This document shows positions 1-51,239 of a DNA stretch of 51,239 nt, piece by piece. Source of the DNA: an uncultured Lachnospiraceae bacterium (GTDB lineage: Bacteria > Bacillota > Clostridia > Lachnospirales > Lachnospiraceae); the NCBI GenBank assembly GCA_900319245.1, contig ONNQ01000021.1, positions 1 through 51,239 of the forward strand, written 5' to 3'. The position numbers and the translations under genes are program-made. The notes beneath the pieces are model-generated. The model saw only the letters and a program-made list of their open reading frames with translations. It was not told the DNA's origin and did no database searches. How positions within the stretch are numbered: position 1 is the stretch's first letter; each line of letters starts with the position of its first letter.

Positions 1-169
1 TTCATAAAGATCGTTCTTAAACGATTTGTCCCGATCTTCTTTTAGGAATATATTCAGGGTTGCATTTCTGTTAAGTTGTCATATATTCGATTGTTATGGG
101 ATTTCGGATGCCTGCCTGGCAGGCGATCCGTCGTGCTTCCGATCAGTGTTTCTCAGAAGCAACTCTGAT
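1..169 (-). other. probable leader of an rRNA operon lying off the left edge
   Basis: No convincing coding region is seen here. On the minus strand this is the transcribed stretch downstream of two tandem strong promoters (170-303). Close to the edge it contains a short stem (ATCGTT-TAAG-AACGAT), and the last minus-strand bases, TTTATGAA, could be the start of a 16S gene just outside the window. The rRNA assignment rests only on promoter strength and duplication and on this edge sequence. Confidence 0.4.
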
Positions 170-198
170 ATTATATATCAGTCAGCCGTGAATGTCAA
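170..198 (-). promoter_or_regulatory. consensus sigma-A promoter P2 reading off the left edge
   Basis: On the minus strand, TTGACA (198-193) is followed by a 17-nt spacer and TATAAT (175-170), a perfect match to the housekeeping consensus. The element preceding the -35 repeats that of the upstream promoter at 275-303. Perfect tandem promoters without an obvious ORF downstream are typical of rRNA operons. Confidence 0.75.
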
Positions 199-274
199 GC
201 ACTTTTTAAGATTTCTTCAAAGTTTTCAACTCGGTGTATCTCATCAAGTGGCCTCTCGTTCAGCGGCAAGAGAT

Positions 275-303
275 ATACTAGCACTTCTTTCATCTTGATG
301 CAA
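275..303 (-). promoter_or_regulatory. tandem promoter P1 upstream of P2
   Basis: On the minus strand, TTGCAT (303-298) is followed by a 17-nt spacer and TAGTAT (280-275). Plus-strand CAAGCACTTTTTAA occurs identically at 196-209 and 301-314, covering the start of each -35 and the A/T-rich sequence upstream of it, so the two promoters look like copies of one module. Confidence 0.6.
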
Positions 304-360
304 GCACTTTTTAAATTATTTTTACATAATTTCCATAATGCTTTGCTGGCGATCAAGTTT

Positions 361-406
361 TTCCGAAAGAAAAAGTTAATTTCACGGTAACCCGGAAATT
401 AACTTT
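361..406 (-). terminator. intrinsic terminator of the tRNA-Ser unit
   Basis: A perfect 11-bp inverted repeat (372-382 with 396-406) with a small inner GC stem is followed on the minus strand by a T-rich tail. It lies just downstream of the tRNA gene and upstream of the tandem promoters, so it separates the tRNA transcript from the one starting at P1/P2. Confidence 0.7.
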
Positions 407-434
407 AAGAGCTCCGTTTTACGGATCTCCAGAG

Positions 435-522
435 CGGAGAAAGAGGGATTTGAACCCTCGCGCCGGTTTCCCGACCTACACCCTTAGCAGGGGCGCCTCT
501 TCAGCCTCTTGAGTATTTCTCA
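435..522 (-). tRNA. tRNA-Ser (anticodon GCU)
   Basis: The minus strand folds as a class II tRNA. The anticodon loop CTGCTAA sits on a CCC/GGG stem, a long variable arm is formed by GGTCGGG-AA-ACCGGC, and the T arm GAGGG-TTCAAAT-CCCTC leads into the 3' acceptor TTTCTCC with discriminator G. The anticodon GCU reads AGC/AGU serine codons. CCA is not encoded. Oddity: the 5' acceptor strand is TGAGAAA, so position 1 (U) faces C72 and the first acceptor pair is mismatched, where related tRNAs have G1-C72. The gene has its own promoter (573-601) and terminator. Confidence 0.93.
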
Positions 523-572
523 TTTAAGCTTCAGTATATATTTGTTACGTCCTTTTTAAGAACGCAATCATG

Positions 573-601
573 ATTATACAGATTCTATTAACATTTGTCA
601 A
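573..601 (-). promoter_or_regulatory. perfect consensus promoter for tRNA-Ser
   Basis: On the minus strand, TTGACA (601-596), a 17-nt spacer and TATAAT (578-573). The predicted start near 566 gives a leader of about 45 nt before the tRNA 5' end at 522. Confidence 0.8.
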
Positions 602-642
602 TTACAAGATACAGGATTTTTGTATTGCAAAAGCACAATATA

Positions 643-676
643 TACCGGCCTTCTCACCCTGGAAAGAAGGCCGGTA
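643..676 (-). terminator. terminator downstream of the HIT gene
   Basis: A perfect 12-bp GC-rich stem (643-654 with 665-676) and a 10-nt loop, followed on the minus strand by a T-containing tail (TATATTGTGCTTTT). It lies about 50 nt past the HIT stop codon. A shorter palindrome, GTAAAGC-GCT-GCTTTAC, is present near 700-720. Confidence 0.65.
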
Positions 677-728
677 CAATGCTTACTACTATTATTATAG
701 TAAAGCGCTGCTTTACGCAGATCGCGGT

Positions 729-1139
729 TCAGCCTTTGATGCGGCCAAGAACTGCATCCAGCTCCTGATCGGAGGGATGGCCGGGCTTCCACAAAATGTT
801 CTGGCCATCACCCTTATAGCGCGGGATGATATGCATATGGAAATGATGGACCGTTTGTCCTGCTGTTTCTCCGTTGTTCTGAACCAGATTGAGGCCGTCC
901 GCATGCAGCTTCTCTTTGAGCATAGCAGCCACTGTCTGCGCCGTCTTCATTGCTTCCGCCGCTGTATCCGCAGGGATCTCAAACAGATTTGCATAGTGGT
1001 CTTTGGGAAGCACAAGCGCATGACCCTCCGTAGCCGGTCCGTTATCCAGGATCACTCTAAAGAGATCATTCTCATAAATGGTTCTGCTGGGGATCTCGCC
1101 ATTTGCGATCTTACAGAAAATACAGTTGTTATCTTTCAT
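729..1139 (-). CDS. HIT-family (histidine triad) nucleotide-binding hydrolase
   Basis: A 136-residue protein of normal HIT length. The C-terminal active-site motif HFHMHIIP (His99, His101, His103) is the histidine triad, and N-terminal Cys6/Cys9 resemble the zinc pair of bacterial HinT-type proteins. The family hydrolyses nucleoside 5'-phosphoramidates or related AMP conjugates through the middle histidine. The ATG at 1139 is chosen over the GTG one codon upstream because GGAGG sits 5 nt before it. It has its own extended -10 promoter and a terminator, so it is probably monocistronic despite following the pilus locus. The physiological substrate cannot be told from sequence. Confidence 0.93.
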   Translation of the reverse strand: MKDNNCIFCKIANGEIPSRTIYENDLFRVILDNGPATEGHALVLPKDHYANLFEIPADTAAEAMKTAQTVAAMLKEKLHADGLNLVQNNGETAGQTVHHFHMHIIPRYKGDGQNILWKPGHPSDQELDAVLGRIKG

Positions 1140-1187
1140 CACTACCTCCGTATTTCACACTTCGCAGATTCTATTTCATGCGTCTTG

Positions 1188-1196
1188 ATTATAACA
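1188..1196 (-). promoter_or_regulatory. extended -10 promoter of the HIT gene
   Basis: On the minus strand TG-T-TATAAT occupies 1196-1188, an extended -10. The expected -35 position (about 1211-1216) is a poor match and falls in the first unit of a 17-bp tandem repeat. Confidence 0.55.
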
Positions 1197-1209
1197 GGAC
1201 TAGTGCTGA

Positions 1210-1260
1210 ATTTCATCTAAATTCCGATTTCATCCATATTCCTATTTCATCTGTATTCAT
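1210..1260. repeat. three 17-bp imperfect tandem repeats
   Basis: Units begin at 1210, 1227 and 1244 with the shared core ATTTCATC followed by an AT-rich half (plus strand); a partial fourth unit follows at 1261. The array covers the last codons of the FHA gene and the region immediately upstream of the HIT -10. It may be an activator-binding array or a slippage product. Confidence 0.7.
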
Positions 1261-2686
1261 ATTCCATATTTCCAAAACGTACCTCGTCTCCCCTGTGCAC
1301 CGCTTTCTTTTCGTTAGGCATTAATCGCACTCCGTTGATCCAGGTCCCGTTCGTGCTGTCCAAATCCCGGATTTCGATGCTTCCGTCCTCCCCTTTGTAG
1401 ATTCTCGCATGAACGCGGCTGATGGAAGGGTCGCTGAGAATGATATCCGCGTAAGCCTGCGCCTTGCCAACTGTAACGGGGAGCGTTCGCAGGTCAATTC
1501 GATTCCCTCGCTCCTGCCCGTACAATCTGCCGGGCTGTTCCTGTTCACTGAGCTGCACTGTGTTGCCGTTCTCTTCATCCATTAACCTATATTCATTGAT
1601 ATCTGCACGGTTGTAGCGAGGAAGGTCTTCTTCATCGCTTTTTTCAAAGACAGGCGTTGCATTCTTTTCCTCCTCCTGCTTTCTGTTGCGTTCTTTCTTT
1701 AGATACAGGACCATTTCCACCGTGATCAATATGGCTGCCGTCGCCAGGAGAATCGCCCCCGCTATACAAAGCCGTCTCTCTCTGTGGGAAATATATAGAA
1801 GAAACTGTGCTGCCACCAGCCCGCCGGCGCCACACATGGCGATCAAAATGAGAAGAACTCTGATTATGATCTGTGTTTTGACAGAGAAGAGCTTGTGATC
1901 CTTTTCTTCTCCACCAGAATTGTCCTTCACCAAATCCTGGTGATCCATGTTTGCTGCCCGGCGCTTTCTCTTTTTCGTGGCATTGACTATGTTCGCGGAT
2001 GGTTCTCTATCTAAATCTGTCTGTTCAACATCCATGTCCGAATCTATGAAATCCGCAGGCTGGAATCTCCTATCACGCCTGGCCTTTTGGGGTGCGATCT
2101 GGCTTTCCTTATGCGTTTCTCCTCTGGCGAAAGCACCAGAGAAATCGGATGGCGCTTCTTTTTCAGCGGCTTCTTCGCGGATCGCTTCACGAAGCGCTTG
2201 CCAGTCACCTCTCGCAACAGAACTGAGTCGATAGGCAGCAGCCGCCGCGCTTTTATCTGTCCCATCGATAGAATCCGCCAAAAAACGGAACACTTCCGGC
2301 GTCCTGCTCTCCCCGGGATAGTACGTAAAGTGGTAGTCTCCTGTCTGCAAATCGTAGAAAATCTGCTGCTGTGACAAAACCAGGTGTTGTTCATCCAGAA
2401 GGTAGCGAGAGATCGATTCGGAGACCCGGTCCAGCTCGCGGATCATATGAAAGAATTCAGCGCCGGATATTTTTCTCCCCTCATAGAGGCTCTGCATACT
2501 TTGCCTGCCTGTAATGTCATAGTAGAGAAAGCGCTCTCCGTCAATATGGCGCAGGCCGCAGGCAAGAAGCCCCGGGATTCGGTTCATCTCCAGCATTCTA
2601 TACTGATAACTCTCTGTTTCCGCTTCCTCGGGGCAGGGAATGATCATATAACTTCGCATTGTATCTTTATAGTATGTAGCTTCCAT
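1247..2686 (-). CDS. DUF6382 / FHA-domain membrane protein at the end of the Tad locus
   Basis: 479 residues. The N-terminal 160 or so resemble DUF6382, followed by a charged linker, two membrane-spanning stretches near residues 270-330, a second charged linker and a C-terminal FHA domain. The FHA signature is clear (ILSDPSISRVHARI, DLDSTNGTWING, HRGDEVRFG), and FHA domains bind phosphothreonine peptides. In clostridial relatives such proteins accompany Tad pilus genes, here as the last gene of the locus behind tadE, so a role in Thr-phosphorylation control of the pilus machine is likely but inferred. No Ser/Thr kinase is in the window. The start has AAAGGAG about 10 nt upstream. Confidence 0.85.
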   Translation of the reverse strand: MEATYYKDTMRSYMIIPCPEEAETESYQYRMLEMNRIPGLLACGLRHIDGERFLYYDITGRQSMQSLYEGRKISGAEFFHMIRELDRVSESISRYLLDEQHLVLSQQQIFYDLQTGDYHFTYYPGESRTPEVFRFLADSIDGTDKSAAAAAYRLSSVARGDWQALREAIREEAAEKEAPSDFSGAFARGETHKESQIAPQKARRDRRFQPADFIDSDMDVEQTDLDREPSANIVNATKKRKRRAANMDHQDLVKDNSGGEEKDHKLFSVKTQIIIRVLLILIAMCGAGGLVAAQFLLYISHRERRLCIAGAILLATAAILITVEMVLYLKKERNRKQEEEKNATPVFEKSDEEDLPRYNRADINEYRLMDEENGNTVQLSEQEQPGRLYGQERGNRIDLRTLPVTVGKAQAYADIILSDPSISRVHARIYKGEDGSIEIRDLDSTNGTWINGVRLMPNEKKAVHRGDEVRFGNMEYEYR

Positions 2687-2763
2687 GAAACAGCCTCTCC
2701 TTTGTCAATATCAGCAATTCGCAAATGATCCCTGATTACACTGCAGGCCTCGTCGAACACTCC

Positions 2764-3225
2764 TTACTCTGTCTTTGACAGCGCCTGCCCGGCTATTGCC
2801 GTCACTCTTCGAAATCTGCGAAACGAGTATGGAGGATCCGTCTTGCGGGCTTTCATCGTAACCTTCAGCGCAAAGACTGCGTTTCCCGTGCCCGTAACCA
2901 GTGCCGGCGCAATCTCCCCGGTGCATTCCGCACAGATCTCACTTCCCGTGCTGCGTGAATAACGGCAGTCTCTCAACATGAAGTAACCGGAGGTGTCCGG
3001 CTCCATCGATGACGCTGATTTTCCCCTCAGAATACTCTGCCGGTAGGCCGCCGTATATAGGTCCTGTGTCATTCTGCATTTGTCGTAAAGAAAGAAAGCT
3101 GTGTAAAGAATCATGATCACCAGCGCAAAAACCGCCGGAAATATCATTGCCATTTCCAATGTCATATATCCGTTCAACCTTTTTTCTGTATTGCACGCAG
3201 CACATCCTTTTTGTTCTCCTTCCAT
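2764..3225 (-). CDS. TadE-like minor pilin / assembly protein
   Basis: 153 residues. Near residue 20 the sequence GYMTLEMAMIFPAVFALV resembles the TadE N-terminal signature (short basic leader, Glu five residues into a hydrophobic segment) and is followed by one membrane helix; the rest would lie outside the membrane. Paired cysteines occur in the leader and in the C-terminal part (CAEC). TadE-like pseudopilins are needed for Tad pilus assembly. The start has GGGAGG 7 nt upstream. It follows prepilin peptidase 1 with only a 27-codon ORF between. Confidence 0.8.
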   Translation of the reverse strand: MEGEQKGCAACNTEKRLNGYMTLEMAMIFPAVFALVIMILYTAFFLYDKCRMTQDLYTAAYRQSILRGKSASSMEPDTSGYFMLRDCRYSRSTGSEICAECTGEIAPALVTGTGNAVFALKVTMKARKTDPPYSFRRFRRVTAIAGQALSKTE

Positions 3226-3227
3226 GT

Positions 3228-3311
3228 TTAGCCTCCCTTTGCGGCGTTCCTGCGAAGCTCCTGATTCATAAATAAGCGCTGCGCCGGCTGCTTTTCATAA
3301 CCGTCTTTCAT
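3228..3311 (-). CDS. possible 27-codon coupling peptide between pilus genes
   Basis: An ATG overlaps the stop of the prepilin peptidase gene (ATGA) and opens a 27-codon frame ending in TAA two bases before the tadE start codon. The peptide is basic and has no hydrophobic segment. The frame fills the intergenic gap exactly and its last codons hold the tadE ribosome binding site, so it may act as a translational coupler. It has no strong ribosome binding site of its own and may be chance. Confidence 0.3.
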   Translation of the reverse strand: MKDGYEKQPAQRLFMNQELRRNAAKGG

Positions 3312-3757
3312 CCTGCCAATTCCCTAAGAAATATCATACTTGCGGATCCTGCAAGAAATGGAAGAAACGGAATACGCTCGTCCGCCTTTCCCCGCCTCGC
3401 TGCAATCAGGATCATCCCGGTCAGCGATACCAATACCAGTGCGCCTTCCAGAATGATCAAAATATAGCTGATGCCCGTCCATATTCCACCTGCCAGCAGG
3501 CAAATCCCATCTCCCTCTCCGATCTTTCCTTTTAAGACAAATGAAAGTAATAAGAGCAGTCCACCGGGCACCGCGCCGGTCCACAGCTGTTTGGGGTCGA
3601 TCGAAGTCGGCAGGCATACGTTTGTCACTACTGCGGCCGCAAAAAAGAAGACCGGGAGATAGATCGGAATCGTTCTGCTTCTGAGGTCCGAAACCGCCGC
3701 TGTCCACCAGAACACACACAATACCAAAAGCCGCCACTCATACTCGTCCATCTTCAT
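3308..3757 (-). CDS. A24-family prepilin peptidase 1 (TadV/CpaA-like)
   Basis: About 149 residues with several transmembrane segments. It has the two aspartate motifs of type IV prepilin peptidases: SDLRSRTIP after the first helix and GEGDG in the middle. These inner-membrane aspartyl proteases cleave the leader of Flp pilins and pseudopilins. The length fits the short TadV class without the N-methylation domain. An in-frame TTG at 3766 precedes the chosen ATG at 3757, and the ribosome binding site is weak for both. A second peptidase gene heads the locus (11193-11642), and the two have diverged strongly. Confidence 0.85.
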   Translation of the reverse strand: MKMDEYEWRLLVLCVFWWTAAVSDLRSRTIPIYLPVFFFAAAVVTNVCLPTSIDPKQLWTGAVPGGLLLLLSFVLKGKIGEGDGICLLAGGIWTGISYILIILEGALVLVSLTGMILIAARRGKADERIPFLPFLAGSASMIFLRELAG

Positions 3758-3803
3758 AGCTTCCAACCATTCTGCCCTTTCTATATGCCGCTTTCAGCGA
3801 ATT

Positions 3804-4757
3804 TTAGTGTCCTTTCCCGCATTTGGGACAAGGTCTGTAGTGCTCCTTGGCTGCTTTCTCCTGCATAGTCGACGTATGGCGGACAATCCCACTGCAGTTT
3901 CGATCCGAATGGTATCGGTTGCCTTCTTTGGTAATATAAACAATTCCTTTCCCGCCCGGTTTGCAGCACTCACAAGGGTAATACTTACTGTTATCCCCAC
4001 TGCGATACCTGGACACCTCCGACGCAGGCACCGCCCGAATCTGTGGATTGAGATAGATGCATCCGGGATCTGTGTGATATGCCTCCCCATATCGCGTCAC
4101 ATATACGTGACCGCTGTCTCCGCTTTCACCGCTCGCGGCATCCGCCCCACTACCTCCGTTCCAGCCTACCCAGGCGTGCCCGCTATAGCGCGCCTGCATA
4201 GAAAAATCCGGAAATGCGACAACTCTGACAAAGGGTCTTACGCGGCAGTTTACGACGATATCAACATGACTTCCGTCCGTCATGATCCGGGATTCCGCAA
4301 AGGAAAGACCGGCTCTTCCGCCAACAACCGGCGTATGGGTCCAGAAAGCATCTCCCAGATAGGATGTGACCTTGTTTCTGACATACGTTTCCGACAGGAT
4401 CAGCGAAGCGGCCCCGCTTCCTTCGCTCGAAACTGACTCGGTGCTTTCTCCCTCTCCTGTTCCCCGCGAGATTCCAAACTTCGTATAATAGGCCGCCTCA
4501 CACACCTTCTCACCGGCTTGCTGCAGTGCCGCCTGCAGGCCGCTCTGCAGTCTGACTGCCTCGAATACGAAGAGCAGGTTCATCATAAAGAAGATAAAGA
4601 GAGGCACTGCGATCGCCGCTTCTAATGAAAAGCTTCCCTGCAAAGAATATTTCCCGGCACAAGGAGACGGGAGAGATGCTCTCGCCGCATTTTCAGACGC
4701 CCGGAGAGGCTTGTTGTTGTTTAAATCTGTCTGAGAACAGCGCAGCGGCAAGAACAT
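3804..4757 (-). CDS. TadE-like surface protein with duplicated Cys/His (putative zinc) module
   Basis: 317 residues from the ATG at 4757, which has AAAGGAGG upstream; the longer frame to 4826 lacks this. A leader ending in GSFSLEAAIAVPLFIFF matches the TadE/pseudopilin type (Glu five residues into the hydrophobic helix). The last 90 residues contain two copies of a module: VYVTRYGEAYHTDPGC ending in PCECC, and VYITKEGNRYHSDRNC ending in PCPKC. Each copy has His, Cys and a Cys-x-x-Cys, as in small zinc-binding modules at the ends of many Firmicute secreted proteins. Metal binding is inferred. It would sit on the outer face as a minor pilin or adhesin-like subunit. Confidence 0.75.
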   Translation of the reverse strand: MFLPLRCSQTDLNNNKPLRASENAARASLPSPCAGKYSLQGSFSLEAAIAVPLFIFFMMNLLFVFEAVRLQSGLQAALQQAGEKVCEAAYYTKFGISRGTGEGESTESVSSEGSGAASLILSETYVRNKVTSYLGDAFWTHTPVVGGRAGLSFAESRIMTDGSHVDIVVNCRVRPFVRVVAFPDFSMQARYSGHAWVGWNGGSGADAASGESGDSGHVYVTRYGEAYHTDPGCIYLNPQIRAVPASEVSRYRSGDNSKYYPCECCKPGGKGIVYITKEGNRYHSDRNCSGIVRHTSTMQEKAAKEHYRPCPKCGKGH

Positions 4758-4861
4758 CTCTCCCGCCTCCTTTCTTTTTAGGCTGGGAACGCCCCATGCC
4801 AATGCCAGACTGCCGGACAATAGCACAGCGGATCGCCTCTGTGCGCCAACCTTTATGCCCG

Positions 4862-6376
4862 TCAGTTGTACCCGCTTGCTCCATCAAATGTAAATGTCTT
4901 TCCGCATGCCGCCGCTTCTGCATGCATACGGAATTCGTCCAAACATAGATCCATTCTGAACCCACTATTCCCGGTGATCTTGCGAATGTCCATTTCCATA
5001 ACGTCCATGGTCCTCTGTGTTTTGACTGTACGTCCCTCTAAGAGGAGAAGCCCCTGCAGATACTCCCTATAAGTGAGGCCCTCTCCGCTGTCTCTGTCCC
5101 GGATCGCACTAAGCGGCGTCAGCAGTTCATAGAGCTGCGTCTGCCAACTCTCGCTTGTCTTCTGTACCGGGACTCTTCCGCCGGACATAAGGGTTCTCAC
5201 ATCTTGTACACTTTCCAGATAACTCCATGTGAGCGCCAGTGTTTTGGCAATTGCATCTTCCAGTTCCGGATTCAGAATAAGCAGCGAAGCGACGGCTGCC
5301 ACCAAATGAACCTGCGCCATCCGCGCTTCATCGGCAAACAGGTACGCACAGTTAGAAGCCTCCCGGATTAACAGAAGCCTCGCTGCTATATCCTCAAGAT
5401 TTAGCCGGTCTGACCCTTTCCCGCACAGAATATATTCTGTTTGAAAACGAAGCTGTCCATCCTCTGACGGATTGGTATAATCCCCCATTTTTTCGAATAT
5501 ATATCTGTTGAACAGGATCTCGTCCGCCTCCGGATATGTGTGCGAATTGTCCGCCATCATGCCTGATCCCAGATGGACGCCTCTGTGGGACAAAACACTA
5601 TCTAATAGCACGCTTTGGTTTGAAATCTGGTCTGTCGATCCAAATACCTGCCACAGGATTGGCAGCAGCTGGAAAGAATCCATCTGGCTGACCATATCTT
5701 CCGCCTCCGACGGATCTCCAGTGGCAGCCTCCCGTTCCTCTTTCGTGACATTTTCTCCGTTCTCCTCTTTCTGCCGGTTCTCTTCTTGCCGCGCTTCTCT
5801 TTCTTCGCGCAGTGCCTCTTTGAGTTCCTCCCGGCTCTTGTGTGTTTCTTCCTTCCATTCTCTTCCGCTGATTTCCAGCCCCCGCCACTGATCCGCTGTG
5901 ACCAGAAAACTGGAAATAACCGCGCCGGCAGGATCGGCAGACATATATGCATAGACCTGCTCCCGCACTGCGCGCCCTGCATTGTCGCAGGCGTACCGTC
6001 CCTCCGTGACGTTCACATCACTGATCTGCATAGATGTCCAATCCTTGACGCCCCCCAATGGCAGAGCTGCCTTTCTCACACAGTTCTTTTCCATATATCC
6101 CCGCAGATGCTGCTCAAAGATCTCGTTCCCGCCACCGGGTCCTCCGTACGAGGTATCCGTCATAAATAAGTCATACCGATTGTGCAGCTCACTGTGAAAT
6201 TCAGCCAATGCGGCATTCTGCGCAATATGACACACGCTGTCCATCTGCATGCGCGCGGCGCCAAGCGCCGCGCCGCGCATGAGTACCAGATACAGCGACA
6301 GGAGCGCCGCCAGGGACATCGCCAGGTATATGGTTATGGAGCCTTCCGGCTCCCAGCCGCCGTTTTCCTTTAACAC
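4862..6376 (-). CDS. DUF5702-type Tad-associated membrane protein
   Basis: 504 residues beginning with a TadE-like hydrophobic segment (GSITIYLAMSLAALLSLYLVLM), then a large extracellular part with a very charged Glu/Arg/Lys-rich stretch around residues 165-220 that is probably coiled coil. It resembles DUF5702 proteins, which recur in clostridial Tad loci; no biochemical function is known to me. The GTG start overlaps the stop of the Flp pilin gene, and its ribosome binding site is poor, suggesting translational coupling. Confidence 0.75.
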   Translation of the reverse strand: MLKENGGWEPEGSITIYLAMSLAALLSLYLVLMRGAALGAARMQMDSVCHIAQNAALAEFHSELHNRYDLFMTDTSYGGPGGGNEIFEQHLRGYMEKNCVRKAALPLGGVKDWTSMQISDVNVTEGRYACDNAGRAVREQVYAYMSADPAGAVISSFLVTADQWRGLEISGREWKEETHKSREELKEALREEREARQEENRQKEENGENVTKEEREAATGDPSEAEDMVSQMDSFQLLPILWQVFGSTDQISNQSVLLDSVLSHRGVHLGSGMMADNSHTYPEADEILFNRYIFEKMGDYTNPSEDGQLRFQTEYILCGKGSDRLNLEDIAARLLLIREASNCAYLFADEARMAQVHLVAAVASLLILNPELEDAIAKTLALTWSYLESVQDVRTLMSGGRVPVQKTSESWQTQLYELLTPLSAIRDRDSGEGLTYREYLQGLLLLEGRTVKTQRTMDVMEMDIRKITGNSGFRMDLCLDEFRMHAEAAACGKTFTFDGASGYN

Positions 6377-6567
6377 TTCTTTATAAGGGCTGTGGAGATA
6401 ATGGAGTTGCTGTCACTGCTGATCTTTTGAAATACTTTTTTCACCAGGTCGTTGAGCTGTTTCTTGAAAATGATCACCAATCCAATCAAAACGACGATGA
6501 TCAGAATGATCTCCACCGTTCCCATGCCTGCCTCGTCTCTCCAGAATTCTCTCGCTGTTTGTCTCAT
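6370..6567 (-). CDS. flp: Flp-type IVb pilin (major pilin)
   Basis: 65 residues from the ATG at 6567, which has AAAGGAG 5 nt upstream; the frame extends to 6603 but without that site. A short leader with DEAGMG is followed by TVEIILIIVVLIGLVIIFK, so prepilin peptidase would cleave after Gly with Glu near position 5 of the mature chain, as in Flp pilins. The mature pilin would be about 50 residues with a hydrophilic tail. It lies between tadC and the DUF5702 gene. Confidence 0.9.
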   Translation of the reverse strand: MRQTAREFWRDEAGMGTVEIILIIVVLIGLVIIFKKQLNDLVKKVFQKISSDSNSIISTALIKKC

Positions 6568-6603
6568 TTCTTCTCCTTTCTGTTGGTCCTTCCAAACGTC
6601 CAT

Positions 6604-8112
6604 TTACATTGCAAAACTGTAGTACGCAGGAATAATGATGATCAGCATTGTAATGGTAAGCATCATGATCATTGGCAGCAGCAGTTTTGTCTCCGCCTCC
6701 TCTCCTAGTTTGCGCGCCATGTTCCTTCGCTCTTCATACGATGCCTGCGCCTCCTGCTGCATTACAGACAATAGCTCCTGATTTCCTTTTCTGAGATTCT
6801 GTGTCAGGAGCGTACTGAGCCTTGCGTACTGCCGCGACCTGCACCGCTGTCCAAAGCGTGCGTAGGCCTCTGTCTCCGGAACGCCGCTCGAGAGTTCTCT
6901 GCATACGCGAAGAATCTCCTCATAGGCGCCCCTTTCCTCTTTCCCTTCCTCCCTGCCTTTTTGATACGCTTCTCCGAGCCTTGTAAAGGTGCTTCGAATG
7001 CTGAGCCCCGCTCCTAGATAAAGCACGAATTTACTGATGATCTGCGGATAATCGAGCAGCATCTGCCGTTCTCGTCTCTCCACCTTTTCATGCAGGCGGC
7101 TTCGCATGACAGCAGCTGCAAGTACAGCTACAATCCCGGCAAACAGAAGGATCGACAATCCTGCGTCCGCCGGCCTTTCTTCCCAGAAAAGGCGTCGGTT
7201 CTCCACTTCCTGCGGCAGTGGAAATTCCGCATCCGCCGCGCTTTCCTCATCGGATCGAAGGATCGATTCCCGGATCTTTTCCGCCATCCTCTCCTGTTCG
7301 GTCATGGCCGGCGGAATTACAGTGACCGGGTACTCTTTTTCCCTTCGAAATCCTTCCGCCGTCCCGTCGTCATACAGTAGGATCGCCGAGAGGATCACCT
7401 TCTCACGCTCATTCCCCTTCATACCAAGATTGCCGATCGTTCCGTCAGCATCGACAAGTGCATAGCTGCTGCTCTCCCAAGTGATCCTAAACGGAAATCC
7501 TTCCGCTTCCGCGGGGAGAATCAGGTTTTTTGTCACATGGGAAAGGTCCTTATTCTCCCCCAGGATCATTCCCGGCAGCCTGTCAAAGAGAATGTCCGAT
7601 AGTTTGTCCAACTCTTCGCGGTTGTATTTTCTCGACCGCACCTGCAGCTGGTAACTGCCCTGCCGCGTCCCTTTTGTCTCCTGCTTCTCCGGATTCCCTG
7701 TCCCTTCCGGCGCCAGATAGACTTCCAGTTCCGCATTCCGATCTTCGCCGCCAATCTCGTCCCTGATGAGTCGGTCTCCCTCTCTAAGGAGTATATTTTG
7801 CCCCGCTGCCGCGTAACTCGCAGCTGCCAGGACGTCTCCCGCGAGAAGGATCAGAAGGATGAGCCGGATCCTGCCCACATAGAATTGCTCCACCTGCTTC
7901 TGCGTCTTGCCCAGCGGATTTAGAAGAGAGAGTTCCCGGCGGACCGTGCTTTCATCCCATATACGGAATCCTTTATTCTTTCGTATCCACCCGTGCGACT
8001 TTCGGTATATGTATCGCGCCATCCGTTCCGCCGGGTCTCCCTGTTCTTCTCTGGAAAGGAAAATCAGAACCAGATACCCTGCAAGGATCAGACCGTAAAC
8101 ATAGATTTCCAT
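6604..8112 (-). CDS. tadC: TadC-like type II secretion F-family membrane protein
   Basis: 502 residues from the ATG at 8112, which has AAAGGAG upstream. The first 300 residues are unusual: two hydrophobic segments flank an extended soluble region. The C-terminal 180 residues carry the T2SSF pattern, with a cytoplasmic helical region (LGAGLSIRSTFTRLGEAY) and a final membrane helix (LLLPMIMMLTITMLIIII). TadC works with TadB as the inner-membrane platform driven by TadA. The usual TadC is about 300 residues, so the N-terminal extension is lineage-specific and might be a sensing region (inference). Confidence 0.82.
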   Translation of the reverse strand: MEIYVYGLILAGYLVLIFLSREEQGDPAERMARYIYRKSHGWIRKNKGFRIWDESTVRRELSLLNPLGKTQKQVEQFYVGRIRLILLILLAGDVLAAASYAAAGQNILLREGDRLIRDEIGGEDRNAELEVYLAPEGTGNPEKQETKGTRQGSYQLQVRSRKYNREELDKLSDILFDRLPGMILGENKDLSHVTKNLILPAEAEGFPFRITWESSSYALVDADGTIGNLGMKGNEREKVILSAILLYDDGTAEGFRREKEYPVTVIPPAMTEQERMAEKIRESILRSDEESAADAEFPLPQEVENRRLFWEERPADAGLSILLFAGIVAVLAAAVMRSRLHEKVERRERQMLLDYPQIISKFVLYLGAGLSIRSTFTRLGEAYQKGREEGKEERGAYEEILRVCRELSSGVPETEAYARFGQRCRSRQYARLSTLLTQNLRKGNQELLSVMQQEAQASYEERRNMARKLGEEAETKLLLPMIMMLTITMLIIIIPAYYSFAM

Positions 8113-8131
8113 CTGCTCTCCTTTCCTCGGT

Positions 8132-8920
8132 TCACACGGTGACTGCAAGAATTTTCTCTGATAGAACCAGTGCGCCAAAATAGGCCGCGAGGCACATGGT
8201 CATAAACGCGGCGCCCTCCGGATTGTGGTAGAGCACGTCAAAAAATCCCGGCGACGTTACGCCTATGTAGAAGATGATCATAAAAGGGGTCAGATCCATG
8301 ATCCGCTGCTCCAGCCGCCGGTTTCCCAGCATAATGCGGATTTCGTTCTCTACGTCCATTCTTTCTTCGATCAATGTGGAGGTTCGCGCGAGGATCTCCG
8401 GCATGTTGCCGCCTCCCCGCTTGGCAATCCTGAATACTTCCGCAAATTCCCGGATCTCTTCTGTCCCTGCCCGCTCCGCAAATTCTTCAAGCAGCGTCTC
8501 CAGAGGAATTCTGTTGTCAAGTCCCCCTGTCACTCGCTCCATTTCGATGGTCACCGGGGCATAGTCTCCATACTCGAACCGCACCTCTTTGTAGCCCTCC
8601 CGAAATGCGTTTTCCGGAGAATCACCCGCGCGCAGCGCGTTGTTCACACAGTTGAGGAGTTCGCGAAACTGGCCGGAGACAACTTTTCGATAGTGATCCC
8701 GGTCCATCCCGATCCTGTACCGGCAATAGACAAACGGGATCGGCGATAAAAAGAGCATGGCGAAGGCTGACTGATAGAAGAGCCAGGCAACGCCGGCTGC
8801 CATTGCGGTGCCCTCCAGCAGATACAGAATGGTCTTTTTAGATCGATACGCCTGCCATCTCGAATTTGACCCTATTGGTAATTTCATTCTCTTTTTCCCA
8901 GACTCCCTCGATTTTCCCAT
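8132..8920 (-). CDS. tadB: TadB-like type II secretion F-family membrane protein
   Basis: 262 residues: N-terminal hydrophobic pair, a cytoplasmic T2SSF helical domain (FRELLNCVNNALRAGDSPENAF, FAEVFRIAKRGGGNMPEILA) and two C-terminal membrane helices. It would pair with TadC as the platform protein of the pilus. The ATG at 8920 has GGGAGAG upstream but makes an 83-nt overlap with tadA; an ATG at 8887 would halve the overlap but has a poorer site. Confidence 0.85.
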   Translation of the reverse strand: MGKSRESGKKRMKLPIGSNSRWQAYRSKKTILYLLEGTAMAAGVAWLFYQSAFAMLFLSPIPFVYCRYRIGMDRDHYRKVVSGQFRELLNCVNNALRAGDSPENAFREGYKEVRFEYGDYAPVTIEMERVTGGLDNRIPLETLLEEFAERAGTEEIREFAEVFRIAKRGGGNMPEILARTSTLIEERMDVENEIRIMLGNRRLEQRIMDLTPFMIIFYIGVTSPGFFDVLYHNPEGAAFMTMCLAAYFGALVLSEKILAVTV

Positions 8921-10076
8921 GTTTCTCTCCCGTCTCTCTGAACCTGTATAAGGTCGACAACAGGATCTGGCCGTCCCTCATTCCGACCACTTCGGATACT
9001 TCCATTAGTTTCCGGCTTTTATCCCGCAGGCGGGACAAATGGACGATCAAATCCAAACCGGAGGCCAGCTGTCCCCGCACTGCCTGGATCGGCAATTCCA
9101 TGCCCATCAGGATCATCGTCTCCAGACGGGACAGGCCGTCATATCCACTATTCGCATGGCCCGTTGACATGCTCCCGTCATGACCCGTATTGAGTGCTTG
9201 CACCATATCAATGGCCTCCGGTCCCCTGACTTCGCCCACAATGATGCGGTCCGGCCGCATTCGCAGGCTGGTCTTGATCAGATCGCGGATGCCGATCGGA
9301 TTGCAGCCCTCCACATTGGCGTTTCTTGCTTCCAGCCGCACCAGATTGGGTACGCCTCGAATCTGCAGCTCCGCATTGTCCTCAATGGTGATCACCCTCT
9401 CTGTCGCCCCGATATACTCCGACAGGGTATTGAGAAACGTGGTCTTTCCCGAGCCTGTCCCACCGCTGATAAAGATGTTGAGCTTGGCCCTGACGCAGCT
9501 TCCCAGAAAGGATGCGACTTCCTCTGAGATCGATCCGAAATCGATCAGATCCTGCATCGAAATGGGTTTTGCCGGAAACCTTCGAATGGTCAGAATCGGC
9601 CCGTTCACAGCGACCGGGGGAAGCACTACATTGACGCGGTCCCCATTGGAGAGCCGGCAGTCCACAATCGGATTTGTCGTGTTCACAACGCGGTTCGATT
9701 CGCCAACAATTTGCTGGATAATATCCGCCAGCTTCTCCTTTGAAGAAAAAGATTCGTCCAGCGGACAGATCACTCCGGCTCTTTCATAGAAAATGTCATA
9801 CGGGCCATTGACCATGATCTCGGTGACAGCCGGGTCTTCGATCAGCGGCTGCAGGACGTCTAATCGCCGTAAGGAGTTGAATAGGGCCTGCCGCACCGCA
9901 ATCCGGCTGTCCGTAGGCATATATTTGACCATAGGATCGTTTGAAAAAAGGATCTCCTCGTCGATCAGTCTGTAGATTTCCCCGTCTGTGATCGCCTTAC
10001 TGTAATCGATCTCGGCCATGATCCGGTGCCGCATTTTCTCAATCGTAACCTGAATCTCGTCTTCATAATGGCTCAC
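8838..10076 (-). CDS. tadA: Tad pilus assembly ATPase TadA (CpaF family)
   Basis: 412 residues from a GTG at 10076 that overlaps the tadZ stop (GTGA) and has AGGAGGGA upstream; the frame continues to 10184 but without support. It has the secretion ATPase order: N-terminal domain, Walker A GGTGSGKTT, Asp box and Walker B region (RMRPDRIIVGEVRGPEA), and His box (GSMSTGHANS). It is the cytoplasmic hexameric motor for extension (and in some systems retraction) of Flp pili. No separate retraction ATPase is present. Confidence 0.95.
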   Translation of the reverse strand: MSHYEDEIQVTIEKMRHRIMAEIDYSKAITDGEIYRLIDEEILFSNDPMVKYMPTDSRIAVRQALFNSLRRLDVLQPLIEDPAVTEIMVNGPYDIFYERAGVICPLDESFSSKEKLADIIQQIVGESNRVVNTTNPIVDCRLSNGDRVNVVLPPVAVNGPILTIRRFPAKPISMQDLIDFGSISEEVASFLGSCVRAKLNIFISGGTGSGKTTFLNTLSEYIGATERVITIEDNAELQIRGVPNLVRLEARNANVEGCNPIGIRDLIKTSLRMRPDRIIVGEVRGPEAIDMVQALNTGHDGSMSTGHANSGYDGLSRLETMILMGMELPIQAVRGQLASGLDLIVHLSRLRDKSRKLMEVSEVVGMRDGQILLSTLYRFRETGEKHGKIEGVWEKENEITNRVKFEMAGVSI

Positions 10077-11095
10077 CCACCTAGTCCCTCCTCTTCCAGG
10101 ATGCTGCGCACACACGCTGCCAGCTCCCCGTGGGTGAGCAGCAGGATCCCTGCCGGCAGCTCCCGAAATACCGGGAGCTGGCATCTGCGCGTCTTCATGA
10201 AAATATCCTCGTACTGTGTGCTTTTTAAAAGCGCCTCATACTGTCGCATCTTGGCCTCCGCAAACCCATCCTCTCGGGTGATCGTAAAGACCAGATCGCA
10301 CTGCCGCAGGACTTCCAGAATTCCATCCACCTGCTCACTGAGGTCCAGTATGCAGTATTCATATTCTGTCACCTTCTCAATGGATCGAAACAGATCCAGC
10401 CACTGTTCCTGCCGGATCGACCGGATCTGGATAAAGGATTCCATGGGCGGCAGAAAATCCAGCTTTCCCATTTTCTCCGTCATATACTGAAGCTGCCCTG
10501 CCAGCTTCTCTCTGGCGCAGTCGTTGTAATACAAAAGGTCGCTCACGCTCCCACGAAAGTTTCTCTCCAAAAGGATCTCCAGCCCGGAATACGCCTCGAA
10601 ATTCAGGTACAGGGTCGGACTTGTCTGCGCCAGAAGCTGTCCCATGCAGAGCGCAAAGGTTGTCTGCAAACATCTGGTGACAGGCGAGTACACGCCGATC
10701 AGCTTCATTGGCTTTCCATGACGCATACTCTGCATGAGATCACCCTCTCCCTCCATGCACATCTGCCGGATTTTGTCTCGAATATGCTCGACCGATTGGT
10801 ATTTGCTCATGTTCTCCGGCTTTTCGATGTAGGTGCTGCTCTCATTTAAAAGCAGAATTCTCACAAACCCTGCCTTTTCTACCTCTTCGCCATACTGCGA
10901 TTCCGCGATCACAAGGAGCTTTACCTTCTCCGGGCTCTCCCGGGCCATGAAGACCTCTTTGCTTGTATACAAATAGATGTCAAATGGCAGCTGTCCCGCC
11001 CTCTTTAAATACTCCATCAGGTGCTCTCCGTAAGAGACTTCGCTGTCACAGATGCAGATCCTGGCGGCTGCCTGTCTATAGCTGCTATTGTTCAT
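10073..11095 (-). CDS. tadZ: TadZ/CpaE-like pilus localisation protein with degenerate P-loop
   Basis: 340 residues. The N-terminal part resembles an atypical receiver domain (AARICICDSEVSYGEHLMEYL), and the C-terminal part a MinD/ParA-like fold. Where a deviant Walker A would be expected (GGxGKT) the sequence reads GVYSPVTRCLQTTFAL, with no lysine, so ATP hydrolysis is doubtful. TadZ proteins place the Tad machine in the cell. The start has AAAGGAGA upstream, and the stop overlaps tadA. Confidence 0.8.
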   Translation of the reverse strand: MNNSSYRQAAARICICDSEVSYGEHLMEYLKRAGQLPFDIYLYTSKEVFMARESPEKVKLLVIAESQYGEEVEKAGFVRILLLNESSTYIEKPENMSKYQSVEHIRDKIRQMCMEGEGDLMQSMRHGKPMKLIGVYSPVTRCLQTTFALCMGQLLAQTSPTLYLNFEAYSGLEILLERNFRGSVSDLLYYNDCAREKLAGQLQYMTEKMGKLDFLPPMESFIQIRSIRQEQWLDLFRSIEKVTEYEYCILDLSEQVDGILEVLRQCDLVFTITREDGFAEAKMRQYEALLKSTQYEDIFMKTRRCQLPVFRELPAGILLLTHGELAACVRSILEEEGLGG

Positions 11096-11192
11096 TGGAT
11101 CTCTCCTTTATCAAAATATCCGTCCCAATATCGTAAAAAAGGCAATCAGAAATAAACCAGTGCGATCAGACACCGGAAAACACACATATACG

Positions 11193-11642
11193 TCACATCA
11201 GGAATGGGCTCTGCACGGAAATCTGCTCCAGAAGCAGACAGAGCACGACGCTGATACCAATTGGTACAGCAAAGTGAACAGTTCGGGATCCGTCCCGATC
11301 TCTGACCAGCAGGAACGCGGCGATCACCGCACCGATCAGAAAAGATAGAATGAATGAAACATAAAACCAGCGCACCCCCATGTAGGGAACCAGCGCCAAC
11401 AGCATCTTGATATCCCCGGCTCCGAGTCCCCCGATCTTCCAGAACGGGAAGAGGAAACAGAGCAGCAGGGCCATCGCCCCCAACACGCCGGGAACCTCTT
11501 GCGGCGCCTGTACCGTCAGCAGCCAAATGCCGCCTGCCAGCGAAGTAAGTGTCAGGAAATTGTAGATCCTGCCCCACCGCAGATCCGACGCTGCCGCTGC
11601 CGTCACGAACAGAAGAAGTGCTGTCCGTCCGCCTTCGGTCAA
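11193..11642 (-). CDS. A24-family prepilin peptidase 2, first gene of the Tad locus
   Basis: 149 residues from a TTG at 11642 preceded by AAGGAGGTG; the open frame runs back to 11705 but without a ribosome binding site. The aspartate motifs are SDLRWGRIYN and GAGDIKML, closer to canonical prepilin peptidases than the GEGDG enzyme further down the locus. It is hydrophobic throughout with about five membrane segments. Two peptidases in one locus suggest separate substrates (Flp pilin versus TadE-like proteins), which is inference. Confidence 0.85.
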   Translation of the reverse strand: MTEGGRTALLLFVTAAAASDLRWGRIYNFLTLTSLAGGIWLLTVQAPQEVPGVLGAMALLLCFLFPFWKIGGLGAGDIKMLLALVPYMGVRWFYVSFILSFLIGAVIAAFLLVRDRDGSRTVHFAVPIGISVVLCLLLEQISVQSPFLM

Positions 11643-11841
11643 TGGCTTCACCTCCTTCCTCCGGCTGGTGAAATGATTATAAGAAAAATCCATCTGGGAA
11701 AACAAGACCTTTGAAGCAGGTTTTTCATCTTCGTGAAAACGGCCGAAAACCAGTGTTTTATCCGCTTTTCAGGTCCCTCAAGCCCTCATTTTGAGCCGAT
11801 TTGCGCCTTCCAAAAGCGGTACAGGCCGGCTATAAATCTCG
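11643..11841. other. intergenic region between divergent pilus and rubredoxin genes
   Basis: About 200 nt without a convincing gene. It must hold the promoter of the Tad locus on the minus strand, but no clear -35/-10 pair was found. A small inverted repeat (CTCAAG...TTGAG) lies near 11780-11800. Nothing matching a known riboswitch consensus was recognised. Confidence 0.4.
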
Positions 11842-11870
11842 TTGCAAGGCCTGCGTCCTTCTTATATAAT
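11842..11870 (+). promoter_or_regulatory. rubredoxin promoter
   Basis: TTGCAA (11842-11847), a 17-nt spacer and TATAAT (11865-11870), about 80 nt upstream of the rubredoxin ATG. Confidence 0.75.
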
Positions 11871-11951
11871 GTTATCATCTTAGATCTCTAAGAAGACCTA
11901 TTCATGACACCGCCTTTTCCGCGTGAAAGGGCAGAAAGAGGAGAATACACT

Positions 11952-12113
11952 ATGGCTAAATTCGTATGCACAGTTTGCGGCTACATTTACGACGAAGAAG
12001 TCGGCGATCCGGATAACGGCATCGAGCCCGGCACTGCTTTCGCTGATCTTCCCGACGATTGGGAATGTCCTCTTTGCAGCGTAGGCAAGGAAGATTTCGA
12101 GGAAGAAGCATAA
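11952..12113 (+). CDS. rubredoxin
   Basis: A 53-residue protein with the two rubredoxin iron-binding loops: [11 protein letters not shown] near the N-terminus and [10 protein letters not shown] near the C-terminus. The four cysteines bind one iron, giving a small cytosolic one-electron carrier, commonly serving oxygen or peroxide reduction in anaerobes. The start has AGAGGAG upstream; an in-frame extension to 11904 is not supported. It has its own promoter and a shared terminator, so it is monocistronic. Confidence 0.97.
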
Positions 12114-12180
12114 GGAATTGCTTCGGTTTGTGAAATCGGATTTTCTTACAGCAATGTTTTGACAACCTACAGCACATAGC

Positions 12181-12213
12181 AAAAAGCCCATGCATGACCT
12201 GCATGGGCTTTTT
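12181..12213. terminator. bidirectional terminator between convergent genes
   Basis: A stem of up to 14 bp (AAAAAGCCCATGCA with TGCATGGGCTTTTT, loop TGACC or similar) flanked by A-runs and T-runs on both strands. It serves rubredoxin (plus) and the dehydrogenase (minus). Confidence 0.88.
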
Positions 12214-12254
12214 CCTTTTCATAATCTGTTATACTCCGTCGAAGCGGTATGGAA

Positions 12255-13211
12255 TTATCTGGCTTCGCCAAATACGTCGTCAACGATTGCCTTTACAGTG
12301 GCGGCGGTCTTTCTGAGCTCGTCGAGCTCGTCCTCGCTCATCTCCAGGGGAACCAGGCACTCAACGCCGTCCTTACCGACGATTGCGGGCATGCTCAGCG
12401 CAAGGCCGTCGATGTCGAATGCGCCGTACATCAGACTCGATACAGGAAGCACCGACTTCTCGTCGCGAACGATTGCTTCGCAGACTCTGCGGACGCCCAT
12501 CGCAACGCCGTAATAGGCCGCTTTCTTCTTGCGGGTGATCATATCTGCGCTGGTTCTGACTTCCCTTGCCACTTCTTCAAAATACTCTGTGGGATCGGGA
12601 TAGCCGCGCATCTCGCAGAACTCACGGATCGGGATGCCGGATACGCTTGCGCTGCTCCAGATCGTCACTTCGCCGTTGCCCTGCTCGCCGACCATATACG
12701 CATGCACGTTGCGTGCGTCAACGTTGAGCTTTTCACTGAGCAGATATCTGAGACGTGCCGTATCGAGAACGGTTCCGATTCCCATGATCCGGTTCTCCGC
12801 CCATCCGCTGATCTTGAGTGCAGCGTAGGTCAGAATGTCAACGGGATTGGCAACGATCAGCATGATACCATTCTCATTTCTCTTTGCGATCTCCGGAATG
12901 ACATTCTTAAAAATTGCGACATTCTTCTTGACCAGATCCAGTCTTGTGTCATCGCGCCTCTGGGTTCCTGCTGCGGTCACGATAATGACTGCCGCATCCG
13001 CCAGATCCTCATAGGTGCCGGCATAGATCTTCATCGGTCTTGTGAAGGTAAGGCCCTGTGCGATATCCATCGCCTCGCCTTCCGCCTTCTCCGGTAATGC
13101 GTCGATCAAGACCATCTCCGTAAACAATCCGCTCTGCATCAGGGCAAAACAGGATGCCGCGCCTGCAGAACCACAGCCAACCATTGCTACTTTCCTCTGA
13201 TTCAATGCCAT
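12255..13211 (-). CDS. L-lactate/malate dehydrogenase-family protein with altered active site
   Basis: 318 residues from the ATG at 13211 (GGAGGAGGG upstream). The N-terminal Rossmann glycine motif is MVGCGSAGAA. The specificity loop reads GTQRRDDTR with Gln84, the lactate-type residue (malate enzymes have Arg), and Asp150 in GTVLDTARLR matches the partner of the catalytic dyad. The usual GEHGD motif reads GEQGN at 175-179: the catalytic proton-donor His is Gln177. If it works as an oxidoreductase it does so without that base; it may be a dehydrogenase with a different 2-oxoacid or a regulatory paralog. It stands alone between the rubredoxin and DUF1858 genes. Confidence 0.88.
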   Translation of the reverse strand: MALNQRKVAMVGCGSAGAASCFALMQSGLFTEMVLIDALPEKAEGEAMDIAQGLTFTRPMKIYAGTYEDLADAAVIIVTAAGTQRRDDTRLDLVKKNVAIFKNVIPEIAKRNENGIMLIVANPVDILTYAALKISGWAENRIMGIGTVLDTARLRYLLSEKLNVDARNVHAYMVGEQGNGEVTIWSSASVSGIPIREFCEMRGYPDPTEYFEEVAREVRTSADMITRKKKAAYYGVAMGVRRVCEAIVRDEKSVLPVSSLMYGAFDIDGLALSMPAIVGKDGVECLVPLEMSEDELDELRKTAATVKAIVDDVFGEAR

Positions 13212-13324
13212 CTCAGACCCTCCTCCAAAACATTGCATTTTCAGTGAATCCATACCCCACGGATCTATTCTATTCAATTCAATGATCCGGCTGCCATAGC
13301 AACCGGTCCCAACACCGGATCAGA

Positions 13325-13558
13325 TTATTCTGCTGCTGTCAGTCCAAGTTCATAGTTCACATACTTGATGACTTCGTCCGCGTCAATGCCGTGAACCATG
13401 CACGCCTCGCTCAGAGATTCCATCTGAGAAGCCGGGCAGCTGATGCATCCCATGCCGCAGTTCATAAGAACATACGCAGCCTCAGGATACTGTCTGAGAA
13501 TATCCGCGATCAGCATATCGCCATCGATCGGTGTCTTGTTATTTTCATCCATTCCCAT
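13325..13558 (-). CDS. DUF1858 redox-disulfide domain protein
   Basis: 77 residues from the ATG at 13558 (GGAGG 8 nt upstream). It matches the small domain found next to hybrid cluster protein and ScdA-like genes: ADILRQYPEAAYVLMNCGMG followed by CISCPAS, giving a Cys-x3-Cys-x2-Cys set. It is likely a cytosolic thiol/redox or Fe-S related protein. A promoter inside the end of znuB drives it, so it is separate from the zinc operon. Confidence 0.88.
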   Translation of the reverse strand: MGMDENNKTPIDGDMLIADILRQYPEAAYVLMNCGMGCISCPASQMESLSEACMVHGIDADEVIKYVNYELGLTAAE

Positions 13559-13600
13559 TGTTATTTCCTCCAACATGTTCAAAAAAACTCTTGTAATTAA

Positions 13601-13628
13601 ATTATATGGATTTCCTGTCACTTTGCAA
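13601..13628 (-). promoter_or_regulatory. promoter of the DUF1858 gene
   Basis: On the minus strand TTGCAA (13628-13623), a 16-nt spacer and TATAAT (13606-13601). It overlaps the last codons of znuB. Confidence 0.65.
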
Positions 13629-14444
13629 GCACTCCCTGCCCTTCTGCACCGCCGCAAAGGCAATGAACGCCGCTATGTTGCAAAGCACGATACTGGCGCC
13701 TGTCGGCGCTGCATATAAGTAGGAAATGATCAGTCCGGCCACAAGGCAGACCGCCGAAACAATCGCCGAAGCAATCATGACAGAGCGGAATGTCGTGCAT
13801 GTCCGCATGCTTGTCACCGCCGGAAAGACCACCAGACTGGAGATCAGAAGAGATCCCATCATGCGCATTCCGACAACAATGACGAGCGCCGTAAGGAGGG
13901 CGATCACCATGTTGTACAGCCTCGCGTTGAGCCCCGTCGCTCTGGCGAAGGTCTCGTCAAAGGTCACCGCAAAGATGCGGTGGTAGAAAAACACGAACAG
14001 GATCATGATCGCCGCCGACACGACGCCGGTCAGGACCACGTCTTCCTGCGACATGCTCAGAATGCTGCCGAACAGGTAGTTATAGACGTCCGTATTCATG
14101 CCGGTAGTCATAGAGACAACCATCACGCCAACCGCCAGCGAACCGGTGGAGATCAGCGCGATCGCCGCGTCTCCCTTGATCTTACTGTTCTCCGTGAGGC
14201 GCAGCAGCAGAAACGCCGCGACGATCACGACCGGAATAGCCACGGCAAGCGGCGCCGCATTCATGGCTGTCGCGATGGCCAGCGCGCCAAACCCGACGTG
14301 CGACAGGCCGTCACCGATCATGGAATATCGCTTGAGAACCAGCGTCACGCCCAGCACGGCTGCACACAAAGCAACCAGAACGCCCATGCAGAGCGCCCTG
14401 ACCATGAAGGGATAGGTAAACATTTCTGCGATCAAATGCAACAT
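13602..14444 (-). CDS. znuB: zinc ABC transporter permease ZnuB
   Basis: 280 residues with eight or so hydrophobic helices and the ABC-3 family pattern (LKRYSMIGDGLSHVGFGALA; GMRMMGSLLISSLVVFPAVTS). It forms the membrane channel of a zinc (or manganese) importer with ZnuC and ZnuA. Its ATG overlaps the znuC stop by one base (TGATG), so it is translationally coupled. It is the last gene of the zur-znuACB operon. Confidence 0.93.
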   Translation of the reverse strand: MLHLIAEMFTYPFMVRALCMGVLVALCAAVLGVTLVLKRYSMIGDGLSHVGFGALAIATAMNAAPLAVAIPVVIVAAFLLLRLTENSKIKGDAAIALISTGSLAVGVMVVSMTTGMNTDVYNYLFGSILSMSQEDVVLTGVVSAAIMILFVFFYHRIFAVTFDETFARATGLNARLYNMVIALLTALVIVVGMRMMGSLLISSLVVFPAVTSMRTCTTFRSVMIASAIVSAVCLVAGLIISYLYAAPTGASIVLCNIAAFIAFAAVQKGRECLQSDRKSI

Positions 14445-15295
14445 CAGGCCTTCCCTCCCTTCTGCACCGCTTCGGGTGCCGGAGACTCTGTCTCCGCCTC
14501 TTTCTGTGTTTTGGCAGCGGCGGCCGCTCTGGTCCCCCCGCTCCGCTTTTTCTCCTCCTGCACGGCTGCTTTCTTCCAGATATGGACCGCCTTCTCGCCG
14601 TCCATAAAGGAGTGATAGGCTGCGCTGTGCCGATAGTCTTCGCGGGTGCCAAAAAACAGCTGGCGATCCTCTCCCAGATGCAGGATATGCGACGCGTACC
14701 GTGTCGCCGCCTGAATATCGTGGGAGACCATGATCACAGTGATCCCCATCTCGCGGTTGATCCGCTCGATCAGCTTGTACATATTGATGGTGACCAGCGG
14801 GTCCAGGCCCGCCACCGGCTCATCCAGAAGGATTACCTTCCTGGTCGCGCACAGCGCCCGCGCAAGGAGCACTCTCTGCTGCTGACCGCCGGAGAGATCG
14901 CGGTAGCAACGGTCCTTCAGGTCCATGATTTCCAGAGCCTGCATGTTCCGGACCGCCCGATCCTTTTCCGCCTTACTGTAAAAGGGGCGAAGGCCCATTC
15001 CGGAAAGGCAGCCCGAGAGGACAACCTCCCACACGCTGGCCGGAAAATCCTTCTGCACCGGCGTCTGCTGGGGCAGGTAGCCGATTTCCCTGGCCCGCAG
15101 GTCCTCGCCAAACGTCACTTTTCCTCCCGACGGTTTCTTCAGTCCCAAAAGGCCCTTCATCAGCGTACTCTTGCCCGCTCCGTTTTCGCCCATGATGCAC
15201 AGGTAATTGCCTTGCTCGATCTCAAAATTCAGGCCATGCAGCACTGTCACGCCCTCATAGGCAAAGGACAGATTTTCACAACTAATAAGACTCAT
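14444..15295 (-). CDS. znuC: zinc ABC transporter ATP-binding protein ZnuC
   Basis: 283 residues. Walker A GENGAGKST, Q-loop LPQQTP, signature LSGGQQQRVLLARAL, Walker B KVILLDEPVAGLD and the switch His in VSHD are all intact. The C-terminal 45 residues are an Ala/Lys/Glu-rich tail beyond the usual domain. It powers the ZnuB permease. The start codon overlaps the znuA stop (ATGA). Confidence 0.95.
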   Translation of the reverse strand: MSLISCENLSFAYEGVTVLHGLNFEIEQGNYLCIMGENGAGKSTLMKGLLGLKKPSGGKVTFGEDLRAREIGYLPQQTPVQKDFPASVWEVVLSGCLSGMGLRPFYSKAEKDRAVRNMQALEIMDLKDRCYRDLSGGQQQRVLLARALCATRKVILLDEPVAGLDPLVTINMYKLIERINREMGITVIMVSHDIQAATRYASHILHLGEDRQLFFGTREDYRHSAAYHSFMDGEKAVHIWKKAAVQEEKKRSGGTRAAAAAKTQKEAETESPAPEAVQKGGKA

Positions 15296-16416
15296 TTGCT
15301 TTCCGCCTTTCTTCCGAGCGCTTCTTCGAGCACTTCCAGGTTCTCTGTCATCATCGAAACGTAAGTGGCCCCGCTCTCCATCTGTTCCCTGGTCAGATTG
15401 TGACAGGAATAGAACGTTCTTTGCACGGCGCCGCCGCTCTCACAGATCGCTTTCGCGATATTTCCGTTGGATAATTCAATGGAAAACACGACCGGAATCT
15501 CTTCTTCTCTGACTTTATCGATCAGAAACGCCAGCGTAGATGCGCTTGGTTCTGTCTCCGCCGAACAGCCCGGAAACGCCGCATAATACTCGAGGCCGTA
15601 TTCTTCGGCAAAATACCGTATGGGAAACCGATCCCCAAATACGATCGTCTTTCTCTCCGCACTCTCTACAATTTCGCGAAACCGCGCGTCAAGCTCTAAG
15701 AGCTGTACCTCATAGGCATTGGCCCCTTCCCTATATTGCTCTGCGTTAGATGGGTCGATCTCCGCCATCTTTTCGGCGATCGCTTCCGTGATCTCCGCCG
15801 CCTTCACCGGCGACGTCCATACATGCTCGTCCGCTTCTTCGTGCTCTTCATGGGAGGAATCGCCGCCGTGCCGGTGCTCGTCCTCGTCGTGATCGGCGTC
15901 TTCGTCGTGGTCGTCGTCCTCGTGGTGATCGACTTCTTCATCGTGGTCGCCGTCCTCGTGATGATCGGCTTCGTCATGATCATGCTCGTGCCCGCGCTCT
16001 TCCATCATGCCTTCCACGATTTCTTCCTCGACTGTATCCGTGAGGTCCACCAGGCGCAGCGTTTCGGGTCTGTGATCTCCCATATTGTCCAGGATCCTGT
16101 CCACCCAGACGTCGTTCTCGCCGCCCACATAGATGAATAGATCGCAGTTCTGGATCTCCTTGATGTCTAACGGCGTGGGCTCATAGGAGTGCATCTCCTC
16201 GCCCGGGGAAAGAAGCATCCGGAGGTGCACGAGATCTCCTCCGATCGCTCTTACGAAGTCATATTGCGGAAAGATCGTTGTCACGACCTTCATGCGGCCG
16301 TCATCTTCGGTCTCCGCAGGCGCCGCGCATCCAGGCAGGAATCCCGCCGCCAGCAGCACAGACAGAAGCGCTGCCATAAAGCGTGCGGAAAGCCTTTTTG
16401 TATATCTTGCTTTCAT
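15292..16416 (-). CDS. znuA: zinc ABC transporter substrate-binding lipoprotein ZnuA
   Basis: 374 residues from the ATG at 16416 (AGGGGG upstream; a GTG at 16425 overlaps the zur stop). The signal peptide ends in a lipobox-like FLPGC, so it is probably a lipoprotein. Residues about 140-200 are a long His/Asp/Glu stretch, typical of the metal-gathering loop of zinc-specific members. Expected ligands are seen at EMHSYEP and DEHVW, but the usual third-His segment reads VFGDRFPIRYFAEEYGL, as in other clostridial proteins, with Asp where His is often found. It delivers zinc to ZnuB. Confidence 0.93.
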   Translation of the reverse strand: MKARYTKRLSARFMAALLSVLLAAGFLPGCAAPAETEDDGRMKVVTTIFPQYDFVRAIGGDLVHLRMLLSPGEEMHSYEPTPLDIKEIQNCDLFIYVGGENDVWVDRILDNMGDHRPETLRLVDLTDTVEEEIVEGMMEERGHEHDHDEADHHEDGDHDEEVDHHEDDDHDEDADHDEDEHRHGGDSSHEEHEEADEHVWTSPVKAAEITEAIAEKMAEIDPSNAEQYREGANAYEVQLLELDARFREIVESAERKTIVFGDRFPIRYFAEEYGLEYYAAFPGCSAETEPSASTLAFLIDKVREEEIPVVFSIELSNGNIAKAICESGGAVQRTFYSCHNLTREQMESGATYVSMMTENLEVLEEALGRKAESK

Positions 16417-16421
16417 TCGCG

Positions 16422-16838
16422 TCACCCCCTGCAGTCTCTGCAGATCCCGTAGAACAAGGTGCGCGTGCAGTCCAGTTCAAATCCGCCGTCGCCAGCGCCC
16501 GCAAGGCTCTGCATCGCCGCTTCAATGCGCGCTCTCTCCAGATGGACCAGCTTTCCGCACTTCTCGCACTTGCAGTGCACATAGCCGGACTCGCCGCCGT
16601 GTTCGCCCTTGAATTCATAACAGGCGCCTGTGACCGCATCTACAATATATTTGTTGACCGCGCCTTCCTCCACCAGTCGGTCCAGCTGCCGATAGATTGT
16701 TGCGACGCCGATGGATACCCCGTCCGTCCGCAGCTGATCCAGGATCTGCCCTGCTGTCATGTGCTCTCCCTCGTTTTGCTGCAAAACAGAGAGGATCTGC
16801 TCTCTATGCCTGCTCTTATATGGCATCCTTGTGCTCAT
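16422..16838 (-). CDS. zur: Fur-family metalloregulator, probably Zur
   Basis: 138 residues from the ATG at 16838. It has an N-terminal winged helix (VSIGVATIYRQLDRLVEEGAV), and the C-terminal domain contains two Cys-x2-Cys pairs (HCKCEKCGKL and GICRDC) of the structural zinc site. Position as first gene of a zinc-uptake operon points to Zur rather than Fur or PerR. Zinc-loaded Zur would bind the palindrome 50 nt upstream and shut off its own operon. Confidence 0.9.
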   Translation of the reverse strand: MSTRMPYKSRHREQILSVLQQNEGEHMTAGQILDQLRTDGVSIGVATIYRQLDRLVEEGAVNKYIVDAVTGACYEFKGEHGGESGYVHCKCEKCGKLVHLERARIEAAMQSLAGAGDGGFELDCTRTLFYGICRDCRG

Positions 16839-16886
16839 ACTCCGTATCCTTTCGTATTTGCCCGTATTTGCCAAAGCTCAAATTCG

Positions 16887-16903
16887 AAAATGATTCTCAT
16901 TTT
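16887..16903. promoter_or_regulatory. Fur/Zur-type operator
   Basis: Perfect 7-3-7 inverted repeat AAAATGA-TTC-TCATTTT, located just downstream of the -10 of the zur promoter, where a repressor would block transcription start. The half-site resembles Fur-family boxes. Confidence 0.8.
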
Positions 16904-16920
16904 TAATTTCCAGAATTCTA

Positions 16921-16948
16921 ATTATATGAAAATACGACCATCTGTCAA
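16921..16948 (-). promoter_or_regulatory. promoter of the zur-znuACB operon
   Basis: On the minus strand TTGACA (16948-16943), a 16-nt spacer and TATAAT (16926-16921). The zur operator lies about 18 nt downstream. Confidence 0.8.
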
Positions 16949-17000
16949 GAGATGGATTGCGATCCTACGTTTCCGGATGCGCCGCACGGCATATCGCACA

Positions 17001-17033
17001 ATGAAACAGCCCCCGGCACTATACCGGGGACTG
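17001..17033 (-). terminator. terminator downstream of copA
   Basis: GC-rich hairpin (CCCCGG/CCGGGG extended by CAG/CTG around one mismatch, 7-nt loop), followed on the minus strand by TTTCATT. It lies about 80 nt beyond the copA stop and before the zur promoter. Confidence 0.6.
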
Positions 17034-17112
17034 CTGTGAACCTGCTGCATTCTGTATTTTGGCCCGCATGCGCTTTCTTATGAAGCGGAGACCATTACGC
17101 GACGGAAACCCC

Positions 17113-19734
17113 TTATGCGATGGAGATCACCTTGTAATCGCGATCCTCTACGGCCTCTTTGAGCTTGTCGTCCGCAACATCGCCGCTCAGCGTGACAACC
17201 GCTGTGCCTTCCTTGTGGCTGACATCTGCGGAAGCGACGCCGTCGATCTTCTCCAGAACCTTCTTCACGGTTGCCTCGCAGTGCTCGCACATCATTCCTT
17301 CAATCTTCATTGTCTTTGTCATCGTAGCTTCCTTTCTGCTGCGCTCGGCAGCCTCCCTTTCTTTGATGTATTCCGATAAAAGCTTGCCGTCCGCGTCCGT
17401 CGCGACCGGATTTTTCAGCTTTTCATCCTTACTGCTGCTTCTCATATCAAATCCGTTGAGCCGCAGTGCGTTCGTAACCACGCAGAAGCTGGACAGGCTC
17501 ATGGCCAACGCTCCCAGCATGGGATCCATGGTGATGCCCAGAGGGCTCAAGACGCCCGCTGCGACCGGAATCAGGATCGAATTGTAGATCAGCGCCCAGA
17601 AGAGGCCCCACAGAATGGTCTTGTAGGTCTTGCGGCTGAGCCTCACAGCGGCGCTGACATCGCTCAGTCTGCTGTTCATCAGGACCACGTCCGCCGCGTC
17701 GATCGCGACGTCTGTCCCTGCGCCGATGGCAATGCCGATATCCGCTCTTGTCAGTGCCGGTGCATCGTTGATGCCATCGCCGACCATGGCGACCTTGCCC
17801 TTCTCCTGCAGGCGGCGGATGATCTCCTCCTTACCGTCAGGCAGCACGCCTGCCACCACCTCGCTGACGCCCGCCAGCTTGCCGATCGCCTCGGCCGTCT
17901 TCTGATTGTCGCCTGTGAGCATGACCACGTGAATGCCCATGTTCTGCAGCTCCTTCACGGCCTGCGCGCTGTCCTCTTTGATGGGGTCCGCCACAGCAAT
18001 GATGCCGAGGAGTTTCCCCTCTCTGGCAAAATACAGAGGCGTCTTGCCCTCATTGGCAAGCCTGTCTGTCAGGTCTGCCAGGTACTTGAGCCACTTGACC
18101 ATGTCTCCCGACTTGCCGCGCTGCGCGTTGAGTTTGGTGAGAATGAATTTCTGGTTGCCGCCCACGACCCATGCTCCGTCGATCACAGCAGACAGGCCGT
18201 TTCCGGGAAGCGCCCGGAAATCCTGAATCTCCCTGGCCTTGACGCCGCCTGTGTATTCCACGATGGCCCTCGCCAGCGGGTGCTCACTCTGGGCCTCCAG
18301 CGCGCCTGCCAGATAGAGCAGCTCTTTCTCATCTACCCCTTCCGCGGGGATCACCTCTGTCACAACGGGATGACCGCTGGTGATCGTGCCGGTCTTGTCC
18401 AGCGCCACGATCTGCACGTTTCCAGTCTCCTGCAGCGCCTCTGCTGTCTTAAAGAGGATGCCATGCTTGGCGCCCATTCCGTTGCCGACCATGATCGCCA
18501 CCGGCGTTGCGAGGCCGAGTGCGCAGGGGCAGCTCACAACGAGGATGGAAATACCTCTTGCCAGCGCCGTTCCGACCGGCGCCTTCACGATCAGGAGCCA
18601 GATCAGGGTCACGACAATCGCAATTCCAATAACTGCAGGCACGAAAACGCCTGAAATTGTATCCGCTATTTTGGCAATGGGGGCTTTGGTCGCCGCCGCG
18701 TTGCTGACCATCTGAATGACCTGGGACAGGCTCGTGTCCTCACCGACGCGGGTCGCCTGGCAGCGCAGGAAACCGGACTGGTTGAGGGTCGCGGAAGATA
18801 CGGGCGAACCGGGCTCCTTGTCCACGGGAATGGACTCTCCCGTCAGGGCCGCCTCATTGACGGCACTCTCGCCCTCAATGACGACGCCGTCCACAGGGAT
18901 CGTCTCACCGGGACGGACGACAAAGATATCGCCCTTCTGCACCAGATCGATGTCGATGGTCTCCTCGACGCCGTTCCGCTCCACGTTGGCCGTCTTGGGC
19001 GCCAGCTTCATCAGCGACTTGAGGGCGTCGGTCGTCCTGCCCTTGGATCTTGCCTCCAGCATCTTGCCGACCGTGATCAGCGTCAGGATCATGGCCGCGG
19101 ATTCAAAATAGAACTCCATCATATACTTCATGACGGCTTCGCTGTTCCCATCCACCTGGGCTCTCGTCATCGCGAGCAGCATAATGGTGGAGTAGACAAA
19201 GGCCGCGCCGGATCCCATCGCGATCAGGGTATCCATGTTGGGCGCTCCGTGGAAGAGGCTCTTGAAGCCGCTGACGAAGAATTTCTGGTTGATCACCATG
19301 ACGATGCCCGCGAGCAGCATCTGTACGATTCCCATGGCCACATGGTTGCCGTCAAAGAAGGCGGGTAGGGGCCAGCCGAACATCATGTGTCCCATGGAAA
19401 AATACATGAGCACCAGGAGGAAGCCCAGCGATGCGATCAATCTCTTCTTCAGGACTGGCGTCTCATGGTCCTTGAGCGCCTCTTCTTCTGCCGCGATCTT
19501 GGCCGTGAGGCTTCCTGCGGACCTTGTGCTGTCCGCCCCCTTGGGCGATGCGCCGTAGCCGGCGTTCTCCACTGCCTGCATGATATCCGATGCAGATGCG
19601 GTTCCCTCCACGCCGAGTGTGTTGGTCAAAAGACTCACGTTGCACGACGTGACGCCCGGCACCTTGGATACCGCTTTCTCTACGCGCGCCTGGCAGGCCG
19701 CGCAGCTCATTCCTGTCACTGTATATTGGTCCAT
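17113..19734 (-). CDS. copA: copper-exporting P1B-type ATPase CopA with an extra C-terminal metal-binding domain
   Basis: 873 residues. An N-terminal heavy-metal-associated domain carries GMSCAAC (Cys11, Cys14). The ATPase core has the membrane CPC motif (SCPCALGLATP), phosphorylation motif DKTGT, TGES loop and MVGDGINDAPAL. From about residue 805 a second HMA domain begins (KIEGMMCEHC, Cys816/Cys819), in frame with no stop, so a CopZ-like chaperone domain is fused to the C-terminus. It pumps Cu(I) out of the cell. The gene lies downstream of csoR in the same direction, separated by two hairpins. The start has GAGAGGA upstream. Confidence 0.95.
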   Translation of the reverse strand: MDQYTVTGMSCAACQARVEKAVSKVPGVTSCNVSLLTNTLGVEGTASASDIMQAVENAGYGASPKGADSTRSAGSLTAKIAAEEEALKDHETPVLKKRLIASLGFLLVLMYFSMGHMMFGWPLPAFFDGNHVAMGIVQMLLAGIVMVINQKFFVSGFKSLFHGAPNMDTLIAMGSGAAFVYSTIMLLAMTRAQVDGNSEAVMKYMMEFYFESAAMILTLITVGKMLEARSKGRTTDALKSLMKLAPKTANVERNGVEETIDIDLVQKGDIFVVRPGETIPVDGVVIEGESAVNEAALTGESIPVDKEPGSPVSSATLNQSGFLRCQATRVGEDTSLSQVIQMVSNAAATKAPIAKIADTISGVFVPAVIGIAIVVTLIWLLIVKAPVGTALARGISILVVSCPCALGLATPVAIMVGNGMGAKHGILFKTAEALQETGNVQIVALDKTGTITSGHPVVTEVIPAEGVDEKELLYLAGALEAQSEHPLARAIVEYTGGVKAREIQDFRALPGNGLSAVIDGAWVVGGNQKFILTKLNAQRGKSGDMVKWLKYLADLTDRLANEGKTPLYFAREGKLLGIIAVADPIKEDSAQAVKELQNMGIHVVMLTGDNQKTAEAIGKLAGVSEVVAGVLPDGKEEIIRRLQEKGKVAMVGDGINDAPALTRADIGIAIGAGTDVAIDAADVVLMNSRLSDVSAAVRLSRKTYKTILWGLFWALIYNSILIPVAAGVLSPLGITMDPMLGALAMSLSSFCVVTNALRLNGFDMRSSSKDEKLKNPVATDADGKLLSEYIKEREAAERSRKEATMTKTMKIEGMMCEHCEATVKKVLEKIDGVASADVSHKEGTAVVTLSGDVADDKLKEAVEDRDYKVISIA

Positions 19735-19820
19735 ATTGCTTTCCTCTCTGAAACCCGCGGTTCTGAAGCCACGCCGAAGGCGTTGCTTTCAACGTTTCGT
19801 ATCGTGTATCGATAACCCGG

Positions 19821-19875
19821 AAGCTTTGCCATGCAAAGCTTTTAAAGATGGGCTCCTCGTTGTGAGCCCATCTTT
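19821..19875 (-). promoter_or_regulatory. two consecutive hairpins between csoR and copA
   Basis: Directly after the csoR stop is a perfect 12-bp stem (19844-19855 with 19864-19875), followed by a 9-bp stem (19821-19829 with 19833-19841); the two share no more than a few bases. The minus-strand tail after the first is only TTTAAAAG, a weak terminator at best. They may lower read-through into copA or stabilise csoR mRNA. No separate copA promoter or second CsoR box was found. Confidence 0.5.
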
Positions 19876-19878
19876 TTG

Positions 19879-20265
19879 TTACTTCATCAGCTTCTGCAGC
19901 GTCTTCACCAATTCATCCACCTTTTCGCTGTTGCCCGCCTGCACATCCTCCGTCACGCATGTGTGAATGTGGTTGGCAAGCAAGACCTTGGTAAAGCTGT
20001 TGAGCGCCGCATTGGCCGCAGCCACCTGATTGATGATGTCGATGCAGTAGGCGTCCTCCTCCAGCATGCGGCGGATGCCGCGCACCTGCCCTTCGATCCT
20101 GCTGAGCCGGTTGATCAGATCCTTCTGCTCCTTTTCGGTGCGGACCTTGGTCCGGCAGCAGCAAGCGGGCGCTTTATTTTCTTCATCGCCTGTTTCCGCT
20201 TCGGCGGCCACAGTGTCCTTACGCAAAGACTCTTCCATGTCATTGTTTTCCCAAGAAGTACCCAT
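19879..20265 (-). CDS. csoR: CsoR-family copper-sensing repressor
   Basis: 128 residues from the ATG at 20265 (AAGGAG 6 nt upstream). The DUF156 four-helix fold is recognisable (LINRLSRIEGQVRGIRRMLEE), with Cu(I) ligands in the C-H-C pattern: Cys in DAYCIDI, then His and Cys in HIHTCV. An N-terminal extension has three adjacent cysteines (APACCCRTK), not part of the usual core and possibly an extra thiol site. Apo-CsoR would bind the GC-rich palindrome in its own promoter and release on copper. copA follows. Confidence 0.93.
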   Translation of the reverse strand: MGTSWENNDMEESLRKDTVAAEAETGDEENKAPACCCRTKVRTEKEQKDLINRLSRIEGQVRGIRRMLEEDAYCIDIINQVAAANAALNSFTKVLLANHIHTCVTEDVQAGNSEKVDELVKTLQKLMK

Positions 20266-20305
20266 TTTGTGCTCCTTATATGCTCCAGGTGTTCCATCAA
20301 ATCTT

Positions 20306-20339
20306 TTGTCATTATATACCCCCACTGGGTATATTGCAA
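20306..20339. promoter_or_regulatory. csoR promoter with CsoR operator between -35 and -10
   Basis: On the minus strand TTGCAA (20339-20334), a 17-nt spacer and TATAAT (20316-20311). The spacer holds the inverted repeat TATACCC...GGGTATA (20315-20321 with 20327-20333), with a G-tract as in known CsoR sites. On the plus strand TTGTCA (20306-20311), 18 nt and TATATT (20330-20335) could form an opposite promoter under the same operator. Confidence 0.75.
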
Positions 20340-20420
20340 CATCCATACTTTTGGCAGTTTCATATATCGAAATATATATTTCACTCTTTGCTTCCATATT
20401 GTGCAATCTTGTCTCATATC

Positions 20421-20464
20421 AAACGGCCCCCGGACGGGATTTCATCTCGCCACGGGGGCCGTTT
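20421..20464 (+). terminator. strong hairpin between csoR and the phosphoesterase gene
   Basis: Perfect 12-bp stem (AAACGGCCCCCG with CGGGGGCCGTTT), 20-nt loop, followed on the plus strand by TTTTGC. No gene precedes it on the plus strand, so it may end a short transcript from the opposite-facing promoter at 20306-20335, or be a processing or attenuation element for the phosphoesterase mRNA. Confidence 0.5.
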
Positions 20465-20500
20465 TGCTGTATATTCTTTATATTCAACATTCTTGGGCAT

Positions 20501-20539
20501 CCACAGGCCCGAATGCGCCGCATGGGACTGTGGATGTGC
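20501..20539 (+). other. hairpin in the leader of the phosphoesterase gene
   Basis: CATCCACAG and CTGTGGATG form a 9-bp stem around a 21-nt loop about 50 nt before the start codon. No known riboswitch class was recognised. Confidence 0.4.
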
Positions 20540-20591
20540 ATCGGGGTTCAACTACGTAACGCCGAACAACTTACATCAGCAGGAGATTCCC

Positions 20592-21212
20592 ATGCGCTAT
20601 TACATCGCCGACTGCCATTTTTTCCATAACAGCCTCAACTACCAGATGGACAACCGGGGGTTCACAGACGCCGAAGAGATGAACGCATATATGATCGCGC
20701 AGTGGAACAAAAAGGTCCGCTGGAATGACGAAGTGGTCATACTGGGCGATTTTTCTCTGGGAAAGGCAGAGGAGACCAACCGCGTCCTGGAACAACTCAA
20801 TGGATTTCTTTATCTGATCGAGGGAAATCACGACCAATTCGGCCGCGCGAAGGGCTACAACGCCGCCCGCTTTAAGTGGATCCGCCCCTATGCGGAGCTG
20901 CACGACAACGGAAGAAAGGTTGTGCTCTGCCACTATCCGATCCTCTGCTACAACGGACAATACAATTTCGATGCAAATGGAAATCCCAAGGCCTATATGC
21001 TGTACGGTCACGTCCACAACACATGGGACGAGCGGCTGATGGAACAGGCGCAGGCGCTGACCAGGCAGCAGGTCCGGACTCGCAGGGACGGCACAGAATA
21101 CACGCTTCCATGCCAGATGATCAACTGCTTCTGCATGTACTCCGACTACACGCCGCTGACGCTGGACGAGTGGATCGCATTGGACGCACAAAGAAAAGGC
21201 GCACCGCAATAA
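20592..21212 (+). CDS. calcineurin-like metallophosphoesterase
   Basis: 206 residues starting MRYYIADCHFFH, with AGGAG upstream. The metal-binding motifs of the family appear in order: ADCHFFH, GDFSLGK, GNHDQ, LCHYP and YGHVHN. It belongs to the short single-domain group often annotated as phosphatase/phosphoesterase; substrate unknown. It stands alone on the plus strand between minus-strand neighbours. A terminator overlaps its stop codon. Confidence 0.92.
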   Translation: MRYYIADCHFFHNSLNYQMDNRGFTDAEEMNAYMIAQWNKKVRWNDEVVILGDFSLGKAEETNRVLEQLNGFLYLIEGNHDQFGRAKGYNAARFKWIRPYAELHDNGRKVVLCHYPILCYNGQYNFDANGNPKAYMLYGHVHNTWDERLMEQAQALTRQQVRTRRDGTEYTLPCQMINCFCMYSDYTPLTLDEWIALDAQRKGAPQ

Positions 21213-21231
21213 CGCGGTACGCCTCTTTTTT
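21197..21231 (+). terminator. terminator of the phosphoesterase gene
   Basis: Stem AGGCG-C-ACCGC / GCGGT-A-CGCCT with one internal mismatch followed by CTTTTTT. The stop codon lies within the loop side. Confidence 0.85.
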
Positions 21232-21301
21232 GTTTTCTGCTAATGTTGCTTTCTAAGAAGTCCTCTTTCTACCAGGACTGCTTCCTGCTATGCACGCTTA
21301 C

Positions 21302-21556
21302 TCAGCCCTTGAGACCTCTGCTCTGCCGGTCCATATCCTCCACGACGATATCATAGATCTCGCCGAGAGAAGCGCCGTATTCCAGTATCAGCCAGGGCTC
21401 ATTGGTGTGGAAGTGGATCTTGATCGGATCTCCGTCGCCACCGACCGCCAGCAGGCTGTCGCCCTTGAAGTGCTCGACAATATAATCAAAGACCTCATCT
21501 TCATCGAGATCATCGCCGTCGATCAGAAGCTGTGTATCATATCTAAACTCAAGCAT
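21302..21556 (-). CDS. stand-alone FakA/DAK-like domain protein
   Basis: 84 residues with AAAGGAGG upstream, so it is very likely a real gene. It resembles one segment of the fatty acid kinase FakA (DhaL-DegV partner family): YDTQLLIDGDDLDEDEV, then GDSLLAVGGDGDPIKIHFHT with NEPWLILEYG, matching the conserved GDSLLVVGDEDLIKVHVHTNEP region of FakA. The DAK2 nucleotide-binding domain and the C-terminal part are absent. It could be a partner or regulator of a full-length FakA/DegV system elsewhere. The gene lies downstream of ftsH, 72 nt away and in the same direction. Confidence 0.75.
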   Translation of the reverse strand: MLEFRYDTQLLIDGDDLDEDEVFDYIVEHFKGDSLLAVGGDGDPIKIHFHTNEPWLILEYGASLGEIYDIVVEDMDRQSRGLKG

Positions 21557-21628
21557 TGCGCAATTCCTCCTTTACGATGAATTTTCTACTTCTACAGTTT
21601 AGCGAATGACAGCGCTGAAATCAAGTCA

Positions 21629-23497
21629 TCAGGCTTTTGTGTCCTCGTTTCCTTCATTCATGGGAATCTCGCGAGGGATGGGCTTGCGGTTGAGAATGGT
21701 CATAAATTCTTCGCCGGTAATGGTCTCACGGAAGTAGAGGTGCTCGGCAAGCTCGTCCATCTTCTGCTTGTTCTCCTGCAGGATCTGCAGCGCCTTCTGA
21801 TGCTGTCCGCGCACCAGCTCCACGACCTTCTTGTCGATCAGCGACTGTGTCTCGGCGGAGCATGCCAGCGATGTATCGCCGCCCAGATACTGGTTGGTCA
21901 CCGTCTCCATGGCCACCATGTCAAATTCATCGCTCATTCCGTAGCGGGTGATCATCGCGCGAGCGAGCCTTGTCGCCTGCTCGATATCGTTGGAAGCGCC
22001 TGTCGTCACACTGCCGAACTCCACTTCCTCCGCCGCGCGGCCGCCGCACAGCGTTGCGATCTTGTTCTCCATCTCCTCTTTGCTCATCAGGTAATGGTTG
22101 CCCTCTTCCTCGACCTGCATGGTATAGCCGAGCGCACCCGATGTGCGGGGGATGATCGTGATCTTCTGTACCGGCGCACTATTGGTCTGCATGGCCGCCA
22201 CGAGAGCATGGCCGATCTCATGGTAGGACACGATCAGCTTCTCTTTATCTGTCAAAATCGCGTTCTTCTTCTGGTAACCCGCGATAACGACTTCAATGCT
22301 CTCCTCAAAATCCGCCTCATTGGCAAATTTCCTGCCGTCACGGACCGCGCGGAGCGCCGCCTCATTGACAATGTTGGCCAGCTCCGCACCGGAAGCGCCT
22401 GCTGCCATTCTGGCGATCTTGTTGAAATCCACATCCTGCCCGTACTTGATCTTCTTAGCGTGTACCTTGAGAATATCTTCTCTCCCCTTGAGGTCAGGCA
22501 GTTCTACGGGCACGCGGCGGTCAAAGCGGCCGGGACGTGTCAGCGCGGGATCGAGCGCCTCAGGGCGGTTGGTTGCTGCCAGGATGACGACACCGATGTT
22601 CTCCTCAAAGCCGTCCATCTCTGTGAGCAGCTGGTTCAGTGTCTGCTCGCGCTCATCATTGCCGCCGAGCGCAGATCCGTCTCTCTTCTTGCCGATCGCA
22701 TCAATCTCGTCGATAAACACGATGCAAGGCGCTTTTTCCTTTGCCTGCTTGAACAGGTCGCGCACCTTGGAGGCACCCATGCCGACGAACATCTCTACGA
22801 ATTCCGAACCGGACATGGAGAAGAAGGGCACGTTGGACTCGCCGGCGACTGCCTTGGCCAGCATTGTTTTGCCGGTTCCGGGAGGGCCGACCAGCAGAAT
22901 GCCCTTGGGCATGGTCGCGCCAATTTCCTTGTACTTGCCGGGATTATGCAGATATTCGACGATTTCCTGCAGGTTTTCCTTGGCCTCTTCCTCGCCGGCC
23001 ACATCCATGAAGCGGATTCCCTCCGTGGATTTGACATATACCTTGGCGTTGCTCTTGCCCATACCGAACATCATGGAGTTGGGGCCGCCCACCTGATTCA
23101 TCATTCGCTTGTTGAGCAGATAGCCCAGTCCCGCGAACATGCCGATCGGGATGACCCAGGAGAGCAGGAAGGACATGAAGGGCGACATAGGCCGCACGAT
23201 ATCACTGCCAAATTTCACATTGTGTGAATGCAGCCTTTCCACCAGCATCAGATCCGTCACCGGCGCGGTCTCGTAAATCTTCCCTTCCTGATCCTTAAAG
23301 ACGATCTGGGTAGAGGAGATCTCCACCTCTGTAATCTGGTCGTTCTCTATCATCGTGATGAACGTGTTGTAATCCGTCTCTGTGATCTGCGCATGCTGCA
23401 GATAGGGCATCACGAAGATGTTGAGGATAATCATGATCGCCATCACGAGCAGCACGTATGTGATCAGCTGTTTCCTTGGTTGCTTTACTTCATTCAT
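21629..23497 (-). CDS. ftsH: ATP-dependent zinc metalloprotease FtsH
   Basis: About 622 residues. Two N-terminal membrane helices flank an extracellular domain, then the AAA module (Walker A GPPGTGKT, Walker [13 protein letters not shown], second region of homology with [20 protein letters not shown]) and the zinc protease motif HEIGH. It degrades misfolded membrane proteins and short-lived regulators. The ATG at 23497 has AAAGGAG 13 nt upstream, which is long; a GTG at 23533 has no site, so the start is uncertain by 12 codons. A hairpin precedes the gene. Confidence 0.95.
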
Positions 23498-23545
23498 ATA
23501 GCTGTATCCACTCCTTTCCAGAGTTATCTTCACAAATGAAAAGTT

Positions 23546-23575
23546 GAGGAGAATACCTCCCTGTGTATTCCCCTC
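23546..23575 (-). promoter_or_regulatory. hairpin upstream of ftsH
   Basis: An 11-bp stem with one mismatch (GAGGAGAATAC with GTATTCCCCTC, 8-nt loop), followed on the minus strand by AACTTTTC. It may be a terminator for the upstream kinase gene or an attenuator in the ftsH leader. The rest of the 23534-23740 gap shows no gene; a clear ftsH promoter was not found. Confidence 0.45.
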
Positions 23576-23740
23576 TCTTTTCTACTTTCTTAATAGGGTA
23601 TATTAGCACTTTGTCCGCAAATGGTAAGAAACAAATCCGAAAAAATATCTAAAAAAAGAATGAATTTATAGGAATCGTTCTTTTATCATGATTTCGCAGA
23701 AGACTCCCGCTTCTTAGCGTATGCGTAGGCGGCGAGTAGT

Positions 23741-26700
23741 TCACTCCTTGTCAAACTCTCTGACCAGTACGCGGAACAGCTCATCCGTATCGATGGGCTT
23801 TCTGAGATAGCCATCCATTCCGGCCGACATGCATCTCTGCTCAATGTCTCCGTATGTGTCGGCTGTCAGGGCCAGGATCGGGATTTCTCTCGCATCCGCC
23901 GCGCCGCTCTCACGAATGGCTCTCGCAGCGCTCTGTCCATCCATCAGAGGCATCATCATATCCATGAGGATCGCCTGGTAGTGATACGGTCCTCTCTTGA
24001 GGAACATGTTCACAACCTCCTGCCCGTCGCGGGCAAGCTCCGAGTGTACGCCCCTGGTCTCCAGGATCTTCATGATCACTTCCGCATTAATGCTGTTGTC
24101 CTCGGCCACCAGCACATTTTTGCCATACAGGACGCGGTCCTCGTAGGTGGACTTTCTGCGCATCTGCAGGCTGATCTGCTCGTCCGTCGCAAGTTCATAC
24201 TCCAGAACGACGGTAAAGGTCGTTCCCTTCCCCTTGACGCTCTCACAGTTGATGGTGCCTTGCAGAAGATCCACGAGGTTCTTGCAGATGTAAAGTCCAA
24301 GTCCCTGCCCGTCTCTGAGTGTCACCTCGTCCCGGGTTTCCTGCTCGAAGGGAAGGAACATCTTCTTGAGAAAACCTTCACTGATGCCTCTGCCATTGTC
24401 CGTGATCGTGTAGACATGGCGTGCTCGATTGCCCTTATAGGAGACCGAGGTGACAAAATCCACCTTCCCACCGGGTTTGGAGAACTTGACGGCATTGCTG
24501 AGCAGGTTGATCAGGATCCTCTCCACATGCTCAATATCCATCATGACATATTCGTCGTTGCAGTCCTTCACTCTCGACTTGAACTGTAGGCCTGCATCTG
24601 CCGCCTTCTGTCCGATGATCGAATTGACTTCCTCGATGACCCTGGTCTCTCTGACTGCCGTGCTCACAGAGACAACCTTGCCCGCGTTGATGCGGCTGGT
24701 CTCGAGCACTTCATCGATCAAGCTGAGCAGATATCTGCCGGAGGACTGAATTTTGTCCAGATTCTCCTTGAGCTGCGGGGGCAGATTCTTCTCCTGCAGG
24801 CTCAGCTGCACGAGTCCGATGATCGCTGTCATGGGTGTGCGCATATCATGGCTCATATGGGACAGGAATGCCTCCTTCTCCCTGCCTGTGCGGACCGCTA
24901 CACGCAATGCTTTGGCCATTTCCTCGATCTGCTGGCGATCGTTGACCTGCTTGGTTGTATCAATAAACGTAATGACCAGTCCATTCAGCTCATGCGGTTC
25001 GCTTTCCAGCCCCTCCCGGCTGCGAAGCTCTGCCGCATGCTGTTCTCTCTCTTTTTCTTTTTCCGTTGCAATGTAAGGCGCGATCCTCACAAGGTAGGTC
25101 TTGCCTGCCACGGACGCACAGTTCTTCTCGATCGGCTGCATGGTCGAAAGAACCTGCCTGCACAGTGCGATCAAGTCGATCGTCGCAAAGTTAAAGGCGA
25201 TATAGCGCAGAGACCGTCCCACGTCCTGATCTTCCACATGGAACTCCGTAGCGATATACTCGGTGTACTTGCGGATGTTCAGGTTTCTGTCCACCATGAT
25301 GATGCCCACCAGCGTCGTAGACAGGAAGTTGGCCATATCATCATTGACGGCCGCCAGCTCATTGACCTTGGTCTGGTACTCCGAATTGACCGTATACAGC
25401 TCCTCATTGACGCTCTGCAGCTCCTCGTTGGAACTCTGCAGTTCCTCATTGGCGGTCAGAAGCTCTTCATTGGCCGCCTGCAGCTCCGCATTGACGCTCT
25501 CCAGCTCCGTAACCGTCTTTTTCAGGCTGTCCTGGGCCTTATGCAGTTCCATCTCCAGGTCGGTGATGCGCTCTGCCGCTGCGGTATCAACGCGATATTC
25601 CTTTAAATCGATCTGCTCGTTGCTCTCCTTTTCGCGCAGGAAGGCAAGGACCATCATGCCGGTTTCCGATCCCAGGCGGTCCCGGATCGGCTGCGCAACC
25701 AGTGAGATCAGCTCCCTGTGATCACCAAAGGTGACCGGGATGTCTCCGTAGGCAACCCTTTTCTGCGACTCGCGCGCCTCTTTGAGTGCTTTGGATATGG
25801 CGATCTTGAGTTCCGGTTTTACGAGGCTGAATATATCCAGTGTAACAGCGCCTACGGGCAGCGTGATAAAGCCGCTGCAGTCTCCATAGGAGTGCACCAG
25901 CTTGTTCTTCTCATCCACCAGGACGCTGGCCGGCATCAGCATTTCCAGAATGCGGGTGTCCAGCTCTCCTGACGTAAGGGAAATCTCCGGCTCCGGCATG
26001 TTGTGAATGTATCCCACGTTGTCCATATTGTTCTCCACGGTCTGCATGGAGTACCGGATCTGATCATGGGACGGCGCCTTTCCGGACGCATTGTGGATAA
26101 AGATCTTCTCGTTGGCACATACTACCTTGAAGACGTCGTCATAATCGATGACCGACTCGCTCCTTCCCAGGAACAGGTAACCTCTGTCGTTGAGGGCCAC
26201 ATGAAAGATGGCAAACAGATTTCTCTGCAGGATATTCTGAAAATAGATGAGAAGATTGCGGCAGCTGATCAGATCCAGCTTTCCGAATGGCGGATCCTGG
26301 AATACGTTGTGCTGCGCAAATACGATCATCTTACGGATCTCGTGCCCAACGATATAGTGGTTGCCCTTGCGGGTAAAGAAGCGGCTCAGCCTGGAAACGC
26401 TGACATCCTCACTGATGTTGTCTCCGTAAACGCCTCTTCCTGCCACAGCGATGGACTCGGCATCCAGATCGGTCGCAAAGATCTTGACGTCTCTCCGAAG
26501 ACCCAGATCCTCCATGACTTCCGCAAAGAGAATGGCGATCGAATAGGCCTCCTCACCTGTCGAACAGCCCGCGACCCAAACGCGGAGCTGATCGGACTGC
26601 GACGAGTTTTTGACCAGGTCGTAGATCACCCGGTCCTTGAGCACTTCAAAATAGTCCGGATCCCGGAAGAAGCTGGTCACTCCGATCAGCACTTCCTTGG

Positions 26701-27517
26701 CCAAAAGCCTGGCTTCGTCCGGATTGTTGGATAGATATTTGACATATTCCTGCAGATTGCGATTGTGGGTGACGACAATGCGCCTCTCCACTCGCCGCAG
26801 GATCGTCGTCTGCTTATAGTAGGTATAGTTGACGTTGGTGACATTGCGCAGAATGGTGAACACCTGCGCCATCAGGTCGCCGTCGCTGAGCTGCAGACGG
26901 TTGCCGGCGTCCACCATAGAAGCCGCAATGTGCCGCATCTCTCGCGCGATGCTGTCAGGATTCAATACCATATCTACAAATCCCGTAGCGATCGCATTTC
27001 TGGGCATACCATCGAACTTGGCGCTCTCCGGTGTCTGCACGATGATCACGCCGTTCTTGTCCTTGATCGACCGGATTCCGTTTGTGCCATCCGATCCGGT
27101 ACCTGATAAGATCACTGCGACTGCGCGGTTCTCATAGGCCGCTGCCAGCGAGCGGAAAAAGACGTCTATGGGATGATTGATATTCTTGATATTATATTTG
27201 CGGAGGCGAAGGATATCCGATACGATTTCCAGATTGTATTTGGGCGGGATCATGTAAATATGATTGCGCTCTACGCGCATGCCGTCCTCTGCCTCTACAA
27301 CGGGCATATTGGTGTCCTTGCCAAGGATATCCGCAAGAAGACTCTTGTGGTCCGGGGAAAGATGCTGGATGATCACGAAGGCCATCCCCGTGTCCCCGGG
27401 CAGGAAGGTCAGAAACTGCTGCAGCGCTTCCAGGCCGCCGGCCGAGGCTCCGATGCCGACTACACAGCTGGGCTGCGCTTCGCTATCACTCTTCTTGTAC
27501 GGTGCTTTACTACTCAT
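23741..27517 (-). CDS. CheB-CheR-PAS-histidine kinase-receiver fusion protein
   Basis: 1258 residues from the ATG at 27517 (GGAG upstream). Order: CheB methylesterase (catalytic GASAGG Ser, IIQHLSPDHKS His, GTGSDGT Asp); CheR methyltransferase (VLIGVTSFFRD, SAM site WVAGCSTGEEAYS, SCRNLLIYF); a PAS-like region; a long coiled coil with NEEL heptads (about residues 650-730); another PAS; histidine kinase (SHMSHDMRTP phosphohistidine, NLLSNAVKF, TDNGRGIS, GLGLYICKNL); receiver domain (AEDNSINAE, phospho-Asp in ILMDMMMP). All catalytic residues look intact. No receptor or other che gene is near, so a role outside classical chemotaxis is likely. Cytosolic: no membrane segments seen. Confidence 0.93.
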   Translation of the reverse strand: MSSKAPYKKSDSEAQPSCVVGIGASAGGLEALQQFLTFLPGDTGMAFVIIQHLSPDHKSLLADILGKDTNMPVVEAEDGMRVERNHIYMIPPKYNLEIVSDILRLRKYNIKNINHPIDVFFRSLAAAYENRAVAVILSGTGSDGTNGIRSIKDKNGVIIVQTPESAKFDGMPRNAIATGFVDMVLNPDSIAREMRHIAASMVDAGNRLQLSDGDLMAQVFTILRNVTNVNYTYYKQTTILRRVERRIVVTHNRNLQEYVKYLSNNPDEARLLAKEVLIGVTSFFRDPDYFEVLKDRVIYDLVKNSSQSDQLRVWVAGCSTGEEAYSIAILFAEVMEDLGLRRDVKIFATDLDAESIAVAGRGVYGDNISEDVSVSRLSRFFTRKGNHYIVGHEIRKMIVFAQHNVFQDPPFGKLDLISCRNLLIYFQNILQRNLFAIFHVALNDRGYLFLGRSESVIDYDDVFKVVCANEKIFIHNASGKAPSHDQIRYSMQTVENNMDNVGYIHNMPEPEISLTSGELDTRILEMLMPASVLVDEKNKLVHSYGDCSGFITLPVGAVTLDIFSLVKPELKIAISKALKEARESQKRVAYGDIPVTFGDHRELISLVAQPIRDRLGSETGMMVLAFLREKESNEQIDLKEYRVDTAAAERITDLEMELHKAQDSLKKTVTELESVNAELQAANEELLTANEELQSSNEELQSVNEELYTVNSEYQTKVNELAAVNDDMANFLSTTLVGIIMVDRNLNIRKYTEYIATEFHVEDQDVGRSLRYIAFNFATIDLIALCRQVLSTMQPIEKNCASVAGKTYLVRIAPYIATEKEKEREQHAAELRSREGLESEPHELNGLVITFIDTTKQVNDRQQIEEMAKALRVAVRTGREKEAFLSHMSHDMRTPMTAIIGLVQLSLQEKNLPPQLKENLDKIQSSGRYLLSLIDEVLETSRINAGKVVSVSTAVRETRVIEEVNSIIGQKAADAGLQFKSRVKDCNDEYVMMDIEHVERILINLLSNAVKFSKPGGKVDFVTSVSYKGNRARHVYTITDNGRGISEGFLKKMFLPFEQETRDEVTLRDGQGLGLYICKNLVDLLQGTINCESVKGKGTTFTVVLEYELATDEQISLQMRRKSTYEDRVLYGKNVLVAEDNSINAEVIMKILETRGVHSELARDGQEVVNMFLKRGPYHYQAILMDMMMPLMDGQSAARAIRESGAADAREIPILALTADTYGDIEQRCMSAGMDGYLRKPIDTDELFRVLVREFDKE

Positions 27518-27671
27518 TTGAATCACTCCGTTTGCAAATGGCATTTCACTTACATATCAAACAATGCATCAAATTCGACGATAAAACATGGCTGCATAAA
27601 AATACATTACCCTCATTCTATCTCTTTTTGAAAGAAAATGGTACTATGGTGGGTAGAAAGGAATGAAAATC

Positions 27672-28616
27672 ATGCTGCTATCACTCATTGTACCTTGCTA
27701 TAACGAACAGGAAGCACTCCCCCTCTTTTACAGCGAGACCACAAAGGTTCTTCAAGGGATGCAGTGTGACTATGAGCTTCTCCTGATCAATGACGGTTCA
27801 AGCGACAATACCCTGTCCATCATGAAGGACCTTGCCGCACAGGATTCCCATGTCCTGTATTTTTCCTTCTCCCGCAACTTCGGAAAAGAAGCAGCCATGT
27901 ACGCCGGCTTTACCAACGCCCGCGGCGATTACGTCGCTGTCATGGATGCTGATCTGCAGGATCCGCCGTCCCTTCTGCCTCAAATGGTGAAGATCCTCGA
28001 ATCAGGAGAGTATGACAGCGTCGCGACAAGGCGCGTTGACCGGACCGGTGAACCGCCGGTTCGCAGCTGGTTTGCTAAGCGCTTTTACGAATTGATCAAT
28101 AAGATTTCCGACGCCGATATCGTAGACGGAGCGCGCGATTTCCGCCTCATGACCCGCGCCATGAAGGACGCGGTTCTGTCCATGAGCGAATATAACCGCT
28201 TTTCAAAGGGAATATTTGGCTGGGTCGGTTTTAAGACCTACTGGATGCCCTACGAAAACGTAGAGCGCGTCGCCGGAGAGACCAAGTGGAGCTTCTGGAA
28301 GCTCTTCAAATACGCCATTGACGGCATCATCAACTTCTCCCAGACACCCCTCAGCATCGCCTCCTGGTTTGGCATGTTCATGACAGGGCTCTCTTTTCTC
28401 TTCCTGGTCCTGATCGTAGTCCGACGTCTGATCTGGGGTGATCCCGTCGCCGGCTGGGCGTCCACGATCTGCGTGATCATTTTTATTGGCGGCCTGCAGC
28501 TCTTCTGTCTGGGCATCATTGGACAGTACCTTGCCAAAACATATGTAGAGGTCAAGAACCGCCCCCACTACATCATTGCAGACACCAACGCCGGACATGC
28601 CGTGAAAATCCGCTGA
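27672..28616 (+). CDS. GtrB/DPM1-like polyprenyl-phosphate glycosyltransferase (GT2)
   Basis: 314 residues; the ATG at 27672 is preferred over 27663 because AAAGGA lies 9 nt before it. GT2 catalytic domain with VPCYNEQE, NDGSSDNT and the metal motif MDADLQDPP, then two C-terminal membrane helices. The family transfers a sugar from a nucleotide donor to undecaprenyl phosphate. A typical partner flippase (GtrA) is not adjacent. It is alone on the plus strand, divergent from the CheB-CheR kinase. The similar gene at 46773 is a paralog. Confidence 0.92.
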   Translation: MLLSLIVPCYNEQEALPLFYSETTKVLQGMQCDYELLLINDGSSDNTLSIMKDLAAQDSHVLYFSFSRNFGKEAAMYAGFTNARGDYVAVMDADLQDPPSLLPQMVKILESGEYDSVATRRVDRTGEPPVRSWFAKRFYELINKISDADIVDGARDFRLMTRAMKDAVLSMSEYNRFSKGIFGWVGFKTYWMPYENVERVAGETKWSFWKLFKYAIDGIINFSQTPLSIASWFGMFMTGLSFLFLVLIVVRRLIWGDPVAGWASTICVIIFIGGLQLFCLGIIGQYLAKTYVEVKNRPHYIIADTNAGHAVKIR

Positions 28617-28679
28617 GAATCCGGCGGTGCATCCACTGTATCGTTTCGATGGGCGTCTGTACATATCGTCATTATGCCA

Positions 28680-28710
28680 AAGAGCTCTGTGCACTATGCA
28701 CAGAGCTCTT
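28680..28710. terminator. bidirectional terminator
   Basis: A perfect 14-bp stem (AAGAGCTCTGTGCA / TGCACAGAGCTCTT) with loop CTA between the convergent glycosyltransferase and GDPD genes. Confidence 0.8.
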
Positions 28711-28718
28711 GTTATCAC

Positions 28719-31604
28719 TCAGCTAAGTCTCTTGCGGCAGACGCCGTCCTCGTCAAACTGATACATATGTCCGTCGATTGTCCGTTTCCCGGTGACTCTC
28801 TCTCCTCTGGAATTGAGATAGTAGCGCTTCCCGTCCTTCGTGAACCAGCCCGTCAGCATGATCCCGTTCTTGTCAAAGCGATAGGTCTTGCCGTCCAGCG
28901 TAAACCATTTGCTGCGGACATAGGTCCCGTCCAGCAGCATATACTTCTTTCCGGCGGCTGTAGTCACCCAATGTGCCTTTTCGTGGAACGTCGCCGTTCT
29001 CAGAAGTTTGTGGAACAATTCGCCTTGCGTTTCAACGCCTGAAACGTACGAATATGCCGTGCCTTTTGCCAAATGGTTCATAACTTCTGACAAAGTCTTT
29101 CCCTGAGCATAAAACGCTCCGCATTCAAACTGCACGTCCATGCTTTTCATCAGCTTCACAGCCGCAGCGCTGAGTTTTGTCGTCCTCCAGCAGTACATGA
29201 ACACTTCGTTCTTTGCGCCTTTACATTTTTTGGCATGCCTGCTCGCAACGCCGCCTACTGTTCCGGCAGTAAATCCGATCCTTAACGTCGGATTCAGCTT
29301 GTGCATTCTTTCCGCGCGGGTATCCGAATCCTTGGTCACATTGAAAATCACCGAGGATCTGTCAAGGATCCCGTATTTGTTCAGAATATTCGCCGTCGAT
29401 TTAATCTGCGACGTAGGCATAGTATCTACTTTCACTTCGATATATACCTCTGTGTCCGGATGCGATTTGACCCATTTCGCCATAGCTTCCAGCGTAAGCG
29501 GACCGATTCCCTTGTAGTCTTTGCCCCACTTGATGCCGTAATCATATTCCTGCAGCTGCTTAAGTGTCAGTTTGGAAACGGAGGGCCTGGATCCGGGTTT
29601 TTTGCCGTCCTTTTTGCGGGCATATTCTACCAGATCATCGTGAAAACAGACCGGAATATTATCCTTGGTAAATCGCAGGTCAATGACCATAATGCGGTTT
29701 CCCTTGCTATATGAGAGATCGTATCCCACTATGCTCTGCTCCGGTGCCGCTCCATTGCTGTATATATAATATCCGAGCCGGTTGGACGTATTCACGTTTC
29801 GCAGTTCCATATAGCTAAGATGGCTGAGCCTTCTGCCGGCACTGTTCACGTAATACTGGCCGCGGTCCACCCACTTGTTCACAGCGAGACTTCCGTCATC
29901 TTCAAACCAGTAGTAATAACTGCCAATCTTGACCCATCCCGTCTGCATGACGCCTCTTCCGACTGTGATGTCGCCGGAGGGCTTGAAATAATACTTTTTG
30001 GCGCCGTCCTTGAGCCAGCCAATCTTCATGTACCCGTTTATGTCAAAATAGTACATCCGGTGACCGATCTTCTTCCACTGTCCTTTGATGTACCCACTAG
30101 CCGTCTTGTAGCGCCAACCTTTGGCCGTCTTGACCCAGTTGGTGGTCTTGAACGTCACCTTTTCCTGCAGGATCCCGCTGGCATCGACGTAGTACTGATA
30201 ATTGTCGACCCACTCGTCCTTGGCCATCTCGCCATTGGATTTTACATAGCGTTTTCCGATCCAGCAGTTTGTCTTAAGCGAGCCGTCCGTATCCAAATAG
30301 TAGCGCTTACTCCGGAATGTGACCCATCCCTTCAACTTGGCGCCGTTCTCGAACAGATACCACTTGCCGCCTTTGCAAAACCAGCCGTTTCTGCTGATCG
30401 CTTCCTGATAGGTCGAAGCCTGGTAATGGAATGTGACCGATTTCGCGCCGGGGCCCATCTTAAAATGTGCCGTGTCTTTCGGCTTGGCCCAGACGGCCGC
30501 CCGGATCGAATAAGACGCCCCTTTGAGGGATGCCTTATTGGCCTTGATCAGCGCTATGATCTCATCTTCCAGATCATAATGTGTCACATTGACCGAGATC
30601 GTCTTGGAATAGGTCTTCCCGTTATTGATCAGATAGGTCGTAATCCTGTAGGAGGAAGCGCCTTTTACCGCCCCCCAGTACAGAACCGTGATATTTTTCC
30701 ACACAAGATTGGTGCACTGGGCCAGCGCGACCGGTACCGGGTCAACCCCTATATTGCATACGGCCGTCTGCTCCCCGATGGAGAATGTAAGGGCGGCCGT
30801 CCCCTCCTTGCGCGTGGAGACCGTCACTTTCAGCGCAACTACGCACTGCACAGGCTCCGCCGGCGCTGTCGCAGGGCTGTCCTGCCCAGGGGTTGTCTCC
30901 TCTGCCGGACTTGGTTCATTGGCCGGCTCTTCCCCTCCTTCTGAGACAACTGCGCCCGTAACCGCTTTGACCACCGCGACTGTGCTGTCGCTGCTCTCCC
31001 AGGTTAACGCATCCGCAACGCGATTGGCGATATTCTCTATATTCACAGCCTCCACGACGGTTGTGATCGTGATCGTCGGCGCCGTCTTCTCATCTGCCTT
31101 CAGGTCCTGCGTACTCAGTTCCAGCCCTTGCACCGTAAATGACAGGTCCTCTTCCGGTGTGTCTGGATCCTGCGTGTCTTCCGGCGCAGGTTCCTCCGCT
31201 GCCGCCGCGGACTCCGTCACATTCTCTTTCTCGTGCGTCTCTGCTTCTATCGCCGGCTGGGTCTCTGCCTCTTCCTGCGATGCAGCTTCCGTTTCTTCCG
31301 GCACCTCATCCGGCACAGGATCTGCCTCGGCCGAAGGCGCTGCGTTGTCTGTATGCTCGCTGTCTGCCGCTGTCAGATCTGACGACGCCTCCGTCGATTC
31401 GATGGTCGTCTCTTTCGCCGAATCCAGTTCCTCTTCCGGCTTCTCTGCGTCCTCCGAATCGTTCCCCGAATCTTCTGACAACATAATAATATCCGTGGAA
31501 GCGGTATCTGCCTCAGCGGCAGATACAGTCGTTCCCACGGAACCCATACACAATGTAACAATAAGTCCAGTTGTAATAAGCCTATACAGCTTCTCTTTCA
31601 TCAT
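28719..31604 (-). CDS. secreted wall-binding glycerophosphodiester phosphodiesterase
   Basis: About 961 residues from the ATG at 31604. A signal peptide ends near SAAEA, followed by a 130-residue Glu/Ser/Ala-rich linker, Ig-like (BIG2-type) and fibronectin-III-like regions, then about eight choline-binding-like wall repeats (GWVKIGSYYYWFEDDGSL, GWLKDGAKKYYF). A GDPD domain follows (VIDLRFTKDNIPVCFHDD; EVYIEVKV), and three more wall repeats close the protein. GDPD enzymes cleave glycerophosphodiesters; here the substrate could be a teichoic-type polymer or its phospho-substituents. It is last in the shikimate-kinase-like/RmlD/Wzz unit. Exact residues for Ca binding were not verified. Confidence 0.88.
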   Translation of the reverse strand: MMKEKLYRLITTGLIVTLCMGSVGTTVSAAEADTASTDIIMLSEDSGNDSEDAEKPEEELDSAKETTIESTEASSDLTAADSEHTDNAAPSAEADPVPDEVPEETEAASQEEAETQPAIEAETHEKENVTESAAAAEEPAPEDTQDPDTPEEDLSFTVQGLELSTQDLKADEKTAPTITITTVVEAVNIENIANRVADALTWESSDSTVAVVKAVTGAVVSEGGEEPANEPSPAEETTPGQDSPATAPAEPVQCVVALKVTVSTRKEGTAALTFSIGEQTAVCNIGVDPVPVALAQCTNLVWKNITVLYWGAVKGASSYRITTYLINNGKTYSKTISVNVTHYDLEDEIIALIKANKASLKGASYSIRAAVWAKPKDTAHFKMGPGAKSVTFHYQASTYQEAISRNGWFCKGGKWYLFENGAKLKGWVTFRSKRYYLDTDGSLKTNCWIGKRYVKSNGEMAKDEWVDNYQYYVDASGILQEKVTFKTTNWVKTAKGWRYKTASGYIKGQWKKIGHRMYYFDINGYMKIGWLKDGAKKYYFKPSGDITVGRGVMQTGWVKIGSYYYWFEDDGSLAVNKWVDRGQYYVNSAGRRLSHLSYMELRNVNTSNRLGYYIYSNGAAPEQSIVGYDLSYSKGNRIMVIDLRFTKDNIPVCFHDDLVEYARKKDGKKPGSRPSVSKLTLKQLQEYDYGIKWGKDYKGIGPLTLEAMAKWVKSHPDTEVYIEVKVDTMPTSQIKSTANILNKYGILDRSSVIFNVTKDSDTRAERMHKLNPTLRIGFTAGTVGGVASRHAKKCKGAKNEVFMYCWRTTKLSAAAVKLMKSMDVQFECGAFYAQGKTLSEVMNHLAKGTAYSYVSGVETQGELFHKLLRTATFHEKAHWVTTAAGKKYMLLDGTYVRSKWFTLDGKTYRFDKNGIMLTGWFTKDGKRYYLNSRGERVTGKRTIDGHMYQFDEDGVCRKRLS

Positions 31605-31682
31605 ACGGTATGATTCTCCGCTCTCTATCCTTCTTTCTTCCAGCTTCAATTAATAGAATTGTAAATTCTCCGTAATATTTTG

Positions 31683-33203
31683 TCAATACTTTGCCGCATC
31701 AATCAGCGTGATGCAACCGATGAGCGGAATCTGGTTTCGCTGGCAAATCCCTTTTATGTTCTTTATAGCGCCGGCGCTCGATGTATTGAGCGTTGTGGCA
31801 ACAAGCACAGCCTCCGAATTCAGAAGGTCCTGAAAATCCATCTCATTGGTAATTGGCATACCCGCCGATGCGGTGATGCCTTGTCCCTTGAGAAATTCCA
31901 CAAGGCGGTCCACCGTCTCCCGGATCTCGGTCCTGTCGCAATCATAGGCAAGAAATACGTTCTTCCCACTGGATTTCGCAAATCTGCGCTGCAGTTCATA
32001 GACCAGGACCTTTCCGCCATGTTCTACACTGTCTGCCGCATCGACGCCTCCCAGCGTAGACAATCCTTTTTTCTTGAGTGCGTCCGCTTTTGCAAGACTC
32101 TTCTCACTTCCTGCCACAATAAAGCGCTGTAGAACGGGCAGCGCGAAATTATCCTTGAGCTGTTCCTCGGTGATGATCGTATCGGAGAACACAAATACAA
32201 GCAGAAGCCATGCGATTGCCAGGAGCGCGCCTGCCGCAACGCCCACTGCCGCAAATTTGATCACATCCTTCGTGCTAACCTTTGTCTTCGCAGCCGTAGA
32301 TGTCGCTGACGCCGTATCTTCCGCGCCGAGCAGTGCAAAATAGGCTGCCTCCTTGTCGCTCAGAACATCAACCGCGTTTTTGATAAAGTTATTGCGGTTA
32401 TTCTGCATCGTGATCATCGGCGTGATCGCCGTCTGCTGCATGTTGAGAAGCCACTTGGTGTCATTGACAGAAGTCGTCTCGTCCACTTTCCGGACCGTCA
32501 CATGGACCGCACTTTTCTCAAGCTCGGACTGTCTTTCAAGGATCCTGGCCTCGATGACGCTCTGCATCGCGTCGACGTCTTCTTCACTTGCGGCAAAAAA
32601 GCGAATGTTCATCATGTTGCAGCTGCCATCTGTCCCTTCGCCGGAAGGTTCTGCGATCACATTGTCGCTGACGCGCTGCTGGGCGGGGGACAAACCAGTC
32701 TGGTTTACGGTGGCCGCATCCGACACCTCCACCAGCTCCATGATGGAATCCGCCGAAGGCTGGTCCGCCATTGCCTTAGCGATCTTCTCAAATTCCTCTC
32801 TTCCCAAAAGAGACGAGGAAAAAGCACTGACCGCATTGGGCGTATTAGACATCACGGAATACAGAAGATCCCTCTTGACATAACTCCGGGGATCCAGCTT
32901 CTGCATCGCTGAATTCTCTATATATCGATTCCAGTCGCTGAGGATCTTTCCATACTCGCTATACTGACCGTAGAGCTGCTCGATATAGAGCGCCGTATCT
33001 TCCGGAAGCGCTTTCCTGCTCTTCTCGACACGCTCTTCATAGCTGAGCACCGTCTCCGCAGGTTTCGCCGCCTTCTTCACATAGCCAAATACGCCGCCCA
33101 GAAGTCCCATGACCAGGGCCGCTAAGAGGATCACTCTCCACTTGACCAGCAGATAAGCAAATCCGCTTTTTGTATCAATCACTTCCTCATGTTCGTTTCC
33201 CAT
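31683..33203 (-). CDS. Wzz-like polysaccharide co-polymerase with C-terminal kinase-like remnant (1)
   Basis: 506 residues from the ATG at 33203 (GAGGAA upstream). It has an N-terminal membrane helix (VKWRVILLAALVMGLLGGVFGYV), a long external helical region and a second helix (AAGALLAIAWLLLVFVF) with a typical Wzz ending, then a cytosolic domain of about 120 residues. That domain resembles a bacterial tyrosine kinase fold (VFLAYDCDRTEIRETVDRLVEFL), but no Walker A lysine is seen. It would set chain length or export of the surface polymer. A diverged paralog is at 43989. Confidence 0.78.
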   Translation of the reverse strand: MGNEHEEVIDTKSGFAYLLVKWRVILLAALVMGLLGGVFGYVKKAAKPAETVLSYEERVEKSRKALPEDTALYIEQLYGQYSEYGKILSDWNRYIENSAMQKLDPRSYVKRDLLYSVMSNTPNAVSAFSSSLLGREEFEKIAKAMADQPSADSIMELVEVSDAATVNQTGLSPAQQRVSDNVIAEPSGEGTDGSCNMMNIRFFAASEEDVDAMQSVIEARILERQSELEKSAVHVTVRKVDETTSVNDTKWLLNMQQTAITPMITMQNNRNNFIKNAVDVLSDKEAAYFALLGAEDTASATSTAAKTKVSTKDVIKFAAVGVAAGALLAIAWLLLVFVFSDTIITEEQLKDNFALPVLQRFIVAGSEKSLAKADALKKKGLSTLGGVDAADSVEHGGKVLVYELQRRFAKSSGKNVFLAYDCDRTEIRETVDRLVEFLKGQGITASAGMPITNEMDFQDLLNSEAVLVATTLNTSSAGAIKNIKGICQRNQIPLIGCITLIDAAKY

Positions 33204-33237
33204 AAATTCCTCATTTCTATATGTAGAAGCGCTCTTT

Positions 33238-34494
33238 TTACAATGATCTGCGTAAGAAAAGTGCCTCATACAGATCGACAATATATTCCCAGCTGTAATT
33301 CTTGCGGATCCGGTCCTTGGCCTTTTGCCCAAGCGCTGTGATCTCTTCCTCACTGAGCCTGTCCGCTCTGTGGATCAGCGCTGCCAGATTTCCTTCTTCT
33401 TTACTCCAGTAAAGCGCTGCATCCTCCGCCACTTCTTTGTTGAATCCGACATGTAGAAGGAGATTGAGATCCGTAGCGCCTAGCGCCTCCAGAAGGCTCG
33501 GGTTGGTGCCTCCCACTTCGTGTCCGTGGAAGTAGGCGTACGCATTTTCACGGATCTTTCCCAGCAGTGCCGGATCATAGACCGTGCCCACGAATTTGAT
33601 CCTGGGATCTGTTTCAAAAGACAACGTCTCCTGCAGGCGGTTATAAAAACGACCGTCTGTCGTCGTAATGATCGCAAAATCTTTTTCAGAATCCGATTTC
33701 ATAAACTCACGGATCATGGTCTCAAAATTGTTCTCCGGCACAAAGCGCCCGACGACCAGATAGTAGTTCCTGGCCTTGAGTCCATGCGCCGACAGCCACT
33801 CTGTAAAAGCAGGCGCGTCATCGGCAAGCGGAGAGGCTTTGTATTCTGACCCGTAGGCGATGAAGGTCGTTTTGGGAGAATACTTTTTATAGGTTGTACG
33901 AATGTATTTCTCGATATTTTTGCTGTCGCAGATCAGGATGTCCGCGTTTTTGACCATCAGGCCTTCCGAGTATTTCCAGTAGCGGCGGATCGGTTTACTC
34001 CATTTGGCGCGCTTCCACTCATGGCCATCCGGGTTTACAAAGAGAACGCCGCCCAGGGCGTGGATCTCCCGCCGAAACTGCGCGATAAACGGCCCGATGC
34101 GGCATGCGAGCACATAAAACACCGGTTCCCGGATCTCTTTGTGGACTTTACAGTAGTGAATGCATCTTCTGAGCGCGATCAGGTCGCAGGCAACCGCTCT
34201 GGCCGGTCCAATATACGGCACTTTGATGTCAAATACGAACGCGCCGTTATACTCAAAGCGCATATCGTCTTCTGCCATTCTGGCCACATGATACTGGATC
34301 TTGTCGGAGACTCTGTATTGTGTCAGCTTTTCCACAAAGGTCTCAAATCCGCCATAGGCCGCCGGAATTCCTTTGCTTCCAATTACAAACACATGCCGGA
34401 CGCTGCTGTCATTCTTTACGATCTCTTTGTCCGCTTCTTCCAGCATCCGAACCTTGTGGCCGTCGATCATCACCCACTTATTGGTACTTGTCAT
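33238..34494 (-). CDS. DUF1972 / GT4-type glycosyltransferase, rhamnosyltransferase-like
   Basis: 418 residues from the ATG at 34494 (GGAGG 5 nt upstream). The N-terminal GIPAAYGGFETFVEKL is the DUF1972 signature of rhamnosyltransferases such as Cps2T/WchF, and the C-terminal half has the GT-B donor site (VVGRFVPENNFE; HEVGGTNPSLLEALG). It is a cytosolic enzyme that probably adds a second sugar to the lipid-linked repeat. Lying next to RmlD it is likely to use dTDP-rhamnose. Confidence 0.88.
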   Translation of the reverse strand: MTSTNKWVMIDGHKVRMLEEADKEIVKNDSSVRHVFVIGSKGIPAAYGGFETFVEKLTQYRVSDKIQYHVARMAEDDMRFEYNGAFVFDIKVPYIGPARAVACDLIALRRCIHYCKVHKEIREPVFYVLACRIGPFIAQFRREIHALGGVLFVNPDGHEWKRAKWSKPIRRYWKYSEGLMVKNADILICDSKNIEKYIRTTYKKYSPKTTFIAYGSEYKASPLADDAPAFTEWLSAHGLKARNYYLVVGRFVPENNFETMIREFMKSDSEKDFAIITTTDGRFYNRLQETLSFETDPRIKFVGTVYDPALLGKIRENAYAYFHGHEVGGTNPSLLEALGATDLNLLLHVGFNKEVAEDAALYWSKEEGNLAALIHRADRLSEEEITALGQKAKDRIRKNYSWEYIVDLYEALFLRRSL

Positions 34495-34546
34495 TTTTGC
34501 CTCCAAACATGTTTCTGCACACTATGACATTTAATTATACCATATT

Positions 34547-35458
34547 TCAGCGCACAGAAATCATTTTCAGATACCGTTCCAGCGCGTCTGACCAGGCAGG
34601 AAGCCGCACAAAGCCCTTTCTGGTCAGCTTTTCCTTGTCCAGTCTGCTGTTAAAAGGCCGGCTCGCTTTGGAGACGCCATACTCTGCCGTTGTCACCGGA
34701 ATGACGTGCACCGAAAGGCCCGCCTGCTTGAAGATTTCACAAGCAAACGTATACCAGGAAATATAGCCGCCTTCATTGGTAGCGTGATAATAGCCGTACT
34801 CGGTCGTTTCGATCATATCGACGAGGAGCCGGGCCAGGTCATAGGTAAAGGTCGGCGTGCCAATCTGATCGTTTACAACGCGCAGCGTATCGTGCGTCTG
34901 CCCCAGCCTAAGCATTGTTTTGACAAAGTTGCTTCCATTGACGCCAAACACCCATGCAATCCGCACAATAAAGAACCTGCTCACAAGGTCACGAACCGCT
35001 TTTTCACCTTCCAGCTTGGTCTTACCGTAATAATTCAGCGGGCGGTACTCCGTGCAGTCCGGATCCCAAGGCTCCGTTCCCTCTCCGCTGAACACATAAT
35101 CCGTACTCAAATACAACATTTTCGCACCGGCTGCTTCCGCTGCTTCCGCGATATTGCGTGTGCCCAGCGCATTGACTGCGTAAACCTTGTCCTGGTTGGC
35201 GGGGTCTTCCGCGCCGTCAACGTTGGTCCAGGCGGCGCAATGCACGACAGCGTCCGGCTTATAGGCGCGGATCAGCGCATGGACCGCTTCCCGGTCTGTT
35301 ATATCAAGCTGTGCGTAGGGATGCCCATGCAGGGTTCCTCCGTCTTTTTCATCGAGGGGAAGGATGTCTGTTCCAAGTCCCTCATATCCTCTGCCGGCCA
35401 GTTCATTCATAACATCGTACCCAAGCTGACCGCGAACACCTGTCACTACTACTTTCAC
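34547..35458 (-). CDS. rmlD: dTDP-4-dehydrorhamnose reductase
   Basis: 303 residues. N-terminal NADPH site VTGVRGQLGYDV, STDYVFSG, catalytic YYGKTKLEGE (Tyr-x3-Lys) and a C-terminal RPFNSRLDKEKL motif are typical of RmlD. It makes dTDP-L-rhamnose, the last step from dTDP-4-keto-6-deoxyglucose. RmlA, RmlB and RmlC are not in this window. It starts with GTG overlapping the stop of the kinase-like gene. Confidence 0.95.
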   Translation of the reverse strand: MKVVVTGVRGQLGYDVMNELAGRGYEGLGTDILPLDEKDGGTLHGHPYAQLDITDREAVHALIRAYKPDAVVHCAAWTNVDGAEDPANQDKVYAVNALGTRNIAEAAEAAGAKMLYLSTDYVFSGEGTEPWDPDCTEYRPLNYYGKTKLEGEKAVRDLVSRFFIVRIAWVFGVNGSNFVKTMLRLGQTHDTLRVVNDQIGTPTFTYDLARLLVDMIETTEYGYYHATNEGGYISWYTFACEIFKQAGLSVHVIPVTTAEYGVSKASRPFNSRLDKEKLTRKGFVRLPAWSDALERYLKMISVR

Positions 35459-35961
35459 GCCTGTCTTCCCATCCTTTTCAGTATTTGCACGACGGTATCT
35501 TCGACTTCACCCTCTTCTTCAATCACCGTATCTGCGTACTTCTCGTACAGCGCCGTCCTCTCGTCATAGAGATCGCGCAGTGTCTGCCCTTCCCGAAGTA
35601 CGACGCCTCTTTGTTTAATGTTGCGTAGTCTGTGCGCCAGCTGTGCGTACTCCACCTTCAGATAGATGATATGCCCGATCTCACCAAAATGTTCCATGGC
35701 CTCCTTGCCGTACACCGCACTGCCCCCTGTGGCGATCACACAGTGGTCCGCCTCCACGGAGGCGTTGATCCGGTTTTCAATCTCCAGAAACCCGTCAATG
35801 CCTTCTGTTTCGATAATCTGCGCCAAACGCCGCTTTTGGGCTCGCTGGATCAGAAGGTCCGTATCCATAAAGTCAAATCCGATCAGCTTTGCTAAGATCA
35901 CGCCCACCGTACTTTTCCCGGAGGCCGGCATTCCGATCAGGACTAGGTTGGTTCTTTTCAT
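35455..35961 (-). CDS. shikimate-kinase-like P-loop kinase, substrate probably not shikimate
   Basis: 168 residues. Walker A GMPASGKST, MDTD after the first strand (Asp of the substrate site), lid Arg118 in QRGVVL and Arg135 are seen. In shikimate kinases FRxxE holds the shikimate-binding Arg; here it reads FLEIE (Leu59), and GGG is GGS (Ser81). With rmlD next in an overlapping operon and no aromatic genes around, a role in polysaccharide precursor phosphorylation is possible but inferred. It is the first gene of its unit; the start has AAGGA 6 nt upstream. Confidence 0.8.
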   Translation of the reverse strand: MKRTNLVLIGMPASGKSTVGVILAKLIGFDFMDTDLLIQRAQKRRLAQIIETEGIDGFLEIENRINASVEADHCVIATGGSAVYGKEAMEHFGEIGHIIYLKVEYAQLAHRLRNIKQRGVVLREGQTLRDLYDERTALYEKYADTVIEEEGEVEDTVVQILKRMGRQA

Positions 35962-35979
35962 CGCTGTTCCTTCCCACCG

Positions 35980-36002
35980 TCAATACGTATTGAGTCAGTA
36001 TA
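35980..36002 (-). promoter_or_regulatory. extended -10 promoter with palindromic operator candidate
   Basis: On the minus strand TGATATACT is an extended -10 (hexamer 36002-35997), and a perfect 14-bp palindrome TCAATACGTATTGA (35993-35980) sits at the expected start point. No good -35 was found. Confidence 0.5.
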
Positions 36003-36098
36003 TCATACCTTTATCTTGTTTGTGCAAAAAAACCGTTCCTATAGTAAAATGTTATAAGTGTATTTATATCTGATTTTGCGCATAGCATGGAGGTTCTT

Positions 36099-37634
36099 TT
36101 GAAAAGTTCTACGATCCACAACCATTCCATTTCTCCTGTCACCCATATCCTCTCACTCCTGCTGCTGCTCGTCATGGTCGCCGGTTTCTCTCTATTCGTG
36201 CAGGCGGCGGACAACACGCAGCCGGAAGACACAGCGCAGACGTCCGCACAGACACAGCCGCCTGTAAAAGGATGGCAGACCATCGATGGAAAGCGGTACT
36301 ACTATAACAATGGCGCGCCGATCACGGGTCTGCGCACGATCGGAACAGTCAAGTATTACTTTGATCCCCAGGACGGCGGCGCGGTAAAGACCGGTTTCAT
36401 CAAGATAAAACGAAGCGGCACGCTCTATATGCACTACTTTATGGATGAGAACTATGTCCGCTATGATCCCGCGAAGGCAGGACAGATGATGACCGGCTGG
36501 ACCACCGTCGGGGGCCGCACCTATTATTTCGCCGATTCGCGTTTTCCCAAGCTGCCGGTCGGCGTACGACTGACAGGCTTTCGCAAGATCAGCGGCTCCA
36601 CCTTTTACTTTGCAAACTCCGCCTGCCCGGACAAACCGTGGGGGGCACAGGTGACCGGGTGGGCCAAGATCAGCGGCAAGACGTACTATTTTGCCGACAA
36701 GAACTGCCCCTCGGAAAAGACGACCGGCAAGATGATGACCGGCCTTGTGACGATCAGCGGCCAAAAGTATTATTTTGCATCGAACGGCGTCAGAAAAACA
36801 GGATTTCAGACCATTGGCGGAAAGAAATACTATTTTGCAAACTCCCTCTGCCCGGACCACACGTGGGCCGCGATGGTGACCGGTCTTGTGAAGATCGGGG
36901 ACTACACGTACTATTTTGACAAAGACGGCGTCATGCAAAAGGGCTGGGTCAAGGTTGACGGAAGCCGCAAGTATTTTGACAAGAATGGGCGTAACAAGAT
37001 TCCGGTTGTCGTTCTGGATCCCGGCCATTCCTCAGAAGTGGCCGGTGGAAAGGAGCCGATTGGACCCGGCGCTTCCAAGAAAAAAGATGCGGACACCGCG
37101 GGGACAAGAGGCGTTTCCACGCGCGTCTATGAATACCAGCTCGCACTGCAGATTTCTCTCAAGCTGCGAACGACACTGGAGGGGCGCGGCTATCGCGTGA
37201 TCATGACCCGCTCCACCAACAAAGGGACCTACAGCTGTGTGGAACGCGCGAAGGTCGCCAACGACAATCATGCAGACATTTTCGTCCGCGTTCACGCCAA
37301 CGCAGACCCGAAGGATGCGTCCAGAACCGGCGCGATGACGCTCTGCATTACCAAAAAGAATCCCTATATCGCCAAGATGTACAAGCAATCCCGTCTTCTT
37401 TCCGACAAGATCCTGAATAGTTATGTGAAAGCGACCGGCTGCAAGAAAGAATATGTATGGGAGCGCGATGATCTGTCCGGCAACAACTGGAGTACGGTGC
37501 CCACGACGTTGATCGAGCTTGGCTATATGACCAACGCCGCAGAAGATAAGAAAATGCAGAATGCAGACTATCAGAAAAAAATGGTGAGCGGAATCGCTGC
37601 CGGTATCGATCAATACTTAAACTCGGTCCGGTGA
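36099..37634 (+). CDS. secreted N-acetylmuramoyl-L-alanine amidase with wall-binding repeats
   Basis: 511 residues from a TTG at 36099 with GGAGG 5 nt upstream; an ATG at 36087 lies in frame but lacks a site. A signal anchor is followed by about nine choline-binding-like repeats (GWQTIDGKRYYYNNGAPI and similar). The C-terminal amidase_3 domain has its zinc ligands: LDPGHS His, RVYEYQLAL Glu, RVHANA His, and catalytic Glu in TLIELGYM. It cuts the bond between muramic acid and the stem peptide. It stands alone, divergent from the kinase-rmlD unit and convergent with licD. Confidence 0.93.
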   Translation: MKSSTIHNHSISPVTHILSLLLLLVMVAGFSLFVQAADNTQPEDTAQTSAQTQPPVKGWQTIDGKRYYYNNGAPITGLRTIGTVKYYFDPQDGGAVKTGFIKIKRSGTLYMHYFMDENYVRYDPAKAGQMMTGWTTVGGRTYYFADSRFPKLPVGVRLTGFRKISGSTFYFANSACPDKPWGAQVTGWAKISGKTYYFADKNCPSEKTTGKMMTGLVTISGQKYYFASNGVRKTGFQTIGGKKYYFANSLCPDHTWAAMVTGLVKIGDYTYYFDKDGVMQKGWVKVDGSRKYFDKNGRNKIPVVVLDPGHSSEVAGGKEPIGPGASKKKDADTAGTRGVSTRVYEYQLALQISLKLRTTLEGRGYRVIMTRSTNKGTYSCVERAKVANDNHADIFVRVHANADPKDASRTGAMTLCITKKNPYIAKMYKQSRLLSDKILNSYVKATGCKKEYVWERDDLSGNNWSTVPTTLIELGYMTNAAEDKKMQNADYQKKMVSGIAAGIDQYLNSVR

Positions 37635-37663
37635 TCCCGCTCATAAGGTAGGTACCGCCCTTA

Positions 37664-38518
37664 TTATTTGCGGTACGCCGTATAGTAATGGTGGCCCTGC
37701 CGGTCTTTCTCCGGCGGAAGCTGCATATAATCGCCATAGGTGTGCCGAAGGATCCTGTCATACCGGGCCGGCACACGGAAACGATAATTCTCAAACGGCA
37801 TGTACTCGTAGGAATCGAACCATTTGCGCAAGTACATGTCCTTGACGCCCCAGGAGAGCCAGATCACACAGCCCACGAATTTGCTCTCATCGTAAGGATA
37901 AACCCGGGCAAGCTTCTCCAGCGCATTCTGAAAGCGCTCCTTGCCGCAAAGTCGGCAAAATACAAAGACCGGCAGTTTCATACACTTCCTGACAAACGAC
38001 GTCGTTGTCTCGATCGCAAAGTGATCTCTGGTCGCCTGATAGCAAAGGGAAGAGAGGCGGTCCCCTTTAAGGCCAAAGCGGACTGCCTCTTTTTGTGTGC
38101 TGCCGAGGCCGTCATAGGGATAGATATCAATAAAGATCCCCATACCAAAGGGCTTTTCGTTCTCCATGACCAGTTCATAGCGCGAATCGCTGATGCGGGT
38201 GATCATATACGGATACGCGGGGCACGTCTGCCGATTAAAGACTTGCAGATGCGGATATTCCCCAATATGTTCATCCAGATACTCCATTAACTTGTCGTGA
38301 TCCGGCCTTGGCATCATAATGTCCACATCGTCGTCCCACGGGATAAAGCCGTGGTGGCGCACGGCGCCGATCAGCGTTCCGTAAACCAGATAATAGCGAA
38401 GTTCCAGCTGTTCACAAATCTCTGCCACCGTGTGCAGGATCTCCAGCGCGATCTGCTGCGTCTCCTGCAGTGTCAGCGCCTCTTTATCGTCTCTCATTTC
38501 TTTGTTTGTCTTATGCAT
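37664..38518 (-). CDS. licD: LicD-family phosphotransferase
   Basis: 284 residues. The nucleotidyltransferase-like signature YGTLIGAVRHHGFIPWDDD followed by VDIMM is a clear LicD motif. LicD enzymes attach phosphocholine or related phospho-alcohols to surface glycans. Last gene of the minus-strand wzz-wzy-wzx unit. Choline metabolism genes are absent here, so the donor is unknown. The start has GGAGGCGG upstream. A 7-bp stem (GTACCGC/GCGGTAC, 37652-37676) spans its stop codon. Confidence 0.92.
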   Translation of the reverse strand: MHKTNKEMRDDKEALTLQETQQIALEILHTVAEICEQLELRYYLVYGTLIGAVRHHGFIPWDDDVDIMMPRPDHDKLMEYLDEHIGEYPHLQVFNRQTCPAYPYMITRISDSRYELVMENEKPFGMGIFIDIYPYDGLGSTQKEAVRFGLKGDRLSSLCYQATRDHFAIETTTSFVRKCMKLPVFVFCRLCGKERFQNALEKLARVYPYDESKFVGCVIWLSWGVKDMYLRKWFDSYEYMPFENYRFRVPARYDRILRHTYGDYMQLPPEKDRQGHHYYTAYRK

Positions 38519-38554
38519 ACCTTTCCGCCTCCGGTCCTTCTGGCACGCCGGTCC

Positions 38555-40030
38555 TTATTTTCCCTGCTTCTTTTTCAAGAAGGGAATATTTCTCTTTATA
38601 ATCGCCCACATCTGCAATGCAAAGCGGTCGCGCATGGCCAGTACACTTACGACATAAATCAGCGCGCCGCCGGCCACCTGCAGCGCAATGCTCTTCCACG
38701 ACCGGTGCAGCCATAAGCGGCTGAGCGTGATCGCCGCAAACATGACGGCGCCTGCCGCCAGATACTTGACCGATGCTTTGATGATCCATGTCAGGCGAAT
38801 GTAATCTCTCGAGAAATAGATAAAAGCAAGGAGAATCGACGTCTCCGCTGCAACGGACGCAATGACGGCGCCCACAGAATAAAACCGGGGAATCAGCAGG
38901 AGATTCAGGCCAAAATTCACAAACGCGCCAAGAATCACGCTTCGGTTGTAATCGGTCTGTCTTCCCACCGGCATCAGGACCTGCTTGCCCACCGCATTGT
39001 TGAGTCCCACAACAATGATCAGCAGGCTGAAGATCTTCAAAAGTGTCGCACTCCTCTCATAGCCCTGTCCGAGGTAAAGCGGTACCAGATAATCCGTGAC
39101 CGAGATCATTCCTATGCACATGGGAATCGCAACAAGGAGAATAAAGCGGATCGTCTGCTCCAGACGGTTCTTCATCCGGTCGATGGCGTTCATGTTGTAA
39201 AGGTTGGCCATGCGGGGCATGGTGACAATACTAAGAGACGTCACAACCGTTACCGCCATCTGCTCAATCTTCTGCGCAAACTCATAATAGCCGTTTTCCA
39301 CAGAGGTCGTCGTAAACCAGCGGATCATCTGCTTGTCGAGGGACAGATAGAAGGTCGTTGCGATCGTCGGAATAAAGTAAATGATACAGGATCGCAGATG
39401 TCTTCGGAGGTTCAGTTCTTTAAGCGGTACGCGGTCCACGAAGGACGGTGTGAAGTACCAGATGGACGCATTTCCAAGGAGTGTCGATCCGTTCATGATC
39501 AGCGCATAGATCAGAAGATCGTCCTGGCTCTTCACAAACGCAAAAATCAGGATCACGCTGGCGACCTTGATGATCGTATTGCGGAGCACGATCTTCTTAA
39601 ACTCCTCAAATCCCTGCAGCAGCCATGCAATGTCAATGGCGCTCGCCATGATCTGTACGAGCAGGACCGCATAGAGCGTCTTGTACTCCGGTCTTGCCAC
39701 AAACCGGATAAAGAGAAGGAAGATCCCCGCCGATCCGAGCATCAAAACAAAGCGCAGTACCGCCAGCTCCCAGAAAACCTGCGAAACGATCTTTCTGTCA
39801 TTGCGGTAGGCGGCTACGCGCAGCTGTCCGTAGGTGGCAATCCCCAGATTCCCAACGAGGGCAAAATAGCCCGTGATCGCGGTTGTGTAGCTGAAGGCAC
39901 CGACTTCCCCCGCCCCCAAAACCCTTGCAATATAGGGCTGGATCATGAGCGGGATCACGACGGCCAGCATCTGGTAGGCCAGATTATATACGTAATTTTT
40001 CTTTACACTTACTTTTCGTTCTGCTTTCAT
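38555..40030 (-). CDS. wzx: Wzx-like polysaccharide flippase (MOP superfamily)
   Basis: 491 residues with about 12-14 hydrophobic helices and the typical start NYVYNLAYQMLAVVIPLMIQPYIARVLGAG of O-unit flippases. It would move the lipid-linked repeat unit across the membrane. The ATG overlaps the stop of the upstream glycosyltransferase (ATGA). It is partner to the Wzy-like polymerase in the same unit. Confidence 0.93.
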   Translation of the reverse strand: MKAERKVSVKKNYVYNLAYQMLAVVIPLMIQPYIARVLGAGEVGAFSYTTAITGYFALVGNLGIATYGQLRVAAYRNDRKIVSQVFWELAVLRFVLMLGSAGIFLLFIRFVARPEYKTLYAVLLVQIMASAIDIAWLLQGFEEFKKIVLRNTIIKVASVILIFAFVKSQDDLLIYALIMNGSTLLGNASIWYFTPSFVDRVPLKELNLRRHLRSCIIYFIPTIATTFYLSLDKQMIRWFTTTSVENGYYEFAQKIEQMAVTVVTSLSIVTMPRMANLYNMNAIDRMKNRLEQTIRFILLVAIPMCIGMISVTDYLVPLYLGQGYERSATLLKIFSLLIIVVGLNNAVGKQVLMPVGRQTDYNRSVILGAFVNFGLNLLLIPRFYSVGAVIASVAAETSILLAFIYFSRDYIRLTWIIKASVKYLAAGAVMFAAITLSRLWLHRSWKSIALQVAGGALIYVVSVLAMRDRFALQMWAIIKRNIPFLKKKQGK

Positions 40031-40896
40031 GCATTCCCATCTCTGTCCATGAGGGCAAGAAACGCCTTTGTGGACTGGAGCAGACATTTCACTGTGAAGA
40101 TCGACTTCACTGACTGCTTGTGATATTCCAGATCTGTCGCTACGTCTTCATGGTGATCGACCCTAAGACGCGGATCATAGATCATCTTTTCCTGATCCCG
40201 CCGGCACTGGTAGCAGAGAATCTCCGCCTCCAGGTACATAAAGGTGCCGTCAAAAAAGCACGCTGTCGGGTGATTTTCCGTAAACACTTTGGAAAACACA
40301 TAGCAGGAGCCGTGCAGAAGCGGATCCTCCACAACGTGATCCACATAGTTCTCCGCCCGTTTCTCCAGTACCGACTGCTTGTGCATAAGTTCCAGGATCC
40401 GCCATTTGAGCGGGATCAGAAACCGCAGGTTGTTCTTGATCGTAAGACTCCTGCAGCTCTTCTCCAAATCCCTTCTTGTCGGCATCTTGCGCGTCTGCGG
40501 ATTCTGGTGATACTTCTTCTTCGTGGAGTAGATATCCGGGCCCATCACCGCGAACCTGTACTCCTCGAAGCTTGCAAAGATCTGTGCGATAAAGTCCTTC
40601 TGCCGGATCTCCATATCGTTGTTCATCACAACCACAAAGTCGGGATCATATTCGCGCACCGCATAGGCGTAGCCAAAATTGTTGCCCTTTGCAAAGCCCA
40701 GGTTTTCAACGGTCTCCAGCACATCGACATCGGCGGCGTCCTGATAGTGCTCCTCAAGTCCCTTGATGGTCCCATTGGGAGAACAGTTGTCCACAATGAT
40801 GATCTTCTTTTCGCCCTCCACGCTGTCCCGGATCGACTCCACGCAGAGGATCGTCTCATCCAGCGCCATGTAGTGCAGTATTACAAAACATACCAT
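40027..40896 (-). CDS. GT2 glycosyltransferase, rhamnosyltransferase-like
   Basis: 289 residues. GT2 pattern: ILHYMALDETILCVESI, VDNCSPNGT, NLGFAKGNNFGY, metal site VVMNNDMEI and C-terminal LHGSCYVFSK. Similar to WcaA/RfbF-type enzymes that add rhamnose or other sugars to repeat units. Cytosolic, no membrane segment. Confidence 0.88.
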   Translation of the reverse strand: MVCFVILHYMALDETILCVESIRDSVEGEKKIIIVDNCSPNGTIKGLEEHYQDAADVDVLETVENLGFAKGNNFGYAYAVREYDPDFVVVMNNDMEIRQKDFIAQIFASFEEYRFAVMGPDIYSTKKKYHQNPQTRKMPTRRDLEKSCRSLTIKNNLRFLIPLKWRILELMHKQSVLEKRAENYVDHVVEDPLLHGSCYVFSKVFTENHPTACFFDGTFMYLEAEILCYQCRRDQEKMIYDPRLRVDHHEDVATDLEYHKQSVKSIFTVKCLLQSTKAFLALMDRDGNA

Positions 40897-40901
40897 GTTG
40901 T

Positions 40902-41882
40902 CTATTCTTTCTCCCCCGCCTGCTGCCCTTCCAGCAGTGCTTGATAATAGGTGCCCGGAATCTGTGTCTTTTCCGGTTCAAATTTATAAGTGAGTTTGTG
41001 AAACGGTGTCATTTCCTTCACCGCGTCCATGACCGTCCCGTCATAGGGTTCGAACAGGCGCAGCAGCAAAATGTGCGGCGCCGCATTGCTGCAAGGAATC
41101 ACCTTATTCCATTCTTCCGGATAGGTCTCGATCGCCAGTTCAAAAAAGTCATGGAACAAATAATAGTCCACCAGGGACGTATGTCTGTACCAGTAATTGT
41201 ACAGAAGCGCTCTCGTCAGGCGCAGGATCGGATGCTGCGTGCACGCCGTGAGGAACCAGCTCGAGATTCTCTGGACATGTCCGTCCCACCCGGGTTTGAG
41301 ATCCTGAAACAGGAAAAGATCGCTGTCCAGCATATATGACGGGGCCTCTCCCGTGCAAAATACAGTGGCGTCGATCCATGTTCCGCCGTAGCGAATGAGG
41401 AGCTCCAGCCGCAGAAGATCCGACATATGTGTTTTGGTGATCTGACCACTGTCGATCTTCTCCTGGATAAACGCGGGGAATTTGGCATACTCCCTGTAAT
41501 TGTCTTCCGTAAGGACATGCACCGTTCTGTCAGGAAATGCGGCCCTTACAGATGCAATGCACCGTTTCACGATCGCCGGCGCTTTGTCCTCTCCGTCCAG
41601 CCAAAGCATCCAGATCTCTTGCGAGCGCGTCCGCTCCCTGTGCTTTGTGCCTGCCTCCGCGCGTTCTTTCTCCAGATACTCCTGTATATAGGCGCGGTTC
41701 TTTTTTCTGAGCCTTTCAAGCATCTTGTTGTTGACGCTGAGCCGCACGATCTCCAGTGATTTCTGCGACGTCCCCTGCAGTGCCGCTTGCACAAGCGCAT
41801 AGCCCAGTACATGGGACTGCAGGTACTGGCGGAGGATCTGCGCGCCGCCGGCTCTTTTAAATTTATCCTTCAGGTCCTTCAT
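40902..41882 (-). CDS. capsular polysaccharide synthesis (Caps_synth/GT32-like) glycosyltransferase
   Basis: 326 residues from the ATG at 41882 (AGGA 4 nt upstream); the frame is open back to 41972 (GTG) without a site. The DXD-type core THMSDLLRLELLIRYGG followed by TWIDATVF matches the Caps_synth family, which transfers sugars in capsule assembly. An 18-bp tandem repeat lies just upstream and stays in frame, so a longer N-terminus cannot be excluded. Confidence 0.85.
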   Translation of the reverse strand: MKDLKDKFKRAGGAQILRQYLQSHVLGYALVQAALQGTSQKSLEIVRLSVNNKMLERLRKKNRAYIQEYLEKERAEAGTKHRERTRSQEIWMLWLDGEDKAPAIVKRCIASVRAAFPDRTVHVLTEDNYREYAKFPAFIQEKIDSGQITKTHMSDLLRLELLIRYGGTWIDATVFCTGEAPSYMLDSDLFLFQDLKPGWDGHVQRISSWFLTACTQHPILRLTRALLYNYWYRHTSLVDYYLFHDFFELAIETYPEEWNKVIPCSNAAPHILLLRLFEPYDGTVMDAVKEMTPFHKLTYKFEPEKTQIPGTYYQALLEGQQAGEKE

Positions 41883-41890
41883 CTCGTCCT

Positions 41891-41944
41891 GTCCTTTTGT
41901 GCGGATCTGTCCTTTTGTACGGATCCGGCTTTTTGTATTGATCC
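41891..41944. repeat. three 18-bp tandem repeats upstream of the Caps_synth gene
   Basis: Plus-strand units of about GTCCTTTTGTACGGATCC begin at 41891, 41909 and 41927. On the minus strand each contains ACAAAAGG or a close variant, a Shine-Dalgarno-like motif. As 18 is a multiple of three the array keeps the frame open and would encode IRTKGQ-like hexapeptides if translated. Confidence 0.75.
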
Positions 41945-41968
41945 GGCCACTTGCCACGCAAGGCGTCC

Positions 41969-42667
41969 TCACCGCAGGAGGCCGCGCTTATTGAGTGCTA
42001 CCATAATCCGCCCGGTCTTGTCGTCGATCTCTTCTTCTCTTCTAACTGTGACCACCTTATGACTGTTTTCATACGCTGTGTTGAGGCGGGCGTATTCCCG
42101 CAAAATGCCCCGGAGCGCATCGTCCGGCAGCTCGTCGAAGTCACAGATATGGCGATTTCTCTTCCTGAGAGAAGCAAAACAGCTGTCCTGAGCGATCGCG
42201 TTATATACAACCAGCCGTTTTCCGGAGATTCCGCTTTCCGCTGCCTCCATGAGCTTTAAGAAGGTTTCCTCTTGCAGCGCGAAGTCTGCGCAGAATTTCA
42301 CGACCGCGTGGACCAGGCCCTCGTCAAACAGATATACCGTGTCTGACCGCATCATGCGCCTGTAGACCAGACGAAAGACCGCGGCGCTCTCCAGCGTATA
42401 CCGCTCGTCCTTGTAGATCCCGTACTGACTGTGCGCCTGGCTCTCCGCCCGCAGCGCCTTTTCCATTCGCGCCTGCAGCCTTCTTGCGTTTCTTTCAAGA
42501 AAGATCCCCGCATGCAGAAGCTTCCGGGCTGCTTTCCATGAGACCCGGTTCATACTGCGGTCCGACGCGTTGACACAGCGGACGCCGTTTTTCCGGATCT
42601 CCTCTTCCAAATGCGCCATCAAGTATGTTTTGCCGCTTCCCGGAAGTCCAATGCACTCAATAACCAT
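41969..42667 (-). CDS. P-loop kinase-like protein in the polysaccharide unit
   Basis: 232 residues. N-terminal Walker A IGLPGSGKTYL and a plausible Walker B (TVYLFDEGLVH) are seen; the rest is helical and charged. It looks like a small nucleotide or sugar kinase/P-loop NTPase, but I do not recognise a specific family. It overlaps wzy by 11 nt and has GGAGGTG upstream, so it belongs to the operon. Confidence 0.7.
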   Translation of the reverse strand: MVIECIGLPGSGKTYLMAHLEEEIRKNGVRCVNASDRSMNRVSWKAARKLLHAGIFLERNARRLQARMEKALRAESQAHSQYGIYKDERYTLESAAVFRLVYRRMMRSDTVYLFDEGLVHAVVKFCADFALQEETFLKLMEAAESGISGKRLVVYNAIAQDSCFASLRKRNRHICDFDELPDDALRGILREYARLNTAYENSHKVVTVRREEEIDDKTGRIMVALNKRGLLR

Positions 42668-43970
42668 GCTGCACCTCCGGCTTCGCCTCCATGCCGATTC
42701 TGTCTCGTTCCCAACGGACGCAATATGGCATCAGTGTGACGATGAAGGTCATCATCACCATTGAGTTGTTGCATGGATACGAGGACTGTATCGAGGAGAA
42801 GAGTACGTTCGCGATATACAAATACGCCGCGAATCGAATATACAGGTTTCCGGATCTCTTTGCATTCCGATATATATCATAGAATATAATGATCATTAAT
42901 AGAATGTACGGGATCATCCCGAACAGCCCCAGCTGCGTAAAGATCATGGGCCAGAACGTATCATTGAGATACTTGGTATTGGTCGGCTGCATTCCCGCGA
43001 CCGTGTTGAACTCCAGAATATAGTAAAGCTGAGAGTAATTGGTCGCCGCGGTGCTGGATCCAAACGTGCCAAAGCCCGTCCCGTAAGGAAAATATTCCTG
43101 AAACAGCCGCAACCCGCCCTGCCAGAAAAGCTGTCTGGGAGCAGTGCCGCGGTTTGCCGTGACACCGTTGACAAAATAGTTCTGATACTGAGGATAGCCG
43201 ATCACCCCGCCGATGATTGCGATGACCAGAATCCTCAACCTCATATCCTGCTTCTTTTCCAGCACAAAGGACTCAAATAAGACAAGTGCTGTAGCTGCCA
43301 GAATCAACGACCTGGATTTGATCACCATGATCAGCACCGCGATTGCCATAAGAAGAAAAACCTTGTTGGACCGTTCCTCATGAAGTGCCGAATCCAATAA
43401 AAGAAGCATGATGATATAGAGCACCGTATTTGTGACAATACCGGGCGTTCCAAAAACAAACGAGTAGTTGCGCAGTCCGTACCGGATCTCTCCGTACATG
43501 CCAAGATCAACAAAGATGTTGAGCACGCCGAACACAAACAGTACGATCAGATATCCCTTGGCCAGAAGAACCGGGATCCGCGCCGCTTCTTCTATATTCC
43601 AGTGCCGCTTTCTCGCAGCGGACGTCACGCCCAGATAGAGCAGTGCGTACTTGAAGTGACTGACAATATCCAGGTAGATGGCAGAATTGACATCCTGGAT
43701 TCCGAATTTCCAGTTTCCATAAAGACCCGCCGCTGTCGCCCACAGGATCAGAAAACAGATTCCAATTTCCCGGATCCTGGCTTCGCCGCTCACGATCAGA
43801 TCCAATACAAACACGCCGCAGAACAGCGCCGCAAGCCCTTCGTCTATATAGGATGACTGCGAAAAATAGTTCTCCAGAAGCGTCTGAAAGAGAAACAGGG
43901 TCATGATCGCACTCAGAAGCCAGGTCGTCCCGATCCCGGTCTGCGCGTCGATCCGTTTATCCGCTCTCAT
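42657..43970 (-). CDS. wzy: Wzy-like O-antigen/capsule polymerase
   Basis: 437 residues, nearly all hydrophobic with about 11-12 helices and a large external loop between residues 270 and 350 (NGVTANRGTAPRQLFWQGG), the layout of O-antigen ligase/polymerase proteins. It would join repeat units on the outer face after Wzx. The start has GGAGGTAACT upstream. Confidence 0.82.
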   Translation of the reverse strand: MRADKRIDAQTGIGTTWLLSAIMTLFLFQTLLENYFSQSSYIDEGLAALFCGVFVLDLIVSGEARIREIGICFLILWATAAGLYGNWKFGIQDVNSAIYLDIVSHFKYALLYLGVTSAARKRHWNIEEAARIPVLLAKGYLIVLFVFGVLNIFVDLGMYGEIRYGLRNYSFVFGTPGIVTNTVLYIIMLLLLDSALHEERSNKVFLLMAIAVLIMVIKSRSLILAATALVLFESFVLEKKQDMRLRILVIAIIGGVIGYPQYQNYFVNGVTANRGTAPRQLFWQGGLRLFQEYFPYGTGFGTFGSSTAATNYSQLYYILEFNTVAGMQPTNTKYLNDTFWPMIFTQLGLFGMIPYILLMIIIFYDIYRNAKRSGNLYIRFAAYLYIANVLFSSIQSSYPCNNSMVMMTFIVTLMPYCVRWERDRIGMEAKPEVQHGY

Positions 43971-43988
43971 AGTTACCTCCGCGTCTTA

Positions 43989-45443
43989 TTACATAAAGAC
44001 GATGGAGCCAACCGCTTCCCTGCCCAGAAGGCTAAGGATCGAAAGGACGTCGCCTACGCCCTTATAGCTGGATCTCTCCGCTCTCGCGACAACCACCGCC
44101 GCATCACAGTTCTCGATTGCCGCCATCGCTTCCGGCGTCTGCTCTGCGCACGGCACAGAAAAGTAACGGATTCTGCCGTTGCCTGACTTGTTAAGCTCCG
44201 CGCAGATCTTGTCCAGATATTCCGTCTGCAAGTCGCTTACAAGCGCGACCTGCGCGCCTCTTTGAAAGAGAATGCCGAGTCCGGCGTCTGCCACCTGCAG
44301 GCATACCGCTCTCTTGGGATGGTTATAATAAGAAGCATCGATGGACGCCACAAGCTTGTCCAGACCCTTTTTGGTGCTGAATTTCCTGCCGGGGACGCAT
44401 GCGATCTTCTGCAGTCCAAAGTGGTTGTTGAGTTCTCTCGCCGACAAAACCTTGCCCGTTGCCAGAAGATACAGAACGATCAGACACACACACGCCAAAA
44501 TACCGCCAACGGCGCCTGCGCAGGCCTGCTTGACGGCGCCTTTCACCACATCCCGTTTCGATGTCTTCTCTACGACAACACTGTTCCCCGAAGCGAGGTT
44601 CTTGTCCAACGTCTTTTTGGAGTTGATCAGCTGTACGATCTCCGTCGCACGGTTGTAGGCCCACTTATACATGCCTGTGTCGTTGATCGTAGCGGCGAGC
44701 TCATTGGCAACCGTCATGGTGTGCGGGCCATACTGCGCCTGGGCTTCCGGCTCCATCTGCCGCAGCTGCGCAATGACCTCGTCCAGGATGAGCTTTGCGC
44801 CTTCCTGATCGGGGTAAATGACCTTGACCGTGATAAAAGAATTTTTATTCGTACTATACTTAAAGGAAATCAGCTCGTAGAGCCTGTTGGCTGTCGTCCC
44901 CAGCTGCTGTGCCACATTTGTAAGGTCTGTGCGATACATGGCGGAATTGCCATAGTAGTTGAGAATCGTCATTTCTCTGTTCTGCACTTGGGCGTATTCC
45001 TGTGGTACCGCCTGCGTTTCCGCAGCCGCTTCCTCTGCCGCGCCTTCCCCGGCAGCCTGGTCTTCCGTCTCTGTCTGTGCAGGCTGTGCAGCCTCCACTG
45101 CCTCATCGCCAATCGTTACGATCACGTCTGCAGACGCGAAGCCTTCCTTTGTCGGGTCGATGTCCCCCATAATAGACTCCGTGAAATACGCGTTCTTGAG
45201 ATCCAGCTGGTTATTGATCCTGCGCATTTCAATCGCCTTGGACGCCCCTTGCGAATCCTCTTCGGGGGCTGCTTCCTGTTCAGGCTGCGCCTGTCCCTGT
45301 TTGTATACTTTATATAATTCAAACCCTTTGAGCCCGCCAAATAAGAGCGCCGCCACAAGGGCAACCACGAGAATCCCTTTCCATTTTTCCAATACACAGC
45401 GGATCAATGCTTTTAAGTCTACAATTCGTTCTTTTTTATACAT
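43989..45443 (-). CDS. Wzz-like polysaccharide co-polymerase with C-terminal kinase-like remnant (2)
   Basis: 484 residues from the ATG at 45443 (GGAGAGG upstream). Two membrane helices flank an external region containing an Ala/Glu-rich low-complexity stretch near residues 120-160. The cytosolic C-terminus has ALVSDLQTEYLDKICAELNK and ends GSIVFM, resembling the end of bacterial tyrosine kinases, but no Walker A is present. First gene of the wzz-wzy-wzx-licD unit. Confidence 0.8.
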   Translation of the reverse strand: MYKKERIVDLKALIRCVLEKWKGILVVALVAALLFGGLKGFELYKVYKQGQAQPEQEAAPEEDSQGASKAIEMRRINNQLDLKNAYFTESIMGDIDPTKEGFASADVIVTIGDEAVEAAQPAQTETEDQAAGEGAAEEAAAETQAVPQEYAQVQNREMTILNYYGNSAMYRTDLTNVAQQLGTTANRLYELISFKYSTNKNSFITVKVIYPDQEGAKLILDEVIAQLRQMEPEAQAQYGPHTMTVANELAATINDTGMYKWAYNRATEIVQLINSKKTLDKNLASGNSVVVEKTSKRDVVKGAVKQACAGAVGGILACVCLIVLYLLATGKVLSARELNNHFGLQKIACVPGRKFSTKKGLDKLVASIDASYYNHPKRAVCLQVADAGLGILFQRGAQVALVSDLQTEYLDKICAELNKSGNGRIRYFSVPCAEQTPEAMAAIENCDAAVVVARAERSSYKGVGDVLSILSLLGREAVGSIVFM

Positions 45444-45501
45444 ATATTCCTCTCCAACCGGCATCTGCCATTTGAGCCTAGTGTCCTAATGTATCACCGT
45501 A

Positions 45502-45530
45502 ATTCTACATGATGCTTTCGAGGAAAGCAA
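45502..45530 (-). promoter_or_regulatory. promoter of the wzz2-wzy-wzx-licD unit
   Basis: On the minus strand TTGCTT (45530-45525), a 17-nt spacer and TAGAAT (45507-45502). The start would lie about 50 nt before the ATG. Confidence 0.5.
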
Positions 45531-45555
45531 GTATGGGAGAAGAGGCAGAAAAAAG

Positions 45556-45584
45556 TATGAAAATCCGGCTTATGATAGTATAAT
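45556..45584 (+). promoter_or_regulatory. promoter of the aminosugar cassette
   Basis: TATAAT (45579-45584) with a weak -35 TATGAA (45556-45561), 17-nt spacer. It is divergent from the wzz2 promoter. Confidence 0.5.
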
Positions 45585-45618
45585 GACAATAATGTACGAA
45601 GAAAGAGGAATACATCCT

Positions 45619-46752
45619 ATGGCAAAAATACCCTTTAACATTCCTCCGTTCATCGGAACGGAACTTGATTATGTAAAACAGGCGATCGACGCACACAAGA
45701 TTTGCGGCGACGGACAATTTACCAAGAAATGTAATGCTTGGATCCAGGAGCGCTTCGGCGCGACTGGTGCGCTTCTTACGACCAGCGGCACCACTGCGCT
45801 TGAAATGGCGACGCTTCTGTGCGGCCTTGAAAAGGGCGATGAAGTCATCCTGCCCAGCTTTACCTTCTCCAGCACGGCGACTTCGATCGTCCTGACCGGT
45901 GCGACGCCTGTATTCGTGGATATCCGTCCGGATACCATGAACATCGATGAGCGCAAAATCGAAGAAGCGATCACAGACAAGACCAAGGCCATCATGGCCG
46001 TACACTACGCAGGCGTCAGCTGCGAGATGGACACCATCATGGAGATTGCCCGCAGACACGACCTCAAGGTTATCGAAGATGCCGCGCAGGGCGTCATGTC
46101 CACCTACAAAGGAAAAGCGCTGGGCACGATCGGTGATTTCGGCTGCTATTCCTTCCATGAGACCAAGAACTATTCCATGGGTGAGGGCGGCGCACTGATC
46201 CTCAACCACAAGGAAGATATTGAGCCGGCTGAGATTCTCAGAGAGAAAGGGACCGACAGGGCCCGCTTTTTCCGCGGCCAGGTCGACAAATACACCTGGG
46301 TGGAATATGGCAGCAGCTATCTCCCCAGTGATATGAACGCCGCTTACCTCTGGGCGCAGCTCCAGGAGGCGGACCGCATCAACGACAACCGTCTGGCTAC
46401 CTGGCACGCCTATGACGACGCTTTCCGCCCTCTTGAGAAAGAAGGCAGGATTGTGCTGCCCACAATTCCGGACGGCTGCGTACACAATGCGCACATGTAC
46501 TATGTCAAGCTCCGGGATCTTCATGAGAGAACGGATTTTATCAATTACCTGCATAGCCATGACGTCGGCTGCGTCTTCCACTATGTGCCCCTGCACTCTG
46601 CGCCGGCCGGCAAACGATTCGGCCGCTTCCACGGCGAAGACGTCTACACAACGAAAGAGAGCGACCGTCTGGCAAGACTGCCTCTCTACTACGGTATGAC
46701 AGAGGAAGATCGGAATAAGGTGATCACTACCGTGCTCTCCTATTTTGACTGA
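45619..46752 (+). CDS. wecE: dTDP-4-amino-4,6-dideoxygalactose transaminase (WecE/RffA type)
   Basis: 377 residues, the same length as E. coli WecE, and many stretches look nearly identical (CGDGQFTKKC, DIRPDTMNID, VHYAGVSCEMDTIM, EDAAQGVMSTYKGKALGTIG, FRGQVDKYTW). The PLP lysine lies in FHETKNYSMGEGGA. It aminates dTDP-4-keto-6-deoxyglucose to dTDP-Fuc4N with glutamate as donor. Start ATG at 45619 has AGAGGA 9 nt upstream. First gene of a five-gene plus-strand cassette. Confidence 0.95.
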   Translation: MAKIPFNIPPFIGTELDYVKQAIDAHKICGDGQFTKKCNAWIQERFGATGALLTTSGTTALEMATLLCGLEKGDEVILPSFTFSSTATSIVLTGATPVFVDIRPDTMNIDERKIEEAITDKTKAIMAVHYAGVSCEMDTIMEIARRHDLKVIEDAAQGVMSTYKGKALGTIGDFGCYSFHETKNYSMGEGGALILNHKEDIEPAEILREKGTDRARFFRGQVDKYTWVEYGSSYLPSDMNAAYLWAQLQEADRINDNRLATWHAYDDAFRPLEKEGRIVLPTIPDGCVHNAHMYYVKLRDLHERTDFINYLHSHDVGCVFHYVPLHSAPAGKRFGRFHGEDVYTTKESDRLARLPLYYGMTEEDRNKVITTVLSYFD

Positions 46753-46772
46753 TTTACAGATTGGAGTATTTC

Positions 46773-47774
46773 GTGAACATTCATGCAATTCATAAGAGCG
46801 GAAGGAAGCTGATCAGCTTCATCATTCCGTGCTACCACAGTGAAGGGTCCGTAGGACTCGTCATAGATGAAATTCGTCAGGTCGTCTCCGAGCGGCCTGA
46901 TTTTACTTATCAAATCATTGCCGTCAACGACTGCTCGCCGGACAATCTGCTGGACGTCATTCGGCGCGAGGCGGAGAAGGATCCGCAGGTTCTGGCCATT
47001 GACCTTGCCAAGAACGGCGGGCGTCACAACGCGCTGATCTGCGGATGCCATTATGCGGACGGCGATTATATCGTCTTCATTGACGACGACCAGCAGTGCC
47101 CCACCGACAGGCTCTGGGACCTTATGGACCCGCTGATCAATGGCGATGCCGACGTATCAATCGCCAAGTATCCCCACAAGACCCAGTCCGGCTTCAAGAA
47201 TTTTGGTTCCAAAGTCAACGACACAGTCGCCAACTGGCTGCTCGGCAAGGACAAAGATCTGAAGTTTTCCAACTTCTCTGTCATGAAGCGCTTTGTCAAG
47301 GACGAGGTAATTAAGTATAAAAACCCCTATCCCTATCTCTCCGGCCTGATGCTCCGCTCTACCAAAAACGTGGTGAATGTGGAGATGGAAGAAAGGGAGC
47401 GTACGATCGGCGTTGGCCACTACAGCTTCAAGAAATCCTTTGCGCTGTGGATGAACAGTTTTACCGCGTTTTCCGTAAAGCCTTTGCGCTTTGCGACCAC
47501 TTGCGGCGTCGCCTTCGCCTGCATTGGTATGCTGCTCGTCGTGTATACGGTCATTCACAAACTCGTCAACCCCAATGTGGCGATCGGCTATAGTTCCCTT
47601 ATGTCTATGCTGCTGTTTATCGGCGGCATGATCATGTTCATGCTGGGTCTCATCGGCGAATATATTGGAAGAATCTATATCTCTCTCAATAACTCGCCCC
47701 AGTTCGTGATCCGCCAGATTTATGGGCAGGAAGAGGGTGACCACAATTGTGAGAATGGAGATCAAAATGGATAA
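46773..47774 (+). CDS. ArnC/GtrB-like polyprenyl-phosphate glycosyltransferase
   Basis: 333 residues from a GTG at 46773 (GGAG 6 nt upstream; a TTG at 46761 is also in frame). GT2 motifs IIPCYHSEGS, NDCSPDN and the metal motif FIDDDQQCP are followed by two C-terminal membrane helices (FACIGMLLVVYTVIH and LLFIGGMIMFMLGLIGEYIG). The family loads a sugar onto undecaprenyl phosphate. Lying after the transaminase it probably transfers the aminosugar. It overlaps the ATP-grasp gene. Confidence 0.9.
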   Translation: MNIHAIHKSGRKLISFIIPCYHSEGSVGLVIDEIRQVVSERPDFTYQIIAVNDCSPDNLLDVIRREAEKDPQVLAIDLAKNGGRHNALICGCHYADGDYIVFIDDDQQCPTDRLWDLMDPLINGDADVSIAKYPHKTQSGFKNFGSKVNDTVANWLLGKDKDLKFSNFSVMKRFVKDEVIKYKNPYPYLSGLMLRSTKNVVNVEMEERERTIGVGHYSFKKSFALWMNSFTAFSVKPLRFATTCGVAFACIGMLLVVYTVIHKLVNPNVAIGYSSLMSMLLFIGGMIMFMLGLIGEYIGRIYISLNNSPQFVIRQIYGQEEGDHNCENGDQNG

Positions 47775-48990
47775 CATACTGATCATTGGGGCTGGCGATT
47801 TCCAGCTCCCGCTTGTACAAAGAGCATCAAAATCCTATAACGTCTATCTGGCCGCACCTGTAATCTCCGACGCATTCACGCCTTATATCAAGGGTTCTCT
47901 CCTCATCGACGTACGCGATAAAGACGCAATCCTTGCCTTTGCGCGCGAGCACTCGATCTGCGGCGTCACGACGGACCAGACCGATATCGCAGTCCGATCG
48001 GTTGCCTATGTCGCCGAACAGCTGGGGCTCCCCGGCATCGGCTATGAGACCGGCGTTTTATTCACGGACAAGAGCCTGATGCGGACCCGCATGGCGGAAC
48101 TTGGCATCAAACTCCTGCCCAACCGTACGGTGACCTCCCTCGAGGAGGCCCTCTCCTACTATGAAGAGATCGGCGGCGATGTGATCATTAAACCCTTGGA
48201 TACCCAGGGCAGCCGGGGCGTACAGGTTTGCTGCAGTGCTGCAGAGCTGACTGCCAAATATGCGGAGGCTGCACGCTGGTCTTCTAACCACGAAGTGATC
48301 GTCGAGCGATTTGCGACCGGACGTGAATTCGTCGTGGAAGGTCTGGCTGTCGACTATGAATTCCGCAATCTCTGTATTGGAGATACGCTGTATTTTGACC
48401 TGCCTGACGCGTTTGCGGCCAAGAGCCGAATCTTCCCCACGCTGGCGGACGACGCGCTGGCGCAGCGCGTGCTGGATCTCAACACACGCATTATCACGGG
48501 ATTTGGTCTCAAGCAGGGCATTACGCACAGTGAATTTATCATGGATGGCGACGAAATCTACCTGATCGAGACGGCAGCGAGAGGCGGCGGCGTCTTTATT
48601 TCCTCCGACCTGATCAGTCTCTCCAGCGGACTCGATACAGAGGGCTTCCTTCTGGACATTGCGACCGGCAAGCAGAACGGCCTTCCTACAATCAAGCCGC
48701 AGCAGTGCGTGTGCGGATACCTGGCCTTCTACATCCCCACCGGCAAGGTTGTCCGCGTGGAGGGCGTCAAGGAAGTGCAGGCGCTTCCCTATGTGCACCG
48801 CAACCAGCTGTCCAAATTGCAGGTCGGCAAGGAAAACAAAGAGGGGCATACCGATAAGACCTCCCGCCTGGCTCTGATCGTCAGTGCGCCGGACCGGGAG
48901 ACATTTAACCAGCGGGCTGCGCAGATCCGTCAAATGCTGCAGGTCGAGACCGAGACGGCAGACGGTATAAAGCCCCTAATATGGGAGTGA
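47767..48990 (+). CDS. ATP-grasp ligase
   Basis: 407 residues from the ATG at 47767 (GGAG 6 nt upstream), overlapping the previous gene by 8 nt. An N-terminal pre-ATP-grasp Rossmann region (ILIIGAGDFQLPLVQRA) precedes the ATP-grasp core: DVIIKPLDTQGSRGVQV, EVIVERFATGREFVVEG and IETAARGGGVF for metal and phosphate binding. The C-terminal domain resembles carboxylase/ligase lids. Such enzymes activate a carboxylate as acyl-phosphate and join it to an amine. With an aminosugar pathway around it, the amine could be the sugar's 4-amino group (inference). Confidence 0.9.
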   Translation: MDNILIIGAGDFQLPLVQRASKSYNVYLAAPVISDAFTPYIKGSLLIDVRDKDAILAFAREHSICGVTTDQTDIAVRSVAYVAEQLGLPGIGYETGVLFTDKSLMRTRMAELGIKLLPNRTVTSLEEALSYYEEIGGDVIIKPLDTQGSRGVQVCCSAAELTAKYAEAARWSSNHEVIVERFATGREFVVEGLAVDYEFRNLCIGDTLYFDLPDAFAAKSRIFPTLADDALAQRVLDLNTRIITGFGLKQGITHSEFIMDGDEIYLIETAARGGGVFISSDLISLSSGLDTEGFLLDIATGKQNGLPTIKPQQCVCGYLAFYIPTGKVVRVEGVKEVQALPYVHRNQLSKLQVGKENKEGHTDKTSRLALIVSAPDRETFNQRAAQIRQMLQVETETADGIKPLIWE

Positions 48991-48998
48991 GGTAAGAC

Positions 48999-49364
48999 GT
49001 GTTAGATCAATTTCTAAGTAAAAGACGCAATATTATATTTCTGGCGATCGTCGCCGTCTTCATGGAGAGCCTGACGTCTCCCTGCCTGAAGCTCGGCGGC
49101 AAATACCCGTTTCTCTCTACCGGCTACATCGCCTGGTTCTGTCTGGCGGTCGTGATTCTCGGCTTTTATGCCGTCTGCTGGCAGCTGATCCTGGAGAAGC
49201 TTCCGCTGACAACCGCCTACCTGCGACGCGGGTTCAGCTATATCCTGATTTTTGTGTGGGCTACCTTGATCTTCCATGAGACCATTACATGGAAACAGAT
49301 TCTCGGCATTATCGTCATCTCGATCGGCATGGTCGTCAGTATCAGCGACGAGAAATCGAACTGA
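48999..49364 (+). CDS. small EamA/SMR-type membrane protein, ArnE-like subunit
   Basis: 121 residues with four hydrophobic helices, GTG start with GAGGT upstream. In helix 1 Glu23 and Lys31 in MESLTSPCLK match the spacing of Glu14 and Lys22 in the EmrE drug transporter. Pairs of such half-size proteins flip undecaprenyl-phosphate-linked aminosugar in the Arn pathway (ArnE/ArnF). The second copy follows directly. Confidence 0.82.
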   Translation: MLDQFLSKRRNIIFLAIVAVFMESLTSPCLKLGGKYPFLSTGYIAWFCLAVVILGFYAVCWQLILEKLPLTTAYLRRGFSYILIFVWATLIFHETITWKQILGIIVISIGMVVSISDEKSN

Positions 49365-49389
49365 TTGCAGCAGCATTGGAGGCAACCCT

Positions 49390-49755
49390 ATGAATTCTGA
49401 ACTTTTTACGCCCGCGTTTTGTTATGGCGCCGCCATCGTGGCCGCTTTTGTCACCGCGCTGAGCCAGATCATTCTTAAGAAGCAGGCCAATATCACAGAG
49501 GCCAAAAAAAGCGGATTCTTTGCCAAATTCCTGAATCCGCGTGTCATTATCTCTTATGGACTTTTATTCTCCACCCTGGTCATTAACCAGGTGGCCCTGA
49601 TCCATGTGCCGGTATCTGTCATGCCTTGCATCACAGCGACCAGTTTCGTATGGGTCTTCGTCATGGGCGTTCTCATTCTCAAAGAGAAAGTATCCAGGCG
49701 CAGGGCGCTCGGCGTCGCCATTATTATTCTGGGAGTCATTATTTCCAGACTGTAG
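49390..49755 (+). CDS. small EamA/SMR-type membrane protein, ArnF-like subunit
   Basis: 121 residues from the ATG at 49390 (GGAGG upstream), with four helices. At the position of the acidic residue in its partner there is Thr22 (TALSQIILK). It probably forms a heterodimer with the preceding protein. Last gene of the cassette; no terminator was recognised in the 50 nt before the convergent neighbour. Confidence 0.82.
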   Translation: MNSELFTPAFCYGAAIVAAFVTALSQIILKKQANITEAKKSGFFAKFLNPRVIISYGLLFSTLVINQVALIHVPVSVMPCITATSFVWVFVMGVLILKEKVSRRRALGVAIIILGVIISRL

Positions 49756-49805
49756 TACTGCAAATTATTTTCATTTTGATCCCTTTGCTATTCAGCAGTG
49801 CTTTC

Positions 49806-51071
49806 TTAATGAATTACCTCTGACAGGTTCGATGCGGCTTCCAAGCCAACATGGGAGAGCGCCGCAGATGTAAAATGAATATAATTCCTTTTTTTCTCTT
49901 TCACTTTATAGGATGGATCATTACTATATCTGGATCTTCTCAAAGCTTCCTCGTAGGGAAGCTTTTTTCCGTCACTGCCCATCGTCACTTCTGTGTGGCA
50001 GTTTTCGTAGTCCTCCTCTGCCGGAACATATCGATCGTAAAAGTAAGAGGACCCCATAATAATATCTTTGTTCCTCTTGATCAGATCCTCCTGCGCTTGA
50101 TGAACTGCATTAAGACGTTCCATCGTTCCCGTACCAGTGGTTGTAGCAGTTTCTACTATTACCCCCCATTCAATGCCAAGATCTCTTTTTAGTTTTCTGT
50201 GCAATGTCTTATACATTCTCTTGTATGCTCTTTTCGTCGTTTTCGAACTGACATCTGATTCGCCTTGTGCGATCACATAAATCTTATTGCCAATATGAAG
50301 GTTCCTGCTTTCGGCAAGCTTTACGGCTGCGTTAAATTTTGTTCTTATTGCTTCATAGACATAGCACTTAAATCTTGTATTTCTCTTGTCATCCTGAGGA
50401 AGAAATGTCTGAATCGGCACGCCTCTTTTTCCAGCACATACAGCAATGACTTTATGCCCCGTCAACGCATAATAGGTCTGGCAGAACTGAGGAACCATAT
50501 TTGTGCCGCTAGACGAAGCCAGTGAAGTGTTTGTCTGATCCGAATCCTTGAATGCAATCAACTCACCATCTTTATAAACCAGATTTTCTCCATAGTTGCT
50601 TTTCCGTGTGGAGTCTATTTCACGGAAAGTGTTTGTCAAATATCTGTATTCATAAACTGTGTTCTTTTCCTGCTTGACAGAAACGAAATTCAGCGTTTCG
50701 CCATTATTGGCTAAAATATTGCTCTCAATTCCCGTCGCTGATGCGTACTCTTCAATGTTTAGCGCTCCAGAATAGCTATACTGATTGCGATTGTACCTGT
50801 CCTCTATTTCATTTCTAGCGCTTCCAACCATATTGGATTGCCCGGTAAAGAGAATAATGTCATAAATGTCTTCCTTCGGTTGAACCAGCTCTGTCCCATT
50901 GCTTGAAAAAGGTTCGTAAGCGCCGCCATTGTGCAACTGTAACCGCCGCCAAAAATAATAATTGTGATTGATTATATGTGTTATAATAATCAAGGAAATC
51001 GTGCATATGCCCAAAAGGAATGCCCTATTTGTGTCTTTTCTTACGACGAATCGATGCGTCAATTTATGCAT
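49806..51071 (-). CDS. membrane-anchored SASA/SGNH-type esterase, sialate-O-acetylesterase-like
   Basis: 421 residues with GAGAGGGA upstream. One N-terminal membrane helix (FLLGICTISLIIITHII) puts the rest outside. The nucleophile motif ILFTGQSNMVG, the oxyanion block AQGESD and a C-terminal YIHFTSA with the catalytic His are SASA family signatures. It probably removes acetyl groups from surface glycans. The gene appears more AT-rich than its neighbours, which may signal transfer. Confidence 0.85.
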   Translation of the reverse strand: MHKLTHRFVVRKDTNRAFLLGICTISLIIITHIINHNYYFWRRLQLHNGGAYEPFSSNGTELVQPKEDIYDIILFTGQSNMVGSARNEIEDRYNRNQYSYSGALNIEEYASATGIESNILANNGETLNFVSVKQEKNTVYEYRYLTNTFREIDSTRKSNYGENLVYKDGELIAFKDSDQTNTSLASSSGTNMVPQFCQTYYALTGHKVIAVCAGKRGVPIQTFLPQDDKRNTRFKCYVYEAIRTKFNAAVKLAESRNLHIGNKIYVIAQGESDVSSKTTKRAYKRMYKTLHRKLKRDLGIEWGVIVETATTTGTGTMERLNAVHQAQEDLIKRNKDIIMGSSYFYDRYVPAEEDYENCHTEVTMGSDGKKLPYEEALRRSRYSNDPSYKVKEKKRNYIHFTSAALSHVGLEAASNLSEVIH

Positions 51072-51163
51072 AGTATGTCCCTCTCAGCGGCACTAGCGCC
51101 TTATCACAGCTTCTATTCTCTTCTATAGGGCTGTATAAGCTTCGCAGAGTGACATACTCTAAG

Positions 51164-51206
51164 AAAAAACCGCTGCTCCATTTTAGATAATGGATACAGC
51201 GGTTTT
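51164..51206 (-). terminator. terminator of a gene off the right edge
   Basis: A 10-bp stem (AAAACCGCTG with CAGCGGTTTT) with an inner TCCATT/AATGGA stem. On the minus strand it ends in a run of six T residues, so it ends a leftward transcript entering from beyond the window. The 51207-51239 remainder holds no recognised feature. Confidence 0.75.
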
Positions 51207-51239
51207 CGGCCGTTAGCTGTCGATAAATAACTCCGACAA

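Follow-up and report, generated by a model that had tools for sequence, protein, structure and literature searches.

A conserved operon of Clostridia predicted to make and export a lipid-linked N-acylated 4-amino-4,6-dideoxygalactose

The window, i.e., the whole stretch of 51,239 nucleotides that was analysed, comes from an uncultured Lachnospiraceae bacterium and contains, inside positions 45619-49755, five ORFs, all on the plus strand, which encode a WecE-type transaminase, a GT2 glycosyltransferase, an ATP-grasp ligase and two SMR-type proteins (Table 1). The initial annotation had described five tightly packed plus-strand genes, and all of them were found, with the families as named. Given a GT2 start at GTG 46773, the intergenic gaps are 20, -8, 8, and 25 bases, the negative value being the overlap of the ATP-grasp start with the GT2 end. 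This start is preferred to TTG 46761 (the latter is still possible), as several relatives (L021, L022, L038) begin likewise, with V-N-I-D. Promoter-like sites are at chance level (4 vs. a mean of 4.1).

Table 1. Genes of the cassette, with the families, models and solved relatives used for their assignment
Feature	Coordinates	Strand	Basis
WecE/RffA-type transaminase, 377 aa	45619..46752	+	TIGR02379, NF008687; nearest solved 4piw/4zah
GT2 polyprenyl-phosphate glycosyltransferase, GtrB/ArnC/PgfS-like, two C-terminal TM helices	46773..47774	+	PF00535; 5ekp, 9hwj
ATP-grasp carboxylate-amine ligase, 407 aa, C-terminal LAL_C2	47767..48990	+	PF02786, PF13535, PF18603
SMR/EamA-type small membrane protein 1, 121 aa, likely flippase half	48999..49364	+	PF00892, ArnF model, K/R
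SMR/EamA-type small membrane protein 2, 121 aa, likely other flippase half	49390..49755	+	EamA, ArnE model, K/R

All five genes lie within one locus in 14 of the 23 related loci, another five being cut by contig ends, and the gene order is kept across Lachnospiraceae and Oscillospiraceae; the same order in loci of two families makes the arrangement more than a chance one. The gene set is conserved in gut and rumen Clostridia, and the co-occurrence that the initial annotation had proposed to look for is thereby supported. The counts given below refer to a family sample of 200 genomes (Lachnospiraceae, as deduced from named relatives) and to a class-level search that covered 391 genomes.

The transaminase passes the NCBI family cut-offs over its full length (617.9 bits with TIGR02379, cut-off 434.85; 617.2 bits with NF008687, cut-off 375), and its nearest solved relative is a dTDP-4-amino-4,6-dideoxygalactose transaminase (E 1.9e-167), from which we infer that it makes dTDP-Fuc4N. 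On these sequence grounds the sugar step is that of WecE, not that of the Arn pathway, and the sugar part of the pathway appears to follow known routes. In 11 of the 23 loci, the minus strand carries an rmlB gene downstream of the cassette, as the next gene in ten and the next but one in L019; in L041 rmlA and rmlB follow the cassette in line. WecE of such kind occurs in 65 of the 200 genomes of the family, at 66 places, 45 of them near a GT2 gene.

As to the GT2 protein, its best solved relatives are GtrB sll0501 (5ekp, E 2e-28) and ArnC (9hwj, E 1.2e-25), and two hydrophobic segments at its C-terminus (residues 243-261 and 276-294) bear out the earlier description of a two-helix ArnC/GtrB-like transferase. 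It thus has the features of the GT-A component (GtrB/CsbB-like, with two C-terminal TM helices) of multi-component transmembrane glycosylation. The first SMR protein scores 30.2 bits with PF00892 (cut-off 28.2), and the second, with 24.8 bits for EamA, stays below the same cut-off. By charge, with helix limits placed by hand, the former is N-in (K/R 7 vs. 2) and the latter N-out (K/R 1 vs. 11). Adjacent genes with opposite K/R bias, as found here, are the criterion for paired SMR heterodimer flippases in the pertinent part of PMC9574504, and the pair is likely to be a flippase, although its resemblance to ArnE and ArnF is weak.

Of the Arn enzymes, ArnA and ArnD are those that produce the sugar and unmask it. 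The initial annotation had regarded the cassette as Arn-like, with the ATP-grasp enzyme in place of ArnA and ArnD. Indeed, the roles come in the same order (amination, loading, flipping); however, no Arn equivalog model reached its cut-off, the scores being 191.3 bits vs. 631 for ArnB, 113.6 vs. 529 for ArnC, 37.7 vs. 92 for ArnE (second SMR protein) and 39.4 vs. 99 for ArnF (first SMR protein), and none of the five cassette proteins matched ArnA or ArnD at E 0.001. Moreover, WecE and the Rml enzymes would already cover the roles of ArnA and ArnD. We therefore abandon the Arn-like designation and consider a Gram-positive variant of this pathway very improbable. What the cassette shares with the aminoarabinose pathway is an ArnC-like GT2 and a paired SMR flippase (for SMR glycolipid flippases, see the relevant part of PMC9574504), but the sugar is another one and the five genes do not include arnA, arnD or arnT.

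The ATP-grasp protein combines a CPSase_L_D2/ATP-grasp_4 region with a LAL_C2 domain that is barely above the cut-off (29.7 vs. 29.4). Its profile matches include 4dim, the L-amino acid ligase BL00235 and BacD, and its conserved columns align with the latter two. K142, E180, E187, E268, and R272 are invariant among 17 aligned ligase sequences (one of them incomplete). Both the residues of the ATP-grasp fold and the domain typical of L-amino acid ligases are present. The equivalog cut-off for BacD (alanine-anticapsin ligase) was not reached (62.6 bits vs. 850). An amino-acid context is seen in relatives, where the ATP-grasp is fused to a PALP enzyme (L163, L119), adjoins an Asp/Glu racemase gene (L053) or lies about 1.3 kb from it (L051).

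The predicted role of this ligase is suggested by the neighborhood of WecE. Within 6 kb of the 66 WecE places, an ATP-grasp relative was found at 24, a PseH-like GNAT at 17 (two of these matches, L166 and L173, are weak), both at none, and neither at 25; flank lengths in this count are unequal and related genomes are not independent. Fisher p for the exclusion is 1.1e-4 for all the 66 places and 2.3e-5 for the 45 with GT2, a class taken broadly here (profile, E 1e-45). Even at E 0.05 the PseH-like GNAT profile gave no match at the 24 ATP-grasp-bearing places, but its seeds were drawn from loci without ATP-grasp, which favors exclusivity for that GNAT family; the strong GNATs of L101 and L102 are more than 6 kb away from WecE. 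The slot count points to the step of a PseH/WecD-like N-acetyltransferase instead of the ArnA/ArnD steps, and the exclusion indicates that the ATP-grasp enzyme most likely N-acylates the 4-amino group of the sugar. The swap is not absolute, given the 25 places with neither enzyme and the other acylating genes seen: FkbH in L090, in L058 a GNAT of another family flanked by ATP-grasp and GT2, and a PglD-like hexapeptide protein near ATP-grasp in L112.

It might be supposed that the ligase releases a small dipeptide or some other free metabolite and has only its place in the operon in common with the sugar genes, Fuc4N retaining its free amine as a cationic decoration like Ara4N. Such a free amine would fit the Arn logic, and the solved proteins closest to the enzyme include L-amino acid ligases and BacD. 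Against this stand the mutual exclusion described above and the recurrent pairing with GT2, which lies within 2 kb of 27 of the 92 ATP-grasp places in several clades, and we judge a free metabolite to be quite unlikely. The remaining 65 places (ATP-grasp at E 1e-40) have no such GT2 (E 1e-60) within 2 kb, which implies roles of the ATP-grasp superfamily in further pathways; the ATP-grasps in these counts are divergent, with about 20-33% identity to the ligase of the window where measured. In L054, L055, and L060 the ATP-grasp-GT2 pair occurs with no WecE in the stretch examined.

The acceptor-side transferase, noted from the start as missing from the window, is probably a YfhO protein. A yfhO gene heads the operon, directly upstream, in six of the 23 loci (L027, L029-L033), which belong to several Oscillospiraceae and Clostridiales relatives; it is divergent to the operon in L026 and is also present in L144 and L145, loci that hold WecE, GT2, and CapK. 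The genome of the window has eight YfhO matches, which correspond to six ORFs (one a contig-end fragment), all on other contigs, so that the transferase would indeed be encoded outside the window. PMT_2 (PF13231), also considered for this role, had no match in the same genome at E 0.001.

Based on these data, we regard it as probable that the product of the operon is a lipid-linked N-acylated 4-amino-4,6-dideoxygalactose, which is exported and decorates a surface polymer. RmlA and RmlB would supply dTDP-4-keto-6-deoxyglucose, which WecE would aminate to dTDP-Fuc4N; the ATP-grasp enzyme would then activate a carboxylate as an acyl phosphate and amidate the 4-amino group, in the slot taken elsewhere in the family by the PseH/WecD-like N-acetyltransferase. 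The GT2 enzyme would put the sugar on undecaprenyl phosphate, the SMR pair, as a heterodimer, would flip it, and the YfhO GT-C enzyme would hand it on to a polymer of the wall or membrane. Strong family matches underlie the WecE and GT2 steps, while amidation, flipping and final transfer are deduced from domains, gene context and co-occurrence. Of the amide-bearing Fuc4N product proposed earlier, the sugar, its loading onto lipid phosphate, the amidation of its amine by the ATP-grasp enzyme and its flipping by the SMR pair are thus retained, as following from families and context; the Arn framing is not.

A closer scheme than Arn is, by sequence comparison, a supply of dTDP-Fuc4N as in the enterobacterial common antigen combined with a system of the CsbB/GtcA/YfhO type. 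In the former, RmlA, RmlB, and WecE likewise yield dTDP-Fuc4N, whose 4-amine is then acylated (PMC7439462, in part), but by an acetyltransferase and not by an ATP-grasp ligase; the antigen is a repeat unit on pyrophosphate, whereas here a monosaccharide on lipid phosphate is expected. The latter glycosylates lipoteichoic or wall teichoic acid in Bacillus, Listeria, and Staphylococcus (PMC7389260, PMC8035078, in the parts concerned): the GT-A component loads undecaprenyl phosphate, flipping is putatively ascribed to a small membrane protein, and a YfhO GT-C enzyme transfers the sugar to the wall polymer. In the cassette, an SMR/EamA pair takes the place of GtcA, none of the five proteins being of the GtrA family, and the operon itself would provide for the synthesis and the N-acylation of the sugar.

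The genome also encodes a PaaK/CapK-like adenylate-forming enzyme (G000:C35:82916-84229), a partner of the ligase that is unlinked to the operon and was missed by the earlier reading; together they look like the new part of the system. CapK is present, within the operon or unlinked, in 22 of the 23 ligase-bearing genomes and only in nine of the 200 genomes of the family. When a match of 24% identity is set aside, all eight CapK genomes have an ATP-grasp-GT2 pair within 2 kb, as against 24 of the 200 in total (p 1.3e-8; 7/7 and p 1.1e-7 without the window's own genome), and the two genes are often adjacent. At the class level CapK was found in two of the 391 genomes (E 1e-60), the second being, by coordinates, very likely the Mogibacterium already counted (L040), whose 17 kb hold the ligase and CapK without WecE or GT2. 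This rarity and the linkage argue against a catabolic CoA ligase.

The PaaK/CapK sequence class spans CoA ligases and amide synthetases. In the same pathway, the enzyme would most likely activate the acid or add a second acyl unit. It could supply a hydroxy or fatty acid, as CoA ester or acyl-AMP, which the ATP-grasp enzyme attaches as the single acyl group; its likeness to phenylacetate-CoA ligase and, in L056 and L112, a MaoC gene next to GT2 or ATP-grasp, which would fit 3-hydroxy acids, speak for this. However, ATP-grasp ligases use free acids and would have no need of one activated beforehand, so we find such a supply unlikely.

A tandem acylation, in which each of the two enzymes forms one amide bond and the sugar bears an N-acyl-aminoacyl (pseudodipeptide) group, is suggested by the co-occurrence of the two genes and by the ATP-grasp tree, where CapK accompanies separate clades with three label changes forced by supported branches. 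Only two separate CapK groups are safe, since L154 is on a very long branch, and the changes may also be one gain and two losses. The tree omits long rows (L118, L176), duplicates (L115, L116, and L120, with the same genes as L156, L152, and L154) and sequences cut by stretch ends (L129, L169); CapK was labeled by locus, the second ATP-grasps of G069 and G152 and those at G000:C57 counting as without it. The ligase of the window matches DdaF weakly, as do the CapK proteins of L040 and L149 DdaG, but for CapK of the window's genome the best matches are models of PaaK CoA ligases, whose cut-offs it misses by far, and it has no match to DdaG at E 0.001. A precedent is the assembly of dapdiamides by DdaG and DdaF, an adenylate-forming amide synthetase and an ATP-grasp enzyme of one pathway (PMC12568646, in part), which together with BacD and the L-amino acid ligases is among the closest known systems; in our case a sugar would provide the amine, a lipid would carry the product outward and the amide activity of CapK is putative.

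The operon may be viewed as a multi-component transmembrane glycosylation system with a lead to tandem acylation. We hold the latter as a possibility short of an expectation: an NRPS-free two-ligase system would assemble a pseudodipeptide at the 4-amino group of Fuc4N, either ahead of the transfer to undecaprenyl phosphate or following it. The surface polymer would then bear peptide-like side groups, and the acyl slot would be open to swapping (acetyl, amino acid, two-part acyl). No account of the product was found in the open-access literature searched. The model predicts N-acylated Fuc4N on the surface of many gut and rumen Clostridia, with an acyl group varying through the swap of one gene, and, speculatively, the operon might account for some of the diversity in antigens and phage receptors among such bacteria. 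The link between the ATP-grasp and PaaK-like enzymes directs attention to lipid-linked sugars as a site of amide chemistry.

The five ORFs that take up plus-strand positions 45619-49755 of the window (see table) form an operon whose order is conserved among its relatives. An exact-peptide-pattern scan of genome_contigs (one genome per species, 84,980 species), which detects close relatives only, returned 23 loci, almost all of them metagenome bins, from Lachnospiraceae, Oscillospiraceae, other Clostridiales bins, Mogibacterium and Candidatus Onthomonas. The co-occurrence across Clostridia, for which the initial annotation had proposed a search, was borne out: the five genes are kept in order in 14 of the 23 loci (L numbers denote the stretches fetched), uninterrupted in L019-L026 and L036 and with one extra gene inserted in L029-L033. 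Five others (L027, L028, L037, L039, L041) end at contig edges and are consistent as far as present; L038 has no SMR pair, and in L034, L035 and L040 the ligase is separate from WecE.

Features of the operon, its flanks and associated genes
Feature	Position	Strand	Characteristics
WecE-type transaminase	first of five, starts 45619	+	passes both NCBI WecE models
GT2 glycosyltransferase	GTG start 46773	+	nearest GtrB and ArnC
ATP-grasp ligase	third of five	+	ATP-grasp domains and L-amino acid ligase C-terminal domain
Two SMR/EamA-like membrane proteins	last two of five	+	121 residues each
RmlD	34547-35458		rhamnose branch
Polysaccharide-type genes	37664-45464	-	divergent, directly upstream of the operon
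SASA/acetylesterase-like gene	49806-51071		convergent, immediately downstream
CapK	between ligase and SMR genes in L028-L033, L041		PaaK/CapK-like adenylate-forming enzyme

The closest solved structures to the transaminase are dTDP-4-amino-4,6-dideoxygalactose transaminases; the sugar would presumably be Fuc4N. For the GT2, which carries two C-terminal hydrophobic segments and overlaps the ligase start by 8 bases, the GTG codon appears a better start than TTG 46761, several relatives starting there. The ligase profile, built on 17 sequences among which the columns K142, E180, E187, E268 and R272 are invariant, hits the structure 4dim, which bears the name phosphoribosylglycinamide synthetase, as well as BacD and the L-amino acid ligase BL00235. 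The SMR proteins, with helix limits set by hand, are biased oppositely in charge, as a paired heterodimer would be, and may flip the lipid-linked sugar. By mechanism the operon can be likened to multi-component transmembrane glycosylation (PMC8035078, a review, in excerpt). The Arn system has an SMR pair, as the operon does in place of GtcA (PMC9574504, in excerpt); the operon had been read as an Arn variant, a membership that we rejected on model scores. The open-access literature searched yielded no paper joining Fuc4N or YfhO with ATP-grasp.

As to the place of the ligase in the pathway, we sampled 200 genomes, one per genus, of the family, taken as Lachnospiraceae from named relatives. WecE was found at 66 places in 65 of them (E 1e-100), and in the stretches fetched for all 66 the genes within 6 kb of WecE were scored: an ATP-grasp superfamily member, divergent (about 20-33% identity to the window's, where measured), occurs at 24, a PseH-like N-acetyltransferase (profile seeds drawn from loci without ATP-grasp) at 17, neither at 25, and both together at none. 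With related genomes not independent and flanks of unequal length, the exclusion has a Fisher p of 1.1e-4 over all 66 places and 2.3e-5 over the 45 with GT2 nearby, and the SMR pair is associated with ATP-grasp (13/24 vs 7/42 places, p 0.002). The PseH model is named for acetylation of the 4-amine on a 4-amino-4,6-dideoxy sugar (three of the GNATs score 78.7, 85.0 and 90.8, slightly below its cut-off of 93.1), and WecD acetylates the 4-amine of dTDP-Fuc4N (PMC7439462, in excerpt). Thus, the ligase occupies the N-acyltransferase position beside WecE, and probably acylates the 4-amine of the sugar. Exceptions limit this reading: alongside the ligase, L058 carries a GNAT of a different family and L112 a PglD-like protein; in L090 an FkbH-type protein (4978-6735) lies between GT2 and WecE, where others carry acetyltransferase or ATP-grasp.

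Our first guess for the acid attached is an amino acid and our second a hydroxy acid, because enzymes of amino acids, and then MaoC, are found near relatives of the ligase. The ATP-grasp is fused to PALP in L163 (8841-10988) and L119 (1-2073), and PALP lies one gene away in L054 and L060; the PALP enzymes of L163, L054 and L060 are of the D-cysteine desulfhydrase/ACC deaminase/CuyA (D-cysteate sulfo-lyase) kind, below equivalog cut-offs. An Asp/Glu racemase is near ATP-grasp in L053 and L051; in the latter (13226-13951; best model cysteate racemase, below cut-off) it is close to an ATP-grasp fused behind a cytidylyltransferase (9908-11893) in a cluster that is pseudaminic-acid-like by eye. MaoC genes adjoin the module in L056 and L112. 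In the window's own genome, G000, two further ATP-grasp paralogues lie in tandem (contig C57, 16343-18832; L050 8338-10836), sharing 32% and 31% identity with the ligase of the window; they belong to a second polysaccharide-type cluster with, by eye, DegT-like transaminases and a sugar-phosphate transferase.

CapK, which has a weak PF00501 match and PaaK, AjiA1 and a PaaK-like ligase as closest solved relatives, is present in 22 of 23 ligase-holding genomes (G220 is the exception), in G000 on a different contig (59% identity). It occurs in nine of the 200 family genomes, one with mere 24% likeness; excluding that one, 8/8 have an ATP-grasp-GT2 pair within 2 kb, present in 24/200 (p 1.3e-8), and leaving out G000 too, 7/7 (p 1.1e-7). 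In six of these seven CapK is within 3 kb of ATP-grasp (in G121 on another contig), and the associated ATP-grasps form at least two separate groups. In genomes G215 and G216 CapK adjoins WecE and GT2, and the ligase is the unlinked gene. This reciprocal unlinking with co-occurrence retained argues for ligase and CapK belonging to one pathway, in which CapK may be a second ligase-like partner; in dapdiamide, DdaG and DdaF are likewise two amide-forming enzymes within one pathway (PMC12568646, in excerpt). Since 65 of 92 ATP-grasp places (E 1e-40) have no GT2 of this kind inside 2 kb, the superfamily overall has other roles too. Unlinked Lachnospiraceae CapK genes have similar neighbours in most of L138-L143, L146, L147 and L063: by eye, these are a TetR-like regulator and a membrane protein, frequently joined by an amylase-like gene.

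As for the acceptor side, the first operon gene in L027 and L029-L033 encodes YfhO, some 1250 residues long (365.7 bits to PF09586 in L030), and the order in L144 and L145 is YfhO-WecE-GT2-CapK. In Bacillus YfhO is thought to move lipid-linked GlcNAc onto lipoteichoic acid, and in Listeria onto wall teichoic acid (PMC7389260, in excerpt); here it would transfer the lipid-linked sugar to the acceptor polymer. The eight YfhO matches of G000, six ORFs including one contig-end fragment, are all on contigs other than the window's, in agreement with the initial remark that the acceptor-side transferase is missing from the window. The single G000 dTDP-glucose 4,6-dehydratase above cut-off is also on a different contig, C63; in close relatives it is the next gene downstream of the operon (next but one in L019).

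The upstream polysaccharide-type genes include LicD-like and chain-length-like ones (by eye) and weak MurJ, rhamnosyltransferase and Wzy_C matches; similar genes are present in L019-L021 and L038, and mostly different ones in L023-L026. The gene following the operon in L020-L026 is RmlB, not SASA/acetylesterase-like, and in L019 an ORF of 576 residues with no family named.
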